Below are positions 1-64,000 of a stretch of DNA of 64,000 nt, in pieces (position 1 is the stretch's first letter; the number at the start of each line of letters is the position of its first letter). The stretch covers positions 62,001 through 126,000 of the forward strand of contig JAKSIJ010000002.1 of NCBI GenBank assembly GCA_024398875.1, given 5' to 3'. The stretch comes from Fibrobacter sp. Its GTDB lineage: Bacteria > Fibrobacterota > Fibrobacteria > Fibrobacterales > Fibrobacteraceae. The notes under the pieces are model-generated. The model did not search any database. It was not told the origin of the DNA and saw nothing but the letters and a program-made list of their open reading frames with translations. Position numbers and translations under genes: made by a program.

Positions 1-1262
1 GTATGCTTACGGCGGTGTTCGTGTTGCCTGTTTTTGTGGCTTGTATGGGCGGTATTCCTGCCGCGCCCGAGGGTAGTTTGCTGCCCAAATCCTGGAGTGA
101 GGAACGTATTTTCAAAAACTTCAAGCGCATCGCCATCGTGGGCTTTATTCTGGGTGCCTTTGCATTGTTCTTTACCCAGTATGTTGATTTTGAACACGAT
201 TTGAAGAACCTCCGCCGCGCTTCTACGGCAAAGGTGGTGGCCACCAATAAAATTTCTACCAAGGTGACCCGCGCTACAAACCGCGCCGTGACATCTACGC
301 CTGCGGCTGTTATGGGTTCCAAGGCCGAACAACTGGACAAGCTTTATGACACCTTGATGGTGCGCCTCAGCCAGGAAAAGGATCCCATGCTGGGAAGTTT
401 CCTCACTTTGCGGAGTTTTGTTCCTCATCCGGATTCTCAGGCAAAACGTCTGGAAGTCATCGAGGAAATTCGCGATTTGGCAGAAGCCCGCGTGTTTGAC
501 AGAGCTGAGGGGGAGGATTCCTCCAATGTGGCGCTTCTGCGTAAACTTGCTTCTGTGGAAGAACCCTTTACTGCAGAAGATGTTCCTAGCTGGACTCTGG
601 ATTTGCTCCGCGAAAAAGATGGCTCCTATGGAAAGATTGGCTTCATCTACGGTGATTTCCCTAGCTGGGATGCGCATGCCCTTCATGATTTCCAGGAACG
701 GTATGGACATTGGAATTTTGATGGTGAAGAACTTCGCACCTTCTCTTCACAGTTCATCTTGAGCGATGTGATTGAGTCGGTGAAGGCGGATAGCTTCAAT
801 CTGGCTCTCGTCATCATGATTGTCATCATTCTCACGTTGGTGATTTCCTTCCGCAAGCCTTCTATGTTTGTTGCGGGAACCATTTCTTTCGGTATGGGTG
901 CGCTACTTACGCTTGGATTGCTTGGCTTCCTCACGGACTTCTTCGAATTTGGGAAGATTAGCATCTATAACGTGATTGTGATTCCCATGACCCTTGGCAT
1001 TGGCATTGATGCCACCATCCACTTCATTACTTCCTGGACTTCAGATAAGGGTTTGTCCTTGCGTCAGCTGTTTGATACTACGGGTCGTAATGTGATGGCA
1101 AGTTCCACTACAACGATTGCAGGCTTCGTAGGATTTCTCTTTACGACTCATCGCGGCTTGCAGGGCATCGGTCATTTAGCTTGCATCGGTATTGGAATGT
1201 TCCTCATCACCAGCGTCGTCTTCTCCATGTATTTGTGTGGCGCTTGGCTGAAGAGAAAATAG
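1..1262 (+). CDS. RND/MMPL-family exporter, C-terminal half (5' end outside window)
   Basis: This is the C-terminal part of an inner-membrane exporter of the RND superfamily (MMPL/SecDF-like). The frame is open at the left edge and the visible part begins in what looks like the last helix of the first membrane block. Then come a loop helix (IAIVGFILGAFALF), a soluble periplasmic region of about 200 residues, and a five-helix block containing the family-like stretch LGIGIDATIHF and the helix GIGMFLITSVVFSMYL. The visible 419 residues match roughly half of a family member of about 800. Substrate cannot be told; lipid or hopanoid export is known for relatives. It converges on the sulfatase gene with no clear terminator in the 28-base gap. 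Confidence 0.85.
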   Translation, partial: MLTAVFVLPVFVACMGGIPAAPEGSLLPKSWSEERIFKNFKRIAIVGFILGAFALFFTQYVDFEHDLKNLRRASTAKVVATNKISTKVTRATNRAVTSTPAAVMGSKAEQLDKLYDTLMVRLSQEKDPMLGSFLTLRSFVPHPDSQAKRLEVIEEIRDLAEARVFDRAEGEDSSNVALLRKLASVEEPFTAEDVPSWTLDLLREKDGSYGKIGFIYGDFPSWDAHALHDFQERYGHWNFDGEELRTFSSQFILSDVIESVKADSFNLALVIMIVIILTLVISFRKPSMFVAGTISFGMGALLTLGLLGFLTDFFEFGKISIYNVIVIPMTLGIGIDATIHFITSWTSDKGLSLRQLFDTTGRNVMASSTTTIAGFVGFLFTTHRGLQGIGHLACIGIGMFLITSVVFSMYLCGAWLKRK

Positions 1263-1290
1263 AATCGACGGCAGCTGATTGCTTCGCGTT

Positions 1291-3288
1291 CTAGAATCCC
1301 CGCTCCAGCGAATAGTCCGCTAGGCGAATGAGGGAATCCATCAGGTCTTTTAGCCGCTTGCCATCTTGGGGGCGGCTTTCTTGTAAATCTTCATTCTGGT
1401 GGGTGTCGCCCTCGGCGAAGAGTCCTTGAATATCGCCCCCTTCGTCGGGATGTCTGGTAATGAGCCGCAGACATTCATAACCGATGGCTGTATAGCCGTT
1501 ATAGGCTCCCAAAGAAAGTCCTTCACCATGACCTCTCAGCAGGTTATGGCCCATGAACATGTTGGGAACGGCAAGTCCTGCCAATTCCAGAATAGTGGGT
1601 GCCACGTCGATTTGGGCTGCTGTTGCGGTGTCCAATTGTGCCTCGATTCCTTCTCCGTGAATCAGGAAGGGAATCCAGGTGGCGTTGGAGAAGGCGCCGC
1701 CGTTCATGGTAGAAACGCCGTTTTCACCCAGAGGGAATCCGTGGTCTGCCATGATGATGACGTAGGTATTCTGGAACCAGTCTTTGCTTTCCACAGAGCG
1801 CATGAAATGGGCCAATTGGCGGTCGGCGTAATTCATGGTGACTTTGACGCGTTCTGTAAGCGGGAGATTTTTCTCCTCATCGGTCATCCCTGCCGCAAAA
1901 TTGAAGGGATAGTGGTTGGAACGGGTCATCAAGGTGACTAGGAAGGGCTTGTCTTGGGTGGCTAGGGTGTCATTCACATAGGTGATGGCGTGGTCGAAGA
2001 AGGTAGAGTCGTCTTCGCGATTGCGGTCGTAGTGCTGTGCGGTGTACCACTTGGACATCCAGACACCCAGATTATCCCAGGCCGGGTCTGCGGCAGAGAA
2101 GTAGTGTGTGGTATAGCCAGAATCGGTAAGAACGGAGGCAAAGCTAGGAATGAACACGTGGGCGAGATCTGTAGCTTGCGCGAGCTTGGAGTGATGGGGA
2201 ATGCCTACATGGCTGGAGAGAACGCCGCCAGTGGTAGGGAGCCCGCTGGTATGCATTCGCGCCCAAACGCGGGAACTTGCCGCCAGGGAATCAAAGTAAG
2301 GTGTTGGTGATGGCTTCATGCCCGGGTTCAAAAATCCGGTGTTCAAACCACGATGGGATTCCATAAAGACGACGATGAAGTTTGGGTGTTTTGTCCGCTT
2401 AACAAGTAATGCAGAATCTTGAGTGAGAGCTTCTGTCGGAACGCGGAACAGCGGCGATTTAGAGGATGCTTCGTCTTTTGGGAAAATCCACAGGGAATCG
2501 CCTTCAATGTGGTTCCATAAGGCTTCAAAAGTAGTTTTATGTTGGGCAAGTTCCTCGCTGGAAAGCCCACCAGCTTTGCCTGAGGAGAAAATCTCGTTCC
2601 ACACGAGGGTAGTCACGGGCCGGAGTTTTGTGGCCCGAGCGTTGCCCGTCCAAATTACATTCACAAATAGGGAAGAGGCGATGTAGAAAGCCACGAGGAA
2701 AATCGCAGTTCCCTTGAAGGACCAGTTCGCCTTCTTCAGCAGGCGGTAGACGCCATAGGTAAAGGGGAACATTAAAATCAGCACCACAAATTGCAAGTAG
2801 GGAACAGAGAGGTCGTTAGCCACGTAGTCCCAAAACATCACGATGGAAGAGGTGTCCTTGTAGGTGTTTGCGAGACCGAAGGAAAGGTGGCTCCCCAGGA
2901 AGCGCAACAGTTCGTGGTCCAGGAATGTGACGGGAAGCAGAATGCCGTGGAAAATGGCATATAGAATGATGCAAACGGAAAATACGGGATGCTTAGAGGC
3001 CTTCGCGGGTTCTGATTTTTTTGCAGAGTTCTTGCGACTTACGATGAATTGAATTAATCCTGCAACAATGGTGAAAACCAAAAGTGTGTTGCAAATCCAG
3101 ATGAAGTCGTAACAAACGGCATGGAAGATGTACCAGTCGGGTTTACTGACAAAGGGAAATCCGTATGGATTGTTGCGGAACAAAAGCAGCACCCGCAAAA
3201 TAATGTGCATCACCCAGGCCGCGAGTGAAATGTAGATTAGCGGTTTCAAGGGCGATAGAAATCCAAACAGCTTTTTCAAAAATATCAT
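1291..3288 (-). CDS. LtaS-type membrane sulfatase / phosphoglycerol transferase
   Basis: A 665-residue inner-membrane protein with about five N-terminal helices (residues 1-210) followed by an extracytoplasmic alkaline-phosphatase-fold domain of the lipoteichoic acid synthase/sulfatase family. Visible motifs are VVFMESHRG (metal-binding Glu), GLPTTGG with the probable nucleophile Thr, and IIMADHG near the C-terminus. Family members transfer phosphoglycerol or phosphoethanolamine from phospholipids onto glycans. I chose ATG at 3288 rather than a longer frame because it forms an ATGA overlap with the stop of the upstream glycosyltransferase, which indicates translational coupling and a shared envelope-glycan role. 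The exact acceptor is unknown. Confidence 0.85.
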   Translation of the reverse strand: MIFLKKLFGFLSPLKPLIYISLAAWVMHIILRVLLLFRNNPYGFPFVSKPDWYIFHAVCYDFIWICNTLLVFTIVAGLIQFIVSRKNSAKKSEPAKASKHPVFSVCIILYAIFHGILLPVTFLDHELLRFLGSHLSFGLANTYKDTSSIVMFWDYVANDLSVPYLQFVVLILMFPFTYGVYRLLKKANWSFKGTAIFLVAFYIASSLFVNVIWTGNARATKLRPVTTLVWNEIFSSGKAGGLSSEELAQHKTTFEALWNHIEGDSLWIFPKDEASSKSPLFRVPTEALTQDSALLVKRTKHPNFIVVFMESHRGLNTGFLNPGMKPSPTPYFDSLAASSRVWARMHTSGLPTTGGVLSSHVGIPHHSKLAQATDLAHVFIPSFASVLTDSGYTTHYFSAADPAWDNLGVWMSKWYTAQHYDRNREDDSTFFDHAITYVNDTLATQDKPFLVTLMTRSNHYPFNFAAGMTDEEKNLPLTERVKVTMNYADRQLAHFMRSVESKDWFQNTYVIIMADHGFPLGENGVSTMNGGAFSNATWIPFLIHGEGIEAQLDTATAAQIDVAPTILELAGLAVPNMFMGHNLLRGHGEGLSLGAYNGYTAIGYECLRLITRHPDEGGDIQGLFAEGDTHQNEDLQESRPQDGKRLKDLMDSLIRLADYSLERGF

Positions 3289-4478
3289 ACGGCTAAATCT
3301 CGATAAAGCTGGAGTTGACGCTTGAAGCAATCATTCCAGCTGAATTTTTCGGCGTAGGTCCGGGCGTTTTCCTTCATGCGCTTCATGTCGGACTGGTAGA
3401 GTTCGATAATAGCATCCGCAAGAGCCTGTGGCGTGCGTTCCTTGAGAACTGTTCCTGCCTTAGATTCCGTCACGTGCTCGAAGGCGGCGCCTGTGGCGGC
3501 CCCGACTTGGGCGTTTCCGCTAGCCATGCTTTCCAGAATGGAAAGCCCGAAGGTTTCCCAGCCGGAGAGGGCGAGGCCCAAGTCTACGCTGGCGTAATGA
3601 CGGGCCATTTCGTCGGCGCTCTTGATAAAGCCCGCATAATGCATGTGAGGGTGCTCTTTGACTGCCGCTTCCACTTTCGGGAGGTAGGGCCCGGTGCCCG
3701 CAAAAACGATGGCGGGTTCCGTACCCAATTTCTGCGTCAGAATGTTATAAGCACCGAGCAAAAGCTCAATGCCTTTCTCCTCACAAAAGCGGTGAGGGAA
3801 GAAAATGGTAAGGCGGTTCGGGTCTCCGTCCTTCAATTTCGCCACAAGTGCTTCGTCTCGTTTTGTGGTATTGAACTGCTGAATGTCGCAGCCCAGAGGA
3901 ATCCAGTGGGATTTTGGGAGATGGTGCTTTTCTAGCCGCTCCAAAACTTCGTGACAGGAAACCTGGATGCCATCATAACGATGAAATTCGCGCCGGGCAT
4001 AAAAGAATGCCGCACTTTCGCAGAATTTTCCGATGGCCTTTCCAAGTTTGTTGGCGACAGGTCTGCCCACATAGGTGACCGGGAAATCTGCATGCCAAAA
4101 GCTAAGCAGTTTGGCGTTTGGAACAACTTTCTTTGCGACTCTTCGCACAACGGTAGGGAGCAGGTAGGGCGATCCCACTTCAATCACCTGTGGCCGGTAT
4201 TTTTCCAGAATGGGGCGAATCTGCGACTTTTTCCAGATGAAGCGGTATTCCCAGTTGCCCGGGAAGCGGTAAGCATTCACATGCTCGATAATGAGGGTGT
4301 TGCTTTTCTTTTCCGTCCAGGTCTTTGCGTCGGGCATGACGAATACAGAGAGAACATTTTCCGTAATGTTCTCGTAAAAGCCCATTTTCTGCAAATGGTA
4401 GCGACGAACGCCACCTCCAGACGGGCTCCAGAAGTTGTTGAAGTCAACAATGGTAAATGGCGAATTCTGTTCAGCCAT
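3285..4478 (-). CDS. GT4-family glycosyltransferase
   Basis: A 397-residue cytoplasmic GT-B glycosyltransferase (family GT4/Glycos_transf_1). The N-terminal acceptor half contains the glycine-rich loop SPSGGGVRRY. The C-terminal donor half has HRFCEEKGIELLL and the ExxxxxxxE motif in ETFGLSILESMASG, which binds the nucleotide sugar in this family. Its ATG shares one base with the stop of the primase-like gene upstream (TAATG), and its stop overlaps the LtaS-like start, so the three are read as one message. It probably makes the glycan or glycolipid that the downstream sulfatase-family enzyme decorates (inference). Donor sugar not determinable. Confidence 0.88.
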   Translation of the reverse strand: MAEQNSPFTIVDFNNFWSPSGGGVRRYHLQKMGFYENITENVLSVFVMPDAKTWTEKKSNTLIIEHVNAYRFPGNWEYRFIWKKSQIRPILEKYRPQVIEVGSPYLLPTVVRRVAKKVVPNAKLLSFWHADFPVTYVGRPVANKLGKAIGKFCESAAFFYARREFHRYDGIQVSCHEVLERLEKHHLPKSHWIPLGCDIQQFNTTKRDEALVAKLKDGDPNRLTIFFPHRFCEEKGIELLLGAYNILTQKLGTEPAIVFAGTGPYLPKVEAAVKEHPHMHYAGFIKSADEMARHYASVDLGLALSGWETFGLSILESMASGNAQVGAATGAAFEHVTESKAGTVLKERTPQALADAIIELYQSDMKRMKENARTYAEKFSWNDCFKRQLQLYRDLAV

Positions 4479-6358
4479 TAGGCTTCTTGCATCCGGTTGG
4501 ATTCCGGATGAGTGCTCAGTTTTCCAGAGAAGTGCTTGCTGTTGCCAAGAATTCGGGAATCCACCTTGAGGGAGATGTCCTTGTCCTTCATTTCTAGCCA
4601 GTAAATGGCATCAGAATCGCGCAGGTATGCTCTTGGACCCACCAAGGCTCCATCCTTGGTCACCAATTCGCCGCCCAGAAACATGGGAATGTCTAGGGTC
4701 TTGTACAGGTTCAACATGGCCGCCGAACGGCGCTCATGAATGTCGGAAAGCTCTTGGTTGTCTGCAATTTTCAAATGGTCGATGCCATCGATGATCAGCA
4801 CTAGATTGGGGTGCTTACGCTGCTCCTCTTTCAAAACGCTTGTCAATTCCGCACTATCAAAGGTGGGGTGGTCTTCCCAGATTTCTAGCCGGTTCTCTTT
4901 AACGAGATTCATCAATTCACGAGTTGCTTCCAGAATCTTTTGATTCACAGATTCATCTTCGTTTTGTTTTCGCACCTCCAGAACGGTTTTCCCAATCATC
5001 ATGGAGACGAGTCTGTCAAAAATTTGCCGACGAGGAGTTTCCAAGGCTACATAAATCAGCTTGAGGTTTGGATTGCTCTCTAGCATATCTAGAGAAATGC
5101 TGGAGAGGAAGGATGTCTTCAAACCAAAGGGGTCTGAAGCTACATAGAAACAACCGGACTGGATGCCGTCAATTTCCTGTGTAAGCTTCGGGAATGTGTT
5201 GAGGGTATAGCCCACATTCGCGGTCGAGGGGCATCCCATCGCTGTATCGAAGTTTTCCTTGATATCCTGAAGCAGCATGGAGCGGCGGTGAGTGTGGACG
5301 GTATCTGTTTCTGCTTGCTCTACTAGAGATAGAACCTTGTCTGCGCCGTCGGCACGGATCAGCGTATCGACAGTCTCACCCTTGGAAAGCACGATGGGCT
5401 TGAACTTCAAATCCAATTCTTCCGCTAACTTCAAATAGCGCTGGATGCGGTATTCCTGTTCGCGGCGGTTGTCCTCTTTTCGTAAAATGAGGGTCACGTC
5501 GGTTGCACCACAGGCTTTCAGCTTGTATAGATGGCTAAGGGTCAGTTCCTGGTACATGGTAGAAACCACGCCTGGAATGCCGGCCAAATCTGCAGTCAGC
5601 GCGTCAAAAATGCCTTCTACGATAATGGGACTTTCGTTGTCAGGTTGGATGTTGAAAGGAATATCGCTGGGACCAGAGGCGTAAGAAATGTAGGGGTGCA
5701 AATTATCATCGTCGTCCATGGAACGTCCGTAGACGGAATGAATCAGCCCTTTAGAATTTCTAGCCGGAATGGTAATGCGAGGCTCGCGGTAGGCTTCCAG
5801 GTTATCTAGATAGAAACTGATTTGATGGCGTTCAATTCCAGAGAGCATGCAATAGCTGTAGAAGGGTTCCGGATCGCCGCTGTAATAGCCAAGACCATAA
5901 AGCTGAGCCTGGCCGATGCTCCATCCACGGCTGGCGAGAAATTCTGCAGATGAGGGACTCTTACAGGCTGCCCAGTGGCAGTAGCGGACGAAACTCTCCA
6001 ACACTTTGGATTTTTCACCGCCGATTTCGCGAATCCAGGGATGCTCATCTTGGAAAGCGTCTTGCTCTGGTTCCAAACCGCCCAAAAATTCCATAGCCTC
6101 GGCACGGGCTTGTGATTCTTCCATGCCGTTGAAGCGGTTTCGCATCACAAATTCAATAAGGTCGCCTTCGCTACCGCATTGGAGGCAACGGTAACGCCAG
6201 TATCCCAGTGCATCATAGAAGAATAGGGAAGACTCTTCAGGAGAATGGAATGGACAGCAAGCAATTAGATTTCGCCCCCAACGGCTCAGAGGAATTCCCA
6301 ACTGTCTGGGGTGGGTCTTGATTCTCATTTGGCTGGCGTGTTCAGAATCGATATGCAT
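4478..6358 (-). CDS. CHC2 zinc-finger / Toprim-like / RecA-like primase-helicase-type protein
   Basis: A 626-residue protein with the order of phage T7 gp4 or Twinkle-type primase-helicases. A CHC2 zinc finger is visible at C35-PF-H38 and C58-LQ-C61. A Toprim-like segment follows with VEGIFDA (E248, D252), but the expected DxD metal motif reads LILRKED. A DnaB/RecA-like domain starts near residue 380, with a P-loop-like SDPFGLKTS (K414) that departs from GxxxxGK(T/S), and Walker B-like LVLIIDGIDHL. The usual catalytic residues are therefore partly missing, so activity is uncertain. AGAGAGG sits 5 bases before the ATG. It leads a coupled operon with two envelope genes and lies back to back with ruvC. 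It is not the housekeeping DnaG by architecture. Confidence 0.75.
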   Translation of the reverse strand: MHIDSEHASQMRIKTHPRQLGIPLSRWGRNLIACCPFHSPEESSLFFYDALGYWRYRCLQCGSEGDLIEFVMRNRFNGMEESQARAEAMEFLGGLEPEQDAFQDEHPWIREIGGEKSKVLESFVRYCHWAACKSPSSAEFLASRGWSIGQAQLYGLGYYSGDPEPFYSYCMLSGIERHQISFYLDNLEAYREPRITIPARNSKGLIHSVYGRSMDDDDNLHPYISYASGPSDIPFNIQPDNESPIIVEGIFDALTADLAGIPGVVSTMYQELTLSHLYKLKACGATDVTLILRKEDNRREQEYRIQRYLKLAEELDLKFKPIVLSKGETVDTLIRADGADKVLSLVEQAETDTVHTHRRSMLLQDIKENFDTAMGCPSTANVGYTLNTFPKLTQEIDGIQSGCFYVASDPFGLKTSFLSSISLDMLESNPNLKLIYVALETPRRQIFDRLVSMMIGKTVLEVRKQNEDESVNQKILEATRELMNLVKENRLEIWEDHPTFDSAELTSVLKEEQRKHPNLVLIIDGIDHLKIADNQELSDIHERRSAAMLNLYKTLDIPMFLGGELVTKDGALVGPRAYLRDSDAIYWLEMKDKDISLKVDSRILGNSKHFSGKLSTHPESNRMQEA

Positions 6359-6485
6359 ATAAACCTCTCTATAACGAAATCTAATAAAAGATGAGGATAA
6401 TACGCTATGCGTTCCCGCACAATTAGGAGTTTTTTTTCTTTATTTCGGTTATATTTTTGATGTAGAAGAAAATTGAAAGAATCCT
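6359..6485. promoter_or_regulatory. Divergent promoter region between primase-like gene and ruvC
   Basis: This 127-base AT-rich gap separates two divergent genes. On the plus strand a TATATT hexamer at 6450-6455 could be the -10 box for ruvC, leaving about 30 bases of leader. On the minus strand TATTAT (plus-strand ATAATA at 6397-6402) could serve the primase-like gene. No convincing -35 boxes were seen. Assignment is by eye only. Confidence 0.4.
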
Positions 6486-7055
6486 ATGATTGTTCTTGGT
6501 ATTGACCCTGGCTCTATTACGACTGGTTTTGCTTTTTTGGACCATTCGGGTAATGAGTTTCGTGTGCTGGAATATGGCACGGTTCATGCTCCAGCGCAGA
6601 AGCCTTTGGAAGATCGTCTGCTTCACATTGTGAGTGAATTGGAAAAACTTTTGGATAAATATCGCCCAGAGGCTTTGGCCATGGAAGGGGTGTTCTTTGC
6701 AAAGAATCCAAAAAGTGCCTTGGTATTAGGACATATCCGTGGTGCCGTTTTGGTGGCTTGCCGCAAGCGGGGAATGACCTTTAACGAGTATCCTCCACGC
6801 CTTGTCAAACAGGCGATTACAGGGGATGGGGGAGCTTCCAAGGAACAGGTGGCCAATATGGTCTTTGCCCGCCTGGGTATTGAATCTGCGGGGCTCCCTT
6901 TGGATGCTTCCGATGCTTTGGCGATTGCGCTTACCCATTGCACGCCAGCGCCACTGACGGTTGCGTTGAAGGGTAAAACAAAGATTAGTCGTAAAAAAGC
7001 TACGGTGCAGCAGTGGAAGGATTTGATTGAAAGAATGGGAGGGACGGTGCAATGA
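6486..7055 (+). CDS. ruvC: Holliday junction resolvase RuvC
   Basis: A 189-residue RuvC endonuclease, which cuts Holliday junctions bound by RuvAB during recombinational repair. The RNase H-like fold shows its acidic residues: D7 in LGIDPG, the Glu of LAMEGVFF, and the C-terminal DASDALAIALTH. Length is slightly above the usual 160-180 residues because of a basic C-terminal tail. ruvA and ruvB are not beside it. Its stop overlaps the next ATG (ATGA), coupling it to a peptidoglycan peptidase, an unusual partner. Confidence 0.97.
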   Translation: MIVLGIDPGSITTGFAFLDHSGNEFRVLEYGTVHAPAQKPLEDRLLHIVSELEKLLDKYRPEALAMEGVFFAKNPKSALVLGHIRGAVLVACRKRGMTFNEYPPRLVKQAITGDGGASKEQVANMVFARLGIESAGLPLDASDALAIALTHCTPAPLTVALKGKTKISRKKATVQQWKDLIERMGGTVQ

Positions 7056-7729
7056 ATATTGCTGGCGACTTACTGCCCTATGGCCTTGGAAATCCCCATC
7101 TTGTAGAATTTCAGAAAGGTTTCTTTGTTGATTCGGAGATTGTAGAGAGCTTGAACAAATTAACAAAAGATGCGGAAACTCATGGATTCAAACTCCGTCT
7201 GGAGTCTGCCTATCGCCCTTTTGAAAAGCAACTCTCCATTTGGAACCGCAAGGCTGCGGGAGAACTCCCGTTATTAGATGCAAATGGGAATCCGATGGAG
7301 CGGCCTCAGGATGAAGAAGAACTTATGTATGCTATTCTCACGTGGTCTGCATTACCAGGCGCTAGTCGTCATCATTTGGGAACGGATTTGGATGTGGTGG
7401 ATGCTGCTGCATGCCCAGTGGGTTATGAGGTGCAATTGACGCCTGCGGAGTGTGAAGGCATGTTCCGTAGATTTCACGAATACCTTTCAGAGCGTTTCTC
7501 CTCCAATGCAGCTTTTGGTTTCAACCGTGTATTTGTTCCAGGTCGTGGAAAAATTCGCCCTGAAGGTTGGCATATCGCTCACCTCCCTACATCCCGTAAG
7601 CGTTTGGAATCATTCTCTCTAGAAACACTTCGTCAGATATATGAAGCTTCTGATATGGCTTGCAAAAAGGTGGTGTTGGCAAGACTTCCTCAACTAGCGG
7701 AAGAATTCATCTATCCCTATTTCATTTAA
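7052..7729 (+). CDS. M15-family (VanY/LAS type) D-alanyl-D-alanine carboxypeptidase-like protein
   Basis: A 225-residue LAS-type metallopeptidase. The zinc-site motifs are visible: SRHHLGTDLDVVD (the SxHxxGxAxD motif, with Thr in place of Ala) and the C-terminal GWHIAH (ExxWH-type His). The preceding SAYRPFEKQ is the usual substrate loop. Members trim D-Ala from peptidoglycan stem peptides. I see no clear N-terminal signal peptide, so either it acts in the cytoplasm on recycled muropeptides or is exported unconventionally. It is translationally coupled to ruvC and followed after 15 bases by an MpaA-like amidase, which supports a muropeptide-processing role. Confidence 0.82.
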   Translation: MNIAGDLLPYGLGNPHLVEFQKGFFVDSEIVESLNKLTKDAETHGFKLRLESAYRPFEKQLSIWNRKAAGELPLLDANGNPMERPQDEEELMYAILTWSALPGASRHHLGTDLDVVDAAACPVGYEVQLTPAECEGMFRRFHEYLSERFSSNAAFGFNRVFVPGRGKIRPEGWHIAHLPTSRKRLESFSLETLRQIYEASDMACKKVVLARLPQLAEEFIYPYFI

Positions 7730-7744
7730 GGCTGTTAAACTGCT

Positions 7745-8443
7745 ATGGAATTCGTTCCGGAATATCGAGGTGTACTTCGTTTAAAGGCTAGGGAATATGG
7801 CCGTTCCGTTATGGGAATGCCGCTTCAGTATTTCCCATGCGAAGGAAAGTGCAAACTTTTGGTGCTGGCCGCTATTCATGGTGAGGAGCCGGAGACAATC
7901 TTCCTTCTCAGCCGCGTCCTCCGGTCCTTTGAGAAAAACTTTCAGTCCATCGCTTTCATTTTGTGCGCTAATCCCGATGGCGTGACTTTGGGAACTCGCG
8001 GAAATGCCCACGGTGTTGACCTGAATCGCAATTTTCCGACGTCAAACTGGACGTCCTCTCCGGTAGGTTCCCGCTCGATTTTGGAGGCTGCTCGCGATAC
8101 ACTTCTGTCTCCGGGAAGTGCTTCTGCCAGCGAACCGGAAACCGCGGCTTTGGTCAGCCTCATCGAAGACTTGAAACCTCAGGAGATTCTCTCCATCCAT
8201 GCGCCCATCGGCTGCGTTGATGCTCCAGAGGAAACGCCTCTGGTCCAGAATCTGGAGGAAACCTTCGGCCTTCCTTGGGTTCCGGACATCGGGTATGCGA
8301 CTCCTGGCAGCCTCGGAACCTGGTGTAAGGAACATAGCCTCAATTGCGTGACCTTGGAACTCCCGCGCCTCGCGCCGGAACTTCTGTTTGAGCGCTTCGG
8401 CGCGGGCTTTGCTGCCCTTCTTGAAAATCTGGACTCACGATAA
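7745..8443 (+). CDS. mpaA: M14-family murein peptide amidase (MpaA-like)
   Basis: A 232-residue zinc carboxypeptidase-fold enzyme resembling MpaA, which removes diaminopimelate from murein tripeptides in the cytoplasm during wall recycling. Zinc ligands are seen in AIHGEEPET (HxxE) and in LSIHAPIG. The substrate-binding stretch ANPDGVTLGTRGNAHGVDLNRNFP is typical of M14, and the catalytic Glu is likely in VTLELPR. No signal peptide is present, fitting a cytoplasmic enzyme. It ends the ruvC operon and is followed by a strong hairpin terminator. No good Shine-Dalgarno sequence precedes the ATG. Confidence 0.87.
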   Translation: MEFVPEYRGVLRLKAREYGRSVMGMPLQYFPCEGKCKLLVLAAIHGEEPETIFLLSRVLRSFEKNFQSIAFILCANPDGVTLGTRGNAHGVDLNRNFPTSNWTSSPVGSRSILEAARDTLLSPGSASASEPETAALVSLIEDLKPQEILSIHAPIGCVDAPEETPLVQNLEETFGLPWVPDIGYATPGSLGTWCKEHSLNCVTLELPRLAPELLFERFGAGFAALLENLDSR

Positions 8444-8475
8444 TTAGTTGTTGCCGCAGGCAGACTATTCATGAA

Positions 8476-8499
8476 AAACGCACCCAACAGGGTGCGTTT
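8476..8499. terminator. Bidirectional hairpin terminator between mpaA and pssA
   Basis: A perfect 10-bp stem (AAACGCACCC paired with GGGTGCGTTT) closes a 4-base AACA loop between two convergent genes. The A-run on the left and T-run on the right let it work in both directions. Confidence 0.8.
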
Positions 8500-8539
8500 C
8501 AAATTTCGCCGCGGTATATGCCCGCAAAAAAACTGTGAA

Positions 8540-9331
8540 TTATTTCGCCTCTTTGCAGGCGTTCGCTTCTTCAATAATCTTGCTGCGCTGAATCAGGCCC
8601 ACACCAAAACCGATAATCAGGTAGCAGGCTACCAGCACCAAGAGGTATTCTAGAATAATCATCTTCTCGGAGATGAACATGAAGCCAGATACGTAGGTCA
8701 CTACGATGAGAACGGCTTGGAAAATATTGAACGCCTTGTTCTTTCGGGGTTGCAACTTGGGGAGGAACAATGGGCTCACCATCAGAAGTCCTGTAACCAG
8801 AAGGACTAGGACTGGCAGGTAGATGATGGAGGAGTCGGCATTAGCAAAAATATCCTTGTTCTTCAGGAACACAATGAGGATTGCGTTGATGGCACCTGCA
8901 AAGGTGGAGGGAAGTCCAGAAAAATGATGGTGGTATGCGTCGGAATCGCAAGCGTTGTATTTGGCGAGGCGCATGGCGGCGCAAAGCACATAGACAGAGA
9001 ATGCAACAGCCATCAAGGGAATGTTGTTTTCAAAGAAACCAGGGGCAAGATACTTGTAGGTGAAAATGATGCAGAATGCGGGAGCAAGACCAAATGCAAT
9101 TAGGTCTGCAAGGCTGTCAAACTGGGCTCCGAACTCGGAACTTGCGTTTACCAGTCTAGCAGCAAAACCATCTAGTTTATCGAGAAGTACGCAAAGAATG
9201 ATGAAATAAGCGCCCATGAGAATGGGATCTTTTGCCGTAAACGCTCCTGTTACCCAACAAATGGAAAATACACCTAGCAAAAAGTTCATGCTCGTAAAAG
9301 CGTTCGGCAAAATAAATCGAGTCTTTCCCAC
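8540..9331 (-). CDS. pssA: CDP-diacylglycerol--serine O-phosphatidyltransferase
   Basis: A 263-residue inner-membrane enzyme making phosphatidylserine from CDP-diacylglycerol and serine, the precursor of phosphatidylethanolamine. The CDP-alcohol phosphatidyltransferase signature is intact: DKLDGFAARL then FGAQFDSLAD, giving DG-x2-AR-x8-G-x3-D-x3-D. About eight hydrophobic segments follow. I take GTG at 9331 (GKTRFILPN) as the start because an AAAGGAG box lies 5 bases before it; a TTG nine codons upstream has no such box. No phosphatidylserine decarboxylase is adjacent. Confidence 0.92.
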   Translation of the reverse strand: MGKTRFILPNAFTSMNFLLGVFSICWVTGAFTAKDPILMGAYFIILCVLLDKLDGFAARLVNASSEFGAQFDSLADLIAFGLAPAFCIIFTYKYLAPGFFENNIPLMAVAFSVYVLCAAMRLAKYNACDSDAYHHHFSGLPSTFAGAINAILIVFLKNKDIFANADSSIIYLPVLVLLVTGLLMVSPLFLPKLQPRKNKAFNIFQAVLIVVTYVSGFMFISEKMIILEYLLVLVACYLIIGFGVGLIQRSKIIEEANACKEAK

Positions 9332-9368
9332 AATAGCTCCTTTAAATAATCCAATCAAAGATAAATAC

Positions 9369-11147
9369 TTATTGGACAGGTTTGATTTTCCACAATGCTT
9401 TTACACCTGCAGCAACAATCAAGTTCTGCGGTGGTGCGTAAGGATTTTCTTCGGTGGGGAAGTTGGTCCAATGCTTTGTGGAGAACTGGTAGTATTGAGT
9501 TGGACGGTACATGATAGGGATTGCAGGAATGTAATCCATAAAGATGCGGTTCAACTCGTAGTAAGCTTGACGTAAATCCTCTCTACTAGAGAGCGTTGGA
9601 ATTTTTGCCAGCAACCGATCGGCGGCGGGTACTTTTACGCGGCCCTGGTTTGCAAATGCGTCCTCGCCAACAGGTTTAAGTTCACCGGAGCCCATAATCT
9701 GGTTAAAGCGGTTCCATGGGGAGGCTGCGGAGAGTTCTGCGGTCTGGGTCTTCATAGAGAGATCGAAGGTCCCTAGACGGAGGTTTTTGTCCCAGACGCT
9801 GTAATCCACAAACTTTTCTTCCGCTTGAATTCCGATTTCCTTGAAGGATTCCACCACCACTTTGATTGCGTCTTCCCAGTCTGTCCAGCCGGAAGGGCAC
9901 TCGATGGAAATAGGACGAACGACTTCCTTCTTCTTGTTGATGAGCAAGCCTTCCGCATTCCAGGAATAGCCGGCTTTGCTGAGAATCTTCTTGGCCTTTT
10001 CGGGCTCAAAGGCGTAGTTGTAGCGAACGGCATCCTCACGATTGAAGTAACGGCTTTCTGTGCCGAAGGGGAGAATGAATCCATTCTGAATTGTCGGGGT
10101 ATAGTTGGAAACTGCTCGAGTCTTGATTTTGCTGAAGTTTATGGCGTGAGTCAAGGCTTGACGGAAGGCTACGTCATTTAGAGGCTCGTTTTGTACAGCC
10201 ACGATAAGGGTGGTGATGGACCCTGGCTGGTGGTATGGTTCTTCTCGACTCCAGGCCCGGATGCTGTCTTTTGCCTTATCCCAGATGCGAGGAAGGAAAA
10301 TGGAGGAAATATCCAGATTTCCCTTGGTCATGGCAGTGTTGAAATGATTGTTTCCGTTATAGAGAGTGTGTATAATGAACCTGGGTGCCGGCAACTTGCC
10401 GTCATATTTGTAAAGGCCCCAGTAGGCGGAATCACGCTCCAGTACGATTTTATCGGGAGAGAAACTTTTCAGATTGTAAGGCCCTGAAACAACAGGGATA
10501 AAATCGTTTTTAAATGCGGTAATGACAGAGAAATCATAACCGTCTGCAGTTTTGGCGGATTCCAGTAGAGGTTCAAAGACTGATTTGGGCAGAATGGATG
10601 TTTCTGCGATAGCATTGAGAATAATGAGAGGATTTTTATTCTTCTTCGTAAATAAGAACTCGATATTGCCAGCTGTATCTGCCGTAATACCGGCGATGTA
10701 GGACCAATTTCCGTGTCGGGGGGTGGGCAGAATGGAATCCATTTGGAAGGTGAATAAAACATCTTCCGCTGTAACGGAGGTCCCGTTATTCCATTTAGCC
10801 TTAGAATCCAGATGAACGGAGATAGAAGAATCGGTGGTTGTGTAGGAATCGGCCAGCATGGGTTCCAACTCGCCAGACAACTGGTTGTAAGTGACCAAAG
10901 TCTCGTACATCAGCCGCACATTGCCATCGATAGGGAAGTTGGGGTCGTAATCCAAGGGGTTGAACGTAGTGGGTGGCGCCCAGTCGAAGCCTCCTATATA
11001 GAGGGTTTCCTGTCTAGGAAATTCTGCCTTCGCTACAACGGGCTTCTCTTCCTTTTTGGGCGCTTCTTTGCAGGCAGCCAGGAAAACTGCACTTCCAAGA
11101 AGGGCAATCATTCCCATTTTGCTGATGTTTCTTACAAACACACCCAT
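9369..11147 (-). CDS. Family 5 extracellular solute-binding lipoprotein (OppA/DppA-like)
   Basis: A 592-residue periplasmic binding protein of the SBP_bac_5 family, normally feeding oligopeptides, nickel or sugars to an ABC importer. The N-terminus is a lipoprotein signal with the lipobox FLAAC at about residues 22-26, followed by a Lys/Glu/Pro-rich tether. Family features are YETLVTYNQLSGELEPMLADSY near the start and the later FRQALTHAINFSKI. No permease or ATPase genes lie next to it, so it either partners with a system elsewhere or acts alone. The start is the first ATG before the signal; no clear ribosome-binding site is seen. Confidence 0.9.
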   Translation of the reverse strand: MGVFVRNISKMGMIALLGSAVFLAACKEAPKKEEKPVVAKAEFPRQETLYIGGFDWAPPTTFNPLDYDPNFPIDGNVRLMYETLVTYNQLSGELEPMLADSYTTTDSSISVHLDSKAKWNNGTSVTAEDVLFTFQMDSILPTPRHGNWSYIAGITADTAGNIEFLFTKKNKNPLIILNAIAETSILPKSVFEPLLESAKTADGYDFSVITAFKNDFIPVVSGPYNLKSFSPDKIVLERDSAYWGLYKYDGKLPAPRFIIHTLYNGNNHFNTAMTKGNLDISSIFLPRIWDKAKDSIRAWSREEPYHQPGSITTLIVAVQNEPLNDVAFRQALTHAINFSKIKTRAVSNYTPTIQNGFILPFGTESRYFNREDAVRYNYAFEPEKAKKILSKAGYSWNAEGLLINKKKEVVRPISIECPSGWTDWEDAIKVVVESFKEIGIQAEEKFVDYSVWDKNLRLGTFDLSMKTQTAELSAASPWNRFNQIMGSGELKPVGEDAFANQGRVKVPAADRLLAKIPTLSSREDLRQAYYELNRIFMDYIPAIPIMYRPTQYYQFSTKHWTNFPTEENPYAPPQNLIVAAGVKALWKIKPVQ

Positions 11148-11249
11148 AAAATTTCTACTACGGACTTATAAGATAAATGTAGTGAGTTTTATGGAAAAAG
11201 ACCATAGCAATTTCTGATTTTATGGTCTAAAACAGAATAAAAGGGGCGA

Positions 11250-13754
11250 TTAAAGGGAAAATCCGTAAAGAAGCCGCTTGGAAGAGGCGCTATAGAGGGT
11301 ATTGTTCAGCACAAAAGGAGTCCCTGCGCCACCGGGGGTGCTGAATCTTTTGGCGATTTTTCCATCTTTAAGGGAAATTCCCACAACCTCGCTACCTTGG
11401 TCCAGCCAAGCAAAATCGCCATGGATGTAGGGGGATGAAAAGATGGAATTTTTACCTTGGAATTTCCACAGGGGGGCCCCTTGAATTGAATACAGAAGGA
11501 TTTCCTGATTGGCGAGTCCCAACATTAGGTAAGCATTGTCCTGGTAGTGGAAAGTCTGAAGGGAGGCTATGGGAGATTCCATTAGGATTTGGACAGGCTC
11601 TCGTTCTTCGTCCGTGGTGCTGTAAAGATAGAGACGATTGTTGTTAGTCGCGATAGCCAAAATGGAATCGGACTCCACCATTTGGGATATGCCGTTTTGA
11701 AGTCTAGGGCCTTGGTTCTTAATTTGTCCGGATCCTTCCCAGATATGGTATAGATCGCCCTCTAAACTGGCAACATGGATTTGATTTCCATCTTTGGCGA
11801 AAAGGAAGGGAACAGAAAAGATTTTACGAGACCAGGCCATGCGTCCGTGGTCGCGGATGATTTTTAGAAGGAATCCGTTCCATGTAGAAACATAGAGGGA
11901 GTTCCCACTAATGGAAATGTTGAATGCTTTTCCGGGAAGTTGAATTGTGTTAGCGCTATTTTCTTTACTCAAATCGTAATAGGTGAGGTCAAAGCCAGAT
12001 GCTATTGCTAGAGTATTTTCGTCATTGGCAATAACAGGACTATTGTCCATTTTGGCAACAATTCTGGAACTTCTGCTTTCTCCGGTTTCTGCGTTGATGC
12101 TAATCAGTCTTTCCGCCGCGGGGTCTACCGTATATAGGGTTTTCTTGTTCCCGAAAAATTGAGGATATTTCGTTTTGGGAGAAATGTTGAGTAGACTAAC
12201 GAATTTTGCACCAATAGTTCTGCTGTAATGGTTGAGAATGTGGCTTGTGATTTGGGGGTTACTTACGGACAGGCGAACGGCTTCAGACCAGGCTTTTTGC
12301 TTGTCGATACTATTGCCGTTAGTTTGTTCTAACATCAGTGCTTTGAATAACCAAGCCTCTGCGTTTCCTGGTTCTAATTTTAAGAGGGAATCTAAAACAA
12401 CGGGCAAATCTTTCCAATTGCCGGCTTCTGCAAGAATGGCCGCCTGCTGTGTCAATCGTTCAGATAGCAGAGGGGTCTTCCCGTAATATAAGGAATTGAT
12501 TCCTTGGAGATTTTGGGGGTCAAAGGATAGGTAAATATCTCCATCGGTATAGATGGGGCTTGATAAAAGAGGTTTTGCAAAATTAAAATTCCAGAGAGGT
12601 TGAAGCAAAGTGTCTACAACTGTTAATGCTCCCTCTCCTGTAAAAAGCCCCAAGGTCCCTTGAGACATCTTATAGATGACATCAGCATCACTCTTTGGAA
12701 TTAGACTCACAAGCGAACCATTGCTGCGATTCAAAAGGAGTATTTTCCCGGAGGCATCTAATACCACAATTCGATTTTCCAGAGTGAGAATTTGCTCTGC
12801 ATTTTTCAAAGAGATTTTCCACAGGGGTTGTTTGCCAGTTTTTGGCTTGTAACAGTATAGATTTCCACCGGAAGTAAAGAAAACATCTTTTTTGTCTATG
12901 AAAACTTTTTGAATGGCGTCAAACTCTGTGATGGAAAATGATTCAGCGCCATCTTCGGCATTGATAAAGTGAAGCCCATTGTCAGGGCAATTTAGCACGA
13001 ATTGGTTTGTAGAGTGGTAAAAGCCTTCAATGTGGCAATTGCTATGCTTCTCTCGAACCTGTGCAAGAATTTCTTTCTTATTCAAAATGGTCAATGTGGT
13101 TTCGCCTAAAACCAGAACCGTATTTGGCGACACTTGTAATTCAGAAACATCTGCGATGGGGAATGCCTTTCCGTAGGATTTGCTTCCCATAGTTTTATAA
13201 AAAAGGCTGTCTTTAGTATTGTTTTGGTACCATATTTCTTGATGCTCAATGCTGAAAATCTCGGATTCTTGTGGAATGCCAGTGTTGACTCGCTGCAATT
13301 CGTTTCCACTGATTTTTTTTACCATTCCATTTTGTAACTGTATATAGGTTTGTGAACCTGGAAACACCTTTCGTATGGGGCTGCCAAGTTTTAGCGTGTT
13401 TTTTAATAAAATTTCGTCGGAAGTCCCGGTAATCCCTTTATGTTCTGCTAGCCAATAAGCTTTATGAGTGTCATGCGTTAACTTTAAACTGTTAGTATAG
13501 TGGATGTTTGCCGAATCAAGTTTGCCAGAAAGTTCATAAATCTTTCCCAAGTAAAAATGAGCCTCTTCTTGATCTTCCACATCGCCATTTTTTAGAACAT
13601 TCTGCAAAACGGACGTGGCCTTGGAAAAATCGCCTTTTAGTTCAAAACAGTAAATGGCCTCTTGAATGGAGGACTGCATTTTTTCTGCATGGCATATTCC
13701 ACAAAATAGGAACGCAAGCAAAAGAGAGACCCAAAAACAATAAGGTCTTGTCAT
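11250..13754 (-). CDS. Exported TPR / PQQ-like beta-propeller protein of unknown function
   Basis: An 834-residue exported protein. From the ATG at 13754 a signal peptide reads up to CHA (residue about 23). Residues about 25-110 look like tetratricopeptide repeats (HFYLGKIYELSGKLDSANIHY). The rest is a series of beta-propeller blades with PQQ/BamB-like wording such as LYCYKPKTGKQPLWKI and VVGISLKDGKIAKRF, interrupted near residues 450-500 by a second TPR-like stretch. In-frame TTG/ATG starts at 13790/13787 would overlap the response-regulator gene and spoil the signal peptide. It follows a two-component pair on the same strand, so it may be part of that envelope response or its sensor (inference). 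Confidence 0.75.
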   Translation of the reverse strand: MTRPYCFWVSLLLAFLFCGICHAEKMQSSIQEAIYCFELKGDFSKATSVLQNVLKNGDVEDQEEAHFYLGKIYELSGKLDSANIHYTNSLKLTHDTHKAYWLAEHKGITGTSDEILLKNTLKLGSPIRKVFPGSQTYIQLQNGMVKKISGNELQRVNTGIPQESEIFSIEHQEIWYQNNTKDSLFYKTMGSKSYGKAFPIADVSELQVSPNTVLVLGETTLTILNKKEILAQVREKHSNCHIEGFYHSTNQFVLNCPDNGLHFINAEDGAESFSITEFDAIQKVFIDKKDVFFTSGGNLYCYKPKTGKQPLWKISLKNAEQILTLENRIVVLDASGKILLLNRSNGSLVSLIPKSDADVIYKMSQGTLGLFTGEGALTVVDTLLQPLWNFNFAKPLLSSPIYTDGDIYLSFDPQNLQGINSLYYGKTPLLSERLTQQAAILAEAGNWKDLPVVLDSLLKLEPGNAEAWLFKALMLEQTNGNSIDKQKAWSEAVRLSVSNPQITSHILNHYSRTIGAKFVSLLNISPKTKYPQFFGNKKTLYTVDPAAERLISINAETGESRSSRIVAKMDNSPVIANDENTLAIASGFDLTYYDLSKENSANTIQLPGKAFNISISGNSLYVSTWNGFLLKIIRDHGRMAWSRKIFSVPFLFAKDGNQIHVASLEGDLYHIWEGSGQIKNQGPRLQNGISQMVESDSILAIATNNNRLYLYSTTDEEREPVQILMESPIASLQTFHYQDNAYLMLGLANQEILLYSIQGAPLWKFQGKNSIFSSPYIHGDFAWLDQGSEVVGISLKDGKIAKRFSTPGGAGTPFVLNNTLYSASSKRLLYGFSL

Positions 13755-13779
13755 TTTTACGAACCTATGCTGCTGAATG

Positions 13780-14487
13780 TTAGGCATCAAATTTATAGCC
13801 GGCTCCGCGAATGGAAAGTATAATTTTGGGGTTGGTTTGATCGTCTTCCAACTTTTTACGCAGATTTACGATATGGTTGTCGATGGTGCGTGTAGATGGC
13901 ATGTTTTCAGGGGTATATCCCCAAATCTCTTGAAGAAGGTCTTCACGAAGAACCACTTCAGTGCGATGCTGCCAGAAATACTTAAGGATTTGAAATTCTC
14001 TGGCGGAAAGGTCCAATGGCTCACCTTTCTTCGTGGCTTCGTATTTTTTGAAGTCTAGATGAATGTCTGCAAAATCGATGGCATCGTCACCTTGGGCGGG
14101 TTGCGGAGCCGTAGGGGCGGTGTCGAGGCGCCTAAGGAATGCCTTTACGCGTGCCAAAAGTTCCAAGATGGAGAAGGGCTTTGTAACATAATCGTCTGCG
14201 CCCATTTCGAGCCCGGCGACTTTGCTGGATTCCTCCGTTTTTGCGGTCAGCATGATGATAAAACACCCAGGATGTTTTTTTCGAATGACGCGGCAGACTT
14301 CAAAACCGCTTTTCTTAGGAATCATCAAATCCAGAATAACCAGGTGAGGCTCAAAAGCGTCAGCCTTTGCAATGGCCTCTTCGCCATCTGCGGCGGTTTC
14401 CACATTGTAGTTCTCCAACTCCAGATTGTCTTGCAAGCCGAGGCGGATGATTTCTTCGTCTTCAACGATTAGAACTTTGTATTGCAT
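13780..14487 (-). CDS. OmpR/PhoB-family response regulator
   Basis: A 235-residue two-component regulator. The receiver domain (residues 1-120) has the acidic pocket VEDEE, the phospho-acceptor Asp in LVILDLMIPKKSG, the switch Thr in MLTAKTEES and the Lys in DYVTKPFS. The winged-helix DNA-binding domain (about 140-235) has ALSAREFQIL-type wording (LSAREFQILKYFW), then TRTIDNHIVNLRKKLE and IRGAGYKF. Its ATG lies one base after the kinase stop, so it is the cognate partner. Target promoters are unknown. Confidence 0.95.
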   Translation of the reverse strand: MQYKVLIVEDEEIIRLGLQDNLELENYNVETAADGEEAIAKADAFEPHLVILDLMIPKKSGFEVCRVIRKKHPGCFIIMLTAKTEESSKVAGLEMGADDYVTKPFSILELLARVKAFLRRLDTAPTAPQPAQGDDAIDFADIHLDFKKYEATKKGEPLDLSAREFQILKYFWQHRTEVVLREDLLQEIWGYTPENMPSTRTIDNHIVNLRKKLEDDQTNPKIILSIRGAGYKFDA

Positions 14488-14488
14488 A

Positions 14489-16429
14489 CTAGTCTACCTT
14501 CCTAAACCGAACAATAAAGGTGGAACCTTTCCCGGGTTTACTACTTAACGAAATTGTTGCTTTGTGAGTTTCTACGACGCGCTTCACGATGGCAAGGCCT
14601 AAGCCAGACCCTTTTGTGCTGCGAGTCATTTCATCTCCAACTCTATAAAAATCATTAAATATATTTTTTTGTTCCGAAGAGGCTATGCCAATTCCTGTGT
14701 CAGCAACAGAAAATACAGTGTGGTCTTCTTCATTATGGACGTTTATGGTGATATTCCCAGGAGCGTTGGTGTATTTAATGGCATTTTCTATAAGGTTTTG
14801 GGCGAGGCTGTAAAGCGCGGTATAGTCACCCATGACAAAAGCATTAGGTTCAAATCGCGTGCTGAATTCCAAGCCTTTTTCAACGCCGATATCTTCAACG
14901 GCTTCAAAAACTTTTTTGGCGCATACGGAGAAATCAAGTTTTTCCCATTTGAATGCGCCTGTCCCGTGCTCCATTCGGGTGTAATTGAGAATGGCACCAA
15001 TCAGGTTTTCTAAACGGTTGGCCTCTTTCCCAATGAGTCCCGAGTATTCCTGTACTTTCTCTACTTTGGCAACGCGGCCTCGCGCCATCATTTCGGCAAA
15101 CATTTTTATGGAAGTTAGGGGTGTTTTTAATTCGTGAGATACGCTGGAAAGGAAGTTTGCCTTCATCGCTAGAAGTTTGTGTTCCTGCATTACAAAACGC
15201 AACATGAAAATAGAACCTAGCACAACTGTAATGAGGGAGAAGAACAACAGTCCGTACATCAAGTACATTTTTTGTCGAGATTCCTGACGGATTTCCTTCA
15301 TATCTTTTTCATAGAAGGAAATTTCCCAAGAATATGCACTGGTAATATGGGATTGGGCTAGAATTTCGGAACTGTCTGGAATGGAACCCAAGAGAACGGA
15401 ATCATTTTCGTCGGTAATGGAGAATGGAATGCTTTTCCAGCCTTGAGCGACACTCTTTAGTCGCTCTAAAATACGGGCACGAAAGGCATCTGGGGCAATT
15501 TCTGCTATGACAACTTGTTTGCCGGAAAGTTGAGGAGAACTCATTCTTAAAAGGGATATGCCTTCATTTGTTCTAAATAGGATTCCATTTTTGGCGAGAT
15601 GCTCGTCTTCGAGTAAATCTTGGAAAAGTTCTTTATGCTTTGATAAGGTCTCCATGTGATACAACTGGCGATTGAAGTTGTTCCGGAGATTCCAGAAGGC
15701 TTCGCGCTTGTCTCTGGCGAGATCGTCAAAGGATAGTATTTGCGTGAATGCACTTTCAAAGAAAAACTTTGTGGAAGGTATGTCTTCAATGCTTTCGCTT
15801 TGCAGAAATTGAGAAAGAATGGATAAACAATATTCCTCTGCCTCTTGATGTCTTTTTTGCTTCACTAAAATTTCAAAGTGAAGAAGATTTACTGAACGCG
15901 TAAGGTCTGTTTGGAGGAACCCGCTAAGGCGAGGTGCTTGTTCCAGTACCTTTAGATACTTCAAAGCCTCGTTGTAATCCTTGTTTTGATATGCAAGACG
16001 GACAAGCCCTAGCATATTTTGCACATTTGCGTTTTTGCTGGGAAAATTTGCAGTTCCGTCAGTGTTATAAAAACGTCGAGATGCAATGTCGGGGTAGACT
16101 AAATTTCCTTCGTTGTAAAGAAATATGGATTTGATTCCTCGGACATCCTTGTAGGCAGCGGCGTTCCCGAATTCTAGAAGACTTTTAGGAAGTTCATAAA
16201 GAAATAGAGAAGCAGCTCTTGTTTCTTGGAAGATTTTTTCTTGTTCCTTGGTAAATGCATCTTCAAGTTCTTTTTGAAAATTCTCCCGATTTTCTGTGAA
16301 AGTTTTTTGTGCTAGGAACGTTTCACTTTGAATGTTCCGAAAACTGAGAACAGAAAGAATTGCTGTCGGAAGCACAATGGCTCCGGCAAAGAGAGCGAAG
16401 AAGATGATGTTGTTCTTGGAGAAACTCGT
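14489..16429 (-). CDS. Sensor histidine kinase with TPR-like extracytoplasmic sensor; probable ACG start
   Basis: A membrane histidine kinase of about 646 residues. Helix 1 (IIFFALFAGAIVLPTAIL) is near the N-terminus. An extracytoplasmic region of about 360 residues includes TPR-like helices (LAYQNKDYNEALKYLKVLEQ). Helix 2 (MYGLLFFSLITVVLGSIFML) leads to HisKA with H432 in SSVSHELKTPLTS, and HATPase boxes NLIENAIKY, DTGIGI and GSGLGLAIV. There is no ATG, GTG or TTG before helix 1 after an in-frame TAG at 16448-16450. A GGAGGG box at 16434-16439 points to ACG at 16427-16429. The alternative GTG at 16375 would cut helix 1 in half. ACG could be a real non-standard start, a mutation or a base-call error. 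Confidence 0.82.
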   Translation of the reverse strand, partial: TSFSKNNIIFFALFAGAIVLPTAILSVLSFRNIQSETFLAQKTFTENRENFQKELEDAFTKEQEKIFQETRAASLFLYELPKSLLEFGNAAAYKDVRGIKSIFLYNEGNLVYPDIASRRFYNTDGTANFPSKNANVQNMLGLVRLAYQNKDYNEALKYLKVLEQAPRLSGFLQTDLTRSVNLLHFEILVKQKRHQEAEEYCLSILSQFLQSESIEDIPSTKFFFESAFTQILSFDDLARDKREAFWNLRNNFNRQLYHMETLSKHKELFQDLLEDEHLAKNGILFRTNEGISLLRMSSPQLSGKQVVIAEIAPDAFRARILERLKSVAQGWKSIPFSITDENDSVLLGSIPDSSEILAQSHITSAYSWEISFYEKDMKEIRQESRQKMYLMYGLLFFSLITVVLGSIFMLRFVMQEHKLLAMKANFLSSVSHELKTPLTSIKMFAEMMARGRVAKVEKVQEYSGLIGKEANRLENLIGAILNYTRMEHGTGAFKWEKLDFSVCAKKVFEAVEDIGVEKGLEFSTRFEPNAFVMGDYTALYSLAQNLIENAIKYTNAPGNITINVHNEEDHTVFSVADTGIGIASSEQKNIFNDFYRVGDEMTRSTKGSGLGLAIVKRVVETHKATISLSSKPGKGSTFIVRFRKVD

Positions 16430-16447
16430 ATGGCCCTCCAGGACGCG

Positions 16448-16564
16448 CTACAAGGGAAGACTCGCCGAAAGGCTGGGAAACAGCAGTATAAGAACGCTGC
16501 TCCCCATAAGGAGCGTTACAAGGGTAAGGGCAAAAACTGCAACGATAATTAAAGCTTTTGTCAC
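16448..16564 (-). CDS. 38-aa hydrophobic membrane peptide upstream of the sensor kinase
   Basis: A short reading frame starts with GTG at 16564, overlapping the LysM gene stop (GTGA), and ends at TAG 16448-16450. Its 38 residues form one long hydrophobic segment (LIIVAVFALTLVTLLMG, then VLILLF). It is in the same frame as the kinase, separated from it only by the amber codon and about six codons. It may be a genuine small membrane protein coupled to the LysM gene, or a former N-terminal helix of the kinase. The GTGA coupling and unbroken hydrophobicity favour translation. Confidence 0.5.
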   Translation of the reverse strand: MTKALIIVAVFALTLVTLLMGSSVLILLFPSLSASLPL

Positions 16565-17733
16565 TTTGCAACTTGTGCGCGATGGGTTACAGAAACCCTG
16601 TGGCCCATTTCAATGCGGCGGTTGTTGGAATATACTTCGCGGACAAGCACTGTTGCTTCGGTCTTACCTGCACGAGCGATGAGACCGCGACCCAAAAGGC
16701 GAGGCGGAATGCTTTCGTCGGATTTGTCTTCTTCCCAAATGGCAACTGCGTCACCGGTCTTGAACTTGTCGTCAGAGCCCTTGTCGATGAGAACATAGGA
16801 GTAGGCTCCGATGACCAGCATGGGATCCATGGAGAAGCGGATCACGGCCATGTCCTCCACCTTGGCTTCCTTTACATCCTTATATCCAGTAACATTGATA
16901 GACTTGAGTTTCTTCTTCAATCGAGCCTTGGCTTGGTTGATTCTAATTTCGCGGAAACTCTGGACGATTTCTGCACGAGAAAGAGTATCGCCAATAGCGG
17001 TAATCTTTGCATAGCCGGCGAGTCTGAGCAGCGCGTATTTTTCAAAGCTCTGACCATGGGCGCCGGGAACATCAATTGCCTTTGCATCAATAATTTCAAC
17101 GATGTCACCTTTTTTCAGCTTGGAATGGGTCTTTTTCCCGATACCGACGACGACTTCCATTTCCGGAATATGAATGATGGGCTCCTTCTTTTCGCCAGAG
17201 CGGATGGAGAAGAAGGAATCGTCATCTTTAAGGTCTTCAATGGTGTAGACCTCGGGTGCCAGAGCCTGGTAATAACCATTGAACATTTTTGGTGCGGGAC
17301 GCTGCTTGTAGAAGTATTCGTTAGAAGAAACTTGGGGTTTCTGCTTCTTGTCGCGTTTGCGAAGATCGCCCAGCATGGATTCAAAGTCTTCATTACGGCC
17401 AGTACCGTCATCACAACCTACGGCGGAAACACCCTTGGGAAGGTTGGAATCGGCTACAGCGGCATCACAAGGCTGTTTTTTGGTTTCTTCCTGAACTTGC
17501 TCAATGACCTGCTCTTCACGGGTCGAATCGCCGAAGTAGATGGAATCGCCTGGATAAATCCAGTGAGGGTCCTCGATGTGGCGGTTGTTTTCCCATAAGT
17601 CGGGCCATGCAAACGGGTCGTGCAGGAATTCGTCACTCAAATCCCAGAGAGTGTCGCCTTCTTTAACAACGTATGCGGAGGCGATGAGGGCCGAGAGACC
17701 TAAACAGACTGATGCGCACTTTAGAAATCCCAT
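16561..17733 (-). CDS. Exported LysM-domain protein
   Basis: A 390-residue exported protein. A signal peptide covers residues 1 to about 20 (cleavage near SAYA/AYV). A LysM peptidoglycan-binding domain follows: YVVKEGDTLWDLSDEFL, then WENNRHIEDPHWIYPGDSIYF. The remaining 300 residues contain a charged linker and a mixed alpha/beta region of unknown family. AAGGA lies a few bases before the ATG. It is the first gene of the run leading to the sensor kinase and probably anchors or monitors the cell wall (inference). Its stop overlaps the GTG of the 38-aa peptide. Confidence 0.85.
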   Translation of the reverse strand: MGFLKCASVCLGLSALIASAYVVKEGDTLWDLSDEFLHDPFAWPDLWENNRHIEDPHWIYPGDSIYFGDSTREEQVIEQVQEETKKQPCDAAVADSNLPKGVSAVGCDDGTGRNEDFESMLGDLRKRDKKQKPQVSSNEYFYKQRPAPKMFNGYYQALAPEVYTIEDLKDDDSFFSIRSGEKKEPIIHIPEMEVVVGIGKKTHSKLKKGDIVEIIDAKAIDVPGAHGQSFEKYALLRLAGYAKITAIGDTLSRAEIVQSFREIRINQAKARLKKKLKSINVTGYKDVKEAKVEDMAVIRFSMDPMLVIGAYSYVLIDKGSDDKFKTGDAVAIWEEDKSDESIPPRLLGRGLIARAGKTEATVLVREVYSNNRRIEMGHRVSVTHRAQVAK

Positions 17734-17778
17734 AATAATCCTTGTAACTCGTTATAGGTTAACAGGTTATGTAATAAT

Positions 17779-19092
17779 TTAACCTTTTCTTTGCCTAAAA
17801 GTTGGTGCTTTTTGAACAAAATGGGGTGTATTCCCCTGTTTTGTCGGTAAAACTCGTTCCTGAGGACGTTGAATTTTGCTCGATCGAGCCTTTTGGGCGG
17901 GGGTTAGTCCAAGAAGTCCAGCGCGATCTGGCACGAAAATGAAGAGAACCTCAAATTTCCCAGTTCCGGGTTCCAGGTAGAGAGGAACGCTCTTACGGAG
18001 GATGTAGCCGTCGTTACGGAAGCGCCTGATTTCCTTGCTGGCTATTTCCAGATTCCCGATTTGCAGAAGAATGCGCTCGGGGCGAGAGGCTGCAATGACA
18101 GGTTCGATGCCGGCGGGGAGTGTCTCTTCCGCAGGGAGATTGAAGTAGAAAGTCCAGCGTCCATCATTTTCCGCTTTGTTGAAAAATTTTGTGAGGGTGG
18201 ATTCTTCTAGATGCCCTCGGTGGAATCGGAGGTTGCCTTCGGGAAGGTTGCGGCTATTGAACTTGCTGGATAGTATGGCGCTTTCCCTGCAGTCTAACGA
18301 TTCCACCTGCTTGAAACAGTTGGCAAGGCTTGCGCCCACGTAACTGGAACTAGAATAGAAGTCGAAGAATTTGTCCCCTGGTGCTGGATGGATGGCTTCT
18401 TTGATTCTGGCCGGAAGATCTAACCAGGCGTCCTTGATGCGAGGAGTCCAGTCCAGCACATGGGCATACAGCCCTGTATTTGCCAGAGGGTAGAAGTCAC
18501 TTCCGAAATTGCACCGTGTATCCACCCGCATGGAAATCTTGGCGGAGGGGTCAAAGAGGTGGTTCGGTGTGCATTCAATGTGATGACAGCTGATGATTTC
18601 AGGACAGCTCTTTTCTAGGAAATCAATAAATGTCTTGTATGCGTGAGCGGAATTTTTCCCTCTCAGATTGACTTGCATGAGGAGAGCAAAGCGTCCGTCT
18701 CCGGTGGCTCTGAACCAGATGGAGCGGACGGCTTTACGGAATAGCCTTAGGTGTTCCTTGTGAAGTTGCTCATTGACTCGGCTTACGACCTCTGGCGGTT
18801 CCATTTCTGCAGCGGGCGCTTCAATGCGGAGAGTTTCCGTTCCATTGACGAGTTTATGGACTATGCTCCAGTCCGCATTTTCGGGAGAGGCGTCCTTCGT
18901 GAACCAGGCTTGTATTTTGCCTGGAATTCGGTCGTTCTCTGCCCATGCAGAAAGCTGTTGCTTAATGTCTTCGAAAGTTTTTAGCCGCCGAGGAGCGGTT
19001 TCCTTCTGCTCGGGTCGTTTTTGTTCAGGCTTACTGTTGCGGGGGTTAAACCGCGATGGGCTCTTCATATGTCCGTTCAAAATGTGTGTCAA
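17779..19092 (-). CDS. Degenerate TrmA/RlmD-like SAM methyltransferase
   Basis: A 437-residue protein whose middle and C-terminal parts resemble RNA uracil-5-methyltransferases (TrmA/RlmD). The SAM-binding stretch normally reading LDLYCGxG is FFDFYSSSSYVG (residues about 247-258), followed by VESLDCRESAILSSKFNSRN, in place of VE...A...A..NA..N. The PxxSRxG-type catalytic Cys motif is not seen; the equivalent region reads VIAASRPERILLQIGN. Basic tails at both ends suggest RNA binding. It starts only 3 bases after the stop of the AEP/RepA-like gene, so the two are probably co-translated. It may be a non-catalytic RNA-binding relative or a divergent enzyme. Confidence 0.6.
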   Translation of the reverse strand: MTHILNGHMKSPSRFNPRNSKPEQKRPEQKETAPRRLKTFEDIKQQLSAWAENDRIPGKIQAWFTKDASPENADWSIVHKLVNGTETLRIEAPAAEMEPPEVVSRVNEQLHKEHLRLFRKAVRSIWFRATGDGRFALLMQVNLRGKNSAHAYKTFIDFLEKSCPEIISCHHIECTPNHLFDPSAKISMRVDTRCNFGSDFYPLANTGLYAHVLDWTPRIKDAWLDLPARIKEAIHPAPGDKFFDFYSSSSYVGASLANCFKQVESLDCRESAILSSKFNSRNLPEGNLRFHRGHLEESTLTKFFNKAENDGRWTFYFNLPAEETLPAGIEPVIAASRPERILLQIGNLEIASKEIRRFRNDGYILRKSVPLYLEPGTGKFEVLFIFVPDRAGLLGLTPAQKARSSKIQRPQERVLPTKQGNTPHFVQKAPTFRQRKG

Positions 19093-19095
19093 CCT

Positions 19096-20823
19096 TTAGA
19101 CGATGAAACGTGGATAGACCCAAGAGCATTCACGGGCCATCATTTGCGGGAATTCTCTGAAGGAACCCTTAATCTGGTAAAGATTCACGCTTCCTTCCAC
19201 CGGGCTTAGGCTCATGAGACTGTCAGCCTTGGATTCCAGGTATTCCGATTCGTCGCTATTGCAGGCGGTGATGACGGCACAACCAGTAAGAGCGATAATG
19301 GTATCTATCATCTGCATCAGGATTTGGTGCGGTGAGCCTGCCAGTCTTGGAGCCTTCGGGTTGTGGAGAATTGCCGAAATAGGATCAATGACGATGACAC
19401 GATAATCGTGGTCTTCCATCTTCTTAGCCCCTTCCACACGCTTGGCAATGAGTTGTGCCGTTTCAAGGGGGGAGAGGGCTACGCCACGCAGGTTCAAAAA
19501 GCCAAAGCGTGGAGTAAATGGGTCCATGTCGCGCTGAGCAGCAATGGCATGAAGTCTATTCAAGAAAGAAGCGCGGGTCAAGTCGTAGTTGATAAACAGC
19601 ACATCATTCGGTGTGGTTGCATTTCCCAACCAGTCCGCACCATGGCAGATGGATAGAGCTAGGTCCAGAAGGGCATGAGATTTGCCACTCTTTGGAGGTG
19701 CTGTAAACAGGAAGAACTCTCCCAACTGGAGCATGTTGGCGATGACACCTGCATCTTTTTTTGGAGCAGATTCGCTATCGCTGGCAAGTTCGATGAGAGG
19801 ATTTCCATCAAGGGAGTATTCCACCCATTCCTGCCATTCGTCATAGGTTTTGGCACCTTGATCAAGTCCGATGAGGTATTGCTGCTTGCCGTTACGGAGA
19901 ACACCCGGCATACGGACCATCATGGCTGGATTGCGGTTGCCTGGGTCTACCCTGAAGCCTTGGTTGGCTAGGGTGCGGAAGAGGAAGTCTACGCGCTCGT
20001 TATAGTCCTCTACATCGCGGCCATCAATCTTTATCCATGCCTGCACAGAGTTTGTGCCAGTATTCACGAGAGCTGCACAGGGCAGGTTCAAAGCCTTGTA
20101 ATACGCCAACTGTTTTGCTAGGGACATTTTGGGGTTGTCCACCATCACATAGCGGTAGCGCCATCTTTCATCAATGGCATTGGCTCCGCCTTTAATGGCG
20201 TTGACGCAAATGAGGGCTCCATCAGGGGCATCGAAGGTTTTCATGGCCTTCTTGATGGCGTCGTCTTGGCGGACAATGTTGGATACCAATTCGGTGGTTG
20301 CGGCAGGAGTGTCTGCCACCTTGAACTCTACGGTTTCGTCGGGGGCAAAGAGTGCTTCCAAGAGTTTTGCCAAGTCTTTACGCCAATCGGATGCAGGCCA
20401 GGGAATGGACAGCGCTTCTGGGTCAATTCGATGGTTCTGCAATAGTTGCAAGGACTGTGTATCCAGACCCAGAGACATCATCTGTTCCATGGACATCATG
20501 TTGGTTGCGATGCTCCCCATCATTGCAGCCGTTGGTGCTGCAACCATCGTTTCGGGGACTTGAACATTGACAGATGTTGTCGGAGTTTCGGAGCGGTCGG
20601 AGTTTCTTTTTTCCGAAGAGAAGGCGCGACGTAGGATTTGCTCTACTTCATCGGGATCCATGCCGTCATCGCGAGCCTTGCCACCCAGTTGGAAACTCGC
20701 ATCCATGAAGGTCCAGCCTTCATCCTTGGCTGCTTCACCTGCTCTAAAGAGCTCAGACTTGAGTTCAGTCTCGCTGAATTTTCCTTTGAGGAATACGTTT
20801 ATGATTCTCTTGGCGTTTTCCAT
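19096..20823 (-). CDS. AEP-primase-like / RepA-like ATPase fusion protein
   Basis: A 575-residue protein combining two replication-type modules. Residues 1 to about 70 form a helical charged domain. Residues about 190-330 resemble archaeo-eukaryotic primase domains of phage and plasmid proteins (YVMVDNPKMSLAKQ, NTGTNSVQAWIKID, NPAMMVRMPGVLR). Relatives usually carry E-x-D and S-x-H here; this protein has VDN (D229) and SVQ (Q261), so primase catalysis is doubtful. Residues about 365-575 are a RepA/AAA_25 ATPase with P-loop PPKSGKSH (K381) and Walker B VIVIDPISAI. An AGGGG box precedes the ATG. No phage genes surround it. It may be a domesticated replication protein. Confidence 0.7.
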   Translation of the reverse strand: MENAKRIINVFLKGKFSETELKSELFRAGEAAKDEGWTFMDASFQLGGKARDDGMDPDEVEQILRRAFSSEKRNSDRSETPTTSVNVQVPETMVAAPTAAMMGSIATNMMSMEQMMSLGLDTQSLQLLQNHRIDPEALSIPWPASDWRKDLAKLLEALFAPDETVEFKVADTPAATTELVSNIVRQDDAIKKAMKTFDAPDGALICVNAIKGGANAIDERWRYRYVMVDNPKMSLAKQLAYYKALNLPCAALVNTGTNSVQAWIKIDGRDVEDYNERVDFLFRTLANQGFRVDPGNRNPAMMVRMPGVLRNGKQQYLIGLDQGAKTYDEWQEWVEYSLDGNPLIELASDSESAPKKDAGVIANMLQLGEFFLFTAPPKSGKSHALLDLALSICHGADWLGNATTPNDVLFINYDLTRASFLNRLHAIAAQRDMDPFTPRFGFLNLRGVALSPLETAQLIAKRVEGAKKMEDHDYRVIVIDPISAILHNPKAPRLAGSPHQILMQMIDTIIALTGCAVITACNSDESEYLESKADSLMSLSPVEGSVNLYQIKGSFREFPQMMARECSWVYPRFIV

Positions 20824-20858
20824 ACAAAACCCCTTTGTTTTTCTATTACAAGAATAAC

Positions 20859-21755
20859 TTATTCAATCCCGATACGCAAACGGGCAAATTCGTAAAGACC
20901 CAGCGAAAGTGCTACAGATGCATTATAGGAGTGTGCCTCAGGCTTCATGGGTATGCGAAGGACCGCATCACACTGTTTTTTGATGAAGGGGGGAAGGCCT
21001 ACGTCTTCGCCACCTACGGCAATAACAACCTGGTCCGCAAACTTGAAATCGGCCAAATTGGTCTGGGTGTCGGCGTCAAGTCCCAAAATCTGGTAGCCCG
21101 CCATCTTGAGTTCACCAACGGCAGCTTCAAGATTGTCTGGCCTGCAGATGCGCATTTTCTCCAGAGCGCCAGCAGAGGTCCGCGCTACACTTGGAGTGAT
21201 ACCGCACATCCCCTTTGCTGGGATGAGGAAAATGTCTACGCCTAGGGCTAGGCAACTACGAATGCAGGCCCCGAGATTGCGGGGATCTTCAATGTTGGTG
21301 GCCACTGCCACCAGTTTCTTTTCACTTCGCTCCTTTGCGGAGAAGAATTCTTCACGGACATCCATCCAGGAGAGCAGTTCTTTTTCGTTCATAAGAGCCA
21401 CAACCCCATGATTGGGTCTGGCGTAGGAATCCAGAATTTTGGAATCTACCTGCTGCACATGGACATGACTCCTTTTAGCCAGCTTTTGTAGCTCGTAGAG
21501 TTTTGGATTCCCGGATTGATGCATAAAGAGTATGCGGTGAATCTTCAGAGGGTCTTTCTGTAGAAGTTCTTCTACTTCTTTAATGCCGCCAACGGCTACC
21601 TGTGGAGCGGCGTCTGCATCTCCCTTGGCAACGACTACATTCTCCGGTCTTGGCCTGCGATCAAAACCTCTGTCGCCTTGGCGGAATCGTGGCTCACCAA
21701 AATTCGGGCGTGGCCCGCGGCCAAAGCGTCTCTCGTTATTCTCTCTATCAAACAT
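20859..21755 (-). CDS. RlmB/TrmH-family rRNA 2'-O-methyltransferase with Arg/Gly-rich tail
   Basis: A 298-residue SPOUT methyltransferase of the TrmH/RlmB group, which methylates ribose 2'-OH in rRNA or tRNA. Residues about 60-125 are the substrate-binding domain. The catalytic knot follows with ATNIEDPRNLGACIRS (motif 1, N and R), VVIAVGGEDVGLPP (motif 2) and IPMKPEAHSYNASVALSLG (motif 3). The N-terminal 40 residues are rich in Arg, Gly, Phe and Asp (RRFGRGPRP, FDRRPRP), unlike E. coli RlmB, and may bind RNA. It lies 11 bases after the 5-formyl-THF cyclo-ligase gene in the same direction. Confidence 0.88.
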   Translation of the reverse strand: MFDRENNERRFGRGPRPNFGEPRFRQGDRGFDRRPRPENVVVAKGDADAAPQVAVGGIKEVEELLQKDPLKIHRILFMHQSGNPKLYELQKLAKRSHVHVQQVDSKILDSYARPNHGVVALMNEKELLSWMDVREEFFSAKERSEKKLVAVATNIEDPRNLGACIRSCLALGVDIFLIPAKGMCGITPSVARTSAGALEKMRICRPDNLEAAVGELKMAGYQILGLDADTQTNLADFKFADQVVIAVGGEDVGLPPFIKKQCDAVLRIPMKPEAHSYNASVALSLGLYEFARLRIGIE

Positions 21756-21766
21756 AATTTACCTGA

Positions 21767-22351
21767 TTAATATCTTTCGCGGCATGCGATGATGGAGTTC
21801 ATCTTGATGTCGGTTGCTTTTTGTTCTAAAGGTTCGTCTGTGATTTGCTTGGGTGTGGCAAGCCCAGCCTTGTAGGCTCCCGGATATTTGGCGAGGTAGC
21901 GGTCATAGTAACCCTTGCCGTGCCCTTTGCGGCTGCCATCCCAATTGAACTTTGTTCCCGGAACGAGGAATATGGGAATGTCTCCAGTCCAGGGCTCGAG
22001 ATTTGTTCTGGGTTCCATGATTCCGAACTTTCCCTTTTCCAAATCCTTTTTCAAACTTGAAACGGGGAAAAATTCCATGGTGGATTCTCCAGTGCAACGG
22101 GGAAGGAGCAGCCTTCCTTCACGTGCCAATTCCTCTACGATGGGGAGAATGTTTGCTTCTCCTTTCATAGGGTAGAATGCCGCGACCTTTCGGGCGTCAT
22201 GGTATCCGGGTATATCATGGATCTCCACCCAGGGCTCTTTGATAATGGATTCTCCGGCCTTTTCACGGGATTTCTTCTGGATGAGTTCAATGACGACATT
22301 GGACCCGAATACAAGAAAACACAGTATCAGAGCAAAGACGGCTAAAGTCAT
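21767..22351 (-). CDS. 5-formyltetrahydrofolate cyclo-ligase with hydrophobic N-terminus
   Basis: A 194-residue enzyme converting 5-formyl-THF to 5,10-methenyl-THF using ATP. The active-site loop GHGKGYYDRYLAKYPG and the preceding FLVPGTKFNWDGSR are characteristic. The N-terminal helical part is shorter than usual and replaced by a hydrophobic stretch (LAVFALILCFLVFG), which suggests a membrane anchor. The ATG overlaps the stop of the RNase D gene (ATGA), supporting this start and translational coupling. An internal start would leave only a truncated fold. Confidence 0.85.
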   Translation of the reverse strand: MTLAVFALILCFLVFGSNVVIELIQKKSREKAGESIIKEPWVEIHDIPGYHDARKVAAFYPMKGEANILPIVEELAREGRLLLPRCTGESTMEFFPVSSLKKDLEKGKFGIMEPRTNLEPWTGDIPIFLVPGTKFNWDGSRKGHGKGYYDRYLAKYPGAYKAGLATPKQITDEPLEQKATDIKMNSIIACRERY

Positions 22352-23511
22352 TGTTCTTCACCTCCGATGCGAGGGGCTTTGGGAAGTTCCTTCTGGAGAA
22401 TTTCCGTCCAGATTTTCTTTTGCCAGTTCATCAAGTGGGCTTCTTCAAAGCGAGTTTCCCACGGAACGTCGCCTGGAACGGCAAGCCAAATCATTTGAGC
22501 CTTGTTCCCTAACAGTGCAGGGTCCAACTGAAGGGTTGCAGCTTTTTCGTCACGCCAGGCTTTGAGAATTGCCAAAAGTTCAGAATGGGGGATGACGGTT
22601 GGAGGTGGCGCCTTGGGGAGTTTTTCGGGCCATTCGTTTTCAGGAGTCTCCACGGCCGCTTTCAGCATCTCCATAAAGGAGTTCAGACGTTCTTCCTTGA
22701 AATTCCGCGGAAGTCTCGGCAGTCTGGCTTCGTCCACAGTGGGGAAGGTGTGATGAAGTACTCTTACGATGGCTAGCATGAGTTCTGCGGGCATTACCTT
22801 GTAGGGCGGGCGGTCTAGAGCCTCAGCCTCTTTTTCTCGCCAATCCCAAATATGCTTCAGAATATTGAGAGAACAATGGTCGAACTGGCTGGAACCTGTG
22901 ATGCGCCAAGGGTCTCTGAGTTTTTCGGGTTTCTTCTTCGCGTGTTCAATCAAAGTATCGCACTGCTCCATGAGCCAATCCATGCGTCCTTTGGCATTGA
23001 GTTCCTCGGCGAGAATGGCGCAAAGTTCGTGCAGGTAGAAGGTGTCGTGGATGGCATATTCGCACATGTCTAGTGGTAGCGGGCGAATGGTCCAGTCTGC
23101 CTTCTGGTTTTCTTTCTTCAGTTCGTCGCCAAAATACTTTCGGACAAGGTCCGCGAGGCCCAGGTGCTCTTCGCCTAAAAGCCGTGCAGCCAGCATGGTG
23201 TCGAAGATGTGCTTGGGCGAAAATCCGTAGGTCTGCCACAGAAGCCGCAGGTCGTAATCAGCCCCATGGAAGATGAGGGTCTGCATGGCCTTGGCCTGGA
23301 ACAGCGGTGCAATATCCAAACCGCAAAGAGGGTCCACGATGTAGTGGTGCTCGCCGATGGTGATTTGAATGAGGCAGAGCCGTGTGGCATAATGGTGCAT
23401 GGAATCCGCTTCCGTGTCTACGGCGGCCATATCGTACAGTTCCAAATCTTCAAGCAGGGACTTGAAGGATTCTGGCGTATCTACGAGGATGTAGCGTTCC
23501 GTTTGCATCAT
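22348..23511 (-). CDS. rnd: Ribonuclease D-type 3'-5' exoribonuclease with HRDC domain
   Basis: A 387-residue DEDD exonuclease that trims tRNA and other RNA 3' ends. Exo motifs are visible: AAVDTEADS (DxE), FHGADYDLRLL (Asp), and YAIHDTFYLHEL (motif III, D with upstream Tyr). The C-terminal part holds an HRDC-like helical domain (WREKEAEALDRPPYKVMP). Two possible ATGs are adjacent at the start. It begins the coupled run rnd, cyclo-ligase and rlmB-like gene. The 142-base upstream gap to the next plus-strand gene holds promoters for both directions. Confidence 0.9.
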   Translation of the reverse strand: MMQTERYILVDTPESFKSLLEDLELYDMAAVDTEADSMHHYATRLCLIQITIGEHHYIVDPLCGLDIAPLFQAKAMQTLIFHGADYDLRLLWQTYGFSPKHIFDTMLAARLLGEEHLGLADLVRKYFGDELKKENQKADWTIRPLPLDMCEYAIHDTFYLHELCAILAEELNAKGRMDWLMEQCDTLIEHAKKKPEKLRDPWRITGSSQFDHCSLNILKHIWDWREKEAEALDRPPYKVMPAELMLAIVRVLHHTFPTVDEARLPRLPRNFKEERLNSFMEMLKAAVETPENEWPEKLPKAPPPTVIPHSELLAILKAWRDEKAATLQLDPALLGNKAQMIWLAVPGDVPWETRFEEAHLMNWQKKIWTEILQKELPKAPRIGGEEQ

Positions 23512-23605
23512 AATTCGCTTGTAATCTAGAAAAAAGTGGAGCTTTGTCTTGTTGCGGCACCGTAATGAGCGTGAAATCGCGTTGTTTGTCTAAAAACTTC
23601 AAAAT

Positions 23606-23620
23606 TGTCAAATTATGACA
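23606..23620. promoter_or_regulatory. Inverted repeat in promoter region of the 47-aa peptide
   Basis: TGTCA-N5-TGACA is a perfect 5-bp inverted repeat about 35 bases before the start of the small membrane protein gene. It lies between divergent genes and could be a regulator-binding site. No matching regulator is known here. Confidence 0.3.
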
Positions 23621-23653
23621 TGTTAAGGATTTATCTTTTACGTGGAGGTGCCT

Positions 23654-23797
23654 ATGTTGACGACAATCTTTCTCATTGCGGTGATACTGTTCCTCTTCAC
23701 CGGGAAAATGGACCTTATGGATGCTGGCTGCTTGTACTTCTTCTTCAAAATAGGAGTTCCCATCATTTTATTTGGTGTGTTGTGCCTTCTTTTATGA
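23654..23797 (+). CDS. 47-aa membrane protein
   Basis: A short gene with ATG at 23654 preceded by GGAGG at a spacing of 7 bases, and ending at TGA 23795-23797. The 47 residues hold two hydrophobic segments (TIFLIAVILFLFTG and VPIILFGVLCLLL) separated by a short linker containing KMDLMDAG. The strong ribosome-binding site and clean two-helix design support a real inner-membrane miniprotein. Function unknown. It stands alone, 89 bases before the next gene. Confidence 0.7.
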   Translation: MLTTIFLIAVILFLFTGKMDLMDAGCLYFFFKIGVPIILFGVLCLLL

Positions 23798-23886
23798 TGG
23801 AAATATGATGAGAAAGGGGATGAAATGAGGCTTTTTTCAATAAATTGCTTGTTTTTATTTATCTTTTGGCTGACAAGCGAGGTTTT

Positions 23887-24585
23887 ATGCAATCCTGGAC
23901 GGAAATCAAAAAAATCGAGAATCCTTCTGAAGAAGAACAACTTGAAGCGGTTGGTCTTAACTGGTTCGCCATCAGTTTGATTCAAAATCCTACAGAAAAG
24001 GTGCAGCAGGTTGCGTTTGAAAAGAATGTACAGGCCATTCTCTATATAAAAGGGCCTTCTGAGGCGTTGAAGACGTCTTTAAACGCCATTAGCGAGGAAA
24101 AACTGCAAACTGCCATCCAGGCGGATCCGAACATTCTCAAATACATTCAGAATCCGGAACTATTGAAGGCCGCTGTTCGGGCAGATTGGACCATAGTCAA
24201 GAAAATTGAAGGCGCAGGCGATGATTTGTGGGCGGAAGCCGTTCGCCAGAGTGCCGAAGCCATGAAATTCGTTAGAAATCCGGGCCCGAAGGTGCAGATT
24301 GCCGCTGTGGAGCGGAATCCGGAGTATATTCAAGAAGTGATGCGCCCTACACCGGAACTTGTAGCTGCTGCAGTGCGGACGGATTACCGCGTTTTTGAAC
24401 TTGTAAGTGTCCGTAACCGCATGATGGAAAACATTCAAATGGCTGCCGTGGAGGCGGATTTTCGCGCTATTCAGTTTGTTTCCCGTCCCGGCGAGAAGGT
24501 GCAGATGGCCGCAGTTCGTCAAAATAAGGCCGCACTTCAGTACATTGCGAACCCCACCCAGTCCGTAAAAGATTTTTGCACATAA
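23887..24585 (+). CDS. Helical repeat protein of unknown function (DUF4116-like repeats)
   Basis: A 232-residue soluble protein made of short repeats. The recurring wording is I-NP-x-E-x-VQ-x-AA-x2-N-x-AI-x-YI, seen for example as QNPTEKVQQVAFEKN, RNPGPKVQIAAVERN and RPGEKVQMAAVRQN. Each unit of about 24-26 residues probably forms a helix pair, so the whole may be a curved solenoid for protein binding. It resembles DUF4116-type repeats. ATG at 23887 has GAGG 4 bases upstream; a longer TTG start is unlikely. No signal peptide or membrane helix is seen. Confidence 0.72.
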   Translation: MQSWTEIKKIENPSEEEQLEAVGLNWFAISLIQNPTEKVQQVAFEKNVQAILYIKGPSEALKTSLNAISEEKLQTAIQADPNILKYIQNPELLKAAVRADWTIVKKIEGAGDDLWAEAVRQSAEAMKFVRNPGPKVQIAAVERNPEYIQEVMRPTPELVAAAVRTDYRVFELVSVRNRMMENIQMAAVEADFRAIQFVSRPGEKVQMAAVRQNKAALQYIANPTQSVKDFCT

Positions 24586-24603
24586 AAAACGTTCGCAGGC
24601 GCG

Positions 24604-24641
24604 CGACTGTAACTCGTTGATGCTTAATGAGTTACGAATCG
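24604..24641. other. Stem-loop in the gap downstream of the repeat-protein gene
   Basis: GTAACTC (24609-24615) pairs with GAGTTAC (24629-24635); three weaker pairs extend inward and CGA/TCG pairs extend outward across an internal loop. There is no T-run after it, so it is not a typical intrinsic terminator. The surrounding 24586-24680 segment has no reading frame I can support. A small RNA or mRNA 3' structure is possible. Confidence 0.35.
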
Positions 24642-24696
24642 GCAGGCGCCGTGACTCGAAAACCCCGTTAATCTCCAACCTTTCCATAAAATATGT

Positions 24697-24768
24697 GATA
24701 TGCATCATATCGCGGGTTCTTTTTATATATTTCAAAACAATGAAGGTAGACCGCCGTGGGTGGTCTGC
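24697..24768 (+). promoter_or_regulatory. Putative promoter, inverted repeat and leader hairpin for the DsbA-like gene
   Basis: A perfect inverted repeat GATATG-CAT-CATATC lies at 24697-24711. A TATATA box follows near 24724 and could be the -10 element. The predicted leader then contains a 10-pair hairpin, GTAGACCGCC with GGTGGTCTGC (24746-24768, two G-U pairs, 3-base loop), ending about 28 bases before the start codon. The repeat lies near -35 and may be an operator. Confidence 0.4.
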
Positions 24769-24796
24769 GAGTTTATATAAAAAGTAAAGGATGAAT

Positions 24797-25531
24797 ATGA
24801 AACATTTTTCCATTATCGCATTGGCTATCCTGGTTGGTAGCCTTGTTGCCTGTAATCAAGCTTCTGCCGGAGGTTCCTTTGGTGGACAGGCTAAGCTGGA
24901 TTCACTTGAAAAGAATTTCAATGTTTTGAAGGAAGAGTTTGAAGTCCTCAAATATGCTTTGGACAAGCGCGGTATTTCTTTGGAACAGGCCCGTGCTGAG
25001 ATGGAAGCCGACAATAAGGTGTGGGACATCCCTGATGAAGATAGCCCGGTTTTTGGCAACACCAAGAACCCGAAGCTCACCATTGTGGAATTTACCGAAT
25101 TCCAGTGCCCCTATTGCAGCCGTATTGCTCCGGTGATGCAGGAACTGAACAAGAAGTACCCCAACGAAATCAAGTTCGTGTACAAGCACTTCCCTCTGAG
25201 TTTCCATGCTAATGCTCAAGCTGCTGCTGCGTCTTCCATTGCAGCCCACAAGCAGGGCAAGTTCTGGGAATATCGCTATGCCTTGGCTCCGCATTCCAAG
25301 GAACTTAGTGATTCCGTATATATTGCAGTTGCAAAACAGATTGGTCTGAACGTCGAACAGTTCAAGAAGGACATGGTTCTTGATTCTGCCATGTCTGCTC
25401 GCATCGACAAGGACTTCCAGTTGGGTGTGAAGGTTGGGGTTCAGGGAACGCCTAACTTCTACATTAATGGCAAGCGCCAAGACCGCTTCAGCCCGGATCT
25501 CGTGGAGAAGATGCTGAAGGAAGCCAAGTAA
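24797..25531 (+). CDS. DsbA-family thioredoxin-fold lipoprotein
   Basis: A 244-residue exported thiol-disulfide oxidoreductase-like protein. The lipobox SLVAC is at about residues 15-19. A coiled-coil-like linker (residues 30-70) leads to a DsbA/Thioredoxin_4 domain with the redox motif C104-P-Y-C107 in EFQCPYCSRIAP and the cis-Pro loop GVQGTPNFYING. It probably oxidizes, reduces or isomerizes disulfides in the periplasm, tethered to a membrane. ATG at 24797 is preferred over 24791 because AAGGA is then spaced about 6 bases away. No DsbB-like partner is adjacent. Confidence 0.87.
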   Translation: MKHFSIIALAILVGSLVACNQASAGGSFGGQAKLDSLEKNFNVLKEEFEVLKYALDKRGISLEQARAEMEADNKVWDIPDEDSPVFGNTKNPKLTIVEFTEFQCPYCSRIAPVMQELNKKYPNEIKFVYKHFPLSFHANAQAAAASSIAAHKQGKFWEYRYALAPHSKELSDSVYIAVAKQIGLNVEQFKKDMVLDSAMSARIDKDFQLGVKVGVQGTPNFYINGKRQDRFSPDLVEKMLKEAK

Positions 25532-25632
25532 TGTTTTCTTCCGTGCACGCAAAAATGCCTGCGCGGAGTACTTTACACATCTAAGAGTTTAAATTTCAAA
25601 GAAACAAAAACCTAAACATAAGGATGAGACAT

Positions 25633-28600
25633 ATGATGAAGCAAACGTTGAAAGTTGCGTCCGTATTCCTTCTGGGAATGGCGGTCACAGCTGCGATGGC
25701 TCAGCAGAAACCGCCTCGTTTGGTAGTCTACAAGTTCTTTGACGAACAATATCGTCAAGGTGGCTTTGACTATGCATACGGTGGCACAAGTAAGGGTGTG
25801 ACCATCACCAAGGAAGGTGGTTACAAGTCCAAGGCTGCTTTGAATATTAAGTTGGATCCTAAGGAATATTCCGGCGCATCCATCTGTCTTTACAATGAAT
25901 TCTTTGATTTGACCAAGTACATGCTTGATTCCAAGATTGAATTCATGATCAAGGGCAAGAAGGGCGGCGAAACCGTTAAGGTTGGCCTGTTGGATGACGA
26001 AGTGGGCGATGGCAAGAAGACTCAGGTCGTCCTTCCCATGAACAAGTACATTGAAGGTGGCGCCATTACTACGGATTGGAAAAAGGTTTCCATTCCTCTG
26101 GTGGATTTCCCCGATCGTGGTTTGTATTGGGATAATACCCGCAAGTCTGAATTCCCGGCCCGTATTGATTGGGACAAGATTGCGGAAATCCGTTTCTCCA
26201 TTGATAAGAGTGCTGCCACAGATTTCGAAATCTGGGTAGATAATATCGAGATTGTGAAGGGCAACAAGAAGGCTAAGGCCAAGGCTAAGATTATCTACTG
26301 GGACGAAAACAACGATGTCATCGATGGTCCCAAGGATCCTGCCAAGCTGGATGGCAAGGCAAAGACTCTTGCTACTTTCTATGACAATAACCTGAAGGGC
26401 TTCAGCTATAGCTACGGAGGTCTTTCCGCTCAGCGCGAAGCTCAGTCCAAGACCTCTGGCAACCCGAACGTCCTCGCCATGTACATTGATAACAATGACT
26501 GGTCTGGCGTGACCTACTCTCTTGGTGAAGGCAAGTTCATTGACCTTTCCAAGGTTCGTGATAAGGGTGGCCTCTATTTCTGGATTAAGGGTAAACTTGG
26601 TGGTGAAAAGGTGTATGTTGGTATTCTGGACAACCAGGGCAACGACATCAAGAGCCAGACTAAGATTAGCCTCAATGACTGGATCGAAGGTGCCAAGGTT
26701 GGTACCGATTGGAAACTTGCCAAGATTCCTCTGAAGAAGTTCAATGGAAAGGGTAAGGCCTGGGATGCTAACAAGCAGGCCGAAGTTGCCAAGGATGTCC
26801 AGTGGGATAAGATTCAGGAAATCCGCTTCTCTGTGGGTAAGGGTGAAAACGCCGGTGAACCGGGCAAGCCCGCTCCTGTGACCATCTTTGTGGACCAGAT
26901 TACCTTCACTGAGAATATTGACTGGGTTGACCCGGATATCAAGTGGGATAGCTGGAACTCCAAGGCTCCGGATGTGGTTATTTCTGACTTTGAAAGCAAG
27001 TTTGCTAAGGATGTGTGGGAACCGTCCAATGGTCCTAAGTCCAAGGTTGAAGTTGAAGTCGGTGCCGCAACTACCAAACTCGATGGTCATTCTCTCAACA
27101 TCAAGCACTTTGAAATGTCTGACTGGGTAGATATCGTGTTTGATATGGCCAAGACCGGTCGTCCGGATGCTGACCGCGATTGGACCAAGCATTGGGGCAT
27201 CATGTTCGATGTCTACTCCGAACGCGCATGGCAGTCCATCACGGTTCAGATTGGCGATGCTGGCAACGAGCTCTTTGTTGCTAACACTGGTGTACCTCGC
27301 GGTCGCAACACTGTGATTGTACCGTTCCGTGCATTCTCCAAGTTCCCCTATTACCAACCGCCTAACGCAAAGGAAAATGGCGTGTTTGATTTGAACAAGG
27401 TCACTAGCCTCGACTTCAAACCGGGTGGAGAAGGCTCCAATGGTAGCTTCGAAGTGGATAACATCAAGCTCACCAACATGAAGGAAGTGAAGGCTGCTGA
27501 CCGTCCGGCAGTGGTGAAGGTTGAAGTGAAGGGCTCCTCTGACGTCCTCAATCCTGAAATTTCTGGCGGCCTCTTCGGTATCAACGCTGCCCTCTGGGAT
27601 GGCGACATGCTGAAGAACCCCAAGTTCAAGGTTCAGACGGCTGAATTTGCTAAGCGCATTAACCACGGCATCATCCGCTATCCGGGTGGCCTCCGTGCTG
27701 ATGACGACCACTGGAAGGAAATCCTCGACAACCACGACTGGATGGTCGATACCGACGAATTCCTCGCATGGTTGAAGAAGACTGGTTCTAACGCTATGTT
27801 CACTGTGAACTTCGGTTCCGGTACCGAACAGGAAGCTGCCGCTTGGGTCAAGCACACCAACATTGACAAGAAGGCCGGCATCATGTACTGGGAAATCGGT
27901 AACGAAGTCTACGGTAACTGGCATCCGTACTACGAAAAGTATGGTAAGGACGGCGGTACCATTTATGGTAAGCGCGCTCGTAAGTTCATCGAAGCCATGA
28001 AGAAGGTTGACCCGACCATTAAGGTTGCTGTGCTCGGCGTTCTCGATGGTGCTTGGAACGACAACGTTCTTAAGGAAACTGCTGATATTGCTGACGGTCT
28101 TATCGTTCACCACTATCCGCAGCACTTCGGTGAAGAAAACGACTTCGCAATGCTCTCTGCTCCGCAGGACCTGACCCCGATCTACAGCCGTCTGCACAAG
28201 ACTGTTGACAAGTGGTCTAAGGGTAAGGACAAGAAGATCGAACTCTGGCTCACCGAATGGAACTCTGTTGACTTCAACCCGGGTCCGCAGACCATCGCTC
28301 TCGAAAACGGCCTGTTCGTCGCTGACTACCTCGGTATGCTTGCAACTGAAAATGTTGACAACGCTCAGTACTGGGATATCCACAACGACATCACTCCGGA
28401 AGGCGGTGACTACGGTTACCTGACTCGTTCTGCAGAAGAATGCATGAACTGCCCCCGTCCGAGCTACTGGGCATTCCAGATGGCTTCTGACGGCCTCCGC
28501 GGTAAGCTCCTCAAGACCACGATTGAAGGCGATAATGAATCTCTCCTTTCCACCTACTACACAGAAAATGGAAAGAAGAAGAGCCTCCTTGTGATCAACA

Positions 28601-28800
28601 AGAGCCCCTACAGCGATTATGAACTGAAGCTCTCCATCCCGGGCTTCACGGGTAAGGCCAAGATTCAGACTTTGGATAAGACCTCCGAAAAGCTGAAGGA
28701 AGGCTGGGAAAACGATCCTTCCAAGAAGGCAAAGCCGGTTGATCTGTCTAAGCCTGTGAAGGTTGGCAAGCGTACCGTGAACCTGATTGTCTTGGAATAA
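25633..28800 (+). CDS. GH51-family cellulase with three N-terminal carbohydrate-binding-type modules (Cel51A/CelF-like)
   Basis: A 1055-residue secreted glycoside hydrolase. A signal peptide ends near AAMA-QQ. Two similar modules (about residues 28-215 and 240-430; both with VGLLD/VGILD, DWK, WDKI-EIRFS wording) and a third (about 450-620) resemble CBM30/CBM11-type beta-sandwiches. The catalytic TIM barrel (about 640-960) has acid/base E758 in WEIGNEVYG and nucleophile E875 in LTEWNS. A beta domain ends the protein. Size and order match what I recall of F. succinogenes endoglucanase F, a cellulose-binding GH51 enzyme; arabinofuranosidase activity is the alternative. ATG at 25633 fits an AAGGA box; codon use is strongly biased, suggesting high expression. 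Confidence 0.88.
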   Translation: MMKQTLKVASVFLLGMAVTAAMAQQKPPRLVVYKFFDEQYRQGGFDYAYGGTSKGVTITKEGGYKSKAALNIKLDPKEYSGASICLYNEFFDLTKYMLDSKIEFMIKGKKGGETVKVGLLDDEVGDGKKTQVVLPMNKYIEGGAITTDWKKVSIPLVDFPDRGLYWDNTRKSEFPARIDWDKIAEIRFSIDKSAATDFEIWVDNIEIVKGNKKAKAKAKIIYWDENNDVIDGPKDPAKLDGKAKTLATFYDNNLKGFSYSYGGLSAQREAQSKTSGNPNVLAMYIDNNDWSGVTYSLGEGKFIDLSKVRDKGGLYFWIKGKLGGEKVYVGILDNQGNDIKSQTKISLNDWIEGAKVGTDWKLAKIPLKKFNGKGKAWDANKQAEVAKDVQWDKIQEIRFSVGKGENAGEPGKPAPVTIFVDQITFTENIDWVDPDIKWDSWNSKAPDVVISDFESKFAKDVWEPSNGPKSKVEVEVGAATTKLDGHSLNIKHFEMSDWVDIVFDMAKTGRPDADRDWTKHWGIMFDVYSERAWQSITVQIGDAGNELFVANTGVPRGRNTVIVPFRAFSKFPYYQPPNAKENGVFDLNKVTSLDFKPGGEGSNGSFEVDNIKLTNMKEVKAADRPAVVKVEVKGSSDVLNPEISGGLFGINAALWDGDMLKNPKFKVQTAEFAKRINHGIIRYPGGLRADDDHWKEILDNHDWMVDTDEFLAWLKKTGSNAMFTVNFGSGTEQEAAAWVKHTNIDKKAGIMYWEIGNEVYGNWHPYYEKYGKDGGTIYGKRARKFIEAMKKVDPTIKVAVLGVLDGAWNDNVLKETADIADGLIVHHYPQHFGEENDFAMLSAPQDLTPIYSRLHKTVDKWSKGKDKKIELWLTEWNSVDFNPGPQTIALENGLFVADYLGMLATENVDNAQYWDIHNDITPEGGDYGYLTRSAEECMNCPRPSYWAFQMASDGLRGKLLKTTIEGDNESLLSTYYTENGKKKSLLVINKSPYSDYELKLSIPGFTGKAKIQTLDKTSEKLKEGWENDPSKKAKPVDLSKPVKVGKRTVNLIVLE

Positions 28801-28828
28801 TCCGTAGATTCATAAATCAGTGATTTGG

Positions 28829-28856
28829 AAATCCCTCGAGTTCTCTCGGGGGATTT
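28829..28856 (+). terminator. Terminator of the GH51 gene
   Basis: AAATCCCTCGAG pairs with CTCGGGGGATTT (12 pairs, one G-U) around a TTCT loop, followed by CTTTTGTTT. It lies 29 bases after the GH51 stop. Confidence 0.75.
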
Positions 28857-28881
28857 CTTTTGTTTGCAATAAACGAAAGAA

Positions 28882-28908
28882 AAGCCCGCGGAGTGCGTCC
28901 GCGGGTTT
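28882..28908 (-). terminator. Terminator of glgC
   Basis: AAGCCCGCGGA pairs with TCCGCGGGTTT (11 pairs, one G-U) around a 5-base loop. Read on the minus strand it is followed by a T-rich run, and it lies about 45 bases after the glgC stop. It may also back up the GH51 terminator on the plus strand. Confidence 0.7.
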
Positions 28909-28951
28909 CCCTGATTAATAAATTGATGTGTTATGCTTGTTGGCTTTGTTG

Positions 28952-30202
28952 CTAGGCCTTGATTACGGTATCCTTGGCAAGAACCACGATGCCAGATTCT
29001 GTCACGTGGAACAGCTTTTTGTCTCGTTCCAGGTCGTAGCCGATTTCAAAGCCTGCAGGAATATGGAGCCCCTTCTCAATGATGGCCCGGCGAACCTTGG
29101 CGCCTGGGCCAATGGTCACATTGGGGAAGAGAATTGCTTCTTCAACCAGAGCATCTTTTTGGATAGTGACGCCGGGGGAGAGAATGCTCTTTACCACAGT
29201 TCCGCCACCGATAATGCAACCGGCAGAAACGATGGAATCAATGGCGGCGCCCTGGTGAGCGTTGCCGTCGCCGGCATAGAATCTGGCAGGCGGCTGGTTC
29301 CAGTTGTAAGTGCGGATGGGCCAGTAGTTGTTGTAAAGGTCAAAAGGCGGATTCTCGGAGCAGAGGTCCATGTTTGCTTCGAAGAAAGCGTCCAGTGTTC
29401 CCACATCGCGCCAGTAGCCCTTGGTGCTAGCCTGCTCGCCACGTACGATGTTGGTGTTGAAGTCATAGACGTAGACGGGATTTTCTTTATAGAGGCTTGG
29501 AATGATGTGCTTGCCGAAGTCGGTAGCGCCACTTTCTGCGCCCTTCAAAAGTTCACGAACCAGGAACTTGCTGGTAAAGATGTAGTTGCCCATACTGGCG
29601 AGGCACCAGCCCGGGTTCCCAGGCATTTCCTTCGGGTTCTTGGGTTTTTCTTCAAAACCAATCATTCGGTTGTCTGCGTCCACCTCGATAATGCCAAATT
29701 CACGAGCTTCTTCTACCGGCACGGGAATGGCTGCGATGGTAAGGAGAGCCGCACGGGAAAGATGGAAGTCAATCATCTGGTTGATGTCCATCTTGTAAAT
29801 GTGGTCACCGCCAAAAATGGCGACGAGATCCGGACGTTCGTCAGTAATCAAGTTGATGTTCTGGAAAATTGCGTCTGCTGTACCTTTATACCAGTCGTCG
29901 CCAGTACGCATCTGAGCCGGTACCAAGTCCACATACTGGTCAAGGCTTGCATTCAAGTTCCAGGCCGCAGAAATGTGCTTGTTCAAGGAGTCGCTCTTGA
30001 ATTGGGTTAGCACCTTGATTTTGAAAATGCCGGAGTTGATGAAGTTGTTGAGAACAAAGTCGATAATGCGGTAGGTGCCGCCGAAATGAACGGCGGGTTT
30101 AGCCCGGTCGCGGGTAAGGGGTTGAAGGCGGCTTCCCTGGCCGCCTGCCATAATCATGCAAAGCACATTTTTCTGGTGCTCTCTCGAATAAGACCAGCTC
30201 AT
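28952..30202 (-). CDS. glgC: Glucose-1-phosphate adenylyltransferase
   Basis: A 416-residue ADP-glucose pyrophosphorylase, the committed step of glycogen synthesis (ATP + glucose-1-P to ADP-glucose + PPi). The nucleotidyltransferase motif MAGGQGSRLQPLT with RAKPAVHFGG is at the N-terminus; FGGDHIYKMD holds the catalytic Asp, and IGFEEKPKNP the sugar-phosphate site. A C-terminal left-handed beta-helix follows (GCIIGGGTVVKSILSPGV). GAGG precedes the ATG by about 5 bases. A 12-base palindrome lies just upstream. It is divergent from pckG, so two carbon-storage and gluconeogenic genes share a control region. Confidence 0.96.
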   Translation of the reverse strand: MSWSYSREHQKNVLCMIMAGGQGSRLQPLTRDRAKPAVHFGGTYRIIDFVLNNFINSGIFKIKVLTQFKSDSLNKHISAAWNLNASLDQYVDLVPAQMRTGDDWYKGTADAIFQNINLITDERPDLVAIFGGDHIYKMDINQMIDFHLSRAALLTIAAIPVPVEEAREFGIIEVDADNRMIGFEEKPKNPKEMPGNPGWCLASMGNYIFTSKFLVRELLKGAESGATDFGKHIIPSLYKENPVYVYDFNTNIVRGEQASTKGYWRDVGTLDAFFEANMDLCSENPPFDLYNNYWPIRTYNWNQPPARFYAGDGNAHQGAAIDSIVSAGCIIGGGTVVKSILSPGVTIQKDALVEEAILFPNVTIGPGAKVRRAIIEKGLHIPAGFEIGYDLERDKKLFHVTESGIVVLAKDTVIKA

Positions 30203-30210
30203 TTAAACCT

Positions 30211-30222
30211 CAAAACGTTTTG
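30211..30222. promoter_or_regulatory. Perfect palindrome upstream of glgC (LacI-family-like operator)
   Basis: CAAAACGTTTTG is a perfect 12-base palindrome centred about 14 bases before the glgC ATG, overlapping the ribosome-binding region. A central CG flanked by A and T runs is typical of LacI/GalR-family operators. A bound repressor or roadblock here could control glgC. Confidence 0.4.
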
Positions 30223-30303
30223 AAAACAAAATACACGCTTAATTTACCATATTTTTGGCGAAAAAGGAAGAATATACGCAAATTTCGTTAAAAAGTGGAT
30301 TTT

Positions 30304-30362
30304 TTGCAGTTGCACTAGGTCTATCCCCCCAAATTATGCTAATTTTTCTCTCGTTCGAGAAA
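30304..30362 (+). promoter_or_regulatory. Candidate pckG promoter and 5'-terminal hairpin
   Basis: TTGCAC (30310-30315) and TATGCT (30335-30340) could be -35 and -10 boxes, though the 19-base spacing is long. A hairpin TTTCTC/GAGAAA (30345-30362, 6-base loop) would sit at the very 5' end of the transcript, a place where such stems protect mRNA. Confidence 0.35.
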
Positions 30363-30402
30363 TTTTATCGAAAACAAACAACTAAACAATAGGAGCTCTA
30401 TA

Positions 30403-32262
30403 ATGAGTCTTACTCTTAACGACATCAAGCACCCGAAGATCAGTACTTGGGTGAATGAAATGATCGCCATGTGCGAACCGGACAACGTGGTTGTTGTCGA
30501 TGGTTCTCAGGAAGAATATGATGCTCTCATGCAGAAGTGCGTGAAGGCCGGTCTTGCTACTCCGCTCAAGAAGAAAGAAAACTGCTTCTTGTTCCGCTCC
30601 CTCCCGTCTGACGTGGCTCGTGTTGAATCTCGTACCTTTATCTCTTCTGTGAAGGAAGAAGATGCAGGTCCGACCAACCACTGGATTGACCCGGTTGAAC
30701 TGAAGCAGACCATGCGCGAACTCTACAAGGGTTGTATGCACGGCCGTACCATGTACGTGATTCCGTTCTGCATGGGCCCCCTCGGTTCTGCAATCTCCAA
30801 GAACGGTATCGAAATCACTGACTCCGAATACGTCGTTCTCAACATGGACATCATGACCCGCGCTGGCAAGAAGGTTCTCGATATCTTCAATGCTGACCCG
30901 AACGCTGACTTCGTTCCGTGCCTCCACTCCGTTGGTAAGCCGCTCAACAACGGCGAAAAGGACAACGGTGTCTGGCCCTGCGCTGACGTTGAATTCAAGT
31001 ACATCTCCCAGTTCCCGGAAGAACACCTCGTGTGGTCCTACGGTTCTGGCTACGGTGGAAACGCTCTCCTCGGCAAGAAGTGCTTCGCTCTCCGTATCGC
31101 TACCGTTCTCGCTCGCGACGAAGGCTGGCTCGCTGAACACATGCTCATCCTCAAGCTCACCAACCCGAAGGGCGAAGTTAAGTACGTAACTGGCGCATTC
31201 CCGTCTGCTTGCGGTAAGACCAACCTCGCTATGCTCATCCCGACTATCCCGGGCTGGAAGGTCGAAACCATCGGTGACGATATTGCATGGATGAAGTTTG
31301 GTGCTGATGGCCGTCTCTACGCTATCAACCCTGAAGCTGGCTTCTTCGGCGTTGCTCCGGGCACCTCCGCAGAATCCAACAAGAACGCTCTTATCTCTGC
31401 TGAAAAGAACACCATCTACACCAACTGCGCTCTCACTGAAGATGGCGACGTATGGTGGGAAGGCATTGGCTATCCTGCAACTGGCAAGCTGGTTGACTGG
31501 AAGGGCAATACCCGTGACGCTCTCCCCAAGGACAAGGCTCCTAAGGGCGAAGAAATGGCTCACCCCAATGCTCGCTTCACTGCTCCGGCATATCAGTGCC
31601 CCTGCATTGCTGCTGAATGGGAAGATCCTGCAGGCGTTCCTATCTCCGCAATCCTCTTCGGTGGCCGTCGTCCGTCCACCATTCCTCTGGTTCACCAGTC
31701 CCTGAGCTGGAACCACGGCGTGTTCCTCGGCTCCATCGTTGGTTCCGAAATCACCGCTGCTTCCACCATTAACGCTGCTGAAGTCGGTAAGATCCGTCGC
31801 GACCCGTTCGCAATCCTCCCGTTCTGCGGCTACAACATGGGTGACTACTTCAAGCACTGGATCGAAATCGGTAAGAAGTCTACCGAAGACAAGCTCCCGA
31901 AGATCTTCTACGTCAACTGGTTCCGTAAGGACGCTGACAACGCTGAACTCCCGGGTGGCTTCATGTGGCCGGGTTACGGCGACAACAGCCGCGTCCTCGC
32001 TTGGATCTTCGACCGCTGCAATGGCGACGACTCCAACGTTGTTGAAACTGCTATCGGTTACATGCCGAAGACCCTCAACACTGAAGGTCTGGAAGAATGC
32101 TACAAGAAGACTCTTCCGGAAATCCTCAAGGTTGATGTGGAAGGCTGGAAGAAGGAACTCGCCGACGTTAAGGAAAATCACTATCCGAAGTTCGGCGCTC
32201 ACCTCCCGAAGGAACTTTCTGAAATCATCGACATGATTCAGGATCGTCTGAATAAGGCATAA
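30403..32262 (+). CDS. pckG: Phosphoenolpyruvate carboxykinase (GTP)
   Basis: A 619-residue GTP-dependent PEP carboxykinase interconverting oxaloacetate and PEP. Diagnostic motifs are the P-loop with reactive Cys, [14 protein letters not shown], the metal site in [11 protein letters not shown], and the guanine-binding [10 protein letters not shown] of the GTP class. In fermentative succinate producers this enzyme fixes CO2 onto PEP on the way to succinate (known physiology; assignment here is inference). AGGAG precedes the ATG. Strong codon bias toward C-ending codons indicates high expression and creates a long spurious antisense frame. Confidence 0.97.
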
Positions 32263-32271
32263 CAAGGCTTT

Positions 32272-32293
32272 AGAAACCGCGTGAGCGGTTTCT
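32272..32293 (+). terminator. First hairpin after pckG
   Basis: AGAAACCGC pairs perfectly with GCGGTTTCT around a GTGA loop, 10 bases after the pckG stop, followed by CCTTTGTTTT. Confidence 0.65.
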
Positions 32294-32311
32294 GACCTTT
32301 GTTTTCGCTTT

Positions 32312-32347
32312 AAAAACGCCCTGTGGTTATTGCCACGGGGCGTTTTT
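32312..32347 (+). terminator. Second, stronger terminator after pckG
   Basis: AAAAACGCCCTGTGG pairs with CCACGGGGCGTTTTT (15 pairs, one G-U) around a 6-base loop and runs into six Ts. Together with the first hairpin it insulates the next gene from pckG. Confidence 0.8.
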
Positions 32348-32373
32348 TGTTGTCTTCGCCCTCTTTTTTTTGC

Positions 32374-32381
32374 TATCTTTG
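32374..32381 (+). promoter_or_regulatory. Start-proximal -10-like box of the M23 peptidase gene
   Basis: TATCTTTG ends 5 bases before the proposed GTG start. Matching boxes occur before other genes in this window at 5-7 bases from the start codon. Confidence 0.45.
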
Positions 32382-32386
32382 TGCCC

Positions 32387-33307
32387 GTGATTTTTGCAAA
32401 GACAACCATCCACTTCCAGAACTCGTCGGAATCGATAACGATTCACTACCCGGCGTTCTTGTTGAAGGTACTGCCTGTGATGAAGGTGGTTCTTTGCGTT
32501 GGTGTTTTGCTCTTCTTAGTTCAGTTCTCTACTACAACGGTTTATGATGGCCTTTTGAGCCATGTGCTTTCTGACCGTGCCGATTTGAACCAGGAACTTT
32601 CCCAGGTGGAAGGCACGCTAAATTATCTCAATGGTATTTCCTCGGATTTTTTCAAGGATGAACAGCGCCTCCACTCCAAGTACGGTCTGCCGGTGCCGGA
32701 CGAAGAAGAACGCGAACTCGGAACAGGTGGTTATGTTCCTGCCGATACGCTCCTCCTCCGCGGGTCTTCACCAGTTTTTGAAAAAATGTCCACCTTGCGC
32801 GAAACCGCAAACCGTTTGCAGGGTAAGTTGGAAAACAATAACGCATCCTTCTCTTCCATGACGGAATACATGAAGCAGATGAAGTCCACCTGGCGTTTTA
32901 TTCCCTCCATTGCGCCTACAAAGGGGCGTTATGCTTCTTCCTTTGGCGCTCGCGTCCATCCGGTTACAGGCGAAGTGGGGAAGATGCATTACGGTGTGGA
33001 CCTCTCCAACGAACGCTGGACTCCGATTTACGCCTCTGCCGATGGTGTGGTGGAAGTGGCTCAGCCCAGCACCACTTTTGGAAATTACGTGACGCTTAAT
33101 CACGGTAACGGAATCAAGACGCGCTATGGCCACATGCAGATGTCTATCGTCAATCCGGGCCAGTTCGTTCATCGCTACCAGGTGATTGGTTATATGGGAA
33201 ATACTGGTCGTTCTGTGGGTCCCCATCTTCACTACGAGGTCTGGGTCAACAATACGCCAGTGAATCCTCTTGCCTATATGCTTCCAGGCGACAAGTCTGT
33301 CGACTAG
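32387..33307 (+). CDS. M23-family peptidoglycan endopeptidase, membrane-anchored
   Basis: A 306-residue protein. A short cytoplasmic stretch precedes a single membrane helix (VVLCVGVLLFLVQFSTT), then a coiled-coil-like region (residues about 55-150), then a LytM/M23 domain. Zinc-site motifs are HYGVDLSNER (HxxxD) and GPHLHYEVW (HxH), with GNYVTLNHGNGIKTRYGHM between. Relatives cleave peptide cross-links or activate amidases. I prefer GTG at 32387 (or 32381); an upstream ATG at 32330 lies inside the pckG terminator and is rejected. It stands alone with its own promoter. Confidence 0.88.
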   Translation: MIFAKTTIHFQNSSESITIHYPAFLLKVLPVMKVVLCVGVLLFLVQFSTTTVYDGLLSHVLSDRADLNQELSQVEGTLNYLNGISSDFFKDEQRLHSKYGLPVPDEEERELGTGGYVPADTLLLRGSSPVFEKMSTLRETANRLQGKLENNNASFSSMTEYMKQMKSTWRFIPSIAPTKGRYASSFGARVHPVTGEVGKMHYGVDLSNERWTPIYASADGVVEVAQPSTTFGNYVTLNHGNGIKTRYGHMQMSIVNPGQFVHRYQVIGYMGNTGRSVGPHLHYEVWVNNTPVNPLAYMLPGDKSVD

Positions 33308-33360
33308 GCTTTCTTCTCCTGTTCCCGTTTAGGGCGGCGCTTTTGTAGCGGCAGGGAAGG

Positions 33361-33375
33361 TACCCCTCGGGGGTA
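33361..33375 (+). promoter_or_regulatory. Hairpin covering the ribosome-binding site of the lamin-tail gene
   Basis: TACCCC pairs with GGGGTA around a TCG loop, so the GGGGG segment that would serve as Shine-Dalgarno for the TTG start four bases later is sequestered. Confidence 0.4.
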
Positions 33376-33378
33376 ATC

Positions 33379-34779
33379 TTGAAATACATTCTTGGGCTTG
33401 CAGCAACTGCTGTGGCGTGCCCCATGTTTGTGGAATTTTTCCCAGACCCGACTTTGGTCAGCGACCAGGAAGGGGAGTATGTGGAAATTCGGTTGGATGA
33501 AAATTTTGAAGGGGATTCTTTATTTGTTGGGTTGGACGAGAAGGCTCCTCTGAGATTTGCCTATCCGAAAGGAAGGCGGTTGCTACTTTCCCACGACAGT
33601 ACCCTCTGTGAACGTCGTGAAGGGCTTGCTTGCGAATCCCTCGGGTCCATTACCCTTCCGAACTCCCGGGAATCCCTCTGGCGCCTTACCTCTGGCAGTT
33701 GCCGCGACAGCATTCTCCTTCCGCAACCGAAGGCGGGGAAGGCTTTCCAGCGGGTAGGGGAGAGCGATGAATGGCTGTTTACCTCGGGCACTCCCGGAAC
33801 CGCCGATCCGCAGTATGAATTGGACATCGCCGATTGCGGGCTCTCTTACGTCAAGTTGGAGGGTGGTTCTCCGGTATGGAAAATCTCGGGCTGGCTTACG
33901 GGCTGCGATTCCATCACCGCAACGATGCATTATCAAGAGATTTTCAAGGGCCGCAACCTGATTCAGAATGTTATTACTTTGTCTGGATTCTTTTCGTTGG
34001 AAATTCCCGCGGGTGCGTACCTTTTTCATCTGGAACTGCCTGAAGATGAAGCCCCCAGTAATAACGTTGTGGATACCCTGATTTTTGCAAAGAACAATCC
34101 GCCGGTACGCATTTCAGAGGTGCATCACTGTCCGGAGGAACCCGTTCCAGAGTGGGTGGAAATTTACAACGCCTCTGCTCGACCAATGTCATTAGGCGAC
34201 CTTCGTTTTTGTAACCGGGGCGGTCCTTTTGGCGAAACCAGAGATTCTCTTGCGCCTTATGAAAGTGTTGTAATTTCTAAAGATACGGCGGCACTTCGTG
34301 AACAAATCCTCTATGGAGATGTCCGCTTGTTACAGGTGTCGCTAGGCTATTTGAACAATACTGCGGGTAGTCTTTCTCTATGTTATAGAAATACGGTTCT
34401 GGATAGTGTTTCCTGGGATAAGTCTACCGTTACTTGCCCCATGGGATTTAATCCTATTACAAGGAAGGCGGAAAACACGCCCGGATTTGTGAATCACCGC
34501 GTTTCTGCTAGTAGTGCAGAACCGTTTACATACAAAGTGCTTTCCCGCGTCATCAGTAAGCGGGGAGATCCCTTGCGAGTTCGGATAGAAAATGAAAGCA
34601 ATGTGTCTTTGAAACTTCTGGATTCCGCTCGTCGAGAGGTATGGAAGATGAATATTCCGCCTTCATCGGGAGCCTGGTGGAATGTGCCTGTGCAAAAGCA
34701 TATTTCCATAGGTGTGGGCTACATATCCCTTTCTGTGGGGAATTATGAAAAGGTGGTGGGCTTTGTTCTGCGTCCGTAA
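33379..34779 (+). CDS. Exported protein with lamin-tail-type (LTD) domain
   Basis: A 466-residue protein with a short hydrophobic N-terminus (LGLAATAVACP) that may be a signal peptide. The centre (about residues 245-345) looks like a lamin-tail domain: RISEVHHCPEEPVPEWVEIYN then SLGDLRFCNRGG, the strand pattern seen in bacterial surface LTD proteins. The N-terminal 100 residues have a second, weaker LTD-like pattern (FFPDPTLVSDQEGEYVEIRL). The C-terminal 80 residues look like a beta domain used in sorting or anchoring. TTG start inferred from GGGGG spacing. The 3' end overlaps the next gene by 35 bases. Confidence 0.72.
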   Translation: MKYILGLAATAVACPMFVEFFPDPTLVSDQEGEYVEIRLDENFEGDSLFVGLDEKAPLRFAYPKGRRLLLSHDSTLCERREGLACESLGSITLPNSRESLWRLTSGSCRDSILLPQPKAGKAFQRVGESDEWLFTSGTPGTADPQYELDIADCGLSYVKLEGGSPVWKISGWLTGCDSITATMHYQEIFKGRNLIQNVITLSGFFSLEIPAGAYLFHLELPEDEAPSNNVVDTLIFAKNNPPVRISEVHHCPEEPVPEWVEIYNASARPMSLGDLRFCNRGGPFGETRDSLAPYESVVISKDTAALREQILYGDVRLLQVSLGYLNNTAGSLSLCYRNTVLDSVSWDKSTVTCPMGFNPITRKAENTPGFVNHRVSASSAEPFTYKVLSRVISKRGDPLRVRIENESNVSLKLLDSARREVWKMNIPPSSGAWWNVPVQKHISIGVGYISLSVGNYEKVVGFVLRP

Positions 34780-35482
34780 TGCGTTTGCCTGCATTTTGCT
34801 TGTTATGCTTTTATTTGCTTCGCCAAAGTCTTTTGCCTTGGAATTATTTCCCTATGCCTTGGATTATGGGACGAATCCGGCAAAATTTATTGAACCCTCT
34901 TTTGGAGGTGTCTTTTGGATGTCTGCGGGTGGTTCCGACCTTTGGTGGGCGGAAACTCATGGGGAGTGGAAAATCAAAAAGTTGGGCATTCATTTTGCGG
35001 AAAAATATCTGTCAATGGATTCTCTTTACCGCGAAAATTTTTCAAATGTGAATGTCTCACTACAAGCAAAATACTTTGCGGTTGGGGTTGGTTACGGATT
35101 TTCTGCAGACTGGATTCCGGGAAGAGAAGCCTGGCTTCGGCATCAAATTAGTCCAGGAACTTCATTTTTCTGGAATGATTTCCAGTTGGGCGTATGGGGG
35201 TGTGGTTACACCGATGAATCCTGGACGCTTCTGAATTCCTTGGAATGGCGACCTTCACCTCATTTCTTCGCTACATTTATCACGGATTACACTTCCTTCG
35301 ATTTGGGCAACAGCCTGTGCTTTGAATATGGCTGCCTCACTTCCATTTATCGTTTTCCTAGTTTCTCGTTTTCTGTAGCGCTGACACTATTTTGGGGAAA
35401 GTGGGAACTTGGGGGAGCCCATGGATTTGGCGGGGAAAATCAAAGTTGGCATTCATTTTCTGTGGAGAAAAAGTTATTTTGA
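34745..35482 (+). CDS. Predicted small outer-membrane beta-barrel-like protein
   Basis: A 245-residue exported protein. Starting at ATG 34745 a basic, hydrophobic signal (ALFCVRNAFACILLVMLLFA then SFALE) is visible. The mature part alternates polar and aromatic residues and is rich in Trp, Phe, Tyr and Gly (SDLWWAETHGEWKI, VGVGYGFSADW, SVALTLFWGKWELGG), and ends with SVEKKLF, a terminal-Phe strand typical of barrels. No family recognised. It is translationally interleaved with the lamin-tail gene and followed by the PAS protein 6 bases later. Confidence 0.62.
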   Translation: MKRWWALFCVRNAFACILLVMLLFASPKSFALELFPYALDYGTNPAKFIEPSFGGVFWMSAGGSDLWWAETHGEWKIKKLGIHFAEKYLSMDSLYRENFSNVNVSLQAKYFAVGVGYGFSADWIPGREAWLRHQISPGTSFFWNDFQLGVWGCGYTDESWTLLNSLEWRPSPHFFATFITDYTSFDLGNSLCFEYGCLTSIYRFPSFSFSVALTLFWGKWELGGAHGFGGENQSWHSFSVEKKLF

Positions 35483-35488
35483 TTTTGT

Positions 35489-36736
35489 ATGGAATCCATT
35501 GCAGGTACAAATTGGGCGGTTATTCTCGGCTTTGTCAGCGGCTTTTTGGCTGTGGCCTGCGTTATCCTGATTATGCTTCTTCGGGATGGACGTCGCCGCC
35601 AACTGTTTTACCGGCGATTTGATAAGAACCTCAATGAATTTATGGTGGTCTTTTCTCAGGGGTTGGACTTTCTTTATGGGCTTCCCGTTTATTTGACGGA
35701 CCCTCTTTTTGATAAACTGAAAAAGGGAAAGTTGCTACAAGATGTATTGAACGACAAAAATTGGGGAAGGTTGAAGCTCTTTTTAGATGAAACGGAAAAA
35801 CACTTTGACATGCCCTTTGTCTTCTCTATTGTGGATGATGTTTTGGGTGATGTCTGGTACGAACTTCGCTGCTTTGTTGAGCGGCATTCCTCTGGAGAAA
35901 TCCACTATGTATGTCTCTTTAAAAACATCACAAAGGAACTGGAACTTCGCAGGGAAAAAGAACGGGTTCGGGATAGTCTGGATTCTCTTCTGCAGAATAC
36001 GGGGGACTTTCTTTGGAGTCTTGATGCGGAGACCCGTGAGTTCAGCCTTCTTACGCCGTTGATTGATGAAGAACATCGGCTGGTGCCTCAATCTGTTGGC
36101 AATGTGGATTTAGAGAAGATGATGCCAGAATCGGATTACGAGATGTTCAACAAGGTTTTGAACGACCGCATTGTGAAGTATCGTGAATATGGTACGCGAA
36201 GTGATGGCTACGAAACCATGAAACTCCGGTTATTTGGTTCCGATAAATTTTTGGTGTGGTACGGTTTCCGTGGAAAGTTGGTTCATGATGAGAATGGAAA
36301 ACTCCAATTCCGCGGAACAGCGCGAAAGATGGACATGGTTCTGGAAAACCCCAATTTAGGGGATACCACTGATTCCATGCTTTCGGCTGTACTTTCCTTC
36401 CCGGATGTGCGAATTTTCTGGTTGGATAGGGAGTATAAAATCCAAGGCTGCAACCAGGCTTTTGCTACGGATGCAAAAATCGTGAATCTCACGGATGTTT
36501 ACGGGAAATCTCTGGATTCTGTAGTGAGTATCAAGTTCCTGCCCTATTTCAACAAAGCGATTTCTGAGGTATTCGCCAATGGTAAGAGCGTAACTTGGAA
36601 GGGAAGCTTTGATAGGGATGGACGAATTCTGATGATGAATGTAACTTTGGTGAGAGATGGTTCCGGTAAAGGCCTCTTTGCCATGGGAACCTACTTGATT
36701 ATAGGCGAAAGCGAATTTAAGGATGAATTAAATTAA
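35489..36736 (+). CDS. Membrane-anchored PAS-domain protein without output domain
   Basis: A 415-residue protein with one N-terminal helix (AVILGFVSGFLAVACVILIML), then three PAS-like segments (about residues 45-150, 165-275 and 290-405). Visible PAS features include CLFKNITKELELRREKERVRDSL (the usual linker helix), GDFLWSLDAETREFSLL, and IFWLDREYKIQGCNQAFATDA. No kinase, GGDEF, EAL, HD or methyl-accepting domain follows: the protein ends 20 residues after the last PAS. It may regulate partners by direct binding. Sequence otherwise unlike its neighbours. Confidence 0.65.
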   Translation: MESIAGTNWAVILGFVSGFLAVACVILIMLLRDGRRRQLFYRRFDKNLNEFMVVFSQGLDFLYGLPVYLTDPLFDKLKKGKLLQDVLNDKNWGRLKLFLDETEKHFDMPFVFSIVDDVLGDVWYELRCFVERHSSGEIHYVCLFKNITKELELRREKERVRDSLDSLLQNTGDFLWSLDAETREFSLLTPLIDEEHRLVPQSVGNVDLEKMMPESDYEMFNKVLNDRIVKYREYGTRSDGYETMKLRLFGSDKFLVWYGFRGKLVHDENGKLQFRGTARKMDMVLENPNLGDTTDSMLSAVLSFPDVRIFWLDREYKIQGCNQAFATDAKIVNLTDVYGKSLDSVVSIKFLPYFNKAISEVFANGKSVTWKGSFDRDGRILMMNVTLVRDGSGKGLFAMGTYLIIGESEFKDELN

Positions 36737-36772
36737 AACAACGGGCTCTTCATGGGCCAAAACGAGGACAAA

Positions 36773-37225
36773 ATGAAAAAGCTGATTATCCTTTCTATGG
36801 CGGTTCTTTTTATGACGGCAGGTTGTGAAGAATCTGAAAAACAGGTGGCAAAAGAAGCCCCGGCGGCAACACCTGTGCAACAGGCTCAGACGGTTGCTCC
36901 GGCAGAACCCGCAGCACCTGCGGCACCGCAGGCAACCATTGTGAATGTGGATTGGAATAAGGCGCTGGAAATGCAGAAGGCGGGCGCCTTCCTGGTGGAT
37001 GTTCGCACCCCTGCCGAAGTTGCCGAAGGTATGGCTCCCGGTGCCGCTAACATTCCGCTCCAAGAAATCACTCAGCGTTTGGCGGAATTCCCTAAGGATA
37101 AGGATGTGGTGGTTTACTGCCGTAGCGGTAAGCGCAGTATGGCCGCTTCCCAGTTCCTCATTGATAACGGTTATGAACACGTGTTCAATGTGGTGGGTGG
37201 ATTCCTCGCTTTCCCTGCAAAATAG
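36773..37225 (+). CDS. Rhodanese-domain lipoprotein
   Basis: A 150-residue lipoprotein. The signal ends in the lipobox MTAGC (residues about 12-16). An Ala/Pro-rich linker (about 25-58) leads to a single rhodanese domain with the active-site loop VVYCRSGKRS (C116) and the CH2-like AFLVDVRTPAEV. It could transfer sulfur or bind thiol ligands in the periplasm. ATG at 36773 has GAGG 5 bases upstream. Genes on both sides are co-directional. Confidence 0.87.
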   Translation: MKKLIILSMAVLFMTAGCEESEKQVAKEAPAATPVQQAQTVAPAEPAAPAAPQATIVNVDWNKALEMQKAGAFLVDVRTPAEVAEGMAPGAANIPLQEITQRLAEFPKDKDVVVYCRSGKRSMAASQFLIDNGYEHVFNVVGGFLAFPAK

Positions 37226-37245
37226 TTGCTTAGAAATTGCATGAT

Positions 37246-38373
37246 ATGATGGAATTCATGCAACAGGCTTTTGACGAGGCGATTCTCGCTGTGGGAATCA
37301 GCCGGCCGAACCCTCCCGTGGGTGCGGTGGTTGTGGTGCCTTCTATTGATGGTGGCTTCGCCGTTGTAGGGCGGGGGCATACCCAGAAACCAGGTGGAGC
37401 ACATGCAGAAGTCATGGCCCTTCGTGATGCGGGTGATGCTGCAAAGGGTGCGGATTTATTCGTGACCTTGGAACCCTGCTGCCATTACGGTCGCACGCCA
37501 CCTTGCACAAAAGCCATTATCGAGGCTGGAATCAAGCGGGTGTTCTTTGCCCATGCGGACCCGAACCCTCAAGTTCGCGGGAAGAGCCGTAAAATTCTGG
37601 AAGAGGCAGGCGTAGAAGTCTTTGAAGAATTGGAAGCCTGCGATGACCGCGGCTTGTTTGCGGAGATTTCTCGCTTTTATGAAGCTTACGATTACTTTGT
37701 CTGTAACAAGGCTACGTTTGTAGAAATAAAGTCGGCGATTACTCGAAATGGATTCATGGCGTACGCTGATAAAAGCCCCTTGAAGATAACGGGGGAGGGT
37801 GCGGATACCTGGAATCATGAACTCCGGAGTTTCTCCGACGGAATATTGATTGGAATGGGAACGCTCCTCCACGATAATCCCAGCTTGACGGTGCGTTTAG
37901 CAGAAGGAAACAATCCTGTAAGGATGATTCTTGCGGGGCACCATGTGTTCACTGCGGAAGAATTCGCATCGCTTAAGGTATTTGCGGAATGCGCCCCAGA
38001 TGCTTGTGCCGCTGGCACGGATTGCCCGATGGTGATACTTTATAGTTGCGTGGAGCAGCCTGCGTTTGAATCTGTCGCATGCAAAAATACCATGGTGCAA
38101 GTGGTTCATCTACCGGACAAAACCTTTGAAGAAAATTGGAAAACCGTTCTGCGTGATGCGTACAGTCGCGGTATGCATCGCTTGATGGTGGAGCCGGGCG
38201 CGGCCCTTGCTGCGAGCCTCTTTGAATCGGGCCTTTGGAACCGCCTTGACCTTTGGCGCTCCGATGATGAAGTTGATGATGGCCTTCCATACCCAGAACT
38301 GCCGGCTGCAATCGTGGCTTCGACTTCTGGCATGATAGGGAAGGATGTGCTGACGGTTTACTATCCAGACTAG
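37246..38373 (+). CDS. ribD: Bifunctional riboflavin biosynthesis protein RibD
   Basis: A 375-residue two-domain enzyme: diaminohydroxyphosphoribosylaminopyrimidine deaminase (residues 1-150) and 5-amino-6-ribosylamino-uracil reductase (150-375). Deaminase zinc motifs are GGAHAEVMAL (HAE) and LEPCCHYGRTPPC (PCCHxGxTPPC). The reductase half has AITRNGFMA and the DGILIGMGTLLHDNPSLTVR stretch that binds the ribose-phosphate substrate. Start is ATG 37246 or 37249; a TTG at 37237 is less likely. It is 14 kb from ribE-ribBA-ribH, so the pathway is split. Confidence 0.93.
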   Translation: MMEFMQQAFDEAILAVGISRPNPPVGAVVVVPSIDGGFAVVGRGHTQKPGGAHAEVMALRDAGDAAKGADLFVTLEPCCHYGRTPPCTKAIIEAGIKRVFFAHADPNPQVRGKSRKILEEAGVEVFEELEACDDRGLFAEISRFYEAYDYFVCNKATFVEIKSAITRNGFMAYADKSPLKITGEGADTWNHELRSFSDGILIGMGTLLHDNPSLTVRLAEGNNPVRMILAGHHVFTAEEFASLKVFAECAPDACAAGTDCPMVILYSCVEQPAFESVACKNTMVQVVHLPDKTFEENWKTVLRDAYSRGMHRLMVEPGAALAASLFESGLWNRLDLWRSDDEVDDGLPYPELPAAIVASTSGMIGKDVLTVYYPD

Positions 38374-38408
38374 CTCGTTCGGGTAGTCGCGGCAGTCCAG
38401 AAATAAAA

Positions 38409-38428
38409 AAACAGCCCGAGGGCTGTTT
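38409..38428 (+). terminator. Terminator of ribD
   Basis: AAACAGCC pairs with GGCTGTTT around CGAG, preceded by an A-run and followed by TCT. It lies 36 bases after the ribD stop. Confidence 0.7.
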
Positions 38429-38781
38429 CTACCCTGTGCAGTTAAAAAATCCTAGGCGACCTGAGCACATAAAGATTCGCAAGTCCGTTGCTGCTTTCGC
38501 CCTGGCGATTTGCCCACAAATAATCATTGCGCAGGGCCTAGGAACCCGTAAGATAGATAAAATTTGGCGTTTTCCAAGGTGCTTTAGAACGTTTCTTGCA
38601 ATTTTTAAGGATAAAGGGTAAAAATGGGGTGTAAAATACCCCTAAAATGTATACGAACGTAAACATTCCGTGAAACACCACCCTTTGCATTGATTATATT
38701 TAGTGTGTGTAAACTGTAAACTTTCCCTATTCCAGGATGAAATAGTGGAAAGTGGATGGACCTTTTTTTTGAGGTGTGTGT
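38429..38781 (+). promoter_or_regulatory. Long leader/promoter region of the cadherin-repeat gene
   Basis: No supported gene lies in this stretch. TATATT at 38695-38700 is a probable -10 box. The leader then holds a 12-pair hairpin with one bulge (38720-38753), whose 9-base loop CCAGGATGA exposes a Shine-Dalgarno-like AGGA. A true GAGG box at 38771-38774 precedes the ATG by 7 bases. The upstream half (38430-38690) is AT-rich with no clear structure. Confidence 0.45.
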
Positions 38782-41700
38782 ATGTGGTCATTGAAGAAAA
38801 ACCTGACCGTTCTGGCAGTGCTGGTTGGCACCGCTATTTCTGCATGGGGTGCTGACATTTGGCCGTTGTATTTTGACGACGTTGGAACTCGAAATGCTAA
38901 TGGTTCCTATTCTCATGAAGACTCCCTTTTGCAGCAGACCTATTGGGAGTATTTGCTTAAGTTCAAAATGTGGGGGACTACTGGCATCAAAATTTCTGGA
39001 ACGGACGATGTGTTTGGCGATGTAGTTGGGTGGACGGGTACTGCTAACGGTGATCTTGATGCTTCTCAAGCGCGATTCAAATTAGGGGGCCCAGTCATTG
39101 TTGGCGGAAATTTGAAATTGGCAAATGATGATATAGAACTTTATTCTGGTCCAGTTCGGGCGACAAATTTTTATGGAGGAGCAAGAGGAAAATATGCTGG
39201 TCAATATTGTATTTCTGGCACCGCAGATGCTAATGCACGGAATGGTATTTTAGGTGGTAGTGAATATCTTCGTACGGGTGCCGATGCACAAACGGGAGCT
39301 TGTGATGAGAGCGAAGTACCTGCGGTGTATTCCTTCCTTAAAGTTCCGACTGTTGGAGGTACGCATAGTTATACGGATAGAACTTCAATATCAACAGGAA
39401 CTTCTGGTGTTGCGTATATTGACGTTCCTCCAGGAGATGGTATGTATGACATATACATGCAATCCATATCGCTTGGAGATGTTAGCCATTTGTACATTCG
39501 CATGCCGGCATCGGGACGATTAACACGAATTTTCTTACAAAACATGTATATAGGGCAGCATGTCTCTATTTCAGTGCAATATGTGGGGGAAGGGTCTGTA
39601 TATAATTATGAAACAAAACAATATTCCTCTGGAACGAGTGCTCGTGACATCAGTAATGCTGAATATGCGGGGAATTTGATGTTTTATGTTCCCAAAGATT
39701 TGACTATGGGAGGTGGTGGAAGCAGTAACATTCAAGGAACATTTATATGTAAGGGAACTTTGTCATTGGATGGACACATAACGATGGCAGGTCAATTGAT
39801 TGCAGATTATTTGAAGATTCCTCAGGGATTTAGAGCGACGGATTTTCACTTCGTTCCCTTTGACCCTCCTCTGGTTTCCTTGAACATGGCTGTGGACCAG
39901 CAGTTGGTAGAACGGAAATATCCCGCTGGGTCCAAGGGTGATACTTTGGCCATTAAACTTACCAAGGCCCCCACAACAGATGTTACCTTCAAGTATTGTT
40001 TTGTATTGGATGGAACTGAGGAAACTGGTTCTGCTAAAGCTACTATCAATGACTTCAGTGTCGACACAGTCTCGATGAAATTGTGCAAAAATGATGGAAG
40101 TTCATATGGTGAGGCTCTGATTAAGGCGGGAGATCTTTCTCCTCAAACACCAATATTGATTTGGATTTTTAATGATGAGCTTGTAGAAAACATAGAGTCG
40201 TTCAAATTGAAAGTCTGGGACTTAGAAGGCGGAACGTTTAGTGACAATTCGCGCGAATGGGATGTCCGCTTCTATATCAACGATAACGATAGTGGTGATC
40301 CGGTGGAACCGGTTTGCCCGACGGGACTTGTGTTTACAGGGAACGAAGATGAGTTGTGGTCTATAGGCGATTTTGAAGTCCCGCTGCAGAGAAACAGTGC
40401 TGGTGCGGGCACTACCGACTTGTTTGATATAACTATCACCAGTGTCCCTAAGGGTTCTTTCAATTATAGCGTCGGAAGTACGGTTAGTTCTACAACAATC
40501 TTTAATGGTGATCTTAAGTACCAGGGAAAAACTGATGAGTTTGGAGTTCCAGGATCGGACTATGAATATACAACGGTAAAATTCACCGTGACTGCGGTGG
40601 GTGCCACTACATCTGAATGCTCTATGAAGATAAAATTGAAACCGGTCAATGATGCGCCCACTGTTCCGGGGTTGGATATTTCTATTAGAGAAAATGCTCC
40701 GATGGATTCCCTCATTGGTCAGGTTATAGGCAAAGACAAGGAAAATGACCCCTTGTATTACGCGTTTACCTATGGCAATGTGGGAAACGCTTTCAGAATA
40801 GACAATGCCGGGAAGATTTATGTCAATAGTGTCATTGATTACGATGCCTTTGCTGCGGGCCAGGCTCGGTATCCTCTAGTTGTTTCTGTTTGCGAGAAGG
40901 CTTTCTCTACGGATGCAAGTGGCAATCCTGTTTGTAAAGATGCTCTTTCCGGCTTCAACTATGTCAACATCACCATCCTCAATGAGAATGAGGCTCCGGT
41001 GCTTGTGGCCAATAATGGCACGGTTTATGAAAATGCTGCAAAGGGAACCACGGTGGGCAGTGAGGGCGGAAAGGCTCATGTGGAAGCTTCTGATCCGGAA
41101 GAAGATTACACTAAACTGAAATATGAGATTATTGATGGTAACGTCAATAATGTATTTACCATTGATAACGAGGGCTACCTTATTGTCAACGGAACCATCG
41201 ATTATGAAACCAAAAAGCAGTATACGCTTAAGGTTCGTGTGACGGACAATGGTGATGAACAGGGCAAGAATGTCAAGTCTGCAGAAACGACTGTCATTGT
41301 GGATGTCTTGAATGCAGAAGAACCCCCTGCTATGCGGGATACAACGCTCTCTGTTGCTGAAAATTCCAAGGCGGGAACTTTGGTTGGAGTCCTTAAGGCT
41401 ACGGATGTGGATACGGATTCCAAGAATTTGGTGTACACCATCACGTCTGGTAATACGGCTAGCGCCTTCGAAATTGTGGGCGACACCCTTAAGGTGAAGG
41501 GCTCCCTGGATTACGAAAACATTTCTACCTACACGCTGAATGTTACGGTTTCTGACGGTACCAATACCATAGGGGCGAAGGTTACAGTTAATGTCACTGA
41601 TGTGAATGAAAAGCCGACCATCAACGATGTGACGGGGAAGGTTCCGGAGAATGCACCAGCGGGTAAACTTGCTTCTCAGATATTCGCGACGGATCCTGAA

Positions 41701-44700
41701 AATACAGAATTGGAAATGTCCTATACCATTTTGGGTGATACTGCTGCTGTCAAGTATTTCAAGGTGCAGAAGGATTCCGTGGTGACTCTCCGTACCCTTA
41801 CTGCCATTGATTATGAAACACACAAATCTTTCGAATTCAAGATTGTGGTGACGGACAAGGGTGGCAAGAAAGATACGGCTGATGTCAAGATCACCGTGGA
41901 ACCTCAGAACGAAGCTCCCTCGGCGACGGGCTTTACTGCAACTCTGCTAGAAAACGATGTTCCCAAGGATGCTCTTGGTACCATTAAGGTTAAGGACCCG
42001 GATGAAGGCGATTCCCATACCTTCTTAATTGCTGCCGGTAACGAGGAAGGCTTCTTCAAGTTGGATGCATCCGGCAATTTGTTTGCAGTCAAGGCTGTGG
42101 ATTACGAGTATGCGGATTCCTATACGCTGTATGTTGTGGTGAAGGATAAGGGTGGCCTTGAAGCTCGCACAGAAGTTACCGTCAAGGTTGTTGACGTGAA
42201 TGAGGCTCCTTCTACTGCTGATAAGAACTTCACCGTGAAGGAAAATCAGGATGCTGGCACTGTTGTGGGTGTGGTTCCTGTTTCTGACCCGGATGAAAAG
42301 GCGGACTTCAAGCAGAACAAGTTTGAACTGGTTGAAGGAGATGTGGAAGACTTCAAGATTAATTCTAAGACTGGTGAGATTACCACAGCAAAGTCTTTCG
42401 ATTACGAAGCGAAAACGACTTACACGCTGAAGGTTCGCGTCTATGATCAGGATGGCAATGAAGCCTTCTCTAATGTGACGGTGAATGTTCAGGATGTGAA
42501 GGAATATTCCAAACTCGTCATCACGCGTGCTGAAACGGAAAGCGGCGAGAAGGGTTGGGACAATCCCACAGACGCTCTGTATATCAACGAGACTTCCATG
42601 ATTCTTCAGTGGACTGCCGATGGAGTCCGTATGCCGGATACCTTGGTAGAAAACCTCCATGAAGGCTACAACACCATTACCATTTCCTATAAAGATCCGA
42701 AGAAAAATGAAGGCGCTTCTGTTCAGCAGGTGGTATTTGTAAGCACCAAGACACCTGTTGTTACCGTGAATACGAAGGTGGAAGAACAGGAAGAGGGAGA
42801 CGTCTTTACCATTGTAGAAGACAAGGTCCCCGGCGATTCCAGTGTTTATTCGTCTTCAAAGAAAAATGACATTGTGATTACGGTGAAGGAACCTGTTTTG
42901 GATGAGACCTATACGGAGACCAGTTGCAATTGGAACACGAAATCCGTGACGGTTGAAACAACGCTGGAACCTGTAAAAGTCCCTTCTACGGCTGTTTCTG
43001 CTTTGAATTCTGTTGTGGAAGCAGGTGTGTATCTGAACGAAAATCCAAGCACTCCTGTAACGCATACTCCTTATAATGGAGATCAGGTCAAGGTCTCTTA
43101 CACCGATAAGGTGGGTAATACGGAAGTCCAGGTTTCCTATGTTACCGATGAAAAGGGTAATCCGGTCAAGGAAACGGTGGTGGATATGAATGGCAACATC
43201 CAGACCATCGAAGTGATTACGGTTTCCACTGAGGTTATGGTGGGTGACCAGAAGGTGACTATCTCTTATATGGCCGATGCCGCAACGGGTCAGCCGGTGA
43301 TTACACCTGCTGCAGCAGGCATTAGGGGTGATATTTCTAATTACACGAATCAAGGTACGGGCTCCAGCGTGGATCCCAGTAGTTCTGCATCTGGCTCTGG
43401 TACGGGAACGGGTTCTGGTACAGGTACGAAACCGGGTTCCAGTGGCTCTATTGCAGGTTCCAGTGATTCCGGAAGTGGCTCTGGCACGGGAACAGGTTCT
43501 AGCTCTAGTACAGGCAAAAAGCCTGGCTCCAGCAGTTCTATTGCGGGCTCCAGCAATTCTGGAAGCGGCTCTGGTAACGGCTCCAGCGATTCTGGTTCTG
43601 GTAACACCATAACCTTGCCGCCTATTTCTTTGGATGGCATCTTCACGGTGACTTACGACTATACCACAAAGGTCAAAGGTGTAGAGACAACGTTGCAAGT
43701 TTCTTATCCGATTGATGAAAAGGGAAATGTGGTGAAGGATGCCGATGGAAACGTTGGCTATACTGTGAGTTATACCTATCAGAACGAACTGGGCAACAGT
43801 TCTTCTGAATCTGTATTCATCGTGGTTGACATCATCCCGCCTAAGGTTGAAATTCTCTATCCGGCCCCGGATACAGTCCTCTACTCCAATTCTGTGGATG
43901 TGAAGTGGACGGTGGATTACGGCGATGGTCGCGGTCCCATTGTTCAGGATACTCTAATAACCCAGGGCCTTGAAAAGGGTGTGAACGCCATTGTCCGCTT
44001 CTATGTGGATAAGGCGGGTAACATGGCTTCTGATACGGTCTTTGTGGTGATGAAGAATGCGAAGGATGTGGACATTCAGATTGAATCTCCCATCACGACG
44101 ATTACCACTAAGGATGTGGAAGAACGCTATGCCTCTAAGGTTCCTGAAAAGGGCCAAACGTTCTCTGTTTCTGTGTATAGTCCCAAACTTGGTAAGGAAG
44201 TGGAAACCCAGGTGGGTGGTAGTTTCAAGACGAAGGAAGGCTCTGGTGATGAACCGTATCCTGGTGTCGAGAAACACTTAGGCCCCACGCTTTCTATCGA
44301 AACCAAGATGCCGGTGATTAGCAGTATTACAGGTCTTGCTACATTGGATGATTTGATAGGTAAGGATGGACTTGTAAACTTGGATGGTGTCGATGCTGCC
44401 AATAGCCAAAAGGTGTCCATTGATGACTTTGTGTTGGGATATAAGAACTCCAAGGGTGAACAGGTGGACTTCTGTACGGAAGAGTTCCGTGAAGACTATC
44501 GTGCTGCAAAGGGAGATATCAGTCGTTTGAATATGTACACCTCTACAATGAGCATGAAACTCTGGGTGTATACATCTCTGGGTCAGTTTGTGGACTACTT
44601 TGAGTTTACCCAAGAAGTTGATGATCCTGACTTGGTCAGTGATGCTGGTATGTTAAAGTTGTTCTTCGAACAGAAACCGGATAAGAACGGAGATCTGCGT

Positions 44701-44895
44701 ACGAAGGATGGCCGTGTCTATGCAACAGGTGCGTACATTTATAAGACGGAAGTTTCTTTGAAGACGGTTCTCCGTTGTTCGTTGCCTCCAGTGGGTGATT
44801 CTGTCAATATTGCTAGCAAGAAGAACGCTAAGCGTAAGGTGACGGAAAACATGCTGAAGACCTTCGGTTACAAGCGTCCGTCTGAAGACAAGTAA
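38782..44895 (+). CDS. Giant secreted protein with six cadherin-type repeats and Ser/Gly linker
   Basis: A 2037-residue exported protein. The signal peptide ends near SAWGAD. Residues about 30-360 form an N-terminal beta-rich domain with a polymer-forming or DUF7305-like feel (GGPVIVGGNLKL, TLSLDGHITMAGQLIADYL). About 365-500 is a Calx-beta-like region. Six cadherin-type repeats run from about 622 to 1240, each opening with a NEAP-like motif and xVxENA, and carrying Ca-binding DPE/DxD words (ASDPEED, ATDVDTDS, VSDPDEKA). A Ser/Gly/Thr linker (about 1523-1613, including PGSSSSIAGSS) precedes Ig-like domains, and a FlgD-like GAYIYKTEV strand with a basic tail ends it. Likely a cell-surface adhesin or substrate-binding scaffold. 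GAGG supports the start. Confidence 0.82.
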   Translation: MWSLKKNLTVLAVLVGTAISAWGADIWPLYFDDVGTRNANGSYSHEDSLLQQTYWEYLLKFKMWGTTGIKISGTDDVFGDVVGWTGTANGDLDASQARFKLGGPVIVGGNLKLANDDIELYSGPVRATNFYGGARGKYAGQYCISGTADANARNGILGGSEYLRTGADAQTGACDESEVPAVYSFLKVPTVGGTHSYTDRTSISTGTSGVAYIDVPPGDGMYDIYMQSISLGDVSHLYIRMPASGRLTRIFLQNMYIGQHVSISVQYVGEGSVYNYETKQYSSGTSARDISNAEYAGNLMFYVPKDLTMGGGGSSNIQGTFICKGTLSLDGHITMAGQLIADYLKIPQGFRATDFHFVPFDPPLVSLNMAVDQQLVERKYPAGSKGDTLAIKLTKAPTTDVTFKYCFVLDGTEETGSAKATINDFSVDTVSMKLCKNDGSSYGEALIKAGDLSPQTPILIWIFNDELVENIESFKLKVWDLEGGTFSDNSREWDVRFYINDNDSGDPVEPVCPTGLVFTGNEDELWSIGDFEVPLQRNSAGAGTTDLFDITITSVPKGSFNYSVGSTVSSTTIFNGDLKYQGKTDEFGVPGSDYEYTTVKFTVTAVGATTSECSMKIKLKPVNDAPTVPGLDISIRENAPMDSLIGQVIGKDKENDPLYYAFTYGNVGNAFRIDNAGKIYVNSVIDYDAFAAGQARYPLVVSVCEKAFSTDASGNPVCKDALSGFNYVNITILNENEAPVLVANNGTVYENAAKGTTVGSEGGKAHVEASDPEEDYTKLKYEIIDGNVNNVFTIDNEGYLIVNGTIDYETKKQYTLKVRVTDNGDEQGKNVKSAETTVIVDVLNAEEPPAMRDTTLSVAENSKAGTLVGVLKATDVDTDSKNLVYTITSGNTASAFEIVGDTLKVKGSLDYENISTYTLNVTVSDGTNTIGAKVTVNVTDVNEKPTINDVTGKVPENAPAGKLASQIFATDPENTELEMSYTILGDTAAVKYFKVQKDSVVTLRTLTAIDYETHKSFEFKIVVTDKGGKKDTADVKITVEPQNEAPSATGFTATLLENDVPKDALGTIKVKDPDEGDSHTFLIAAGNEEGFFKLDASGNLFAVKAVDYEYADSYTLYVVVKDKGGLEARTEVTVKVVDVNEAPSTADKNFTVKENQDAGTVVGVVPVSDPDEKADFKQNKFELVEGDVEDFKINSKTGEITTAKSFDYEAKTTYTLKVRVYDQDGNEAFSNVTVNVQDVKEYSKLVITRAETESGEKGWDNPTDALYINETSMILQWTADGVRMPDTLVENLHEGYNTITISYKDPKKNEGASVQQVVFVSTKTPVVTVNTKVEEQEEGDVFTIVEDKVPGDSSVYSSSKKNDIVITVKEPVLDETYTETSCNWNTKSVTVETTLEPVKVPSTAVSALNSVVEAGVYLNENPSTPVTHTPYNGDQVKVSYTDKVGNTEVQVSYVTDEKGNPVKETVVDMNGNIQTIEVITVSTEVMVGDQKVTISYMADAATGQPVITPAAAGIRGDISNYTNQGTGSSVDPSSSASGSGTGTGSGTGTKPGSSGSIAGSSDSGSGSGTGTGSSSSTGKKPGSSSSIAGSSNSGSGSGNGSSDSGSGNTITLPPISLDGIFTVTYDYTTKVKGVETTLQVSYPIDEKGNVVKDADGNVGYTVSYTYQNELGNSSSESVFIVVDIIPPKVEILYPAPDTVLYSNSVDVKWTVDYGDGRGPIVQDTLITQGLEKGVNAIVRFYVDKAGNMASDTVFVVMKNAKDVDIQIESPITTITTKDVEERYASKVPEKGQTFSVSVYSPKLGKEVETQVGGSFKTKEGSGDEPYPGVEKHLGPTLSIETKMPVISSITGLATLDDLIGKDGLVNLDGVDAANSQKVSIDDFVLGYKNSKGEQVDFCTEEFREDYRAAKGDISRLNMYTSTMSMKLWVYTSLGQFVDYFEFTQEVDDPDLVSDAGMLKLFFEQKPDKNGDLRTKDGRVYATGAYIYKTEVSLKTVLRCSLPPVGDSVNIASKKNAKRKVTENMLKTFGYKRPSEDK

Positions 44896-44914
44896 GTTCC
44901 AAGATACTTTGTAG

Positions 44915-44947
44915 AAAATGCCTCTGGGTTTATCTCAGGGGCATTTT
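44915..44947 (+). terminator. Terminator of the cadherin-repeat gene
   Basis: AAAATGCCTCTG pairs with CAGGGGCATTTT (12 pairs, one G-U) around a 9-base loop, 20 bases after the stop. The next gene's TATATTTG box begins 3 bases after the stem. Confidence 0.78.
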
Positions 44948-44949
44948 GC

Positions 44950-44957
44950 TATATTTG
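44950..44957 (+). promoter_or_regulatory. Start-proximal -10-like box of the pyridoxamine kinase gene
   Basis: TATATTTG, preceded by TTTTGC, ends 7 bases before the ATG. A TG-less extended -10 so close to the start predicts a leaderless or nearly leaderless transcript. Confidence 0.5.
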
Positions 44958-44964
44958 GACTACT

Positions 44965-45795
44965 ATGATGTACAAACGTGTTCTTACCATTCAGGATGTT
45001 TCCTGTGTAGGTCAGTGCTCCCTAACCGTGGCTCTCCCTATCGTTTCTGCTTGCGGATGCGAGTGTGCCGTTCTCCCTTCCGCAGTGCTTTCTACCCATA
45101 CCGGCGGCTTCCAGGGATGGACCTTCCGAGATTTAACGGAAGATATGCCTGCCATTCGAGATCACTGGATAAAGGAAAACATAAAGTTTGATGCATTCTA
45201 TACAGGCTATCTCGGTTCTACAAAGCAGGTGGACTATGTCCGCAGCATTCTTTCTACCACAGGCGTAGAAGGCGCCCTGAAGGTTGTGGACCCAGCCATG
45301 GCTGACAATGGGAAATTGTATCCCGGTTTTGATATGGCTTTTGTGGAATCCATGAAGAATCTTTGTGGCGAAGCCGATTATCTGCTCCCTAACATTACAG
45401 AGGCTTGCTTCTTGACGGGAATGGAATATCGCGAGACTTATGACGAAGCCTATGTAGTTTCCCTGTGCGAAAAATTGACGGCTCAAGGAGCCAAGAGCGT
45501 TGTTCTTACGGGTGTAGGTTATCGGCCCGGAATGACTGGCGTGGTGGTTTATAAGGCTGGTAAGATTGAATATTACGAGCACAAGAAAATCTCCACGGGC
45601 TGCCACGGAACAGGTGACGTTTACGCCTCTGCGTTTGTGGGTGCTTTGATGAAGGGTAAAACGGCTTTTGAATCTGCAAAGATTGCTGCCGATTATACCG
45701 TCAAGTGCATTGAAAATACCATTGACGACAAGAATCACTGGTATGGCGTAAAGTTCGAAACCGCCCTTCCGGATTTGATGAAAATGCTGGAGTAG
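44965..45795 (+). CDS. Pyridoxamine/pyridoxal kinase (PdxY-like)
   Basis: A 276-residue ribokinase-superfamily enzyme phosphorylating B6 vitamers. N-terminal ILTIQDVSCVGQCSL-type wording (TIQDVSCVGQCSL) and PSAVLSTHTGGF match the pyridoxal-kinase substrate pocket. VVDPAMADNGKLY is the conserved DPVMGDNG-like stretch, LLPNITEACFLTG the ATP-side helix, and STGCHGTGDVYAS the anion hole and catalytic Asp. A hydroxymethylpyrimidine kinase role is possible but less likely. Two adjacent ATGs (44965, 44968) are both possible starts. The next gene starts 13 bases after the stop. Confidence 0.88.
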   Translation: MMYKRVLTIQDVSCVGQCSLTVALPIVSACGCECAVLPSAVLSTHTGGFQGWTFRDLTEDMPAIRDHWIKENIKFDAFYTGYLGSTKQVDYVRSILSTTGVEGALKVVDPAMADNGKLYPGFDMAFVESMKNLCGEADYLLPNITEACFLTGMEYRETYDEAYVVSLCEKLTAQGAKSVVLTGVGYRPGMTGVVVYKAGKIEYYEHKKISTGCHGTGDVYASAFVGALMKGKTAFESAKIAADYTVKCIENTIDDKNHWYGVKFETALPDLMKMLE

Positions 45796-45808
45796 GGTAG
45801 AACCCTTT

Positions 45809-47536
45809 GTGCAGATTCGCCTCTTTGCCATATTGATAATTCTAGCCTCTTTAGCTTTTGCTGGGGAGGTGGATTCTTCTGCTGTTTTTAGAGTGGATGA
45901 AATCCGTTATGATATTGGCGATGCCTTTGATGATTCCAAAGCTCATACCAAGTATGACAAGTGGGCTTATGACGTTTTGAATGTGGTTCACATTGAAACT
46001 CGGGAGGCTACTGTTCGCAAACTTTTGCTCTTTAATGAGGGCGAATTTGTAGACTTGAATTATTTGTTGGAATCGGAACGTTTTTTGCGGGACCAGAACT
46101 TTCTCAGTGATGCAAGCATTTCAGTTGCGCAAGATAGTGGAAAAAATATCGTCAATGTTCATACCAGCGATAACTGGACGCTAACGCTCCCTTTTAGCCT
46201 TGGTTTTTCAGGTAGTGAGTGGAGTTACGATAACCTCAATTATGGCATTGGCGTTCAAGAAAGCAATTTTTTAGGTTTTGGCCAAAAATTGGGCTTCTAT
46301 TACGGACATAATGAGTTCCGTGATATGTGGCAGCTGGAGTATGGAGACCCTCATTTTTTGTTCCGCTATAACCATTTGGACTTCTTATACAGCTATAACA
46401 CCGATGGCTATTTGGCCAGTTGGAAGATGTACGTTCCGTTCCTCAGTCGTAGCGTGAACCAGTGGGCATACACTATCGCAGGGCTCAAAAATCAGCGCAA
46501 TACGTACTTCTATGGAAGTGGAGATATGCCTGTTGGTGCGCTGAAGACCCCGTTCATAGGCGACGTGGATACGTTGGCTGAGTATAACGGTGATGAGACG
46601 GTGGAACTCATGAAGGTCAAGGATTTTATCGATGATTCTTTGAGTTTCCACTTTAGCCGCTCTTTTGGCGGAACCCAGCGCAAATTTTATTTGGCGGCTA
46701 CATACGATTACCAACGCCAGACTGCTGAAGAAGGAAAACTGCTCCGCTATCTATTCACTGATGGAGATAGCGCTTATGCCATAGATAGTGCAAGCGCATG
46801 GAATGATTGGCTTCCTGAAAGGAAGGATTCTCGTGTGGGTGCATACGTGATGTATTCTAATATCCGTTATGAGAAAATCAAGAATTTCCATAATGTGAAG
46901 TGGACGGAGGACGTGGACAAGGGTTGGTCTGTAAAGGTGCAGGTTTCCAAAAATTATGAGCAGATTGGAGCCGCGGATAATGACGTTCGCCTAGATTTTT
47001 GGACGGATTTGTATTTGGGGCGAAATCTCCATCATCTGACATTGCAATCACAGATGTATTTCTATTTGGATCACGGAAATCGTCGGGACATGTATGGACG
47101 TATTAACGGCGAATACATTTTCCATCCGAGTAATCGCTTCTCTACAGTATTTTCCGGTTTGGTGGATTTGTATGATGATGCAAAGTACGGCTATCAGTTG
47201 AGCCTTGGTGGTTCCGATGGTTTTGTTGGGTTCCCCACAGGCTTTTATACAGGTCAGGCCCGCGTGTATGGCAGTATAGAACAGCGCTGGTTCCCAAATT
47301 TTGAGTTTGCCACATTGGTTCCCGTGTTTGTTGCTTTTGGCAGTGTAGGAGAAACGGCTTGGGAGTTGATGGATATCAACCGCAAGGATTTGATTTATGT
47401 GCTAGGTTTTGGGGCTCGATTCGCTCAGACGAAATCCATTAGCAAACTCATCAATAAATTTGATGTGAGTTTCCCGGTAAATGGGGCACGCAAGGGTGAA
47501 CCGCATTTCTCTGTCACTACAAGCTATACTTTATAA
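45809..47536 (+). CDS. Outer-membrane protein with POTRA-like domain and BamA/TamA-type barrel
   Basis: A 575-residue exported protein. A signal peptide (LFAILIILASLAFAGE) is followed by a single POTRA-like domain (about residues 25-125, with VRKLLLFNEGEFVDLNYLLESERFLRDQNFL, the ShlB/BamA wording). Residues about 130-575 are a beta-barrel: repeated aromatic strands (NFLGFGQKLGFYYGHNEF), the GG-containing loop SLGGSDGFVGFPTGFYTGQ resembling the L6 region, and a terminal-strand end VTTSYTL. Too short for BamA itself, which has five POTRAs. It may insert or export surface proteins. GTG start, no strong ribosome-binding site, 13 bases after the kinase gene. Confidence 0.75.
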   Translation: MQIRLFAILIILASLAFAGEVDSSAVFRVDEIRYDIGDAFDDSKAHTKYDKWAYDVLNVVHIETREATVRKLLLFNEGEFVDLNYLLESERFLRDQNFLSDASISVAQDSGKNIVNVHTSDNWTLTLPFSLGFSGSEWSYDNLNYGIGVQESNFLGFGQKLGFYYGHNEFRDMWQLEYGDPHFLFRYNHLDFLYSYNTDGYLASWKMYVPFLSRSVNQWAYTIAGLKNQRNTYFYGSGDMPVGALKTPFIGDVDTLAEYNGDETVELMKVKDFIDDSLSFHFSRSFGGTQRKFYLAATYDYQRQTAEEGKLLRYLFTDGDSAYAIDSASAWNDWLPERKDSRVGAYVMYSNIRYEKIKNFHNVKWTEDVDKGWSVKVQVSKNYEQIGAADNDVRLDFWTDLYLGRNLHHLTLQSQMYFYLDHGNRRDMYGRINGEYIFHPSNRFSTVFSGLVDLYDDAKYGYQLSLGGSDGFVGFPTGFYTGQARVYGSIEQRWFPNFEFATLVPVFVAFGSVGETAWELMDINRKDLIYVLGFGARFAQTKSISKLINKFDVSFPVNGARKGEPHFSVTTSYTL

Positions 47537-47537
47537 T

Positions 47538-47873
47538 ATGAACGACGAAGAATTGGAACAGAAGGCGATATCGAAGGGCAGGCAGGTGAAAGCCATCTGC
47601 ATGCGGGTAGAAATCATCATCGGGATAATTGCCATTATCTGCGGTGCAGTCCTTTCGATTATGGTGATGGGCGAGGGCTATTTTGCTGGAGCCTTGATGC
47701 TTGTGATGACGGGTATCATCAACATCTTTCTTGCGATTAAGGAGCTTGTGGACCCGAGCGATGGAGAATTCCATTGGCTGCCACTGTTTTTCATGATTGT
47801 GCGTCGGGCCATGTTTTTCTTGAATGTGGTGCTTATCGCTCTCGTCATCGGCACCATGACAGAACTTATATAA
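47538..47873 (+). CDS. Small membrane protein of unknown function
   Basis: A 111-residue protein with three likely helices: IIIGIIAIICGAVLSIMVM, FAGALMLVMTGIINIFLAI, and FFLNVVLIALVIGTM. The N-terminus (MNDEELEQKAISKG) is charged and cytosolic. ATG at 47538 follows the previous stop by one base, so translation is probably re-initiated. No family recognised. Confidence 0.7.
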   Translation: MNDEELEQKAISKGRQVKAICMRVEIIIGIIAIICGAVLSIMVMGEGYFAGALMLVMTGIINIFLAIKELVDPSDGEFHWLPLFFMIVRRAMFFLNVVLIALVIGTMTELI

Positions 47874-47881
47874 TTATAAAG

Positions 47882-47920
47882 TATGAAGTATGAATTACTA
47901 GATATAACTTATACTTCATA
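47882..47920. terminator. AT-rich inverted repeat between convergent genes
   Basis: TATGAAGTAT (47882-47891) pairs perfectly with ATACTTCATA (47911-47920) around a 19-base loop. It lies in an AT-rich spacer between the small membrane protein gene and recG. Weak as a terminator by GC content, and could instead be a dispersed repeat. Confidence 0.4.
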
Positions 47921-47939
47921 ATTAATAAATCATAATTAA

Positions 47940-50021
47940 TTAGTGTACGCCGTCTTCGTTGACGAAATTCTTTTCCCCATACCAAAGCTGAATTTTATCT
48001 CGGGCTTCGTCGGAGAATGACGCTCCATCTTTCAGGATGTGTTCTGCGGTTTCCAATGTTTGCGATATGAGTTCCTGGTCCTGAATCCAGTCAAACCAGC
48101 GGAATACCCAGGCACCACTCTGCTCGTTGCCTTCTAGGTTTCCAGCCCCGCGATTCATCAGGTCCATTTCTGCGATTTCAAAGCCGTCTTCCGTAGAGGA
48201 AAACTGCGTTAGCCGTTCCATGCTGGTGTCAGCCGTTTCTCCATCGGGCAGCATCAGGAAACACCAAGCTTCTTGATTACCGCGGCCTACGCGGCCTCGT
48301 AATTGATGGAGCTGCGCGAGCCCGAATCGGTCGGGCTGATCGATGACCATGATGTTTGCTGCAGGAACATTTACGCCCACTTCAATGACGGTAGTGGCTA
48401 CGAGAACGTGAATTTCCCCTTTTGCGAATTTTCCAATGATTTCGTCGCGGGTGGATTCGTCCATTTGCCCATGGACTCCAGCAACTTTGAGAAGAGGAGT
48501 CTTGGCTTTTTGTGTGGCACTGAATTTTGCGATGTAGGCTTCCAATTCTGCGACAATTTCGTCTACGCTGCGGGCGCCGCCCTCATCGCCTGTTTCCACA
48601 CGGCTAGAAATCCAGTAGCATAGATTTCCTTTGAGTGCTTCACTGCAGATGAATTGCTTCATACCCTCCCGTTTGGTGGAATTGACCAGACGAGTTTTGA
48701 TGGGCTTGCGGCCTGCGGGCTTTTCCTTGATGCTGATGACCTTCAAATCGCCATAGAGGGTCATGGCGAGGCTTCTGGGAATGGGCGTTGCGCTCATGAC
48801 CAACATGTCGGGATAGTTTCCCTTGGCAAGAAGCGCCTCTCGCTGGCTTACGCCGAAGCGGTGCTGTTCATCAATAATGACGAACCCTAGATTTGCGAAA
48901 GTGACATCCTTGCTAAAAAGGGCATGAGTCCCGATGACCACATTGCAGAGGCCCATTTGCAGTTCGCCAATGATGGTGTGCTTTTCTGCAGCAGAAGCCG
49001 CTCCTACCAAAAGCTGCACATGGATGCCAGCTGCATCGAAAAATGGCTTCAAATTCTTGTAATGTTGCCTTGCGAGAATATCCGTGGGAACCATGAGGGC
49101 GCATTGTTCTCCGGCACCGCAAACCGCCATAATGGCAAGCATTGCTACCACCGTTTTCCCACAACCTACGTCACCCTGCAATAGAGCGTGAAACTGTTTT
49201 TTCCCGTTGAGTCCATCAATGATAGTGTTGAGGGCGGATTCCTGGCCCGCCGTGAGCTGGAAGGGAAGCTGTGCGCGGGCCTTCATGACGGTTCCCAAAT
49301 CGATTTGCCGCTCTCGTCCCCGGAGTTTTTGATTTTCTCTTCGCTTTACCATGCGGAGGCAGAAGGGGAGAAGTTCCAGGATCTTCATTTCCCGCTTTGC
49401 TTTGTAGATGGAAGGAAAATCTTTAGGCTGATGCAGCGTCTTCAGATTTTCCATAACGGAAGCGAAGTGGAGATATTCTGTCAATTCTTTCGGGCAAAGT
49501 CCTGGAAGGGTAAGTCCTGGAAATTTGAAAATGGTCTTGTAAAGCCCGCGGAAGAACTTCTGTTCCATTCTCGCGTCGCGACAGGCTTCGCTAATGGAAT
49601 AGACGGGCTGAATGCATCCGTTGAATTCCTCGTCATCTTCAAAGGGCTGCATGTCGGGATGTGTTAATTGTAGCCCTCGAAATTCTCCTACTTGCCCTGT
49701 AACGAGCCAGCGGGAATCATTCTTGATGCGTTTTGCCCAATAGTTTGTTCCCTGGAAAAAAGAAAGCTGAATTTCGCCAGTTCCATCGGTAAGGGTTGCT
49801 ACAAAGCGGGAACGGCGTGTTCTGATGACGCCTGCGCGCTTGATGGTGCCGATAAGGACGACTCTTTCTCCAACCTTACAATTCCCGATAGGCGTGATTT
49901 TGGTTTGGTCCAAGTAATTCCGAGGAATGTTGTAAAGCAAGTCGGTAATGGTGTTCAGTCCCGATTTGCGGAGCGCTTCTGCCCGCTTTGGCCCAAGCCC
50001 AGGAAGTTGTGAAATTTCCAT
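47940..50021 (-). CDS. recG: ATP-dependent DNA helicase RecG
   Basis: A 693-residue helicase that remodels stalled forks and Holliday junctions. The N-terminal wedge has an HhH-like start (LPGLGPKRAEAL) and an OB fold (GERVVLIGTIKRAG). Helicase motifs are ALLQGDVGCGKTVVAMLA (I), VIIDEQHRFG (II, DExH with Gln), VMSATPIPRSLAM (III), and VLVATTVIEVGVNVPAANIMVIDQPDRFGLAQLHQLRGRVGRG, abbreviated here to its hallmarks TTVIEVGV and QLRGRVGRG. Length is normal for the family. The MCE gene ends 6 bases after recG starts upstream, so the two are probably cotranscribed. Confidence 0.96.
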   Translation of the reverse strand: MEISQLPGLGPKRAEALRKSGLNTITDLLYNIPRNYLDQTKITPIGNCKVGERVVLIGTIKRAGVIRTRRSRFVATLTDGTGEIQLSFFQGTNYWAKRIKNDSRWLVTGQVGEFRGLQLTHPDMQPFEDDEEFNGCIQPVYSISEACRDARMEQKFFRGLYKTIFKFPGLTLPGLCPKELTEYLHFASVMENLKTLHQPKDFPSIYKAKREMKILELLPFCLRMVKRRENQKLRGRERQIDLGTVMKARAQLPFQLTAGQESALNTIIDGLNGKKQFHALLQGDVGCGKTVVAMLAIMAVCGAGEQCALMVPTDILARQHYKNLKPFFDAAGIHVQLLVGAASAAEKHTIIGELQMGLCNVVIGTHALFSKDVTFANLGFVIIDEQHRFGVSQREALLAKGNYPDMLVMSATPIPRSLAMTLYGDLKVISIKEKPAGRKPIKTRLVNSTKREGMKQFICSEALKGNLCYWISSRVETGDEGGARSVDEIVAELEAYIAKFSATQKAKTPLLKVAGVHGQMDESTRDEIIGKFAKGEIHVLVATTVIEVGVNVPAANIMVIDQPDRFGLAQLHQLRGRVGRGNQEAWCFLMLPDGETADTSMERLTQFSSTEDGFEIAEMDLMNRGAGNLEGNEQSGAWVFRWFDWIQDQELISQTLETAEHILKDGASFSDEARDKIQLWYGEKNFVNEDGVH

Positions 50022-50027
50022 AAATCT

Positions 50028-51023
50028 TTAGGGGAGGGAGTCGCCTGAGGTTGCCCGTTCAGCGGCTTTTTCTCTCGCGGTGGAACCCACAAGATTGATG
50101 TTCTTCCAGGTGATAAGTTTCACTGGATTTCCGTCTTTGTCAAGAACCTTGATACCCTTGGTGTCAATGGCTGCAATCAGTGCGTTGACTTTTTCTATCA
50201 ATGCGTTGACCTTGTCCACGGATTCACGAGAACGGATGAGCTTGTCCATAGCGGGGGAGGCTTCCAAATCTGCAAGCATCTTGTTGATTTTGTCGGAACT
50301 TTCAGAGATAGTTTGAATGAGATTCTCGGCTTGCGCCACTTTTTCGTTGATGGCTTTTGTTGCGGTGTGAACAGCGGTATCTGCTTTGTTGGCCACATCT
50401 ACAAGTGTGTTGCTGGCGGTTTCAATCTGGTCAAAGACTTCCTCCAGCTTCGGCGAAATTGCGTTGATGGATTTGTCTGCGTTTTCCAAAATGCCTTCTA
50501 CAGAAGACATGATGTTTTCAAAAATCTCGGGCGCAGAGGCGTGGGCGGAATCGCCTTCGGCTACGATGTGGACCATTTCGCGTACCCGTTCCAATTGGGC
50601 ATTTACATCTTCCATGAGGCGTAGTGCTTCAGCGATGCCGGGCTCGAAATGTCCCTGATGGATATAATCCTCGGGCAACACCTGGCCTTTCTTGGAGGGA
50701 ATGATTTCAAGACGACGCTGACCCATGAGGGCGTAGTTCACATTGTTGAATTGCGTCCCTTCACGAATGATGACGGGCTCGGAGAACTTGATTTCTACAC
50801 GGGAGCGGTCTTTGAGCCAAGTAACGCTTTTGACGGTGCCTACCGTATAGCCGCGAATGGTGACTAAATCTTCTGGCTGGAGGGAACCTAGTTCGTCAAA
50901 ATCCACATAGGCCCTTTGGATGACGTTGTGATGGGCACGATACATTCCAACCGCTACTGCAATAATGATGCAGACGATGGCGAGAAGAGAAAAATACCCG
51001 ATGGCCCTATCAGAAATCTTCAT
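50028..51023 (-). CDS. MCE/MlaD-family lipid-transport protein
   Basis: A 331-residue protein with one N-terminal helix (FSLLAIVCIIIAVAVGMYR), an MCE domain (about residues 40-125: QRAYVDFDELGSLQPEDLVTIRGYTVGTV), and a long helical C-terminus (about 140-290) predicted coiled-coil. This is the MlaD/PqiB/Mce design that forms hexameric channels for lipid trafficking across the periplasm. No MlaE or MlaF homologues are adjacent. ATG at 51023 is preferred to a 27-codon upstream extension because the start-proximal TATATT box lies within that extension. Confidence 0.86.
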   Translation of the reverse strand: MKISDRAIGYFSLLAIVCIIIAVAVGMYRAHHNVIQRAYVDFDELGSLQPEDLVTIRGYTVGTVKSVTWLKDRSRVEIKFSEPVIIREGTQFNNVNYALMGQRRLEIIPSKKGQVLPEDYIHQGHFEPGIAEALRLMEDVNAQLERVREMVHIVAEGDSAHASAPEIFENIMSSVEGILENADKSINAISPKLEEVFDQIETASNTLVDVANKADTAVHTATKAINEKVAQAENLIQTISESSDKINKMLADLEASPAMDKLIRSRESVDKVNALIEKVNALIAAIDTKGIKVLDKDGNPVKLITWKNINLVGSTAREKAAERATSGDSLP

Positions 51024-51030
51024 GGTTTTG

Positions 51031-51036
51031 AATATA
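51031..51036 (-). promoter_or_regulatory. Start-proximal -10-like box of the MCE gene
   Basis: On the minus strand TATATT ends 7 bases before the ATG (TATATTC then AAAACC). Same design as the boxes before the M23, pyridoxamine kinase and ribE genes. Confidence 0.45.
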
Positions 51037-51141
51037 GTAAAATATCTCTTTTTCTGCCAAAATGGTGGTTTTATGTCTAAAATTGTGGGTCTTCTCCGGT
51101 CCATTTTATTAGGTGGTGCTTTCGCAACTTTCGCCTTTTTC

Positions 51142-51149
51142 TAAATTTG
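51142..51149 (+). promoter_or_regulatory. Start-proximal -10-like box of ribE
   Basis: TAAATTTG ends 6 bases before the ribE ATG. No room remains for an FMN riboswitch between this box and the start. Confidence 0.45.
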
Positions 51150-51155
51150 CTCCGT

Positions 51156-51755
51156 ATGTTTACGGGTATCATTCAAGCTACCGGTGAAATTGTGTCCCTA
51201 GAAAATAGGGGCGATGCGCTTTCTATGCGCCTAAAAGCACCGGGATTCTTCAAAAACTGCAAGCTGGGTGACAGCGTTGCAAATGACGGGGTGTGCCTTT
51301 CCATTGAAAAATGTACAGAAGACGAGGCCACTTTCTGCTTGATGCACCAGACTGTGGAAAATACTGGATTTAAGCAGGCTGCTCCCGGAAAACTGGTGAA
51401 TTTGGAATTGGCGTGCCGTGCCGATAGCTTTATGGGCGGCCATTTTGTGATGGGGCATGTAGATTCGACGACTGAGGTTATTGCGGTGACGCCTCGTGAA
51501 ACGGGTGTGGAAGTGGATTTGAAACTCCCGGCAGACCTTCGCCGCTATGTGATTCGCCGCGGTTCCATCAGTCTGAACGGCATTAGCCTTACGGTGGCCG
51601 AAAAGTTTGAGGATTTCATCCGGGTGTGCATTATCCCGGAAACACTTTCCCGTACGAACCTGCGCTGCTGGGTTCCCGGAACTATTGTGAATGTTGAAGT
51701 CGATATGCTGGGTAAGTATATCGAGAACTATTTGAAGGAACGTGACCTTGCTTAA
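51156..51755 (+). CDS. ribE: Riboflavin synthase, alpha subunit
   Basis: A 199-residue enzyme dismutating two lumazines into riboflavin plus pyrimidinedione. Two lumazine-binding barrels repeat: [14 protein letters not shown] at the start and [17 protein letters not shown] in the second, with [11 protein letters not shown] and ETLSRTN. The canonical MFTGIIQ N-terminus fixes the start at 51156. It overlaps ribBA by 14 bases. Confidence 0.95.
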
Positions 51756-52989
51756 TACGATTGAAGAGGCCATAGAGGATTTTAAGAACGGAAAGTTCTT
51801 GATTGTGGTGGATGATGAAGACCGCGAGAATGAAGGCGATTTCATTATCGCCGCAGAGAAAATTACGCCGGAAAAGGTGAACTTCATGCTGCATGAGGGT
51901 CGTGGTGTGCTTTGCTGCCCGCTCCCTATCAAGCGCTGCCATGAGTTGAACCTTACGCGCCAAACTGCTGAAAATACCTCCATTTTGGGGACGCCGTTCA
52001 CCATCATGGTGGATAAGATTGAAGGCTGCACTACAGGCGTTTCTGCCCACGACCGTGCCGCTACGATTCTCGCTTTGGCGGACCCGAATTCAAAGCCGTC
52101 TGATTTTGGACGCCCTGGCCATATTTCACCGCTATACGCTCAGGAAGAGGGCGTGCTTCGTCGTGCCGGCCATACGGAAGCAGCCATTGACCTCGCAAAA
52201 CTCTCTGGCCTTCGCCCCGCGGCTGCCCTCATTGAAATCATGAATGAGGACGGCACCATGGCCCGCATGCCTCAACTAGAGGTTGTGGCAAAGAAGTTTG
52301 GGCTCAAGATTATCTCCATTCAGGATTTGATTGCCTACCGTTTGCGTACCGAGAAACTGGTTCAGCGTGTGGCCGCTCCCAACGTGCCGACCAAGTACGG
52401 AAACTTTAAAGCATACGCTTATCGCAGCAACACTGACGGCGTGGAACATGTGGCTTGGGTGGCCGGAAATCCCGATTTTAGCAAGCCTGTGTACGTTCGC
52501 GTGCATAGCGAATGCCTCACAGGGGACATTTTTGGCAGCATGCGCTGCGATTGTGGCGAGCAACTGCAGGCCTCCATGAAGTTTATTGGCGAACATGGGG
52601 GCGTGCTCCTCTATATGCGCGGGCAGGAAGGTCGTGGCATCGGGCTTTGCAATAAACTCCGGGCCTATGAGCTTCAAGAGAAGGGCCTCGATACGGTGGA
52701 AGCCAACCATCACCTGGGGTTCAAGTCGGATTTGCGCCAGTATGGCACGGGTGCTCAGATTCTGGCAGATCTCGGTGTAAAGCAAATGCGCCTTCTCACC
52801 AATAACCCCAGCAAGATTACTGGCATCTCTGGCTATGGCCTTGAGATTGTGGAACGGGTGCCTATCGAAGTGAAACCCAATAAGATTAATCGCTATTACC
52901 TTGAAACTAAAAAAGCCAAAATGGGTCATGAACTTCAGTTGGATGAAGCAGACCATGGCGTAGCAGAAGTTTTAAATGAAGGAAAGTAA
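51742..52989 (+). CDS. ribBA: Bifunctional DHBP synthase / GTP cyclohydrolase II
   Basis: A 415-residue fusion catalysing both entry steps to riboflavin. The N-terminal DHBP synthase has [14 protein letters not shown] and the [13 protein letters not shown] segment. The C-terminal cyclohydrolase II has the zinc cysteines in [21 protein letters not shown] and [13 protein letters not shown] at 51742 overlaps ribE out of frame, typical of coupled rib genes. Followed by ribH after 1 base. Confidence 0.95.
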
Positions 52990-52990
52990 C

Positions 52991-53458
52991 ATGAAAGAAC
53001 TGAAAAATTCTCTCAATGGAACAGGAATGAAAATCGCCATCGCCGTGGCGCGCTTCAACGAAGTGGTGACGGACAAACTTTTGGAAGGTGCTGTTCGTCA
53101 GCTGGAAACCTTGGGCGTTGATGCAAAGGATATCACTGTGGCCCACGTTCCAGGAGCCTTTGAATTGCCGGGTATTTGCCGCAAGTTTGTGGATTCCAAG
53201 AAGTTTGATGCTGTTATTGCCTTGGGAGCCATTATCCGTGGTGAAACCAGCCACTATGATGTTGTGGTAAATGCTTCTACTGGTGGAATTGCAAATCTTG
53301 CTGCAGAAGGGAAGGTTCCTGTTATCCTTGGAATCCTCACGACCGATACGGTGGACCAGGCCATGAACCGCGCTGGTCTCAAGGCCGGAAATCTTGGCTG
53401 CAACTGGGCTAGCACTGCAGTGGAAATGGTGAATCTTTACAAACAGTTCAATAAGTAA
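52991..53458 (+). CDS. ribH: 6,7-dimethyl-8-ribityllumazine synthase
   Basis: A 155-residue lumazine synthase subunit (usually a pentamer or 60-mer) condensing DHBP with the ribitylamino-uracil. Conserved stretches: IAVARFNEVVTDKLLEGA, VPGAFELP, ALGAIIRGETSHYDVV with the catalytic His, and GILTTDTVDQAMNRAG. ATG at 52991 has AAGGAAAG upstream; an earlier in-frame ATG inside ribBA is unnecessary. Confidence 0.96.
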   Translation: MKELKNSLNGTGMKIAIAVARFNEVVTDKLLEGAVRQLETLGVDAKDITVAHVPGAFELPGICRKFVDSKKFDAVIALGAIIRGETSHYDVVVNASTGGIANLAAEGKVPVILGILTTDTVDQAMNRAGLKAGNLGCNWASTAVEMVNLYKQFNK

Positions 53459-53484
53459 TTTCAAAACGCGTAATTAGAGTTTTT

Positions 53485-53925
53485 ATGCCGAAGATTAGTT
53501 TTAGACCTGCCCGTGTGTTTGCCATGCAACTTTTGTACGCCATGGAAATTACCGGAGCTACGGTGGGCGAGGCGCTCCCAGGTGTATTGGAAGCACAACC
53601 TCTAGCCGACGATCAGAAGAAGTATGGAATGAATTTGGTGGATTGGGTTCAGGCTCATCGCAGTGAACTGGACGAAGATATCAAATCTTGCTCTGTACAT
53701 TGGGATATTGAACGCATTGCCCGCATTGATCGCATTGTGGCTTACATTGCCATGGTGGAACTCTTGTTCAATCCAGAAATTCCTACCAAGGTGGCGGTGT
53801 CTGAAGCGGTGCAGGTTTCAACCAAGTTCAGTACTGATAACTCTGGAACATTTGTGAATGGTCTTTTAGCGGGCTTTATGCAGAAGCGCGGTATTGTCGT
53901 TAACTCTTCGAAGAAAGGGAGCTGA
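53485..53925 (+). CDS. nusB: Transcription antitermination factor NusB
   Basis: A 146-residue all-helical protein that with NusE/S10 binds boxA in rRNA antitermination. Typical features are RPARVFAMQLLYAMEI at the start, the helix RIARIDRIVAYIAMVELLF, and VSEAVQVSTKFSTDNSGTFVNGLLA at the C-terminus. The ribH-nusB order is common in bacteria. The next gene starts 2 bases later. Confidence 0.94.
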   Translation: MPKISFRPARVFAMQLLYAMEITGATVGEALPGVLEAQPLADDQKKYGMNLVDWVQAHRSELDEDIKSCSVHWDIERIARIDRIVAYIAMVELLFNPEIPTKVAVSEAVQVSTKFSTDNSGTFVNGLLAGFMQKRGIVVNSSKKGS

Positions 53926-53927
53926 TT

Positions 53928-56900
53928 GTGATTAAGGAAAAATTGATGAAGCATGTTTTTGCGGGAATCTCCTGCTTGGTGGCTTTGGTGGTCTATTGTC
54001 TGACTATGGCTCCCACGGTTTCTTTCTGGGACTGCGGTGAGTTCATAGCCTGCGCCAACACTCTTGGCATTCCTCATCCTCCTGGAACGCCCTTCTTTGT
54101 GTTCCTCGCCCGAACTGTGATTGTGCTTCTTCCCTTTGTAGAAGAAATCGCTAAGCGCGTGAACTATATCTCTGTGGTAAGTTCTGCCGCTACGGTCTAT
54201 GTCACGGCACTCTTTGCTTGGGATTTGTTGTCCAAAGTTTTGAGTGCGGATAAACTTGCAGAAAAGATTTCTGCCAAGGTTCGCATATTTGTGCTTGGCA
54301 CTGCCGCTCTAGTTGCCGGTTTCCTTCTGACTTTCTCTGATACCTTCTGGTTCAATGCGGTAGAAGCTGAAGTTTATGGTATTGCCATGTTCATCCTGAT
54401 GCTCATTTCCTATTTGGGACTGGTTTGGTACAACAAGAAGGATGAGGACGAAGATGGTGCTAATCGTATTTTGATTTTTATCTGCTACATTGCATTTCTT
54501 GGTGTTGGCGCTCATCTTTACACCATGCTTACAGTGCCGGCTGTATTTGCCTTGCTTCTTATTGCAGAACCCAAACGCATTAAGGAAAGATGGCCTATTT
54601 GGGTCACGGGCACGCTTCTTTGTTCTGTGATTTACATGGTGTCCGCTTTCATTGAAATTTCCTTGATTTGCCTGGTAGTGTTAGCAATTTTGAGTGTTGC
54701 GAAACCTTTTGACGCCAATGTCAATAAGGCAGTTCGTCTTTCTCTCGCTTTTGCTTTCTTTGCGCTGATTGGCTATAGCACGCACCTCTACATTCCTATC
54801 CGTTCGGAACTTAATCCCAATATTGATGAGAATAATCCTGAAATCAACATTCGTGATGATCAGGGAAATTTGCAGTTGGGTAATCTTTTTAACGGGGATA
54901 ATTGGCGTGCTTTTAATGACTTCATTGAACGCAAGCAGTATGGTTCTGAAAGCATGATTGAGCGAGCCTTCTATCGTCGTTCTCAAATTGCTCACCAGTT
55001 CCTCGCCTTCCCGAATATGAGCTATGGTGGATATCAGATGGCTCAGTACTTGCCGTACAAGGTGGGTGGTGTTTACAGTAACGGCGGATTGTATCACTTT
55101 GATCCGGCGGATAATGAACCTCTGGAAAGAGGAAGTTTGAAGTTCCCCACACAGATGAGTTTCATGGGAGATGCAATTCTTCCGCAACTTCTCATTTTCC
55201 TCATTTTCAACGGTCTCTTAGTGATGGTTTGCATGTTTGTGTGGAAACGCAATCGCTCTTTGGGATTGTACCTTTCCATTCTTTATGCGCTCTGTTCTCT
55301 TGGTCTTTTGTTCTACATCAATTTTGCAGATGGAACCCGCATGGAAAAAAGAGATCGGGATTATTGGGTGAGCATCATGACCCGGAATGTAAATGACCTA
55401 AATCGCAGTGGTGCGAGTATTGCTGCTCTTCCGGACCCCAATGAATTGATTGATATGCGCCAGAATATCGAGATTACTAAATCTCGTATAGAAGCGCTTC
55501 GCCGTCGTGGTGGAGATGCTGCATCTATTGTCTCTTTGGAAAAAGAATTGCAAAGTTATGAAAGCTCCGCTGTTTGGCAAAACTGGAAGAAGATTGAAAA
55601 TGGGTTTGCTCAGGTGGGGAGCAATGCTCCCTTCCCGGAACCGGTCCATATGGAAGTTCGCGAACGTGATTATTTCTATACACCGGCATTTATTTTCATG
55701 AGCATGATGTTTGGTATCGGCGCGGGAATTTTGGTTCTCACGGCAGCTACCTCTAGTATGGCATTTTTTGCGACTCCGATTGCAGCTTTGCTGGTACTGG
55801 TGTCCTTTGCTGTGCCTTGCTTCTCCAACTATCAGGAGCATAACCGTTCTGGTTTGTGGGTGCCTTGGGACTATGCCTCAAACCTGCTGAACAGTTGCCG
55901 CCCCAATGCAATTCTCTTTACGAATGGCGATAACGATACCTTCCCGCTGTGGTTTGCACAAGAAGTTGCTGGTGTCCGTCGGGATGTTCGCGTGGTGAAC
56001 CTCTCTTTGGGCAATACGGATTGGTATATCAAGCAGATGTTGGATAATGAACCGAAGCTGAAGCTCAGCTATACTAAGGAAACCATTGATAGCGATATGG
56101 TTCTCGATAATAGTGCCGCCGGTAATCCTAACCATCAGACCTCAACATGGACGGCCCAGGCTGAAAAACTTCTGCCGCGGTTGAAGGCCCGTATTGAGCA
56201 GATGGAAGGTCAGGAACTTTCCAGTGCAGATTCTACGAAACTCTTGCAGTTTAAAGTCCATTATCAGGTCTGGGATGCCTTTATGGACTGGGCAAGGCGT
56301 ACTCGCAGCAATATCATGCTGACGCAGCATAAATTGGTAATTGATCTCGCGCTCCAGAACATGGATAGACCCATCGAGATTTCTACAACTGTAGGAACTT
56401 CCAACTTTATGGGCTTGGAAAAATACATGGTTCAGGAAGGCATGGTGTACAACTTTGTCAAGGGCGATTTGACTCCGCGGAATAATTCCTTTGATGCTGC
56501 TTACACGGCCAAAGTCATTGATGAATCCTTCAAGTTCCGCGGTTTGGGCGATGGAACGGCCTTTATCAATGGGGAAACGGAACGACTGCTGACTGGTTAT
56601 ACATCTCTCTACCTTCAAATTGCTTTTGATGTTCGCGACCAGATTGCAAAACTTCGTAGTGAGCATCCTTTCACTGCTGAGAAAAAGGCTCAGGTGGACA
56701 GTCTCGCTGCATTTGCGGGTAAGTACATCGACCTTGGTATCAAGCAGTTCCCGCGGGAATGGCGCTGCTACTGGGCTGCGGGCTATGTCTACGAGGTGGC
56801 CGGAAAGAAGAAGGATGCAGAAGTCATTCTAGCGCTTGGCCTCAAGAACATCCCTGAGTTTGACGAGGGTGGCCGTAATCGCTTGTCCATGAGCTTAAAA

Positions 56901-57044
56901 CAAATCTCTCAGATGAGTGATGAGCCCCTGGCTGTGGAAGAAGTTCCTGCTGCAGAGCCTGAGGTTTCGGCTAAGGAATCTGTGCCAGCAGAATCATCTG
57001 TGGTTGAAGACGCTCCTGCGGTTGCCCCGGCTGTTGAAAACTAA
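53928..57044 (+). CDS. DUF2723 / GT117-type polytopic membrane protein
   Basis: A 1038-residue membrane protein. The opening TMAPTVSFWDCGEFIACANTLGIPHPPGTPFFV is the DUF2723 signature (its shorter hallmark is FWDCGEF), linked to protein O-mannosyltransferase-like GT-C enzymes (GT117). About 12 helices occupy residues 10-660, with a soluble region about 480-590. The C-terminal 380 residues are extracytoplasmic (FTNGDNDTFPLW, SLGNTDWYIKQML) and end with an Ala/Pro/Glu-rich tail. GTG at 53928 (GGGAG upstream) and ATG at 53946 (AGGA upstream) are both credible starts. It heads a glycan run with polyprenyl-sugar synthases, fitting transfer of lipid-linked sugar to exported proteins. Confidence 0.85.
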   Translation: MIKEKLMKHVFAGISCLVALVVYCLTMAPTVSFWDCGEFIACANTLGIPHPPGTPFFVFLARTVIVLLPFVEEIAKRVNYISVVSSAATVYVTALFAWDLLSKVLSADKLAEKISAKVRIFVLGTAALVAGFLLTFSDTFWFNAVEAEVYGIAMFILMLISYLGLVWYNKKDEDEDGANRILIFICYIAFLGVGAHLYTMLTVPAVFALLLIAEPKRIKERWPIWVTGTLLCSVIYMVSAFIEISLICLVVLAILSVAKPFDANVNKAVRLSLAFAFFALIGYSTHLYIPIRSELNPNIDENNPEINIRDDQGNLQLGNLFNGDNWRAFNDFIERKQYGSESMIERAFYRRSQIAHQFLAFPNMSYGGYQMAQYLPYKVGGVYSNGGLYHFDPADNEPLERGSLKFPTQMSFMGDAILPQLLIFLIFNGLLVMVCMFVWKRNRSLGLYLSILYALCSLGLLFYINFADGTRMEKRDRDYWVSIMTRNVNDLNRSGASIAALPDPNELIDMRQNIEITKSRIEALRRRGGDAASIVSLEKELQSYESSAVWQNWKKIENGFAQVGSNAPFPEPVHMEVRERDYFYTPAFIFMSMMFGIGAGILVLTAATSSMAFFATPIAALLVLVSFAVPCFSNYQEHNRSGLWVPWDYASNLLNSCRPNAILFTNGDNDTFPLWFAQEVAGVRRDVRVVNLSLGNTDWYIKQMLDNEPKLKLSYTKETIDSDMVLDNSAAGNPNHQTSTWTAQAEKLLPRLKARIEQMEGQELSSADSTKLLQFKVHYQVWDAFMDWARRTRSNIMLTQHKLVIDLALQNMDRPIEISTTVGTSNFMGLEKYMVQEGMVYNFVKGDLTPRNNSFDAAYTAKVIDESFKFRGLGDGTAFINGETERLLTGYTSLYLQIAFDVRDQIAKLRSEHPFTAEKKAQVDSLAAFAGKYIDLGIKQFPREWRCYWAAGYVYEVAGKKKDAEVILALGLKNIPEFDEGGRNRLSMSLKQISQMSDEPLAVEEVPAAEPEVSAKESVPAESSVVEDAPAVAPAVEN

Positions 57045-57056
57045 TTAGAGGTCCTT

Positions 57057-57980
57057 ATGGATTTAAGCTTAGTTATTCCTGTTAAAGAAGAAAGCGAAAA
57101 TCTCCCGCAGTTAATGAAGGAGATTGTAGCGGCTCTCGCTCCCACGGGTTATGAGTACGAAGTCGTCGCCATCGATGACGGAAGTCGTGATTCTACGTGG
57201 GAAGTTCTGGAGCAACTATCCAAGGAATACAACTTCTTGCAGGGATATCGCTTCCAGTTCAATTGCGGTAAGGCTGCTGCTCTTGCTCTGGGTTTTTCAA
57301 AGGCGAGGGGAAAGTTTGTTGCTACGCTGGATGGTGATTTGCAGGATGATCCTCTAGAAATTCCCAAGATGATAAAGCTTTTGGATGAAGGTTATGACCT
57401 TGTTTCCGGATGGAAAATTCGTCGCCTGGATCCATGGCATAAAACCTGGCCTTCTAAACTTTTCAATCTGACGGTTTCTGCAGTTTGTGGAAAGCGCCTT
57501 CACGATTTCAATTGTGGCATTAAAGTATATCGCAGCAGTGTAGTTCGTTTTATTCAACTTTATGGGGATTATCACCGCTTTATTCCCGTGATGGCGAAGT
57601 GGCAGGGCTTTCGCATTACAGAAATGCCTGTGGCACACAGGGCTCGCGTTCATGGGGTTTCCAAGTATGGTGTTTCCCGACTGGTTTCGGGATTCCTGGA
57701 TTTGGTCTCTCTCATGTTTATGAAGAGTTTCTCCGCTAAACCGCTCCATTTCTTTGGTTTAGTTGGCTTGATTTTTATGCTGTTTGGCCTTGGAATTTGC
57801 GGATTCTTTGGCTATGAATGGTTGCAATCAGGCGCGCTTCATGTGCGTCCCCTGCTGTTGGCTGGCGGATTTTCTTTAGTGATGAGCGTCCAGTTCTTCT
57901 CTTTAGGTTTGCTGGGAGAGATGATGAATGGAAGTAAAAAGCAGACATATCCTGTGGCGGAAACCCTTCGCCCAGAATAG
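57057..57980 (+). CDS. GT2-family polyprenyl-phosphate glycosyltransferase with C-terminal helices
   Basis: A 307-residue enzyme of the DPM1/GtrB group. The GT-A domain holds LVIPVKEESENL, VAIDDGSRDST, and TLDGDLQDDPLEIP (DxD-type). Two membrane helices close it (FGLVGLIFMLFGLGICGFF and AGGFSLVMSVQFFSLGLLG), as in GtrB-like proteins that make undecaprenyl-phosphate-sugar. AGG before the ATG; 12 bases after the DUF2723 stop. Confidence 0.88.
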   Translation: MDLSLVIPVKEESENLPQLMKEIVAALAPTGYEYEVVAIDDGSRDSTWEVLEQLSKEYNFLQGYRFQFNCGKAAALALGFSKARGKFVATLDGDLQDDPLEIPKMIKLLDEGYDLVSGWKIRRLDPWHKTWPSKLFNLTVSAVCGKRLHDFNCGIKVYRSSVVRFIQLYGDYHRFIPVMAKWQGFRITEMPVAHRARVHGVSKYGVSRLVSGFLDLVSLMFMKSFSAKPLHFFGLVGLIFMLFGLGICGFFGYEWLQSGALHVRPLLLAGGFSLVMSVQFFSLGLLGEMMNGSKKQTYPVAETLRPE

Positions 57981-58010
57981 AGTGTAATTGTAGATTTTGA
58001 TGGAGTAGAT

Positions 58011-58724
58011 ATGGCATATCCCAAGAGCTTGGTCATCGTTCCCACTTATAATGAGAAGGAAAATATTCTCCTCATCATGTCTGCGATTCTAGAACAAAAT
58101 GAATGCCTTGAAATATTGGTGGTGGACGATGGTTCTCCTGATGGAACGGGGGATATGGTTCAGGTGGAATCTGAGAAGAATCCACGCGTTCACCTGCTTC
58201 GTCGCAAAGGAAAAATGGGGCTGGGTTCTGCTTATGTCACAGGATTCAAGTGGGCTTTGGAACGAGATTACGAGCGTATTTTTGAAATGGATGCGGATTT
58301 TAGCCATTCTCCAGCGGATTTGAATCGCTTCTTGGAAGCCGCCGAGGATTCTGATTTGGTGCTGGGTAGTCGTTATATGGAACATCGCATCAGTGTGGTG
58401 AATTGGGATTTGCGTCGATTGATTTTGAGCTATGGGGCAAATGTCTATACCCGTATTGTGACAAAACTTCCCATTAGTGATGCTACCGGAGGTTTCAAGT
58501 GCTTCCGTCGCGAAGCTTTGTTGGCTCTGAATTTGGATAAAATGAAAAGTGATGGCTATTGTTTCCAGATTGAGACAACCTTTAAAATTTGGAAGAAGGG
58601 TCTTCGCGTTAAGGAAGTTCCCATTGTGTTTACAGATCGTACCCGTGGAACATCTAAAATGAGCGGTGGCATTATTTCCGAAGCCTTTTTCCTTGTTATA
58701 AAGCTGCGCCTAGGTCTGGCATAA
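58011..58724 (+). CDS. Polyprenol-phosphate mannosyltransferase-like GT2 enzyme
   Basis: A 237-residue single-domain GT2 enzyme close to polyprenol monophosphomannose synthase. Motifs are VIVPTYNEKENI, VVDDGSPDGTGDM, EMDADFSHSPADL and SRYMEHRISV. It lacks the C-terminal helices of the preceding gene product and probably works at the membrane face. A second lipid-linked sugar or the same donor in another step is plausible. GGAG lies before the ATG. Confidence 0.9.
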   Translation: MAYPKSLVIVPTYNEKENILLIMSAILEQNECLEILVVDDGSPDGTGDMVQVESEKNPRVHLLRRKGKMGLGSAYVTGFKWALERDYERIFEMDADFSHSPADLNRFLEAAEDSDLVLGSRYMEHRISVVNWDLRRLILSYGANVYTRIVTKLPISDATGGFKCFRREALLALNLDKMKSDGYCFQIETTFKIWKKGLRVKEVPIVFTDRTRGTSKMSGGIISEAFFLVIKLRLGLA

Positions 58725-60355
58725 TGAACTTGCCACAAAAATCTTGCTCCATCATCATAATCGCATATAATTCTTGCGATTTCATTCCAGCATGTTTGAA
58801 ATCCATTCGAGATGCTAGTGATGGATTGGATGTGGAAATCATTGTATTAGATAATGGTTCTCCTGACCCCATAGCTCCAGAAATCAAGGGATTCTTTAAA
58901 GAAGTTATCTGGATTGATTCTAAAGAAAATATGGGCTTTGGCAGGGGGTGTAATCTAGCTGAGAAAAGTGCTACGAAACCCTATCTCTTTTTTATCAATC
59001 CAGACACAATTGTATCAAGGGATTCCTTGAGAGCAATGCTTGCTTTTATGGAAACTCATCCTGAGGCAGGTACGGTTGGTTGTCGAATTTTAAATGAGGA
59101 TGGGTCACTTCAGTGGGCATGTCGCCGTAGTTTCCCGACAGTGATTGGAGCTGTTTCAAAAACCATTGGACTTGCAACCCTTTTTCCTAAAAACAAGGTG
59201 TTGGCCTCTTACAATATGACTTACGCGAATCCCGATGAGGAGATTGAAGTTGATGCCATTAGCGGCTCCTTCTTCTGTATTCGTCGGGATGTGTATGAAA
59301 AATTGAATGGTTTTGATGATGATTTTTTCATGTATGGAGAGGATTTGGACCTATGCTTCCGTACAAAGAAGATGGGACTAAAGAATTATTACACGCCGGT
59401 AACGAATATCTTGCATTTTAAGGGCCAAAGTTGCCGTACACGGCGATGGAAGTCCTATGTGGATTTTTATCAGGCTATGCTGATTTTTGCAAGCAAACAC
59501 CGCAATCTTTATTTTGTCCCGAATGTGCTAGTTTCCCTCGGCATTTTATTTGCGGCCTTTATTGGCGTGTTTTCGAGACTCATTCCTAAATTCTGGAAAA
59601 TTTTTTTGGATGTGGGAATGTTTTTGCCAGTTTTGTTGCTTTGTGTTTTTGTGGAAGCATTGTTTGGTAGTTTTGAGGCAAAAACTTCATCAGAACTTTA
59701 TTTGCCAGATTCTATGCTAGTGGCTGTCGCTTTGGTCAATGTGGTGTTTCTTGCATTACGTGGCGAATATGCTTCGTCGAGTTTAAATGGCTATAAATTT
59801 ATTTCAAGATTGATTCCATTGAATGTCGTGACGATACTCTTGTTTTTAGGCTACCAGGTTTTATTTGGTGATGCTGCTTGTATTCATGAATTTATGAACA
59901 AATTGGCATGGAAAAGCTATTTAGTGATGGCTGTGACATGGCCTTTTACATTGCTGGCCTGGCGTCGGATTGCATTTTGGATAAATTATTTCTATCGCAT
60001 TTTTGCTAAAAAACGGCATCGTTCCATTTTGTTGGGTGGGGGAGAAGATTCTCTCGATGGTTGGTTTGATAGTTATAATGTCATTCCTGGTATTGAAATT
60101 TTAGGATGTGTTAGTGATAATCCTGAGAATGTTACGGAAAAGAACCGTCAACATCTCTTAGGTCCTCTATCGGATATGGAGGCAATTTGTCATCGGACGG
60201 GTTGCCGGGAGCTACTGGTTGTGTCTAATTTCTCTGGTTACAGGGAATCCTTTGACTTGGAATGGCTAAAAAAACTCCAGATGAAGGTCTACTTGCTTAT
60301 TGGAAACGGCAAAAATGGCAATTATGCCCTTGTGGACCTTAAAAACTTGCATTAA
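58724..60355 (+). CDS. GT2 glycosyltransferase fused to membrane helices and a Rossmann-like domain
   Basis: A 543-residue protein with three parts. Residues 1 to about 260 are a WbbL/rhamnosyltransferase-like GT-A domain (IIIIAYNSCDFI, LDNGSPDP, FFINPDTIVSRD, FFMYGEDLDLCFR). About 260-420 holds four or five membrane helices. About 425-543 is a Rossmann-like CoA-binding domain (RSILLGGGEDSL, GCVSDNPENV, ELLVVSNFSGY), as found in polyprenyl glycosylphosphotransferases but without their catalytic domain. ATG overlaps the previous stop by one base (TAATG). It likely extends a glycan and has an extra regulatory or nucleotide-sugar domain. Confidence 0.75.
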   Translation: MNLPQKSCSIIIIAYNSCDFIPACLKSIRDASDGLDVEIIVLDNGSPDPIAPEIKGFFKEVIWIDSKENMGFGRGCNLAEKSATKPYLFFINPDTIVSRDSLRAMLAFMETHPEAGTVGCRILNEDGSLQWACRRSFPTVIGAVSKTIGLATLFPKNKVLASYNMTYANPDEEIEVDAISGSFFCIRRDVYEKLNGFDDDFFMYGEDLDLCFRTKKMGLKNYYTPVTNILHFKGQSCRTRRWKSYVDFYQAMLIFASKHRNLYFVPNVLVSLGILFAAFIGVFSRLIPKFWKIFLDVGMFLPVLLLCVFVEALFGSFEAKTSSELYLPDSMLVAVALVNVVFLALRGEYASSSLNGYKFISRLIPLNVVTILLFLGYQVLFGDAACIHEFMNKLAWKSYLVMAVTWPFTLLAWRRIAFWINYFYRIFAKKRHRSILLGGGEDSLDGWFDSYNVIPGIEILGCVSDNPENVTEKNRQHLLGPLSDMEAICHRTGCRELLVVSNFSGYRESFDLEWLKKLQMKVYLLIGNGKNGNYALVDLKNLH

Positions 60356-60443
60356 ACGTTGTGTTTGAAGAACTTCGGAATACTTTTTTCTTAAAATAGA
60401 GTTATTTTTATCGTTAGTCTAAGTGATTGACGATAAAGGTTTT

Positions 60444-60704
60444 ATGTTCGATACAAGACTTTTAAAAATTTTGTGCTGCCCGGACACGCGAAAGGCTTTG
60501 AAAATGGCTGATGACGCCATGCTTTCTCGTGTGAATCAGGCTATTGAAAAGGGGTGCGTGAAAAACGCTTCCGGCGAAAAAATCAATGAAGTTTTAGAGG
60601 AAGCTTTGGTGGTAGAGGACGAAACTCGTCTTTACATTATTCGCGAAGGCATCCCGGTTCTTTTATCAGATGAGGCTATTCTGCTTCCATTGGAGGAAAA
60701 ATGA
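60444..60704 (+). CDS. Trm112-like small zinc-ribbon-type protein (UPF0434 family)
   Basis: An 86-residue protein. The start FDTRLLKILCCPDTRKALKMAD and the ending LYIIREGIPVLLSDEAILL are the Trm112/UPF0434 pattern (LL-x-IL-x-CP and IPxLL). Only the first Cys pair is kept, so zinc binding is doubtful. ATG at 60444 has AAAGG 4 bases upstream. It overlaps the following TPR gene by ATGA, so the two are coupled. Confidence 0.82.
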   Translation: MFDTRLLKILCCPDTRKALKMADDAMLSRVNQAIEKGCVKNASGEKINEVLEEALVVEDETRLYIIREGIPVLLSDEAILLPLEEK

Positions 60705-62692
60705 CGGTCACGTTGGATTCTTTGAAGAAGACTATTGGCAAGAAAAAGCTGAAGTCTTTGGCCTTTGCTTGGCTCGCGGATTTGGAACGCGAGGCCGGTG
60801 ATTTGGAAACCGCTCTAGAACGTGTAGATGGAAGCATTACCCTTTATCCGAAGGAAGTTCCTGCCCGCCTGGTTCGTACGAAGATCCTCTTCCAGAAGGG
60901 AGATTTTGAGGCCTGCATTCAGGAGTGCGAAGATGTGCTCCGCATAGACCCGTTCTGCCTGTCTGCCCAGAAACGCATGGGTGATGCTTATGACCAGCTG
61001 GGTAATGAAAGCGAACGCAACAAGTGCTACCGTAAGGTGCACGACATGGATCCTTTGGATACCTTCTGGAAGGAAGAGTACGACGTGGCTGCTGCAGCCG
61101 CAGGTGCTGCAGCTTTGAGCGAGATGGATCTTTCTATGCCAGACATGACCATGTCGGCTGACTCTGCTGAGGATAGTTTTGACTTGGGCTCCATCGGCGG
61201 TGAAGGCTCCTTCATTGAAAAGACTCCGGAAGATTGGAAGGCTCCGGAAGAAAAGACCCCTGCGTTTGGTAGTGGCTTTGATACGGACTTCAATACTCCA
61301 GATGCTGCGGCTCTCGAAGCTGCAGGATTGGCCAGCCCTAGCACCAATGCGGAAGACGATCCGTTTGCCTCTCTCTCCTCCTTGCTCCCCAGCGAAAATG
61401 CGGAAGATTCCGCTGCTATGGATAATTTGCAGGCGTCTTTGGAATCCGCATTGTCTGAAGCCTCTAGTGAACTTGCTGCTCCTCAGGAAAATTTCCCTGC
61501 CGATGATGAACTTTCTGGAAGCGATGTGGGCTCTGCGCTCTCGGATTTCTTCGGATCTGATGATGATGAATTGGAACCGGAAGCTCCGCAGTCTCCGTTC
61601 GCCCGCCTGAATGTCCCTGAGACTTTGGATGAGGAGCCGGCTGCAGTAAGTAATGCGGACAAGGTCTTTGGGTCTGCAGAACCGGATAAACCCCAGAGTG
61701 TGGACAGCGCCTTTGATGATATCTTTGGTGCTGACGAATTGCCTGAGGAAAAATCGGCTGAACCTGCAGTTGAGGATAAACCTCAGAGCGTAGACAATGC
61801 TTTTGATGATATATTTGGCGAGGATGAACTTCCAGAGGAGAAACCTGCTGAACCGGCTCCTGCGGCTGAAGATAAGCCTCAGAGTGTAGACAACGCTTTT
61901 GACGATATCTTTGGTGAGGATGAACTCCCAGAAGAAAAACCTGCTGAACCAGCACAGACGGAATCGTTGGAAGAACCTTTGGAATCGTTGGAAGAACCGG
62001 CTGTAGAGGATGTTGCTTTTGAAGCCCCTGCTGTGGAAGAACCAGTTGCAGAAGAGCCTGTTGCAGAAGAGTCTTTGACGCTGGAGGAGGAAACGCCCAA
62101 GGCTGAAGAATCTACCAGCGAACTGGACGGAGCTTTTGGTAGTCTCTTTGGAAGTGAATCTGATGACGAACTCAAGTCTGAGGAAGATACGGGTGCCGCT
62201 GTTGAAGAAACTGTAGTGCCAGAAGTTGAAGAAAAATCCGATTTGGATAAGTCCTTTGACTCTCTCTTTGGGGATGACGATGCTCCCGTAGAAATTCCTG
62301 CGGCAAAGCCTGTTGCAGACGTTGAATCTGTTGAAGACGAAGTGTCTGGCGCTTTCAAGGGATTGTTTGCTGATGACGACGATCTTCCTGAAGAATCTGC
62401 ACCGTCCAACAAGGGTGTTGATTTCCTCATGTCTGGCGACAGTGATGATCAGGTTTCTGAAGGACTCCTCAAAGATCCTACCGCTTCCCTTGGTGGTGAT
62501 GATTCTTTGGATGATAGCCTGAATACTAGAACCCTGGCAGAAATCTATTTCGAACAGGGGCTGTACGGCAAGGCTTTGGAAATCTATCAGGACCTGGCTC
62601 GTAAGGAACCGGAGAATGAGGATATTACGAATCGTTTGGCCGAAGTGAAGCGCATTGCGGAAGAAAAGTTCGGAGGCAATTTAGATGGCTGA
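60701..62692 (+). CDS. FimV-like acidic protein with terminal TPR segments
   Basis: A 663-residue protein. TPR-like helices fill residues 1-135 (LEREAGDLETALERVDGSI, AQKRMGDAYDQLGNESERNK). Residues about 150-600 are very acidic and Pro/Ala/Ser-rich, including three tandem copies of DKPQSVDxAFDDIFGxDELPEEK and other AFGSLFGSE-like words. A final TPR (LAEIYFEQGLYGKALEIYQDL) ends it. This layout recalls FimV of type IV pilus systems, although no LysM or membrane helix is visible. It overlaps pilT by 8 bases, which supports a pilus or motility role. Confidence 0.7.
   Translation: MTVTLDSLKKTIGKKKLKSLAFAWLADLEREAGDLETALERVDGSITLYPKEVPARLVRTKILFQKGDFEACIQECEDVLRIDPFCLSAQKRMGDAYDQLGNESERNKCYRKVHDMDPLDTFWKEEYDVAAAAAGAAALSEMDLSMPDMTMSADSAEDSFDLGSIGGEGSFIEKTPEDWKAPEEKTPAFGSGFDTDFNTPDAAALEAAGLASPSTNAEDDPFASLSSLLPSENAEDSAAMDNLQASLESALSEASSELAAPQENFPADDELSGSDVGSALSDFFGSDDDELEPEAPQSPFARLNVPETLDEEPAAVSNADKVFGSAEPDKPQSVDSAFDDIFGADELPEEKSAEPAVEDKPQSVDNAFDDIFGEDELPEEKPAEPAPAAEDKPQSVDNAFDDIFGEDELPEEKPAEPAQTESLEEPLESLEEPAVEDVAFEAPAVEEPVAEEPVAEESLTLEEETPKAEESTSELDGAFGSLFGSESDDELKSEEDTGAAVEETVVPEVEEKSDLDKSFDSLFGDDDAPVEIPAAKPVADVESVEDEVSGAFKGLFADDDDLPEESAPSNKGVDFLMSGDSDDQVSEGLLKDPTASLGGDDSLDDSLNTRTLAEIYFEQGLYGKALEIYQDLARKEPENEDITNRLAEVKRIAEEKFGGNLDG
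61685..61954 (+). repeat. Three tandem coding repeats inside the FimV-like gene
   Basis: Copies begin at 61685, 61775 and 61871 (spacings 90 and 96 bases). Each encodes DKPQSVD(S/N)AFDDIFG(A/E)DELPEEK plus a short acidic spacer. Silent differences between copies show they are not very recent duplicates. Confidence 0.85.
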
Positions 62693-63785
62693 TATTCGCA
62701 TTGAACAGCTCCTTCGTGAAATGGTGAACCGCAAGGCCTCCGACTTGCATCTTCGTGTGGGCGTGCCTCCTGTATATCGTATTAATGGTCAATTGACAAA
62801 GCCTTTTGATATTCGTCTTGATCCGGTGATGATGGATTCCTTTCTGGATGATATCATGAATCGTGATCAGCGTCAGCGTTTCGAACAAAATAAGGAATGC
62901 GACTTTGCTATTTCTGGCCGTGACATGGGCCGATTCCGTGTGAACGTGTTCCGCCAGCGCGGCACTGTGGCTATCGTTATTCGTCACATTAAGGCGAAGA
63001 TTCCTGCTTTTGAAGAACTCCATTTGCCGGAAGTGATTCGTAAGCTTGCTCTTACCCGTCGTGGTCTTATTCTTGTAACGGGTACTACGGGTTCCGGTAA
63101 ATCTACGACGCTAGCTTCCATGTTGGACTACATCAACCAGCAGGAATCGGTGAACATTATTACGGTAGAAGACCCTATTGAATATTTGTATAAAGACAAC
63201 AAGTCCATTATTTCTCAGCGTGAGTTGGGAACGGATACCATGTCTTATGCAAATGCACTCCGTGCAGCTCTCCGTCAGGATCCGGATGTGCTCCTGGTGG
63301 GTGAAGTCCGTGATTTGGAAACCATGCAGATTGCTATGACTGCGGCTGATACGGGTCATATGGTGTTTGCCACAATCCATACGACGAATGCTACCGAAAC
63401 TATTCAGCGTGTGCTTTCCATGTATCCGCCGCACCAGCATGATGAAATTCGTTTGCTGTTGGGTGAAGTCTTGGCAGGTATTATTTCCCTCCGTCTTTTG
63501 CCTACAAAGGATGGAAAGGGCCGTGTTCCTGCGGCAGAAGTGCTGGTGAATACTGGTGCTGTGAAGGAATACATCCAGGATAAGAACAAGATGGAAATGA
63601 TTGAGACAGCAATTGCAGAAGGCCACATGCAGTATGGCACGCAGACCTTTGACCAGGCATTGCTGGAGCTCTATCAGACTGATCAGATTACTTTGGATGT
63701 TGCAATGGATGCTGCTACCAATAAGGATGACTTCGATCTTAAGATTCGCGGTATTAGCGGTACTTCTGAACGTGGCTGGATGTAA
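62685..63785 (+). CDS. pilT: Twitching motility ATPase PilT
   Basis: A 366-residue hexameric retraction ATPase of type IV pili. The N-terminal ASDLHLRVG, Walker A GTTGSGKSTTL, Asp box EDPIEYLY, Walker B VLLVGEVRDLETMQ, and His box HMVFATIHTTNA are intact. The C-terminal AIRNLIRE-like retraction motif is present in altered form (METAIAEGHMQYG). A strong terminator follows. Type IV pilin genes are not in the window. Confidence 0.95.
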   Translation: MADIRIEQLLREMVNRKASDLHLRVGVPPVYRINGQLTKPFDIRLDPVMMDSFLDDIMNRDQRQRFEQNKECDFAISGRDMGRFRVNVFRQRGTVAIVIRHIKAKIPAFEELHLPEVIRKLALTRRGLILVTGTTGSGKSTTLASMLDYINQQESVNIITVEDPIEYLYKDNKSIISQRELGTDTMSYANALRAALRQDPDVLLVGEVRDLETMQIAMTAADTGHMVFATIHTTNATETIQRVLSMYPPHQHDEIRLLLGEVLAGIISLRLLPTKDGKGRVPAAEVLVNTGAVKEYIQDKNKMEMIETAIAEGHMQYGTQTFDQALLELYQTDQITLDVAMDAATNKDDFDLKIRGISGTSERGWM

Positions 63786-63806
63786 TCAGACTGAAATAAA
63801 TTTCAT

Positions 63807-63835
63807 AAAACGCTTGCTTTTGCAGCAGGCGTTTT
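63807..63835. terminator. Bidirectional terminator after pilT
   Basis: AAAACGCTTGC pairs with GCAGGCGTTTT (11 pairs, one G-U) around a 7-base loop, with A and T runs on both sides. It separates pilT from the convergent gene at the edge. Confidence 0.78.
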
Positions 63836-64000
63836 TTATTTTGCGGTGGCAATTATTGCTGGCAAGTGCATCATGTACTTTTGATAGATCCCACTCGGGT
63901 GAAAATATCGCCTAAGCATGGGCCCCAAGGGGAAATGCTTTCTGCGGTAGGTAATTTTGCCTTTAATCCATATCTGGAAAACACTCCAAAGACTACTTTG
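63836..64000 (-). CDS. C-terminal end of a convergent gene of unknown function (partial)
   Basis: A minus-strand frame enters from the right edge and stops at TAA 63836-63838, directly beside the bidirectional terminator. The visible 54 residues are basic and aromatic (KGKITYRRKHFPLGPMLRRYFHPSG, in short RRKHFPLGP) and end with HLPAIIATAK. I do not recognise the family. A competing open frame on the plus strand lacks a clear start. Confidence 0.5.
   Translation of the reverse strand, partial: QSSLWSVFQIWIKGKITYRRKHFPLGPMLRRYFHPSGIYQKYMMHLPAIIATAK

Follow-up and report, generated by a model that had tools for sequence, protein, structure and literature searches.

A phage-derived primase-helicase homolog with altered catalytic sites is a maintained chromosomal gene of the order Fibrobacterales

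Why does a member of Fibrobacter, a genus known for cellulose breakdown in herbivore guts, encode in a chromosomal setting a protein built like a phage primase-helicase, and what can such a protein still do? The question is raised by an open reading frame at positions 19096-20823 on the reverse strand of the window, i.e., the whole stretch of 64,000 nucleotides analyzed here (contig JAKSIJ010000002.1 of assembly GCA_024398875.1, positions 62,001 to 126,000). The frame starts with ATG and is translated into 575 residues, to which all residue numbers given below refer. The nearest record, and the sole match in a search of genome contigs, is a 99% identical protein from a Fibrobacter sp. MAG. An initial annotation made from the sequence alone had described a primase-like domain ending in RMPG that is fused to a RepA-type ATPase, and had interpreted the protein as a domesticated replication ATPase that has lost primase chemistry. 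While the observation itself is confirmed by the analyses presented here, the interpretation is supported in part.

AAA_25 is the only Pfam domain matched by the protein (E 5e-21), and residues 124-518 match phrog_2597, annotated as "DNA primase," in the PHROGs collection (E 3e-71). The full-length AlphaFold2 model (mean pLDDT 76) consists of a four-helix bundle (residues 1-70) that is joined by a linker of low confidence to an alpha/beta domain (residues 145-340, approximately), followed by a RecA-like domain (residues 350-575). Since structure matches of the full protein covered only the ATPase, the predicted AEP (archaeo-eukaryotic primase) domain (residues 145-345, 19789-20391, reverse strand like all other domains and motifs of this protein) was modeled and searched separately. 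For the resulting model (pLDDT 84, pTM 0.85), the best PDB matches were the S-2L PrimPol (6zp9, Z 13.9, rmsd 3.1, 170 residues) and RepB' of RSF1010 (3h25, E 1.3e-6, Z 12.9, rmsd 5.3), which bears out the proposed AEP-like domain, with RMPG at residues 304-307. For the ATPase domain (residues 350-575, 19099-19776), the best structure match is the RSF1010 helicase RepA (1g8y, Z 21.2, rmsd 3.3, 214 aligned residues), and its assignment to the RepA type likewise holds. The N-terminal bundle (20614-20823; predicted helices at residues 2-13, 18-34, 39-52 and 57-69) has no PriCT match in Pfam; in alignments it corresponds to the part of phage relatives that holds PriCT, specifically in the phage protein L078, whose own N-terminus matches PriCT_1 weakly (E 0.009, below the cut-off), while phage relatives have PriCT_2 at that place. 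By this alignment and the predicted helical bundle, the N-terminus appears to be PriCT-like.

An AEP domain followed by a RepA-type helicase domain is the arrangement present in the InversePrim family of the PrimPol-PV1 supergroup, which combines PriCT-1, AEP and RepA helicase and carries histidine in motif II (Kazlauskas et al., 2018, PMC5862659). The nearest relatives outside the Fibrobacterales are phage replication proteins annotated as primase, primase2 or repA, which in several phage records have an SSL2-type helicase on one side and a RusA resolvase on the other and for which the hosts of the annotated relatives found are mostly Firmicutes. The most complete relative, L078 from an uncultivated phage (639 amino acids, catalytic motifs intact), aligns over positions 5 to 575, and comparison of the cellular with the phage primase profile yielded an E value of 4e-56 at 33% identity, with strong homology across residues 148-520. 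The branch splitting cellular from phage sequences has 100% support in an unrooted tree with long branches. The protein is a descendant of a phage PriCT-AEP-RepA primase-helicase (PHROG 2597, InversePrim type) that lacks the C-terminal region of its phage counterparts, and we infer that the gene was captured before the Fibrobacteraceae and their sister family split. All InversePrim elements analyzed previously were prophages, and a published survey found PrimPol-PV1 primases of bacteria, InversePrim included, almost only on mobile elements (PMC5862659), whereas the gene studied here resides in a conserved cellular neighborhood on the chromosome. A search of a plasmid collection with the protein returned one distant match, from Paenibacillus, no phage with the degenerate form turned up when viral sequences were searched with the cellular profile, and literature searches found neither a described Fibrobacter homolog nor a domesticated InversePrim.

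Homologs are encoded in all 80 genomes of the genus and in 95 of the 111 genomes of the family, with one copy in nearly all; within the order Fibrobacterales, two sister-family genomes encode them as well. In nearly all family genomes holding the gene its frame is open, about 150 columns are nearly invariant among 67 sequences from Fibrobacteraceae, and pairwise dN/dS for the closest pairs within the genus ranges from 0.006 to 0.09. Together with a gene order that is the same in the Fibrobacteraceae genera examined, this agrees with the earlier proposal of domestication: the gene is a maintained, vertically inherited chromosomal gene of the Fibrobacterales under strong purifying selection. It is absent from two genera, g2 and g4, which are represented by 13 genomes, including four with a completeness of at least 90%. 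In a tree of the neighboring RlmD-like gene these genera fall inside the Fibrobacteraceae with modest support (88), and their lack of the gene is consistent with a single loss.

Catalytic motifs were compared across 67 Fibrobacteraceae loci, a few of which are nearly identical, two proteins of the sister family and 87 phage proteins. All residues to which the initial annotation had assigned a position, i.e., D229, Q261, the P-loop and Walker B, were found in place. Motif I (D229-N230-P231, within VDNP, 20131-20139) reads E-S/C-D in all 87 phage relatives, while its second acid is present in none of the 67 Fibrobacteraceae and neither of the sister-family proteins. Nearly all Fibrobacteraceae have D-N/S-P, with one glutamate at the first and one asparagine at the third position, and the sister family has E-N-R/K, such that proline, arginine, lysine or asparagine occupies the place of the second acid and no acid replaces it in register. 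The register is fixed because the sister family keeps glutamate at the first position; moreover, no gap separates motif I from the M/L and Q columns that come after it in the alignment, and catalytic residues at shifted positions were rejected on this basis. The initial annotation had described the acidic pair as reduced to VDN. D229, conserved in nearly all Fibrobacteraceae, is a conservative E-to-D change at the first acidic position; the change that is informative, D-to-P at position 231, had gone unnamed.

Motif II (S259-V260-Q261, within NSVQAW, 20041-20049) carries glutamine in 67/67 Fibrobacteraceae and 2/2 sister-family proteins vs. histidine in 87/87 phage proteins, the latter residue not having been selected for, as the pattern used for scanning phages allowed either Q or H. 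Q261 had been taken as a sign of lost primase chemistry, an argument that we dropped: RepB' and PolpTN2 primases have glutamine as the standard residue at this position, and PrimQH enzymes commonly carry it too (PMC5862659); since active RepB' primases carry it, Q261 is not evidence of a dead primase. Motif III (D293, 19945-19947) is drifting in the cellular family, with D in 58, N in 5, S in 2 and E in 2 of the 67 Fibrobacteraceae and E in the sister family, compared with D in all phage proteins. The nucleotide-binding arginine of motif IV (R304-M-P-G, 19903-19914) is found in all Fibrobacteraceae and phage sequences and is replaced by alanine in the sister family. The strong evidence of lost priming is the change in motif I; the erosion of motif III and the loss of the motif IV arginine in the sister family are diagnostic as well. 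Judging from these motifs and the domain model, the protein presumably no longer synthesizes primers, as the initial annotation had suggested on partly different grounds. RepB' (3h25/3h20) and the S-2L PrimPol share the AEP fold with it, and RepB'-like enzymes share the motif II glutamine as well, but both are active and have intact metal-binding carboxylates, one of which is missing from motif I here.

The second half of the protein shows a comparable mixture of kept and altered positions. In the P-loop APPKSGKS (residues 375-382, 19678-19701), G380, K381 and S382 are found in 67/67 Fibrobacteraceae, while the first glycine, present in 87/87 phage proteins, is alanine (A375) in 66/67. The Walker B aspartate D480 (19384-19386) is conserved throughout the Fibrobacteraceae and phage sequences. 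In motif 1a, D414 (19582-19584) replaces the catalytic glutamate in this species; among the 67 Fibrobacteraceae E occurs in 59, D in 7 and N in 1, and all 87 phage proteins have E. In motif 3, histidine is replaced by N522 (19258-19260), with N in 65, T in 1 and S in 1 of the Fibrobacteraceae and R in the sister family, i.e., histidine in none of 69 cellular sequences, as opposed to 86 of the 87 phage rows (one has a gap), nearly all of which read HHH. The phage loop that follows with its SGSG and FARDPDA elements (D-R-x-S-G-S-G-V-F-A-R-D-P-D-A, e.g., with A at x) is largely deleted in cellular members.

RepA-type helicases use a catalytic set of lysine, glutamate, aspartate and histidine plus an arginine finger (PMC8965321). 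With the hexameric RSF1010 RepA, the protein shares the RecA-like fold, the P-loop lysine and the Walker B aspartate; it differs by Asn522 in place of the motif 3 histidine, by aspartate in place of the catalytic glutamate in this species and by the shortened loop. The claim that the ATPase keeps its P-loop and Walker B is correct, yet it understated the damage (Ala for the first P-loop glycine, Asp414, Asn522). ATP binding is probably kept, and hydrolysis is uncertain: it may survive given the retained P-loop lysine and Walker B aspartate and the motif 1a glutamate in 59 of 67 sequences. Helicase coupling has probably been lost, and the protein is unlikely to be a processive helicase any longer.

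Taking sequence comparison and models together, we consider it fairly likely that this phage-derived, vertically inherited gene, whose product has lost primase carboxylates and helicase coupling residues, persists because of a role as a non-priming, nucleic acid-binding ATP switch. As a non-enzymatic or weakly enzymatic factor, the protein would use the AEP shell, in which Q261, W263 and R304 are invariant in Fibrobacteraceae, to hold a nucleotide, the end of a primer-template or single-stranded DNA. ATP would be bound as an assembly switch by the RecA domain, in which K381, S382 and D480 are invariant. It would probably act in chromosome replication or repair beside an intact DnaG/DnaB/DciA machinery. 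Each of six genomes tested has full-scoring copies of both DnaG and DnaB, and DciA is encoded in 106/111 family genomes, both with and without the gene studied here. Because all three are present, the protein replaces none of them, and a substitution for DnaG or DnaB is rejected on these grounds. The word "replication" in the initial annotation is appropriate with regard to ancestry rather than as a shown function. The cellular process is the least certain part of the explanation that we prefer. Several points speak against this explanation: replication is not suggested by the conserved neighbors, which are a methyltransferase homolog, a LysM protein and a two-component pair; the copy in the sister family instead adjoins clpC; and the clade of g2 and g4 lives without the gene. 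We favor a factor acting at DNA and consider a role in RNA metabolism or as an anti-phage decoy less likely.

There are precedents for such a fate. Twinkle of metazoan mitochondria is likewise a primase-helicase of phage type that a cell lineage has taken over and that no longer primes although its shell is retained (PMC6299598), but it is T7 gp4-like, i.e., of the DnaG/DnaB rather than the AEP/RepA type, and its helicase is still active. The domesticated loaders DnaC and DnaI also are phage replication proteins turned into core chromosomal gene products (PMC5109545), yet these replaced DciA, which remains alongside the protein described here. Having become part of the vertically inherited core genes of a bacterial family, with the fold kept and the chemistry apparently lost, the gene offers a clean case for the uses of a catalysis-free primase-helicase shell.

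The question is sharpened, and made directly testable, by another degenerate primase-helicase, which belongs to a different superfamily and is co-conserved with the first. It is encoded at 4478-6358 on the reverse strand, at the opposite end of a conserved block, comprises 626 residues and combines a DnaG zinc ribbon, a Toprim-like region and DnaB_C. Most of 45 sequences have R-[KR]-E in place of the Toprim D-x-D. In the P-loop, G-K-T is replaced by L-K-T/S in most, with leucine in 37 and glycine in none at the first of these positions. The gene occurs in 97 of the 111 family genomes, has a median dN/dS of 0.09 and agrees in presence or absence with the AEP-RepA gene in 109/111 genomes; both genomes in which they disagree are incomplete assemblies. 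Among genomes that are at least 90% complete, those of g4 lack it and those of the sister family yield only DnaG-level matches. The shared absence of both genes is suggestive but not independent evidence, because it probably reflects one event in one clade. The distance between the genes amounts to 12.7 kb in the window, 11.6-15.4 kb in most genera checked and 21.5 kb in G060. No phage carrying a degenerate DnaG-DnaB form was found in a viral search with the corresponding profile. The protein studied here is perhaps partnered with this linked DnaG-DnaB-type protein. A more far-reaching proposal, which we put forward tentatively, is that the two unrelated phage-type primase-helicases form a single non-enzymatic complex that has acquired a new function at DNA, either structural or in sensing. 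Primase and ATPase sites are damaged in both proteins, and their genes are kept at the two ends of one block and are jointly absent from one clade. The content of the block from a glycosyltransferase gene and the DnaG-DnaB-type gene to the AEP-RepA gene (3285-20823) is conserved across Fibrobacteraceae genera; in the early-branching genera g3 and g8 the DnaG-DnaB-type gene is flipped relative to the other.

The closer neighborhood leads to a different idea. As stated earlier, no phage genes surround the gene; the nearest flanking genes are cellular and encode RNase D, 5-FCL, an RlmB-type methylase, a LysM protein, a histidine kinase and a response regulator. In the Fibrobacteraceae loci examined, the gene is directly followed by one for an RlmD/TrmA-like methyltransferase homolog (17779-19092, reverse strand), which in many of them begins within a few bases. 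Further downstream lie genes for the LysM protein, the histidine kinase, the response regulator and a TPR/beta-propeller protein (11250-17733, reverse strand), and this order is kept in the other genera with sufficiently long contigs. The window copy of the RlmD/TrmA-like protein has no Pfam match and looks degenerate, as glycines of the SAM motif are lost; the motif is more intact in the relatives L044 and L046 from g3 and g8. A move into RNA metabolism is conceivable on this basis, with the protein serving as an RNA-binding scaffold together with the RlmD-like protein and, in the genus, also the RlmB-type methylase and RNase D, all the more as the two adjacent proteins both look like degenerate enzymes. 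We regard this as rather unlikely, since the upstream genes for the RlmB-type methylase, 5-FCL and RNase D are conserved only within the genus, which excludes an RNA-processing operon as the conserved context, since g2 and g4 keep the RlmD-like gene without its partner and since in the sister family the gene, located near clpC as inferred from open reading frame sequence, is found apart from the RlmD-LysM pair. The linkage in Fibrobacteraceae thus has a long history, although this neighborhood either is not ancestral or was not kept in the sister family.

A role as an anti-phage decoy, in which a dominant-negative primase-helicase poisons the replication of InversePrim-using phages, appears unlikely as well. 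It would fit a protein derived from just such a phage protein that keeps the shell without the chemistry, and a Fibrobacter-assigned bin indeed holds an intact phage version. Occurrence in 80/80 genomes of the genus at the low dN/dS given above, however, differs from the patchy, fast-evolving pattern usual for defense genes, PADLOC returned only a marginal match (mad8, E 0.0025, 15 bits), and the annotated phage relatives, as noted, come mostly from Firmicutes. The intact InversePrim-type primase (L048:1476-3713) is located on a short contig of bin G031, which has 8% contamination, and represents either a prophage or contamination.

A primase or polymerase that is still active, with a rebuilt site that pairs a RepB'-like glutamine in motif II with a one-acid motif I, is very improbable. 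The glutamine is compatible with activity in RepB' and PolpTN2 (PMC5862659), and Fibrobacteraceae retain R304, D229 and mostly D293. On the other hand, the second motif I acid is missing from 69/69 cellular sequences, motif III is N or S in seven Fibrobacteraceae members, and the activity of PolpTN2 was abolished when both motif I aspartates were changed to leucine or the motif IV arginine to alanine (PMC5862659), an arginine that the sister family also lacks. Domestication of phage replication genes as helicase loaders has occurred on seven or more occasions, with dciA being displaced (PMC5109545); takeover of this role by the protein is rejected as extremely improbable given the presence of DciA in 106/111 family genomes. 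A decaying, functionless prophage remnant, compatible as it may be with lost catalytic residues, is refuted by the purifying selection seen in open frames, low dN/dS and nearly invariant columns.

Some relatives deviate from the common arrangement. In a subclade comprising L063, L163 and relatives (e.g., G030, G038, G039, G077), the frames of the gene and the RlmD-like gene are in phase and separated by a single TAG, which interrupts the in-frame continuation and led us to reject a fusion in these genomes. A 636-residue protein from another Fibrobacterota family (L169:5112-7019, reverse strand, in G141) has an ATPase half that is 44% identical to that of phage protein L078 and a different N-terminal half. 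Finally, g3 and g8 encode stand-alone RepA-like ATPases of 361-374 residues (L045:5658-6740 and L047:2745-3866) that are related to the C-terminal half of the protein and likewise are devoid of the motif 3 histidine.
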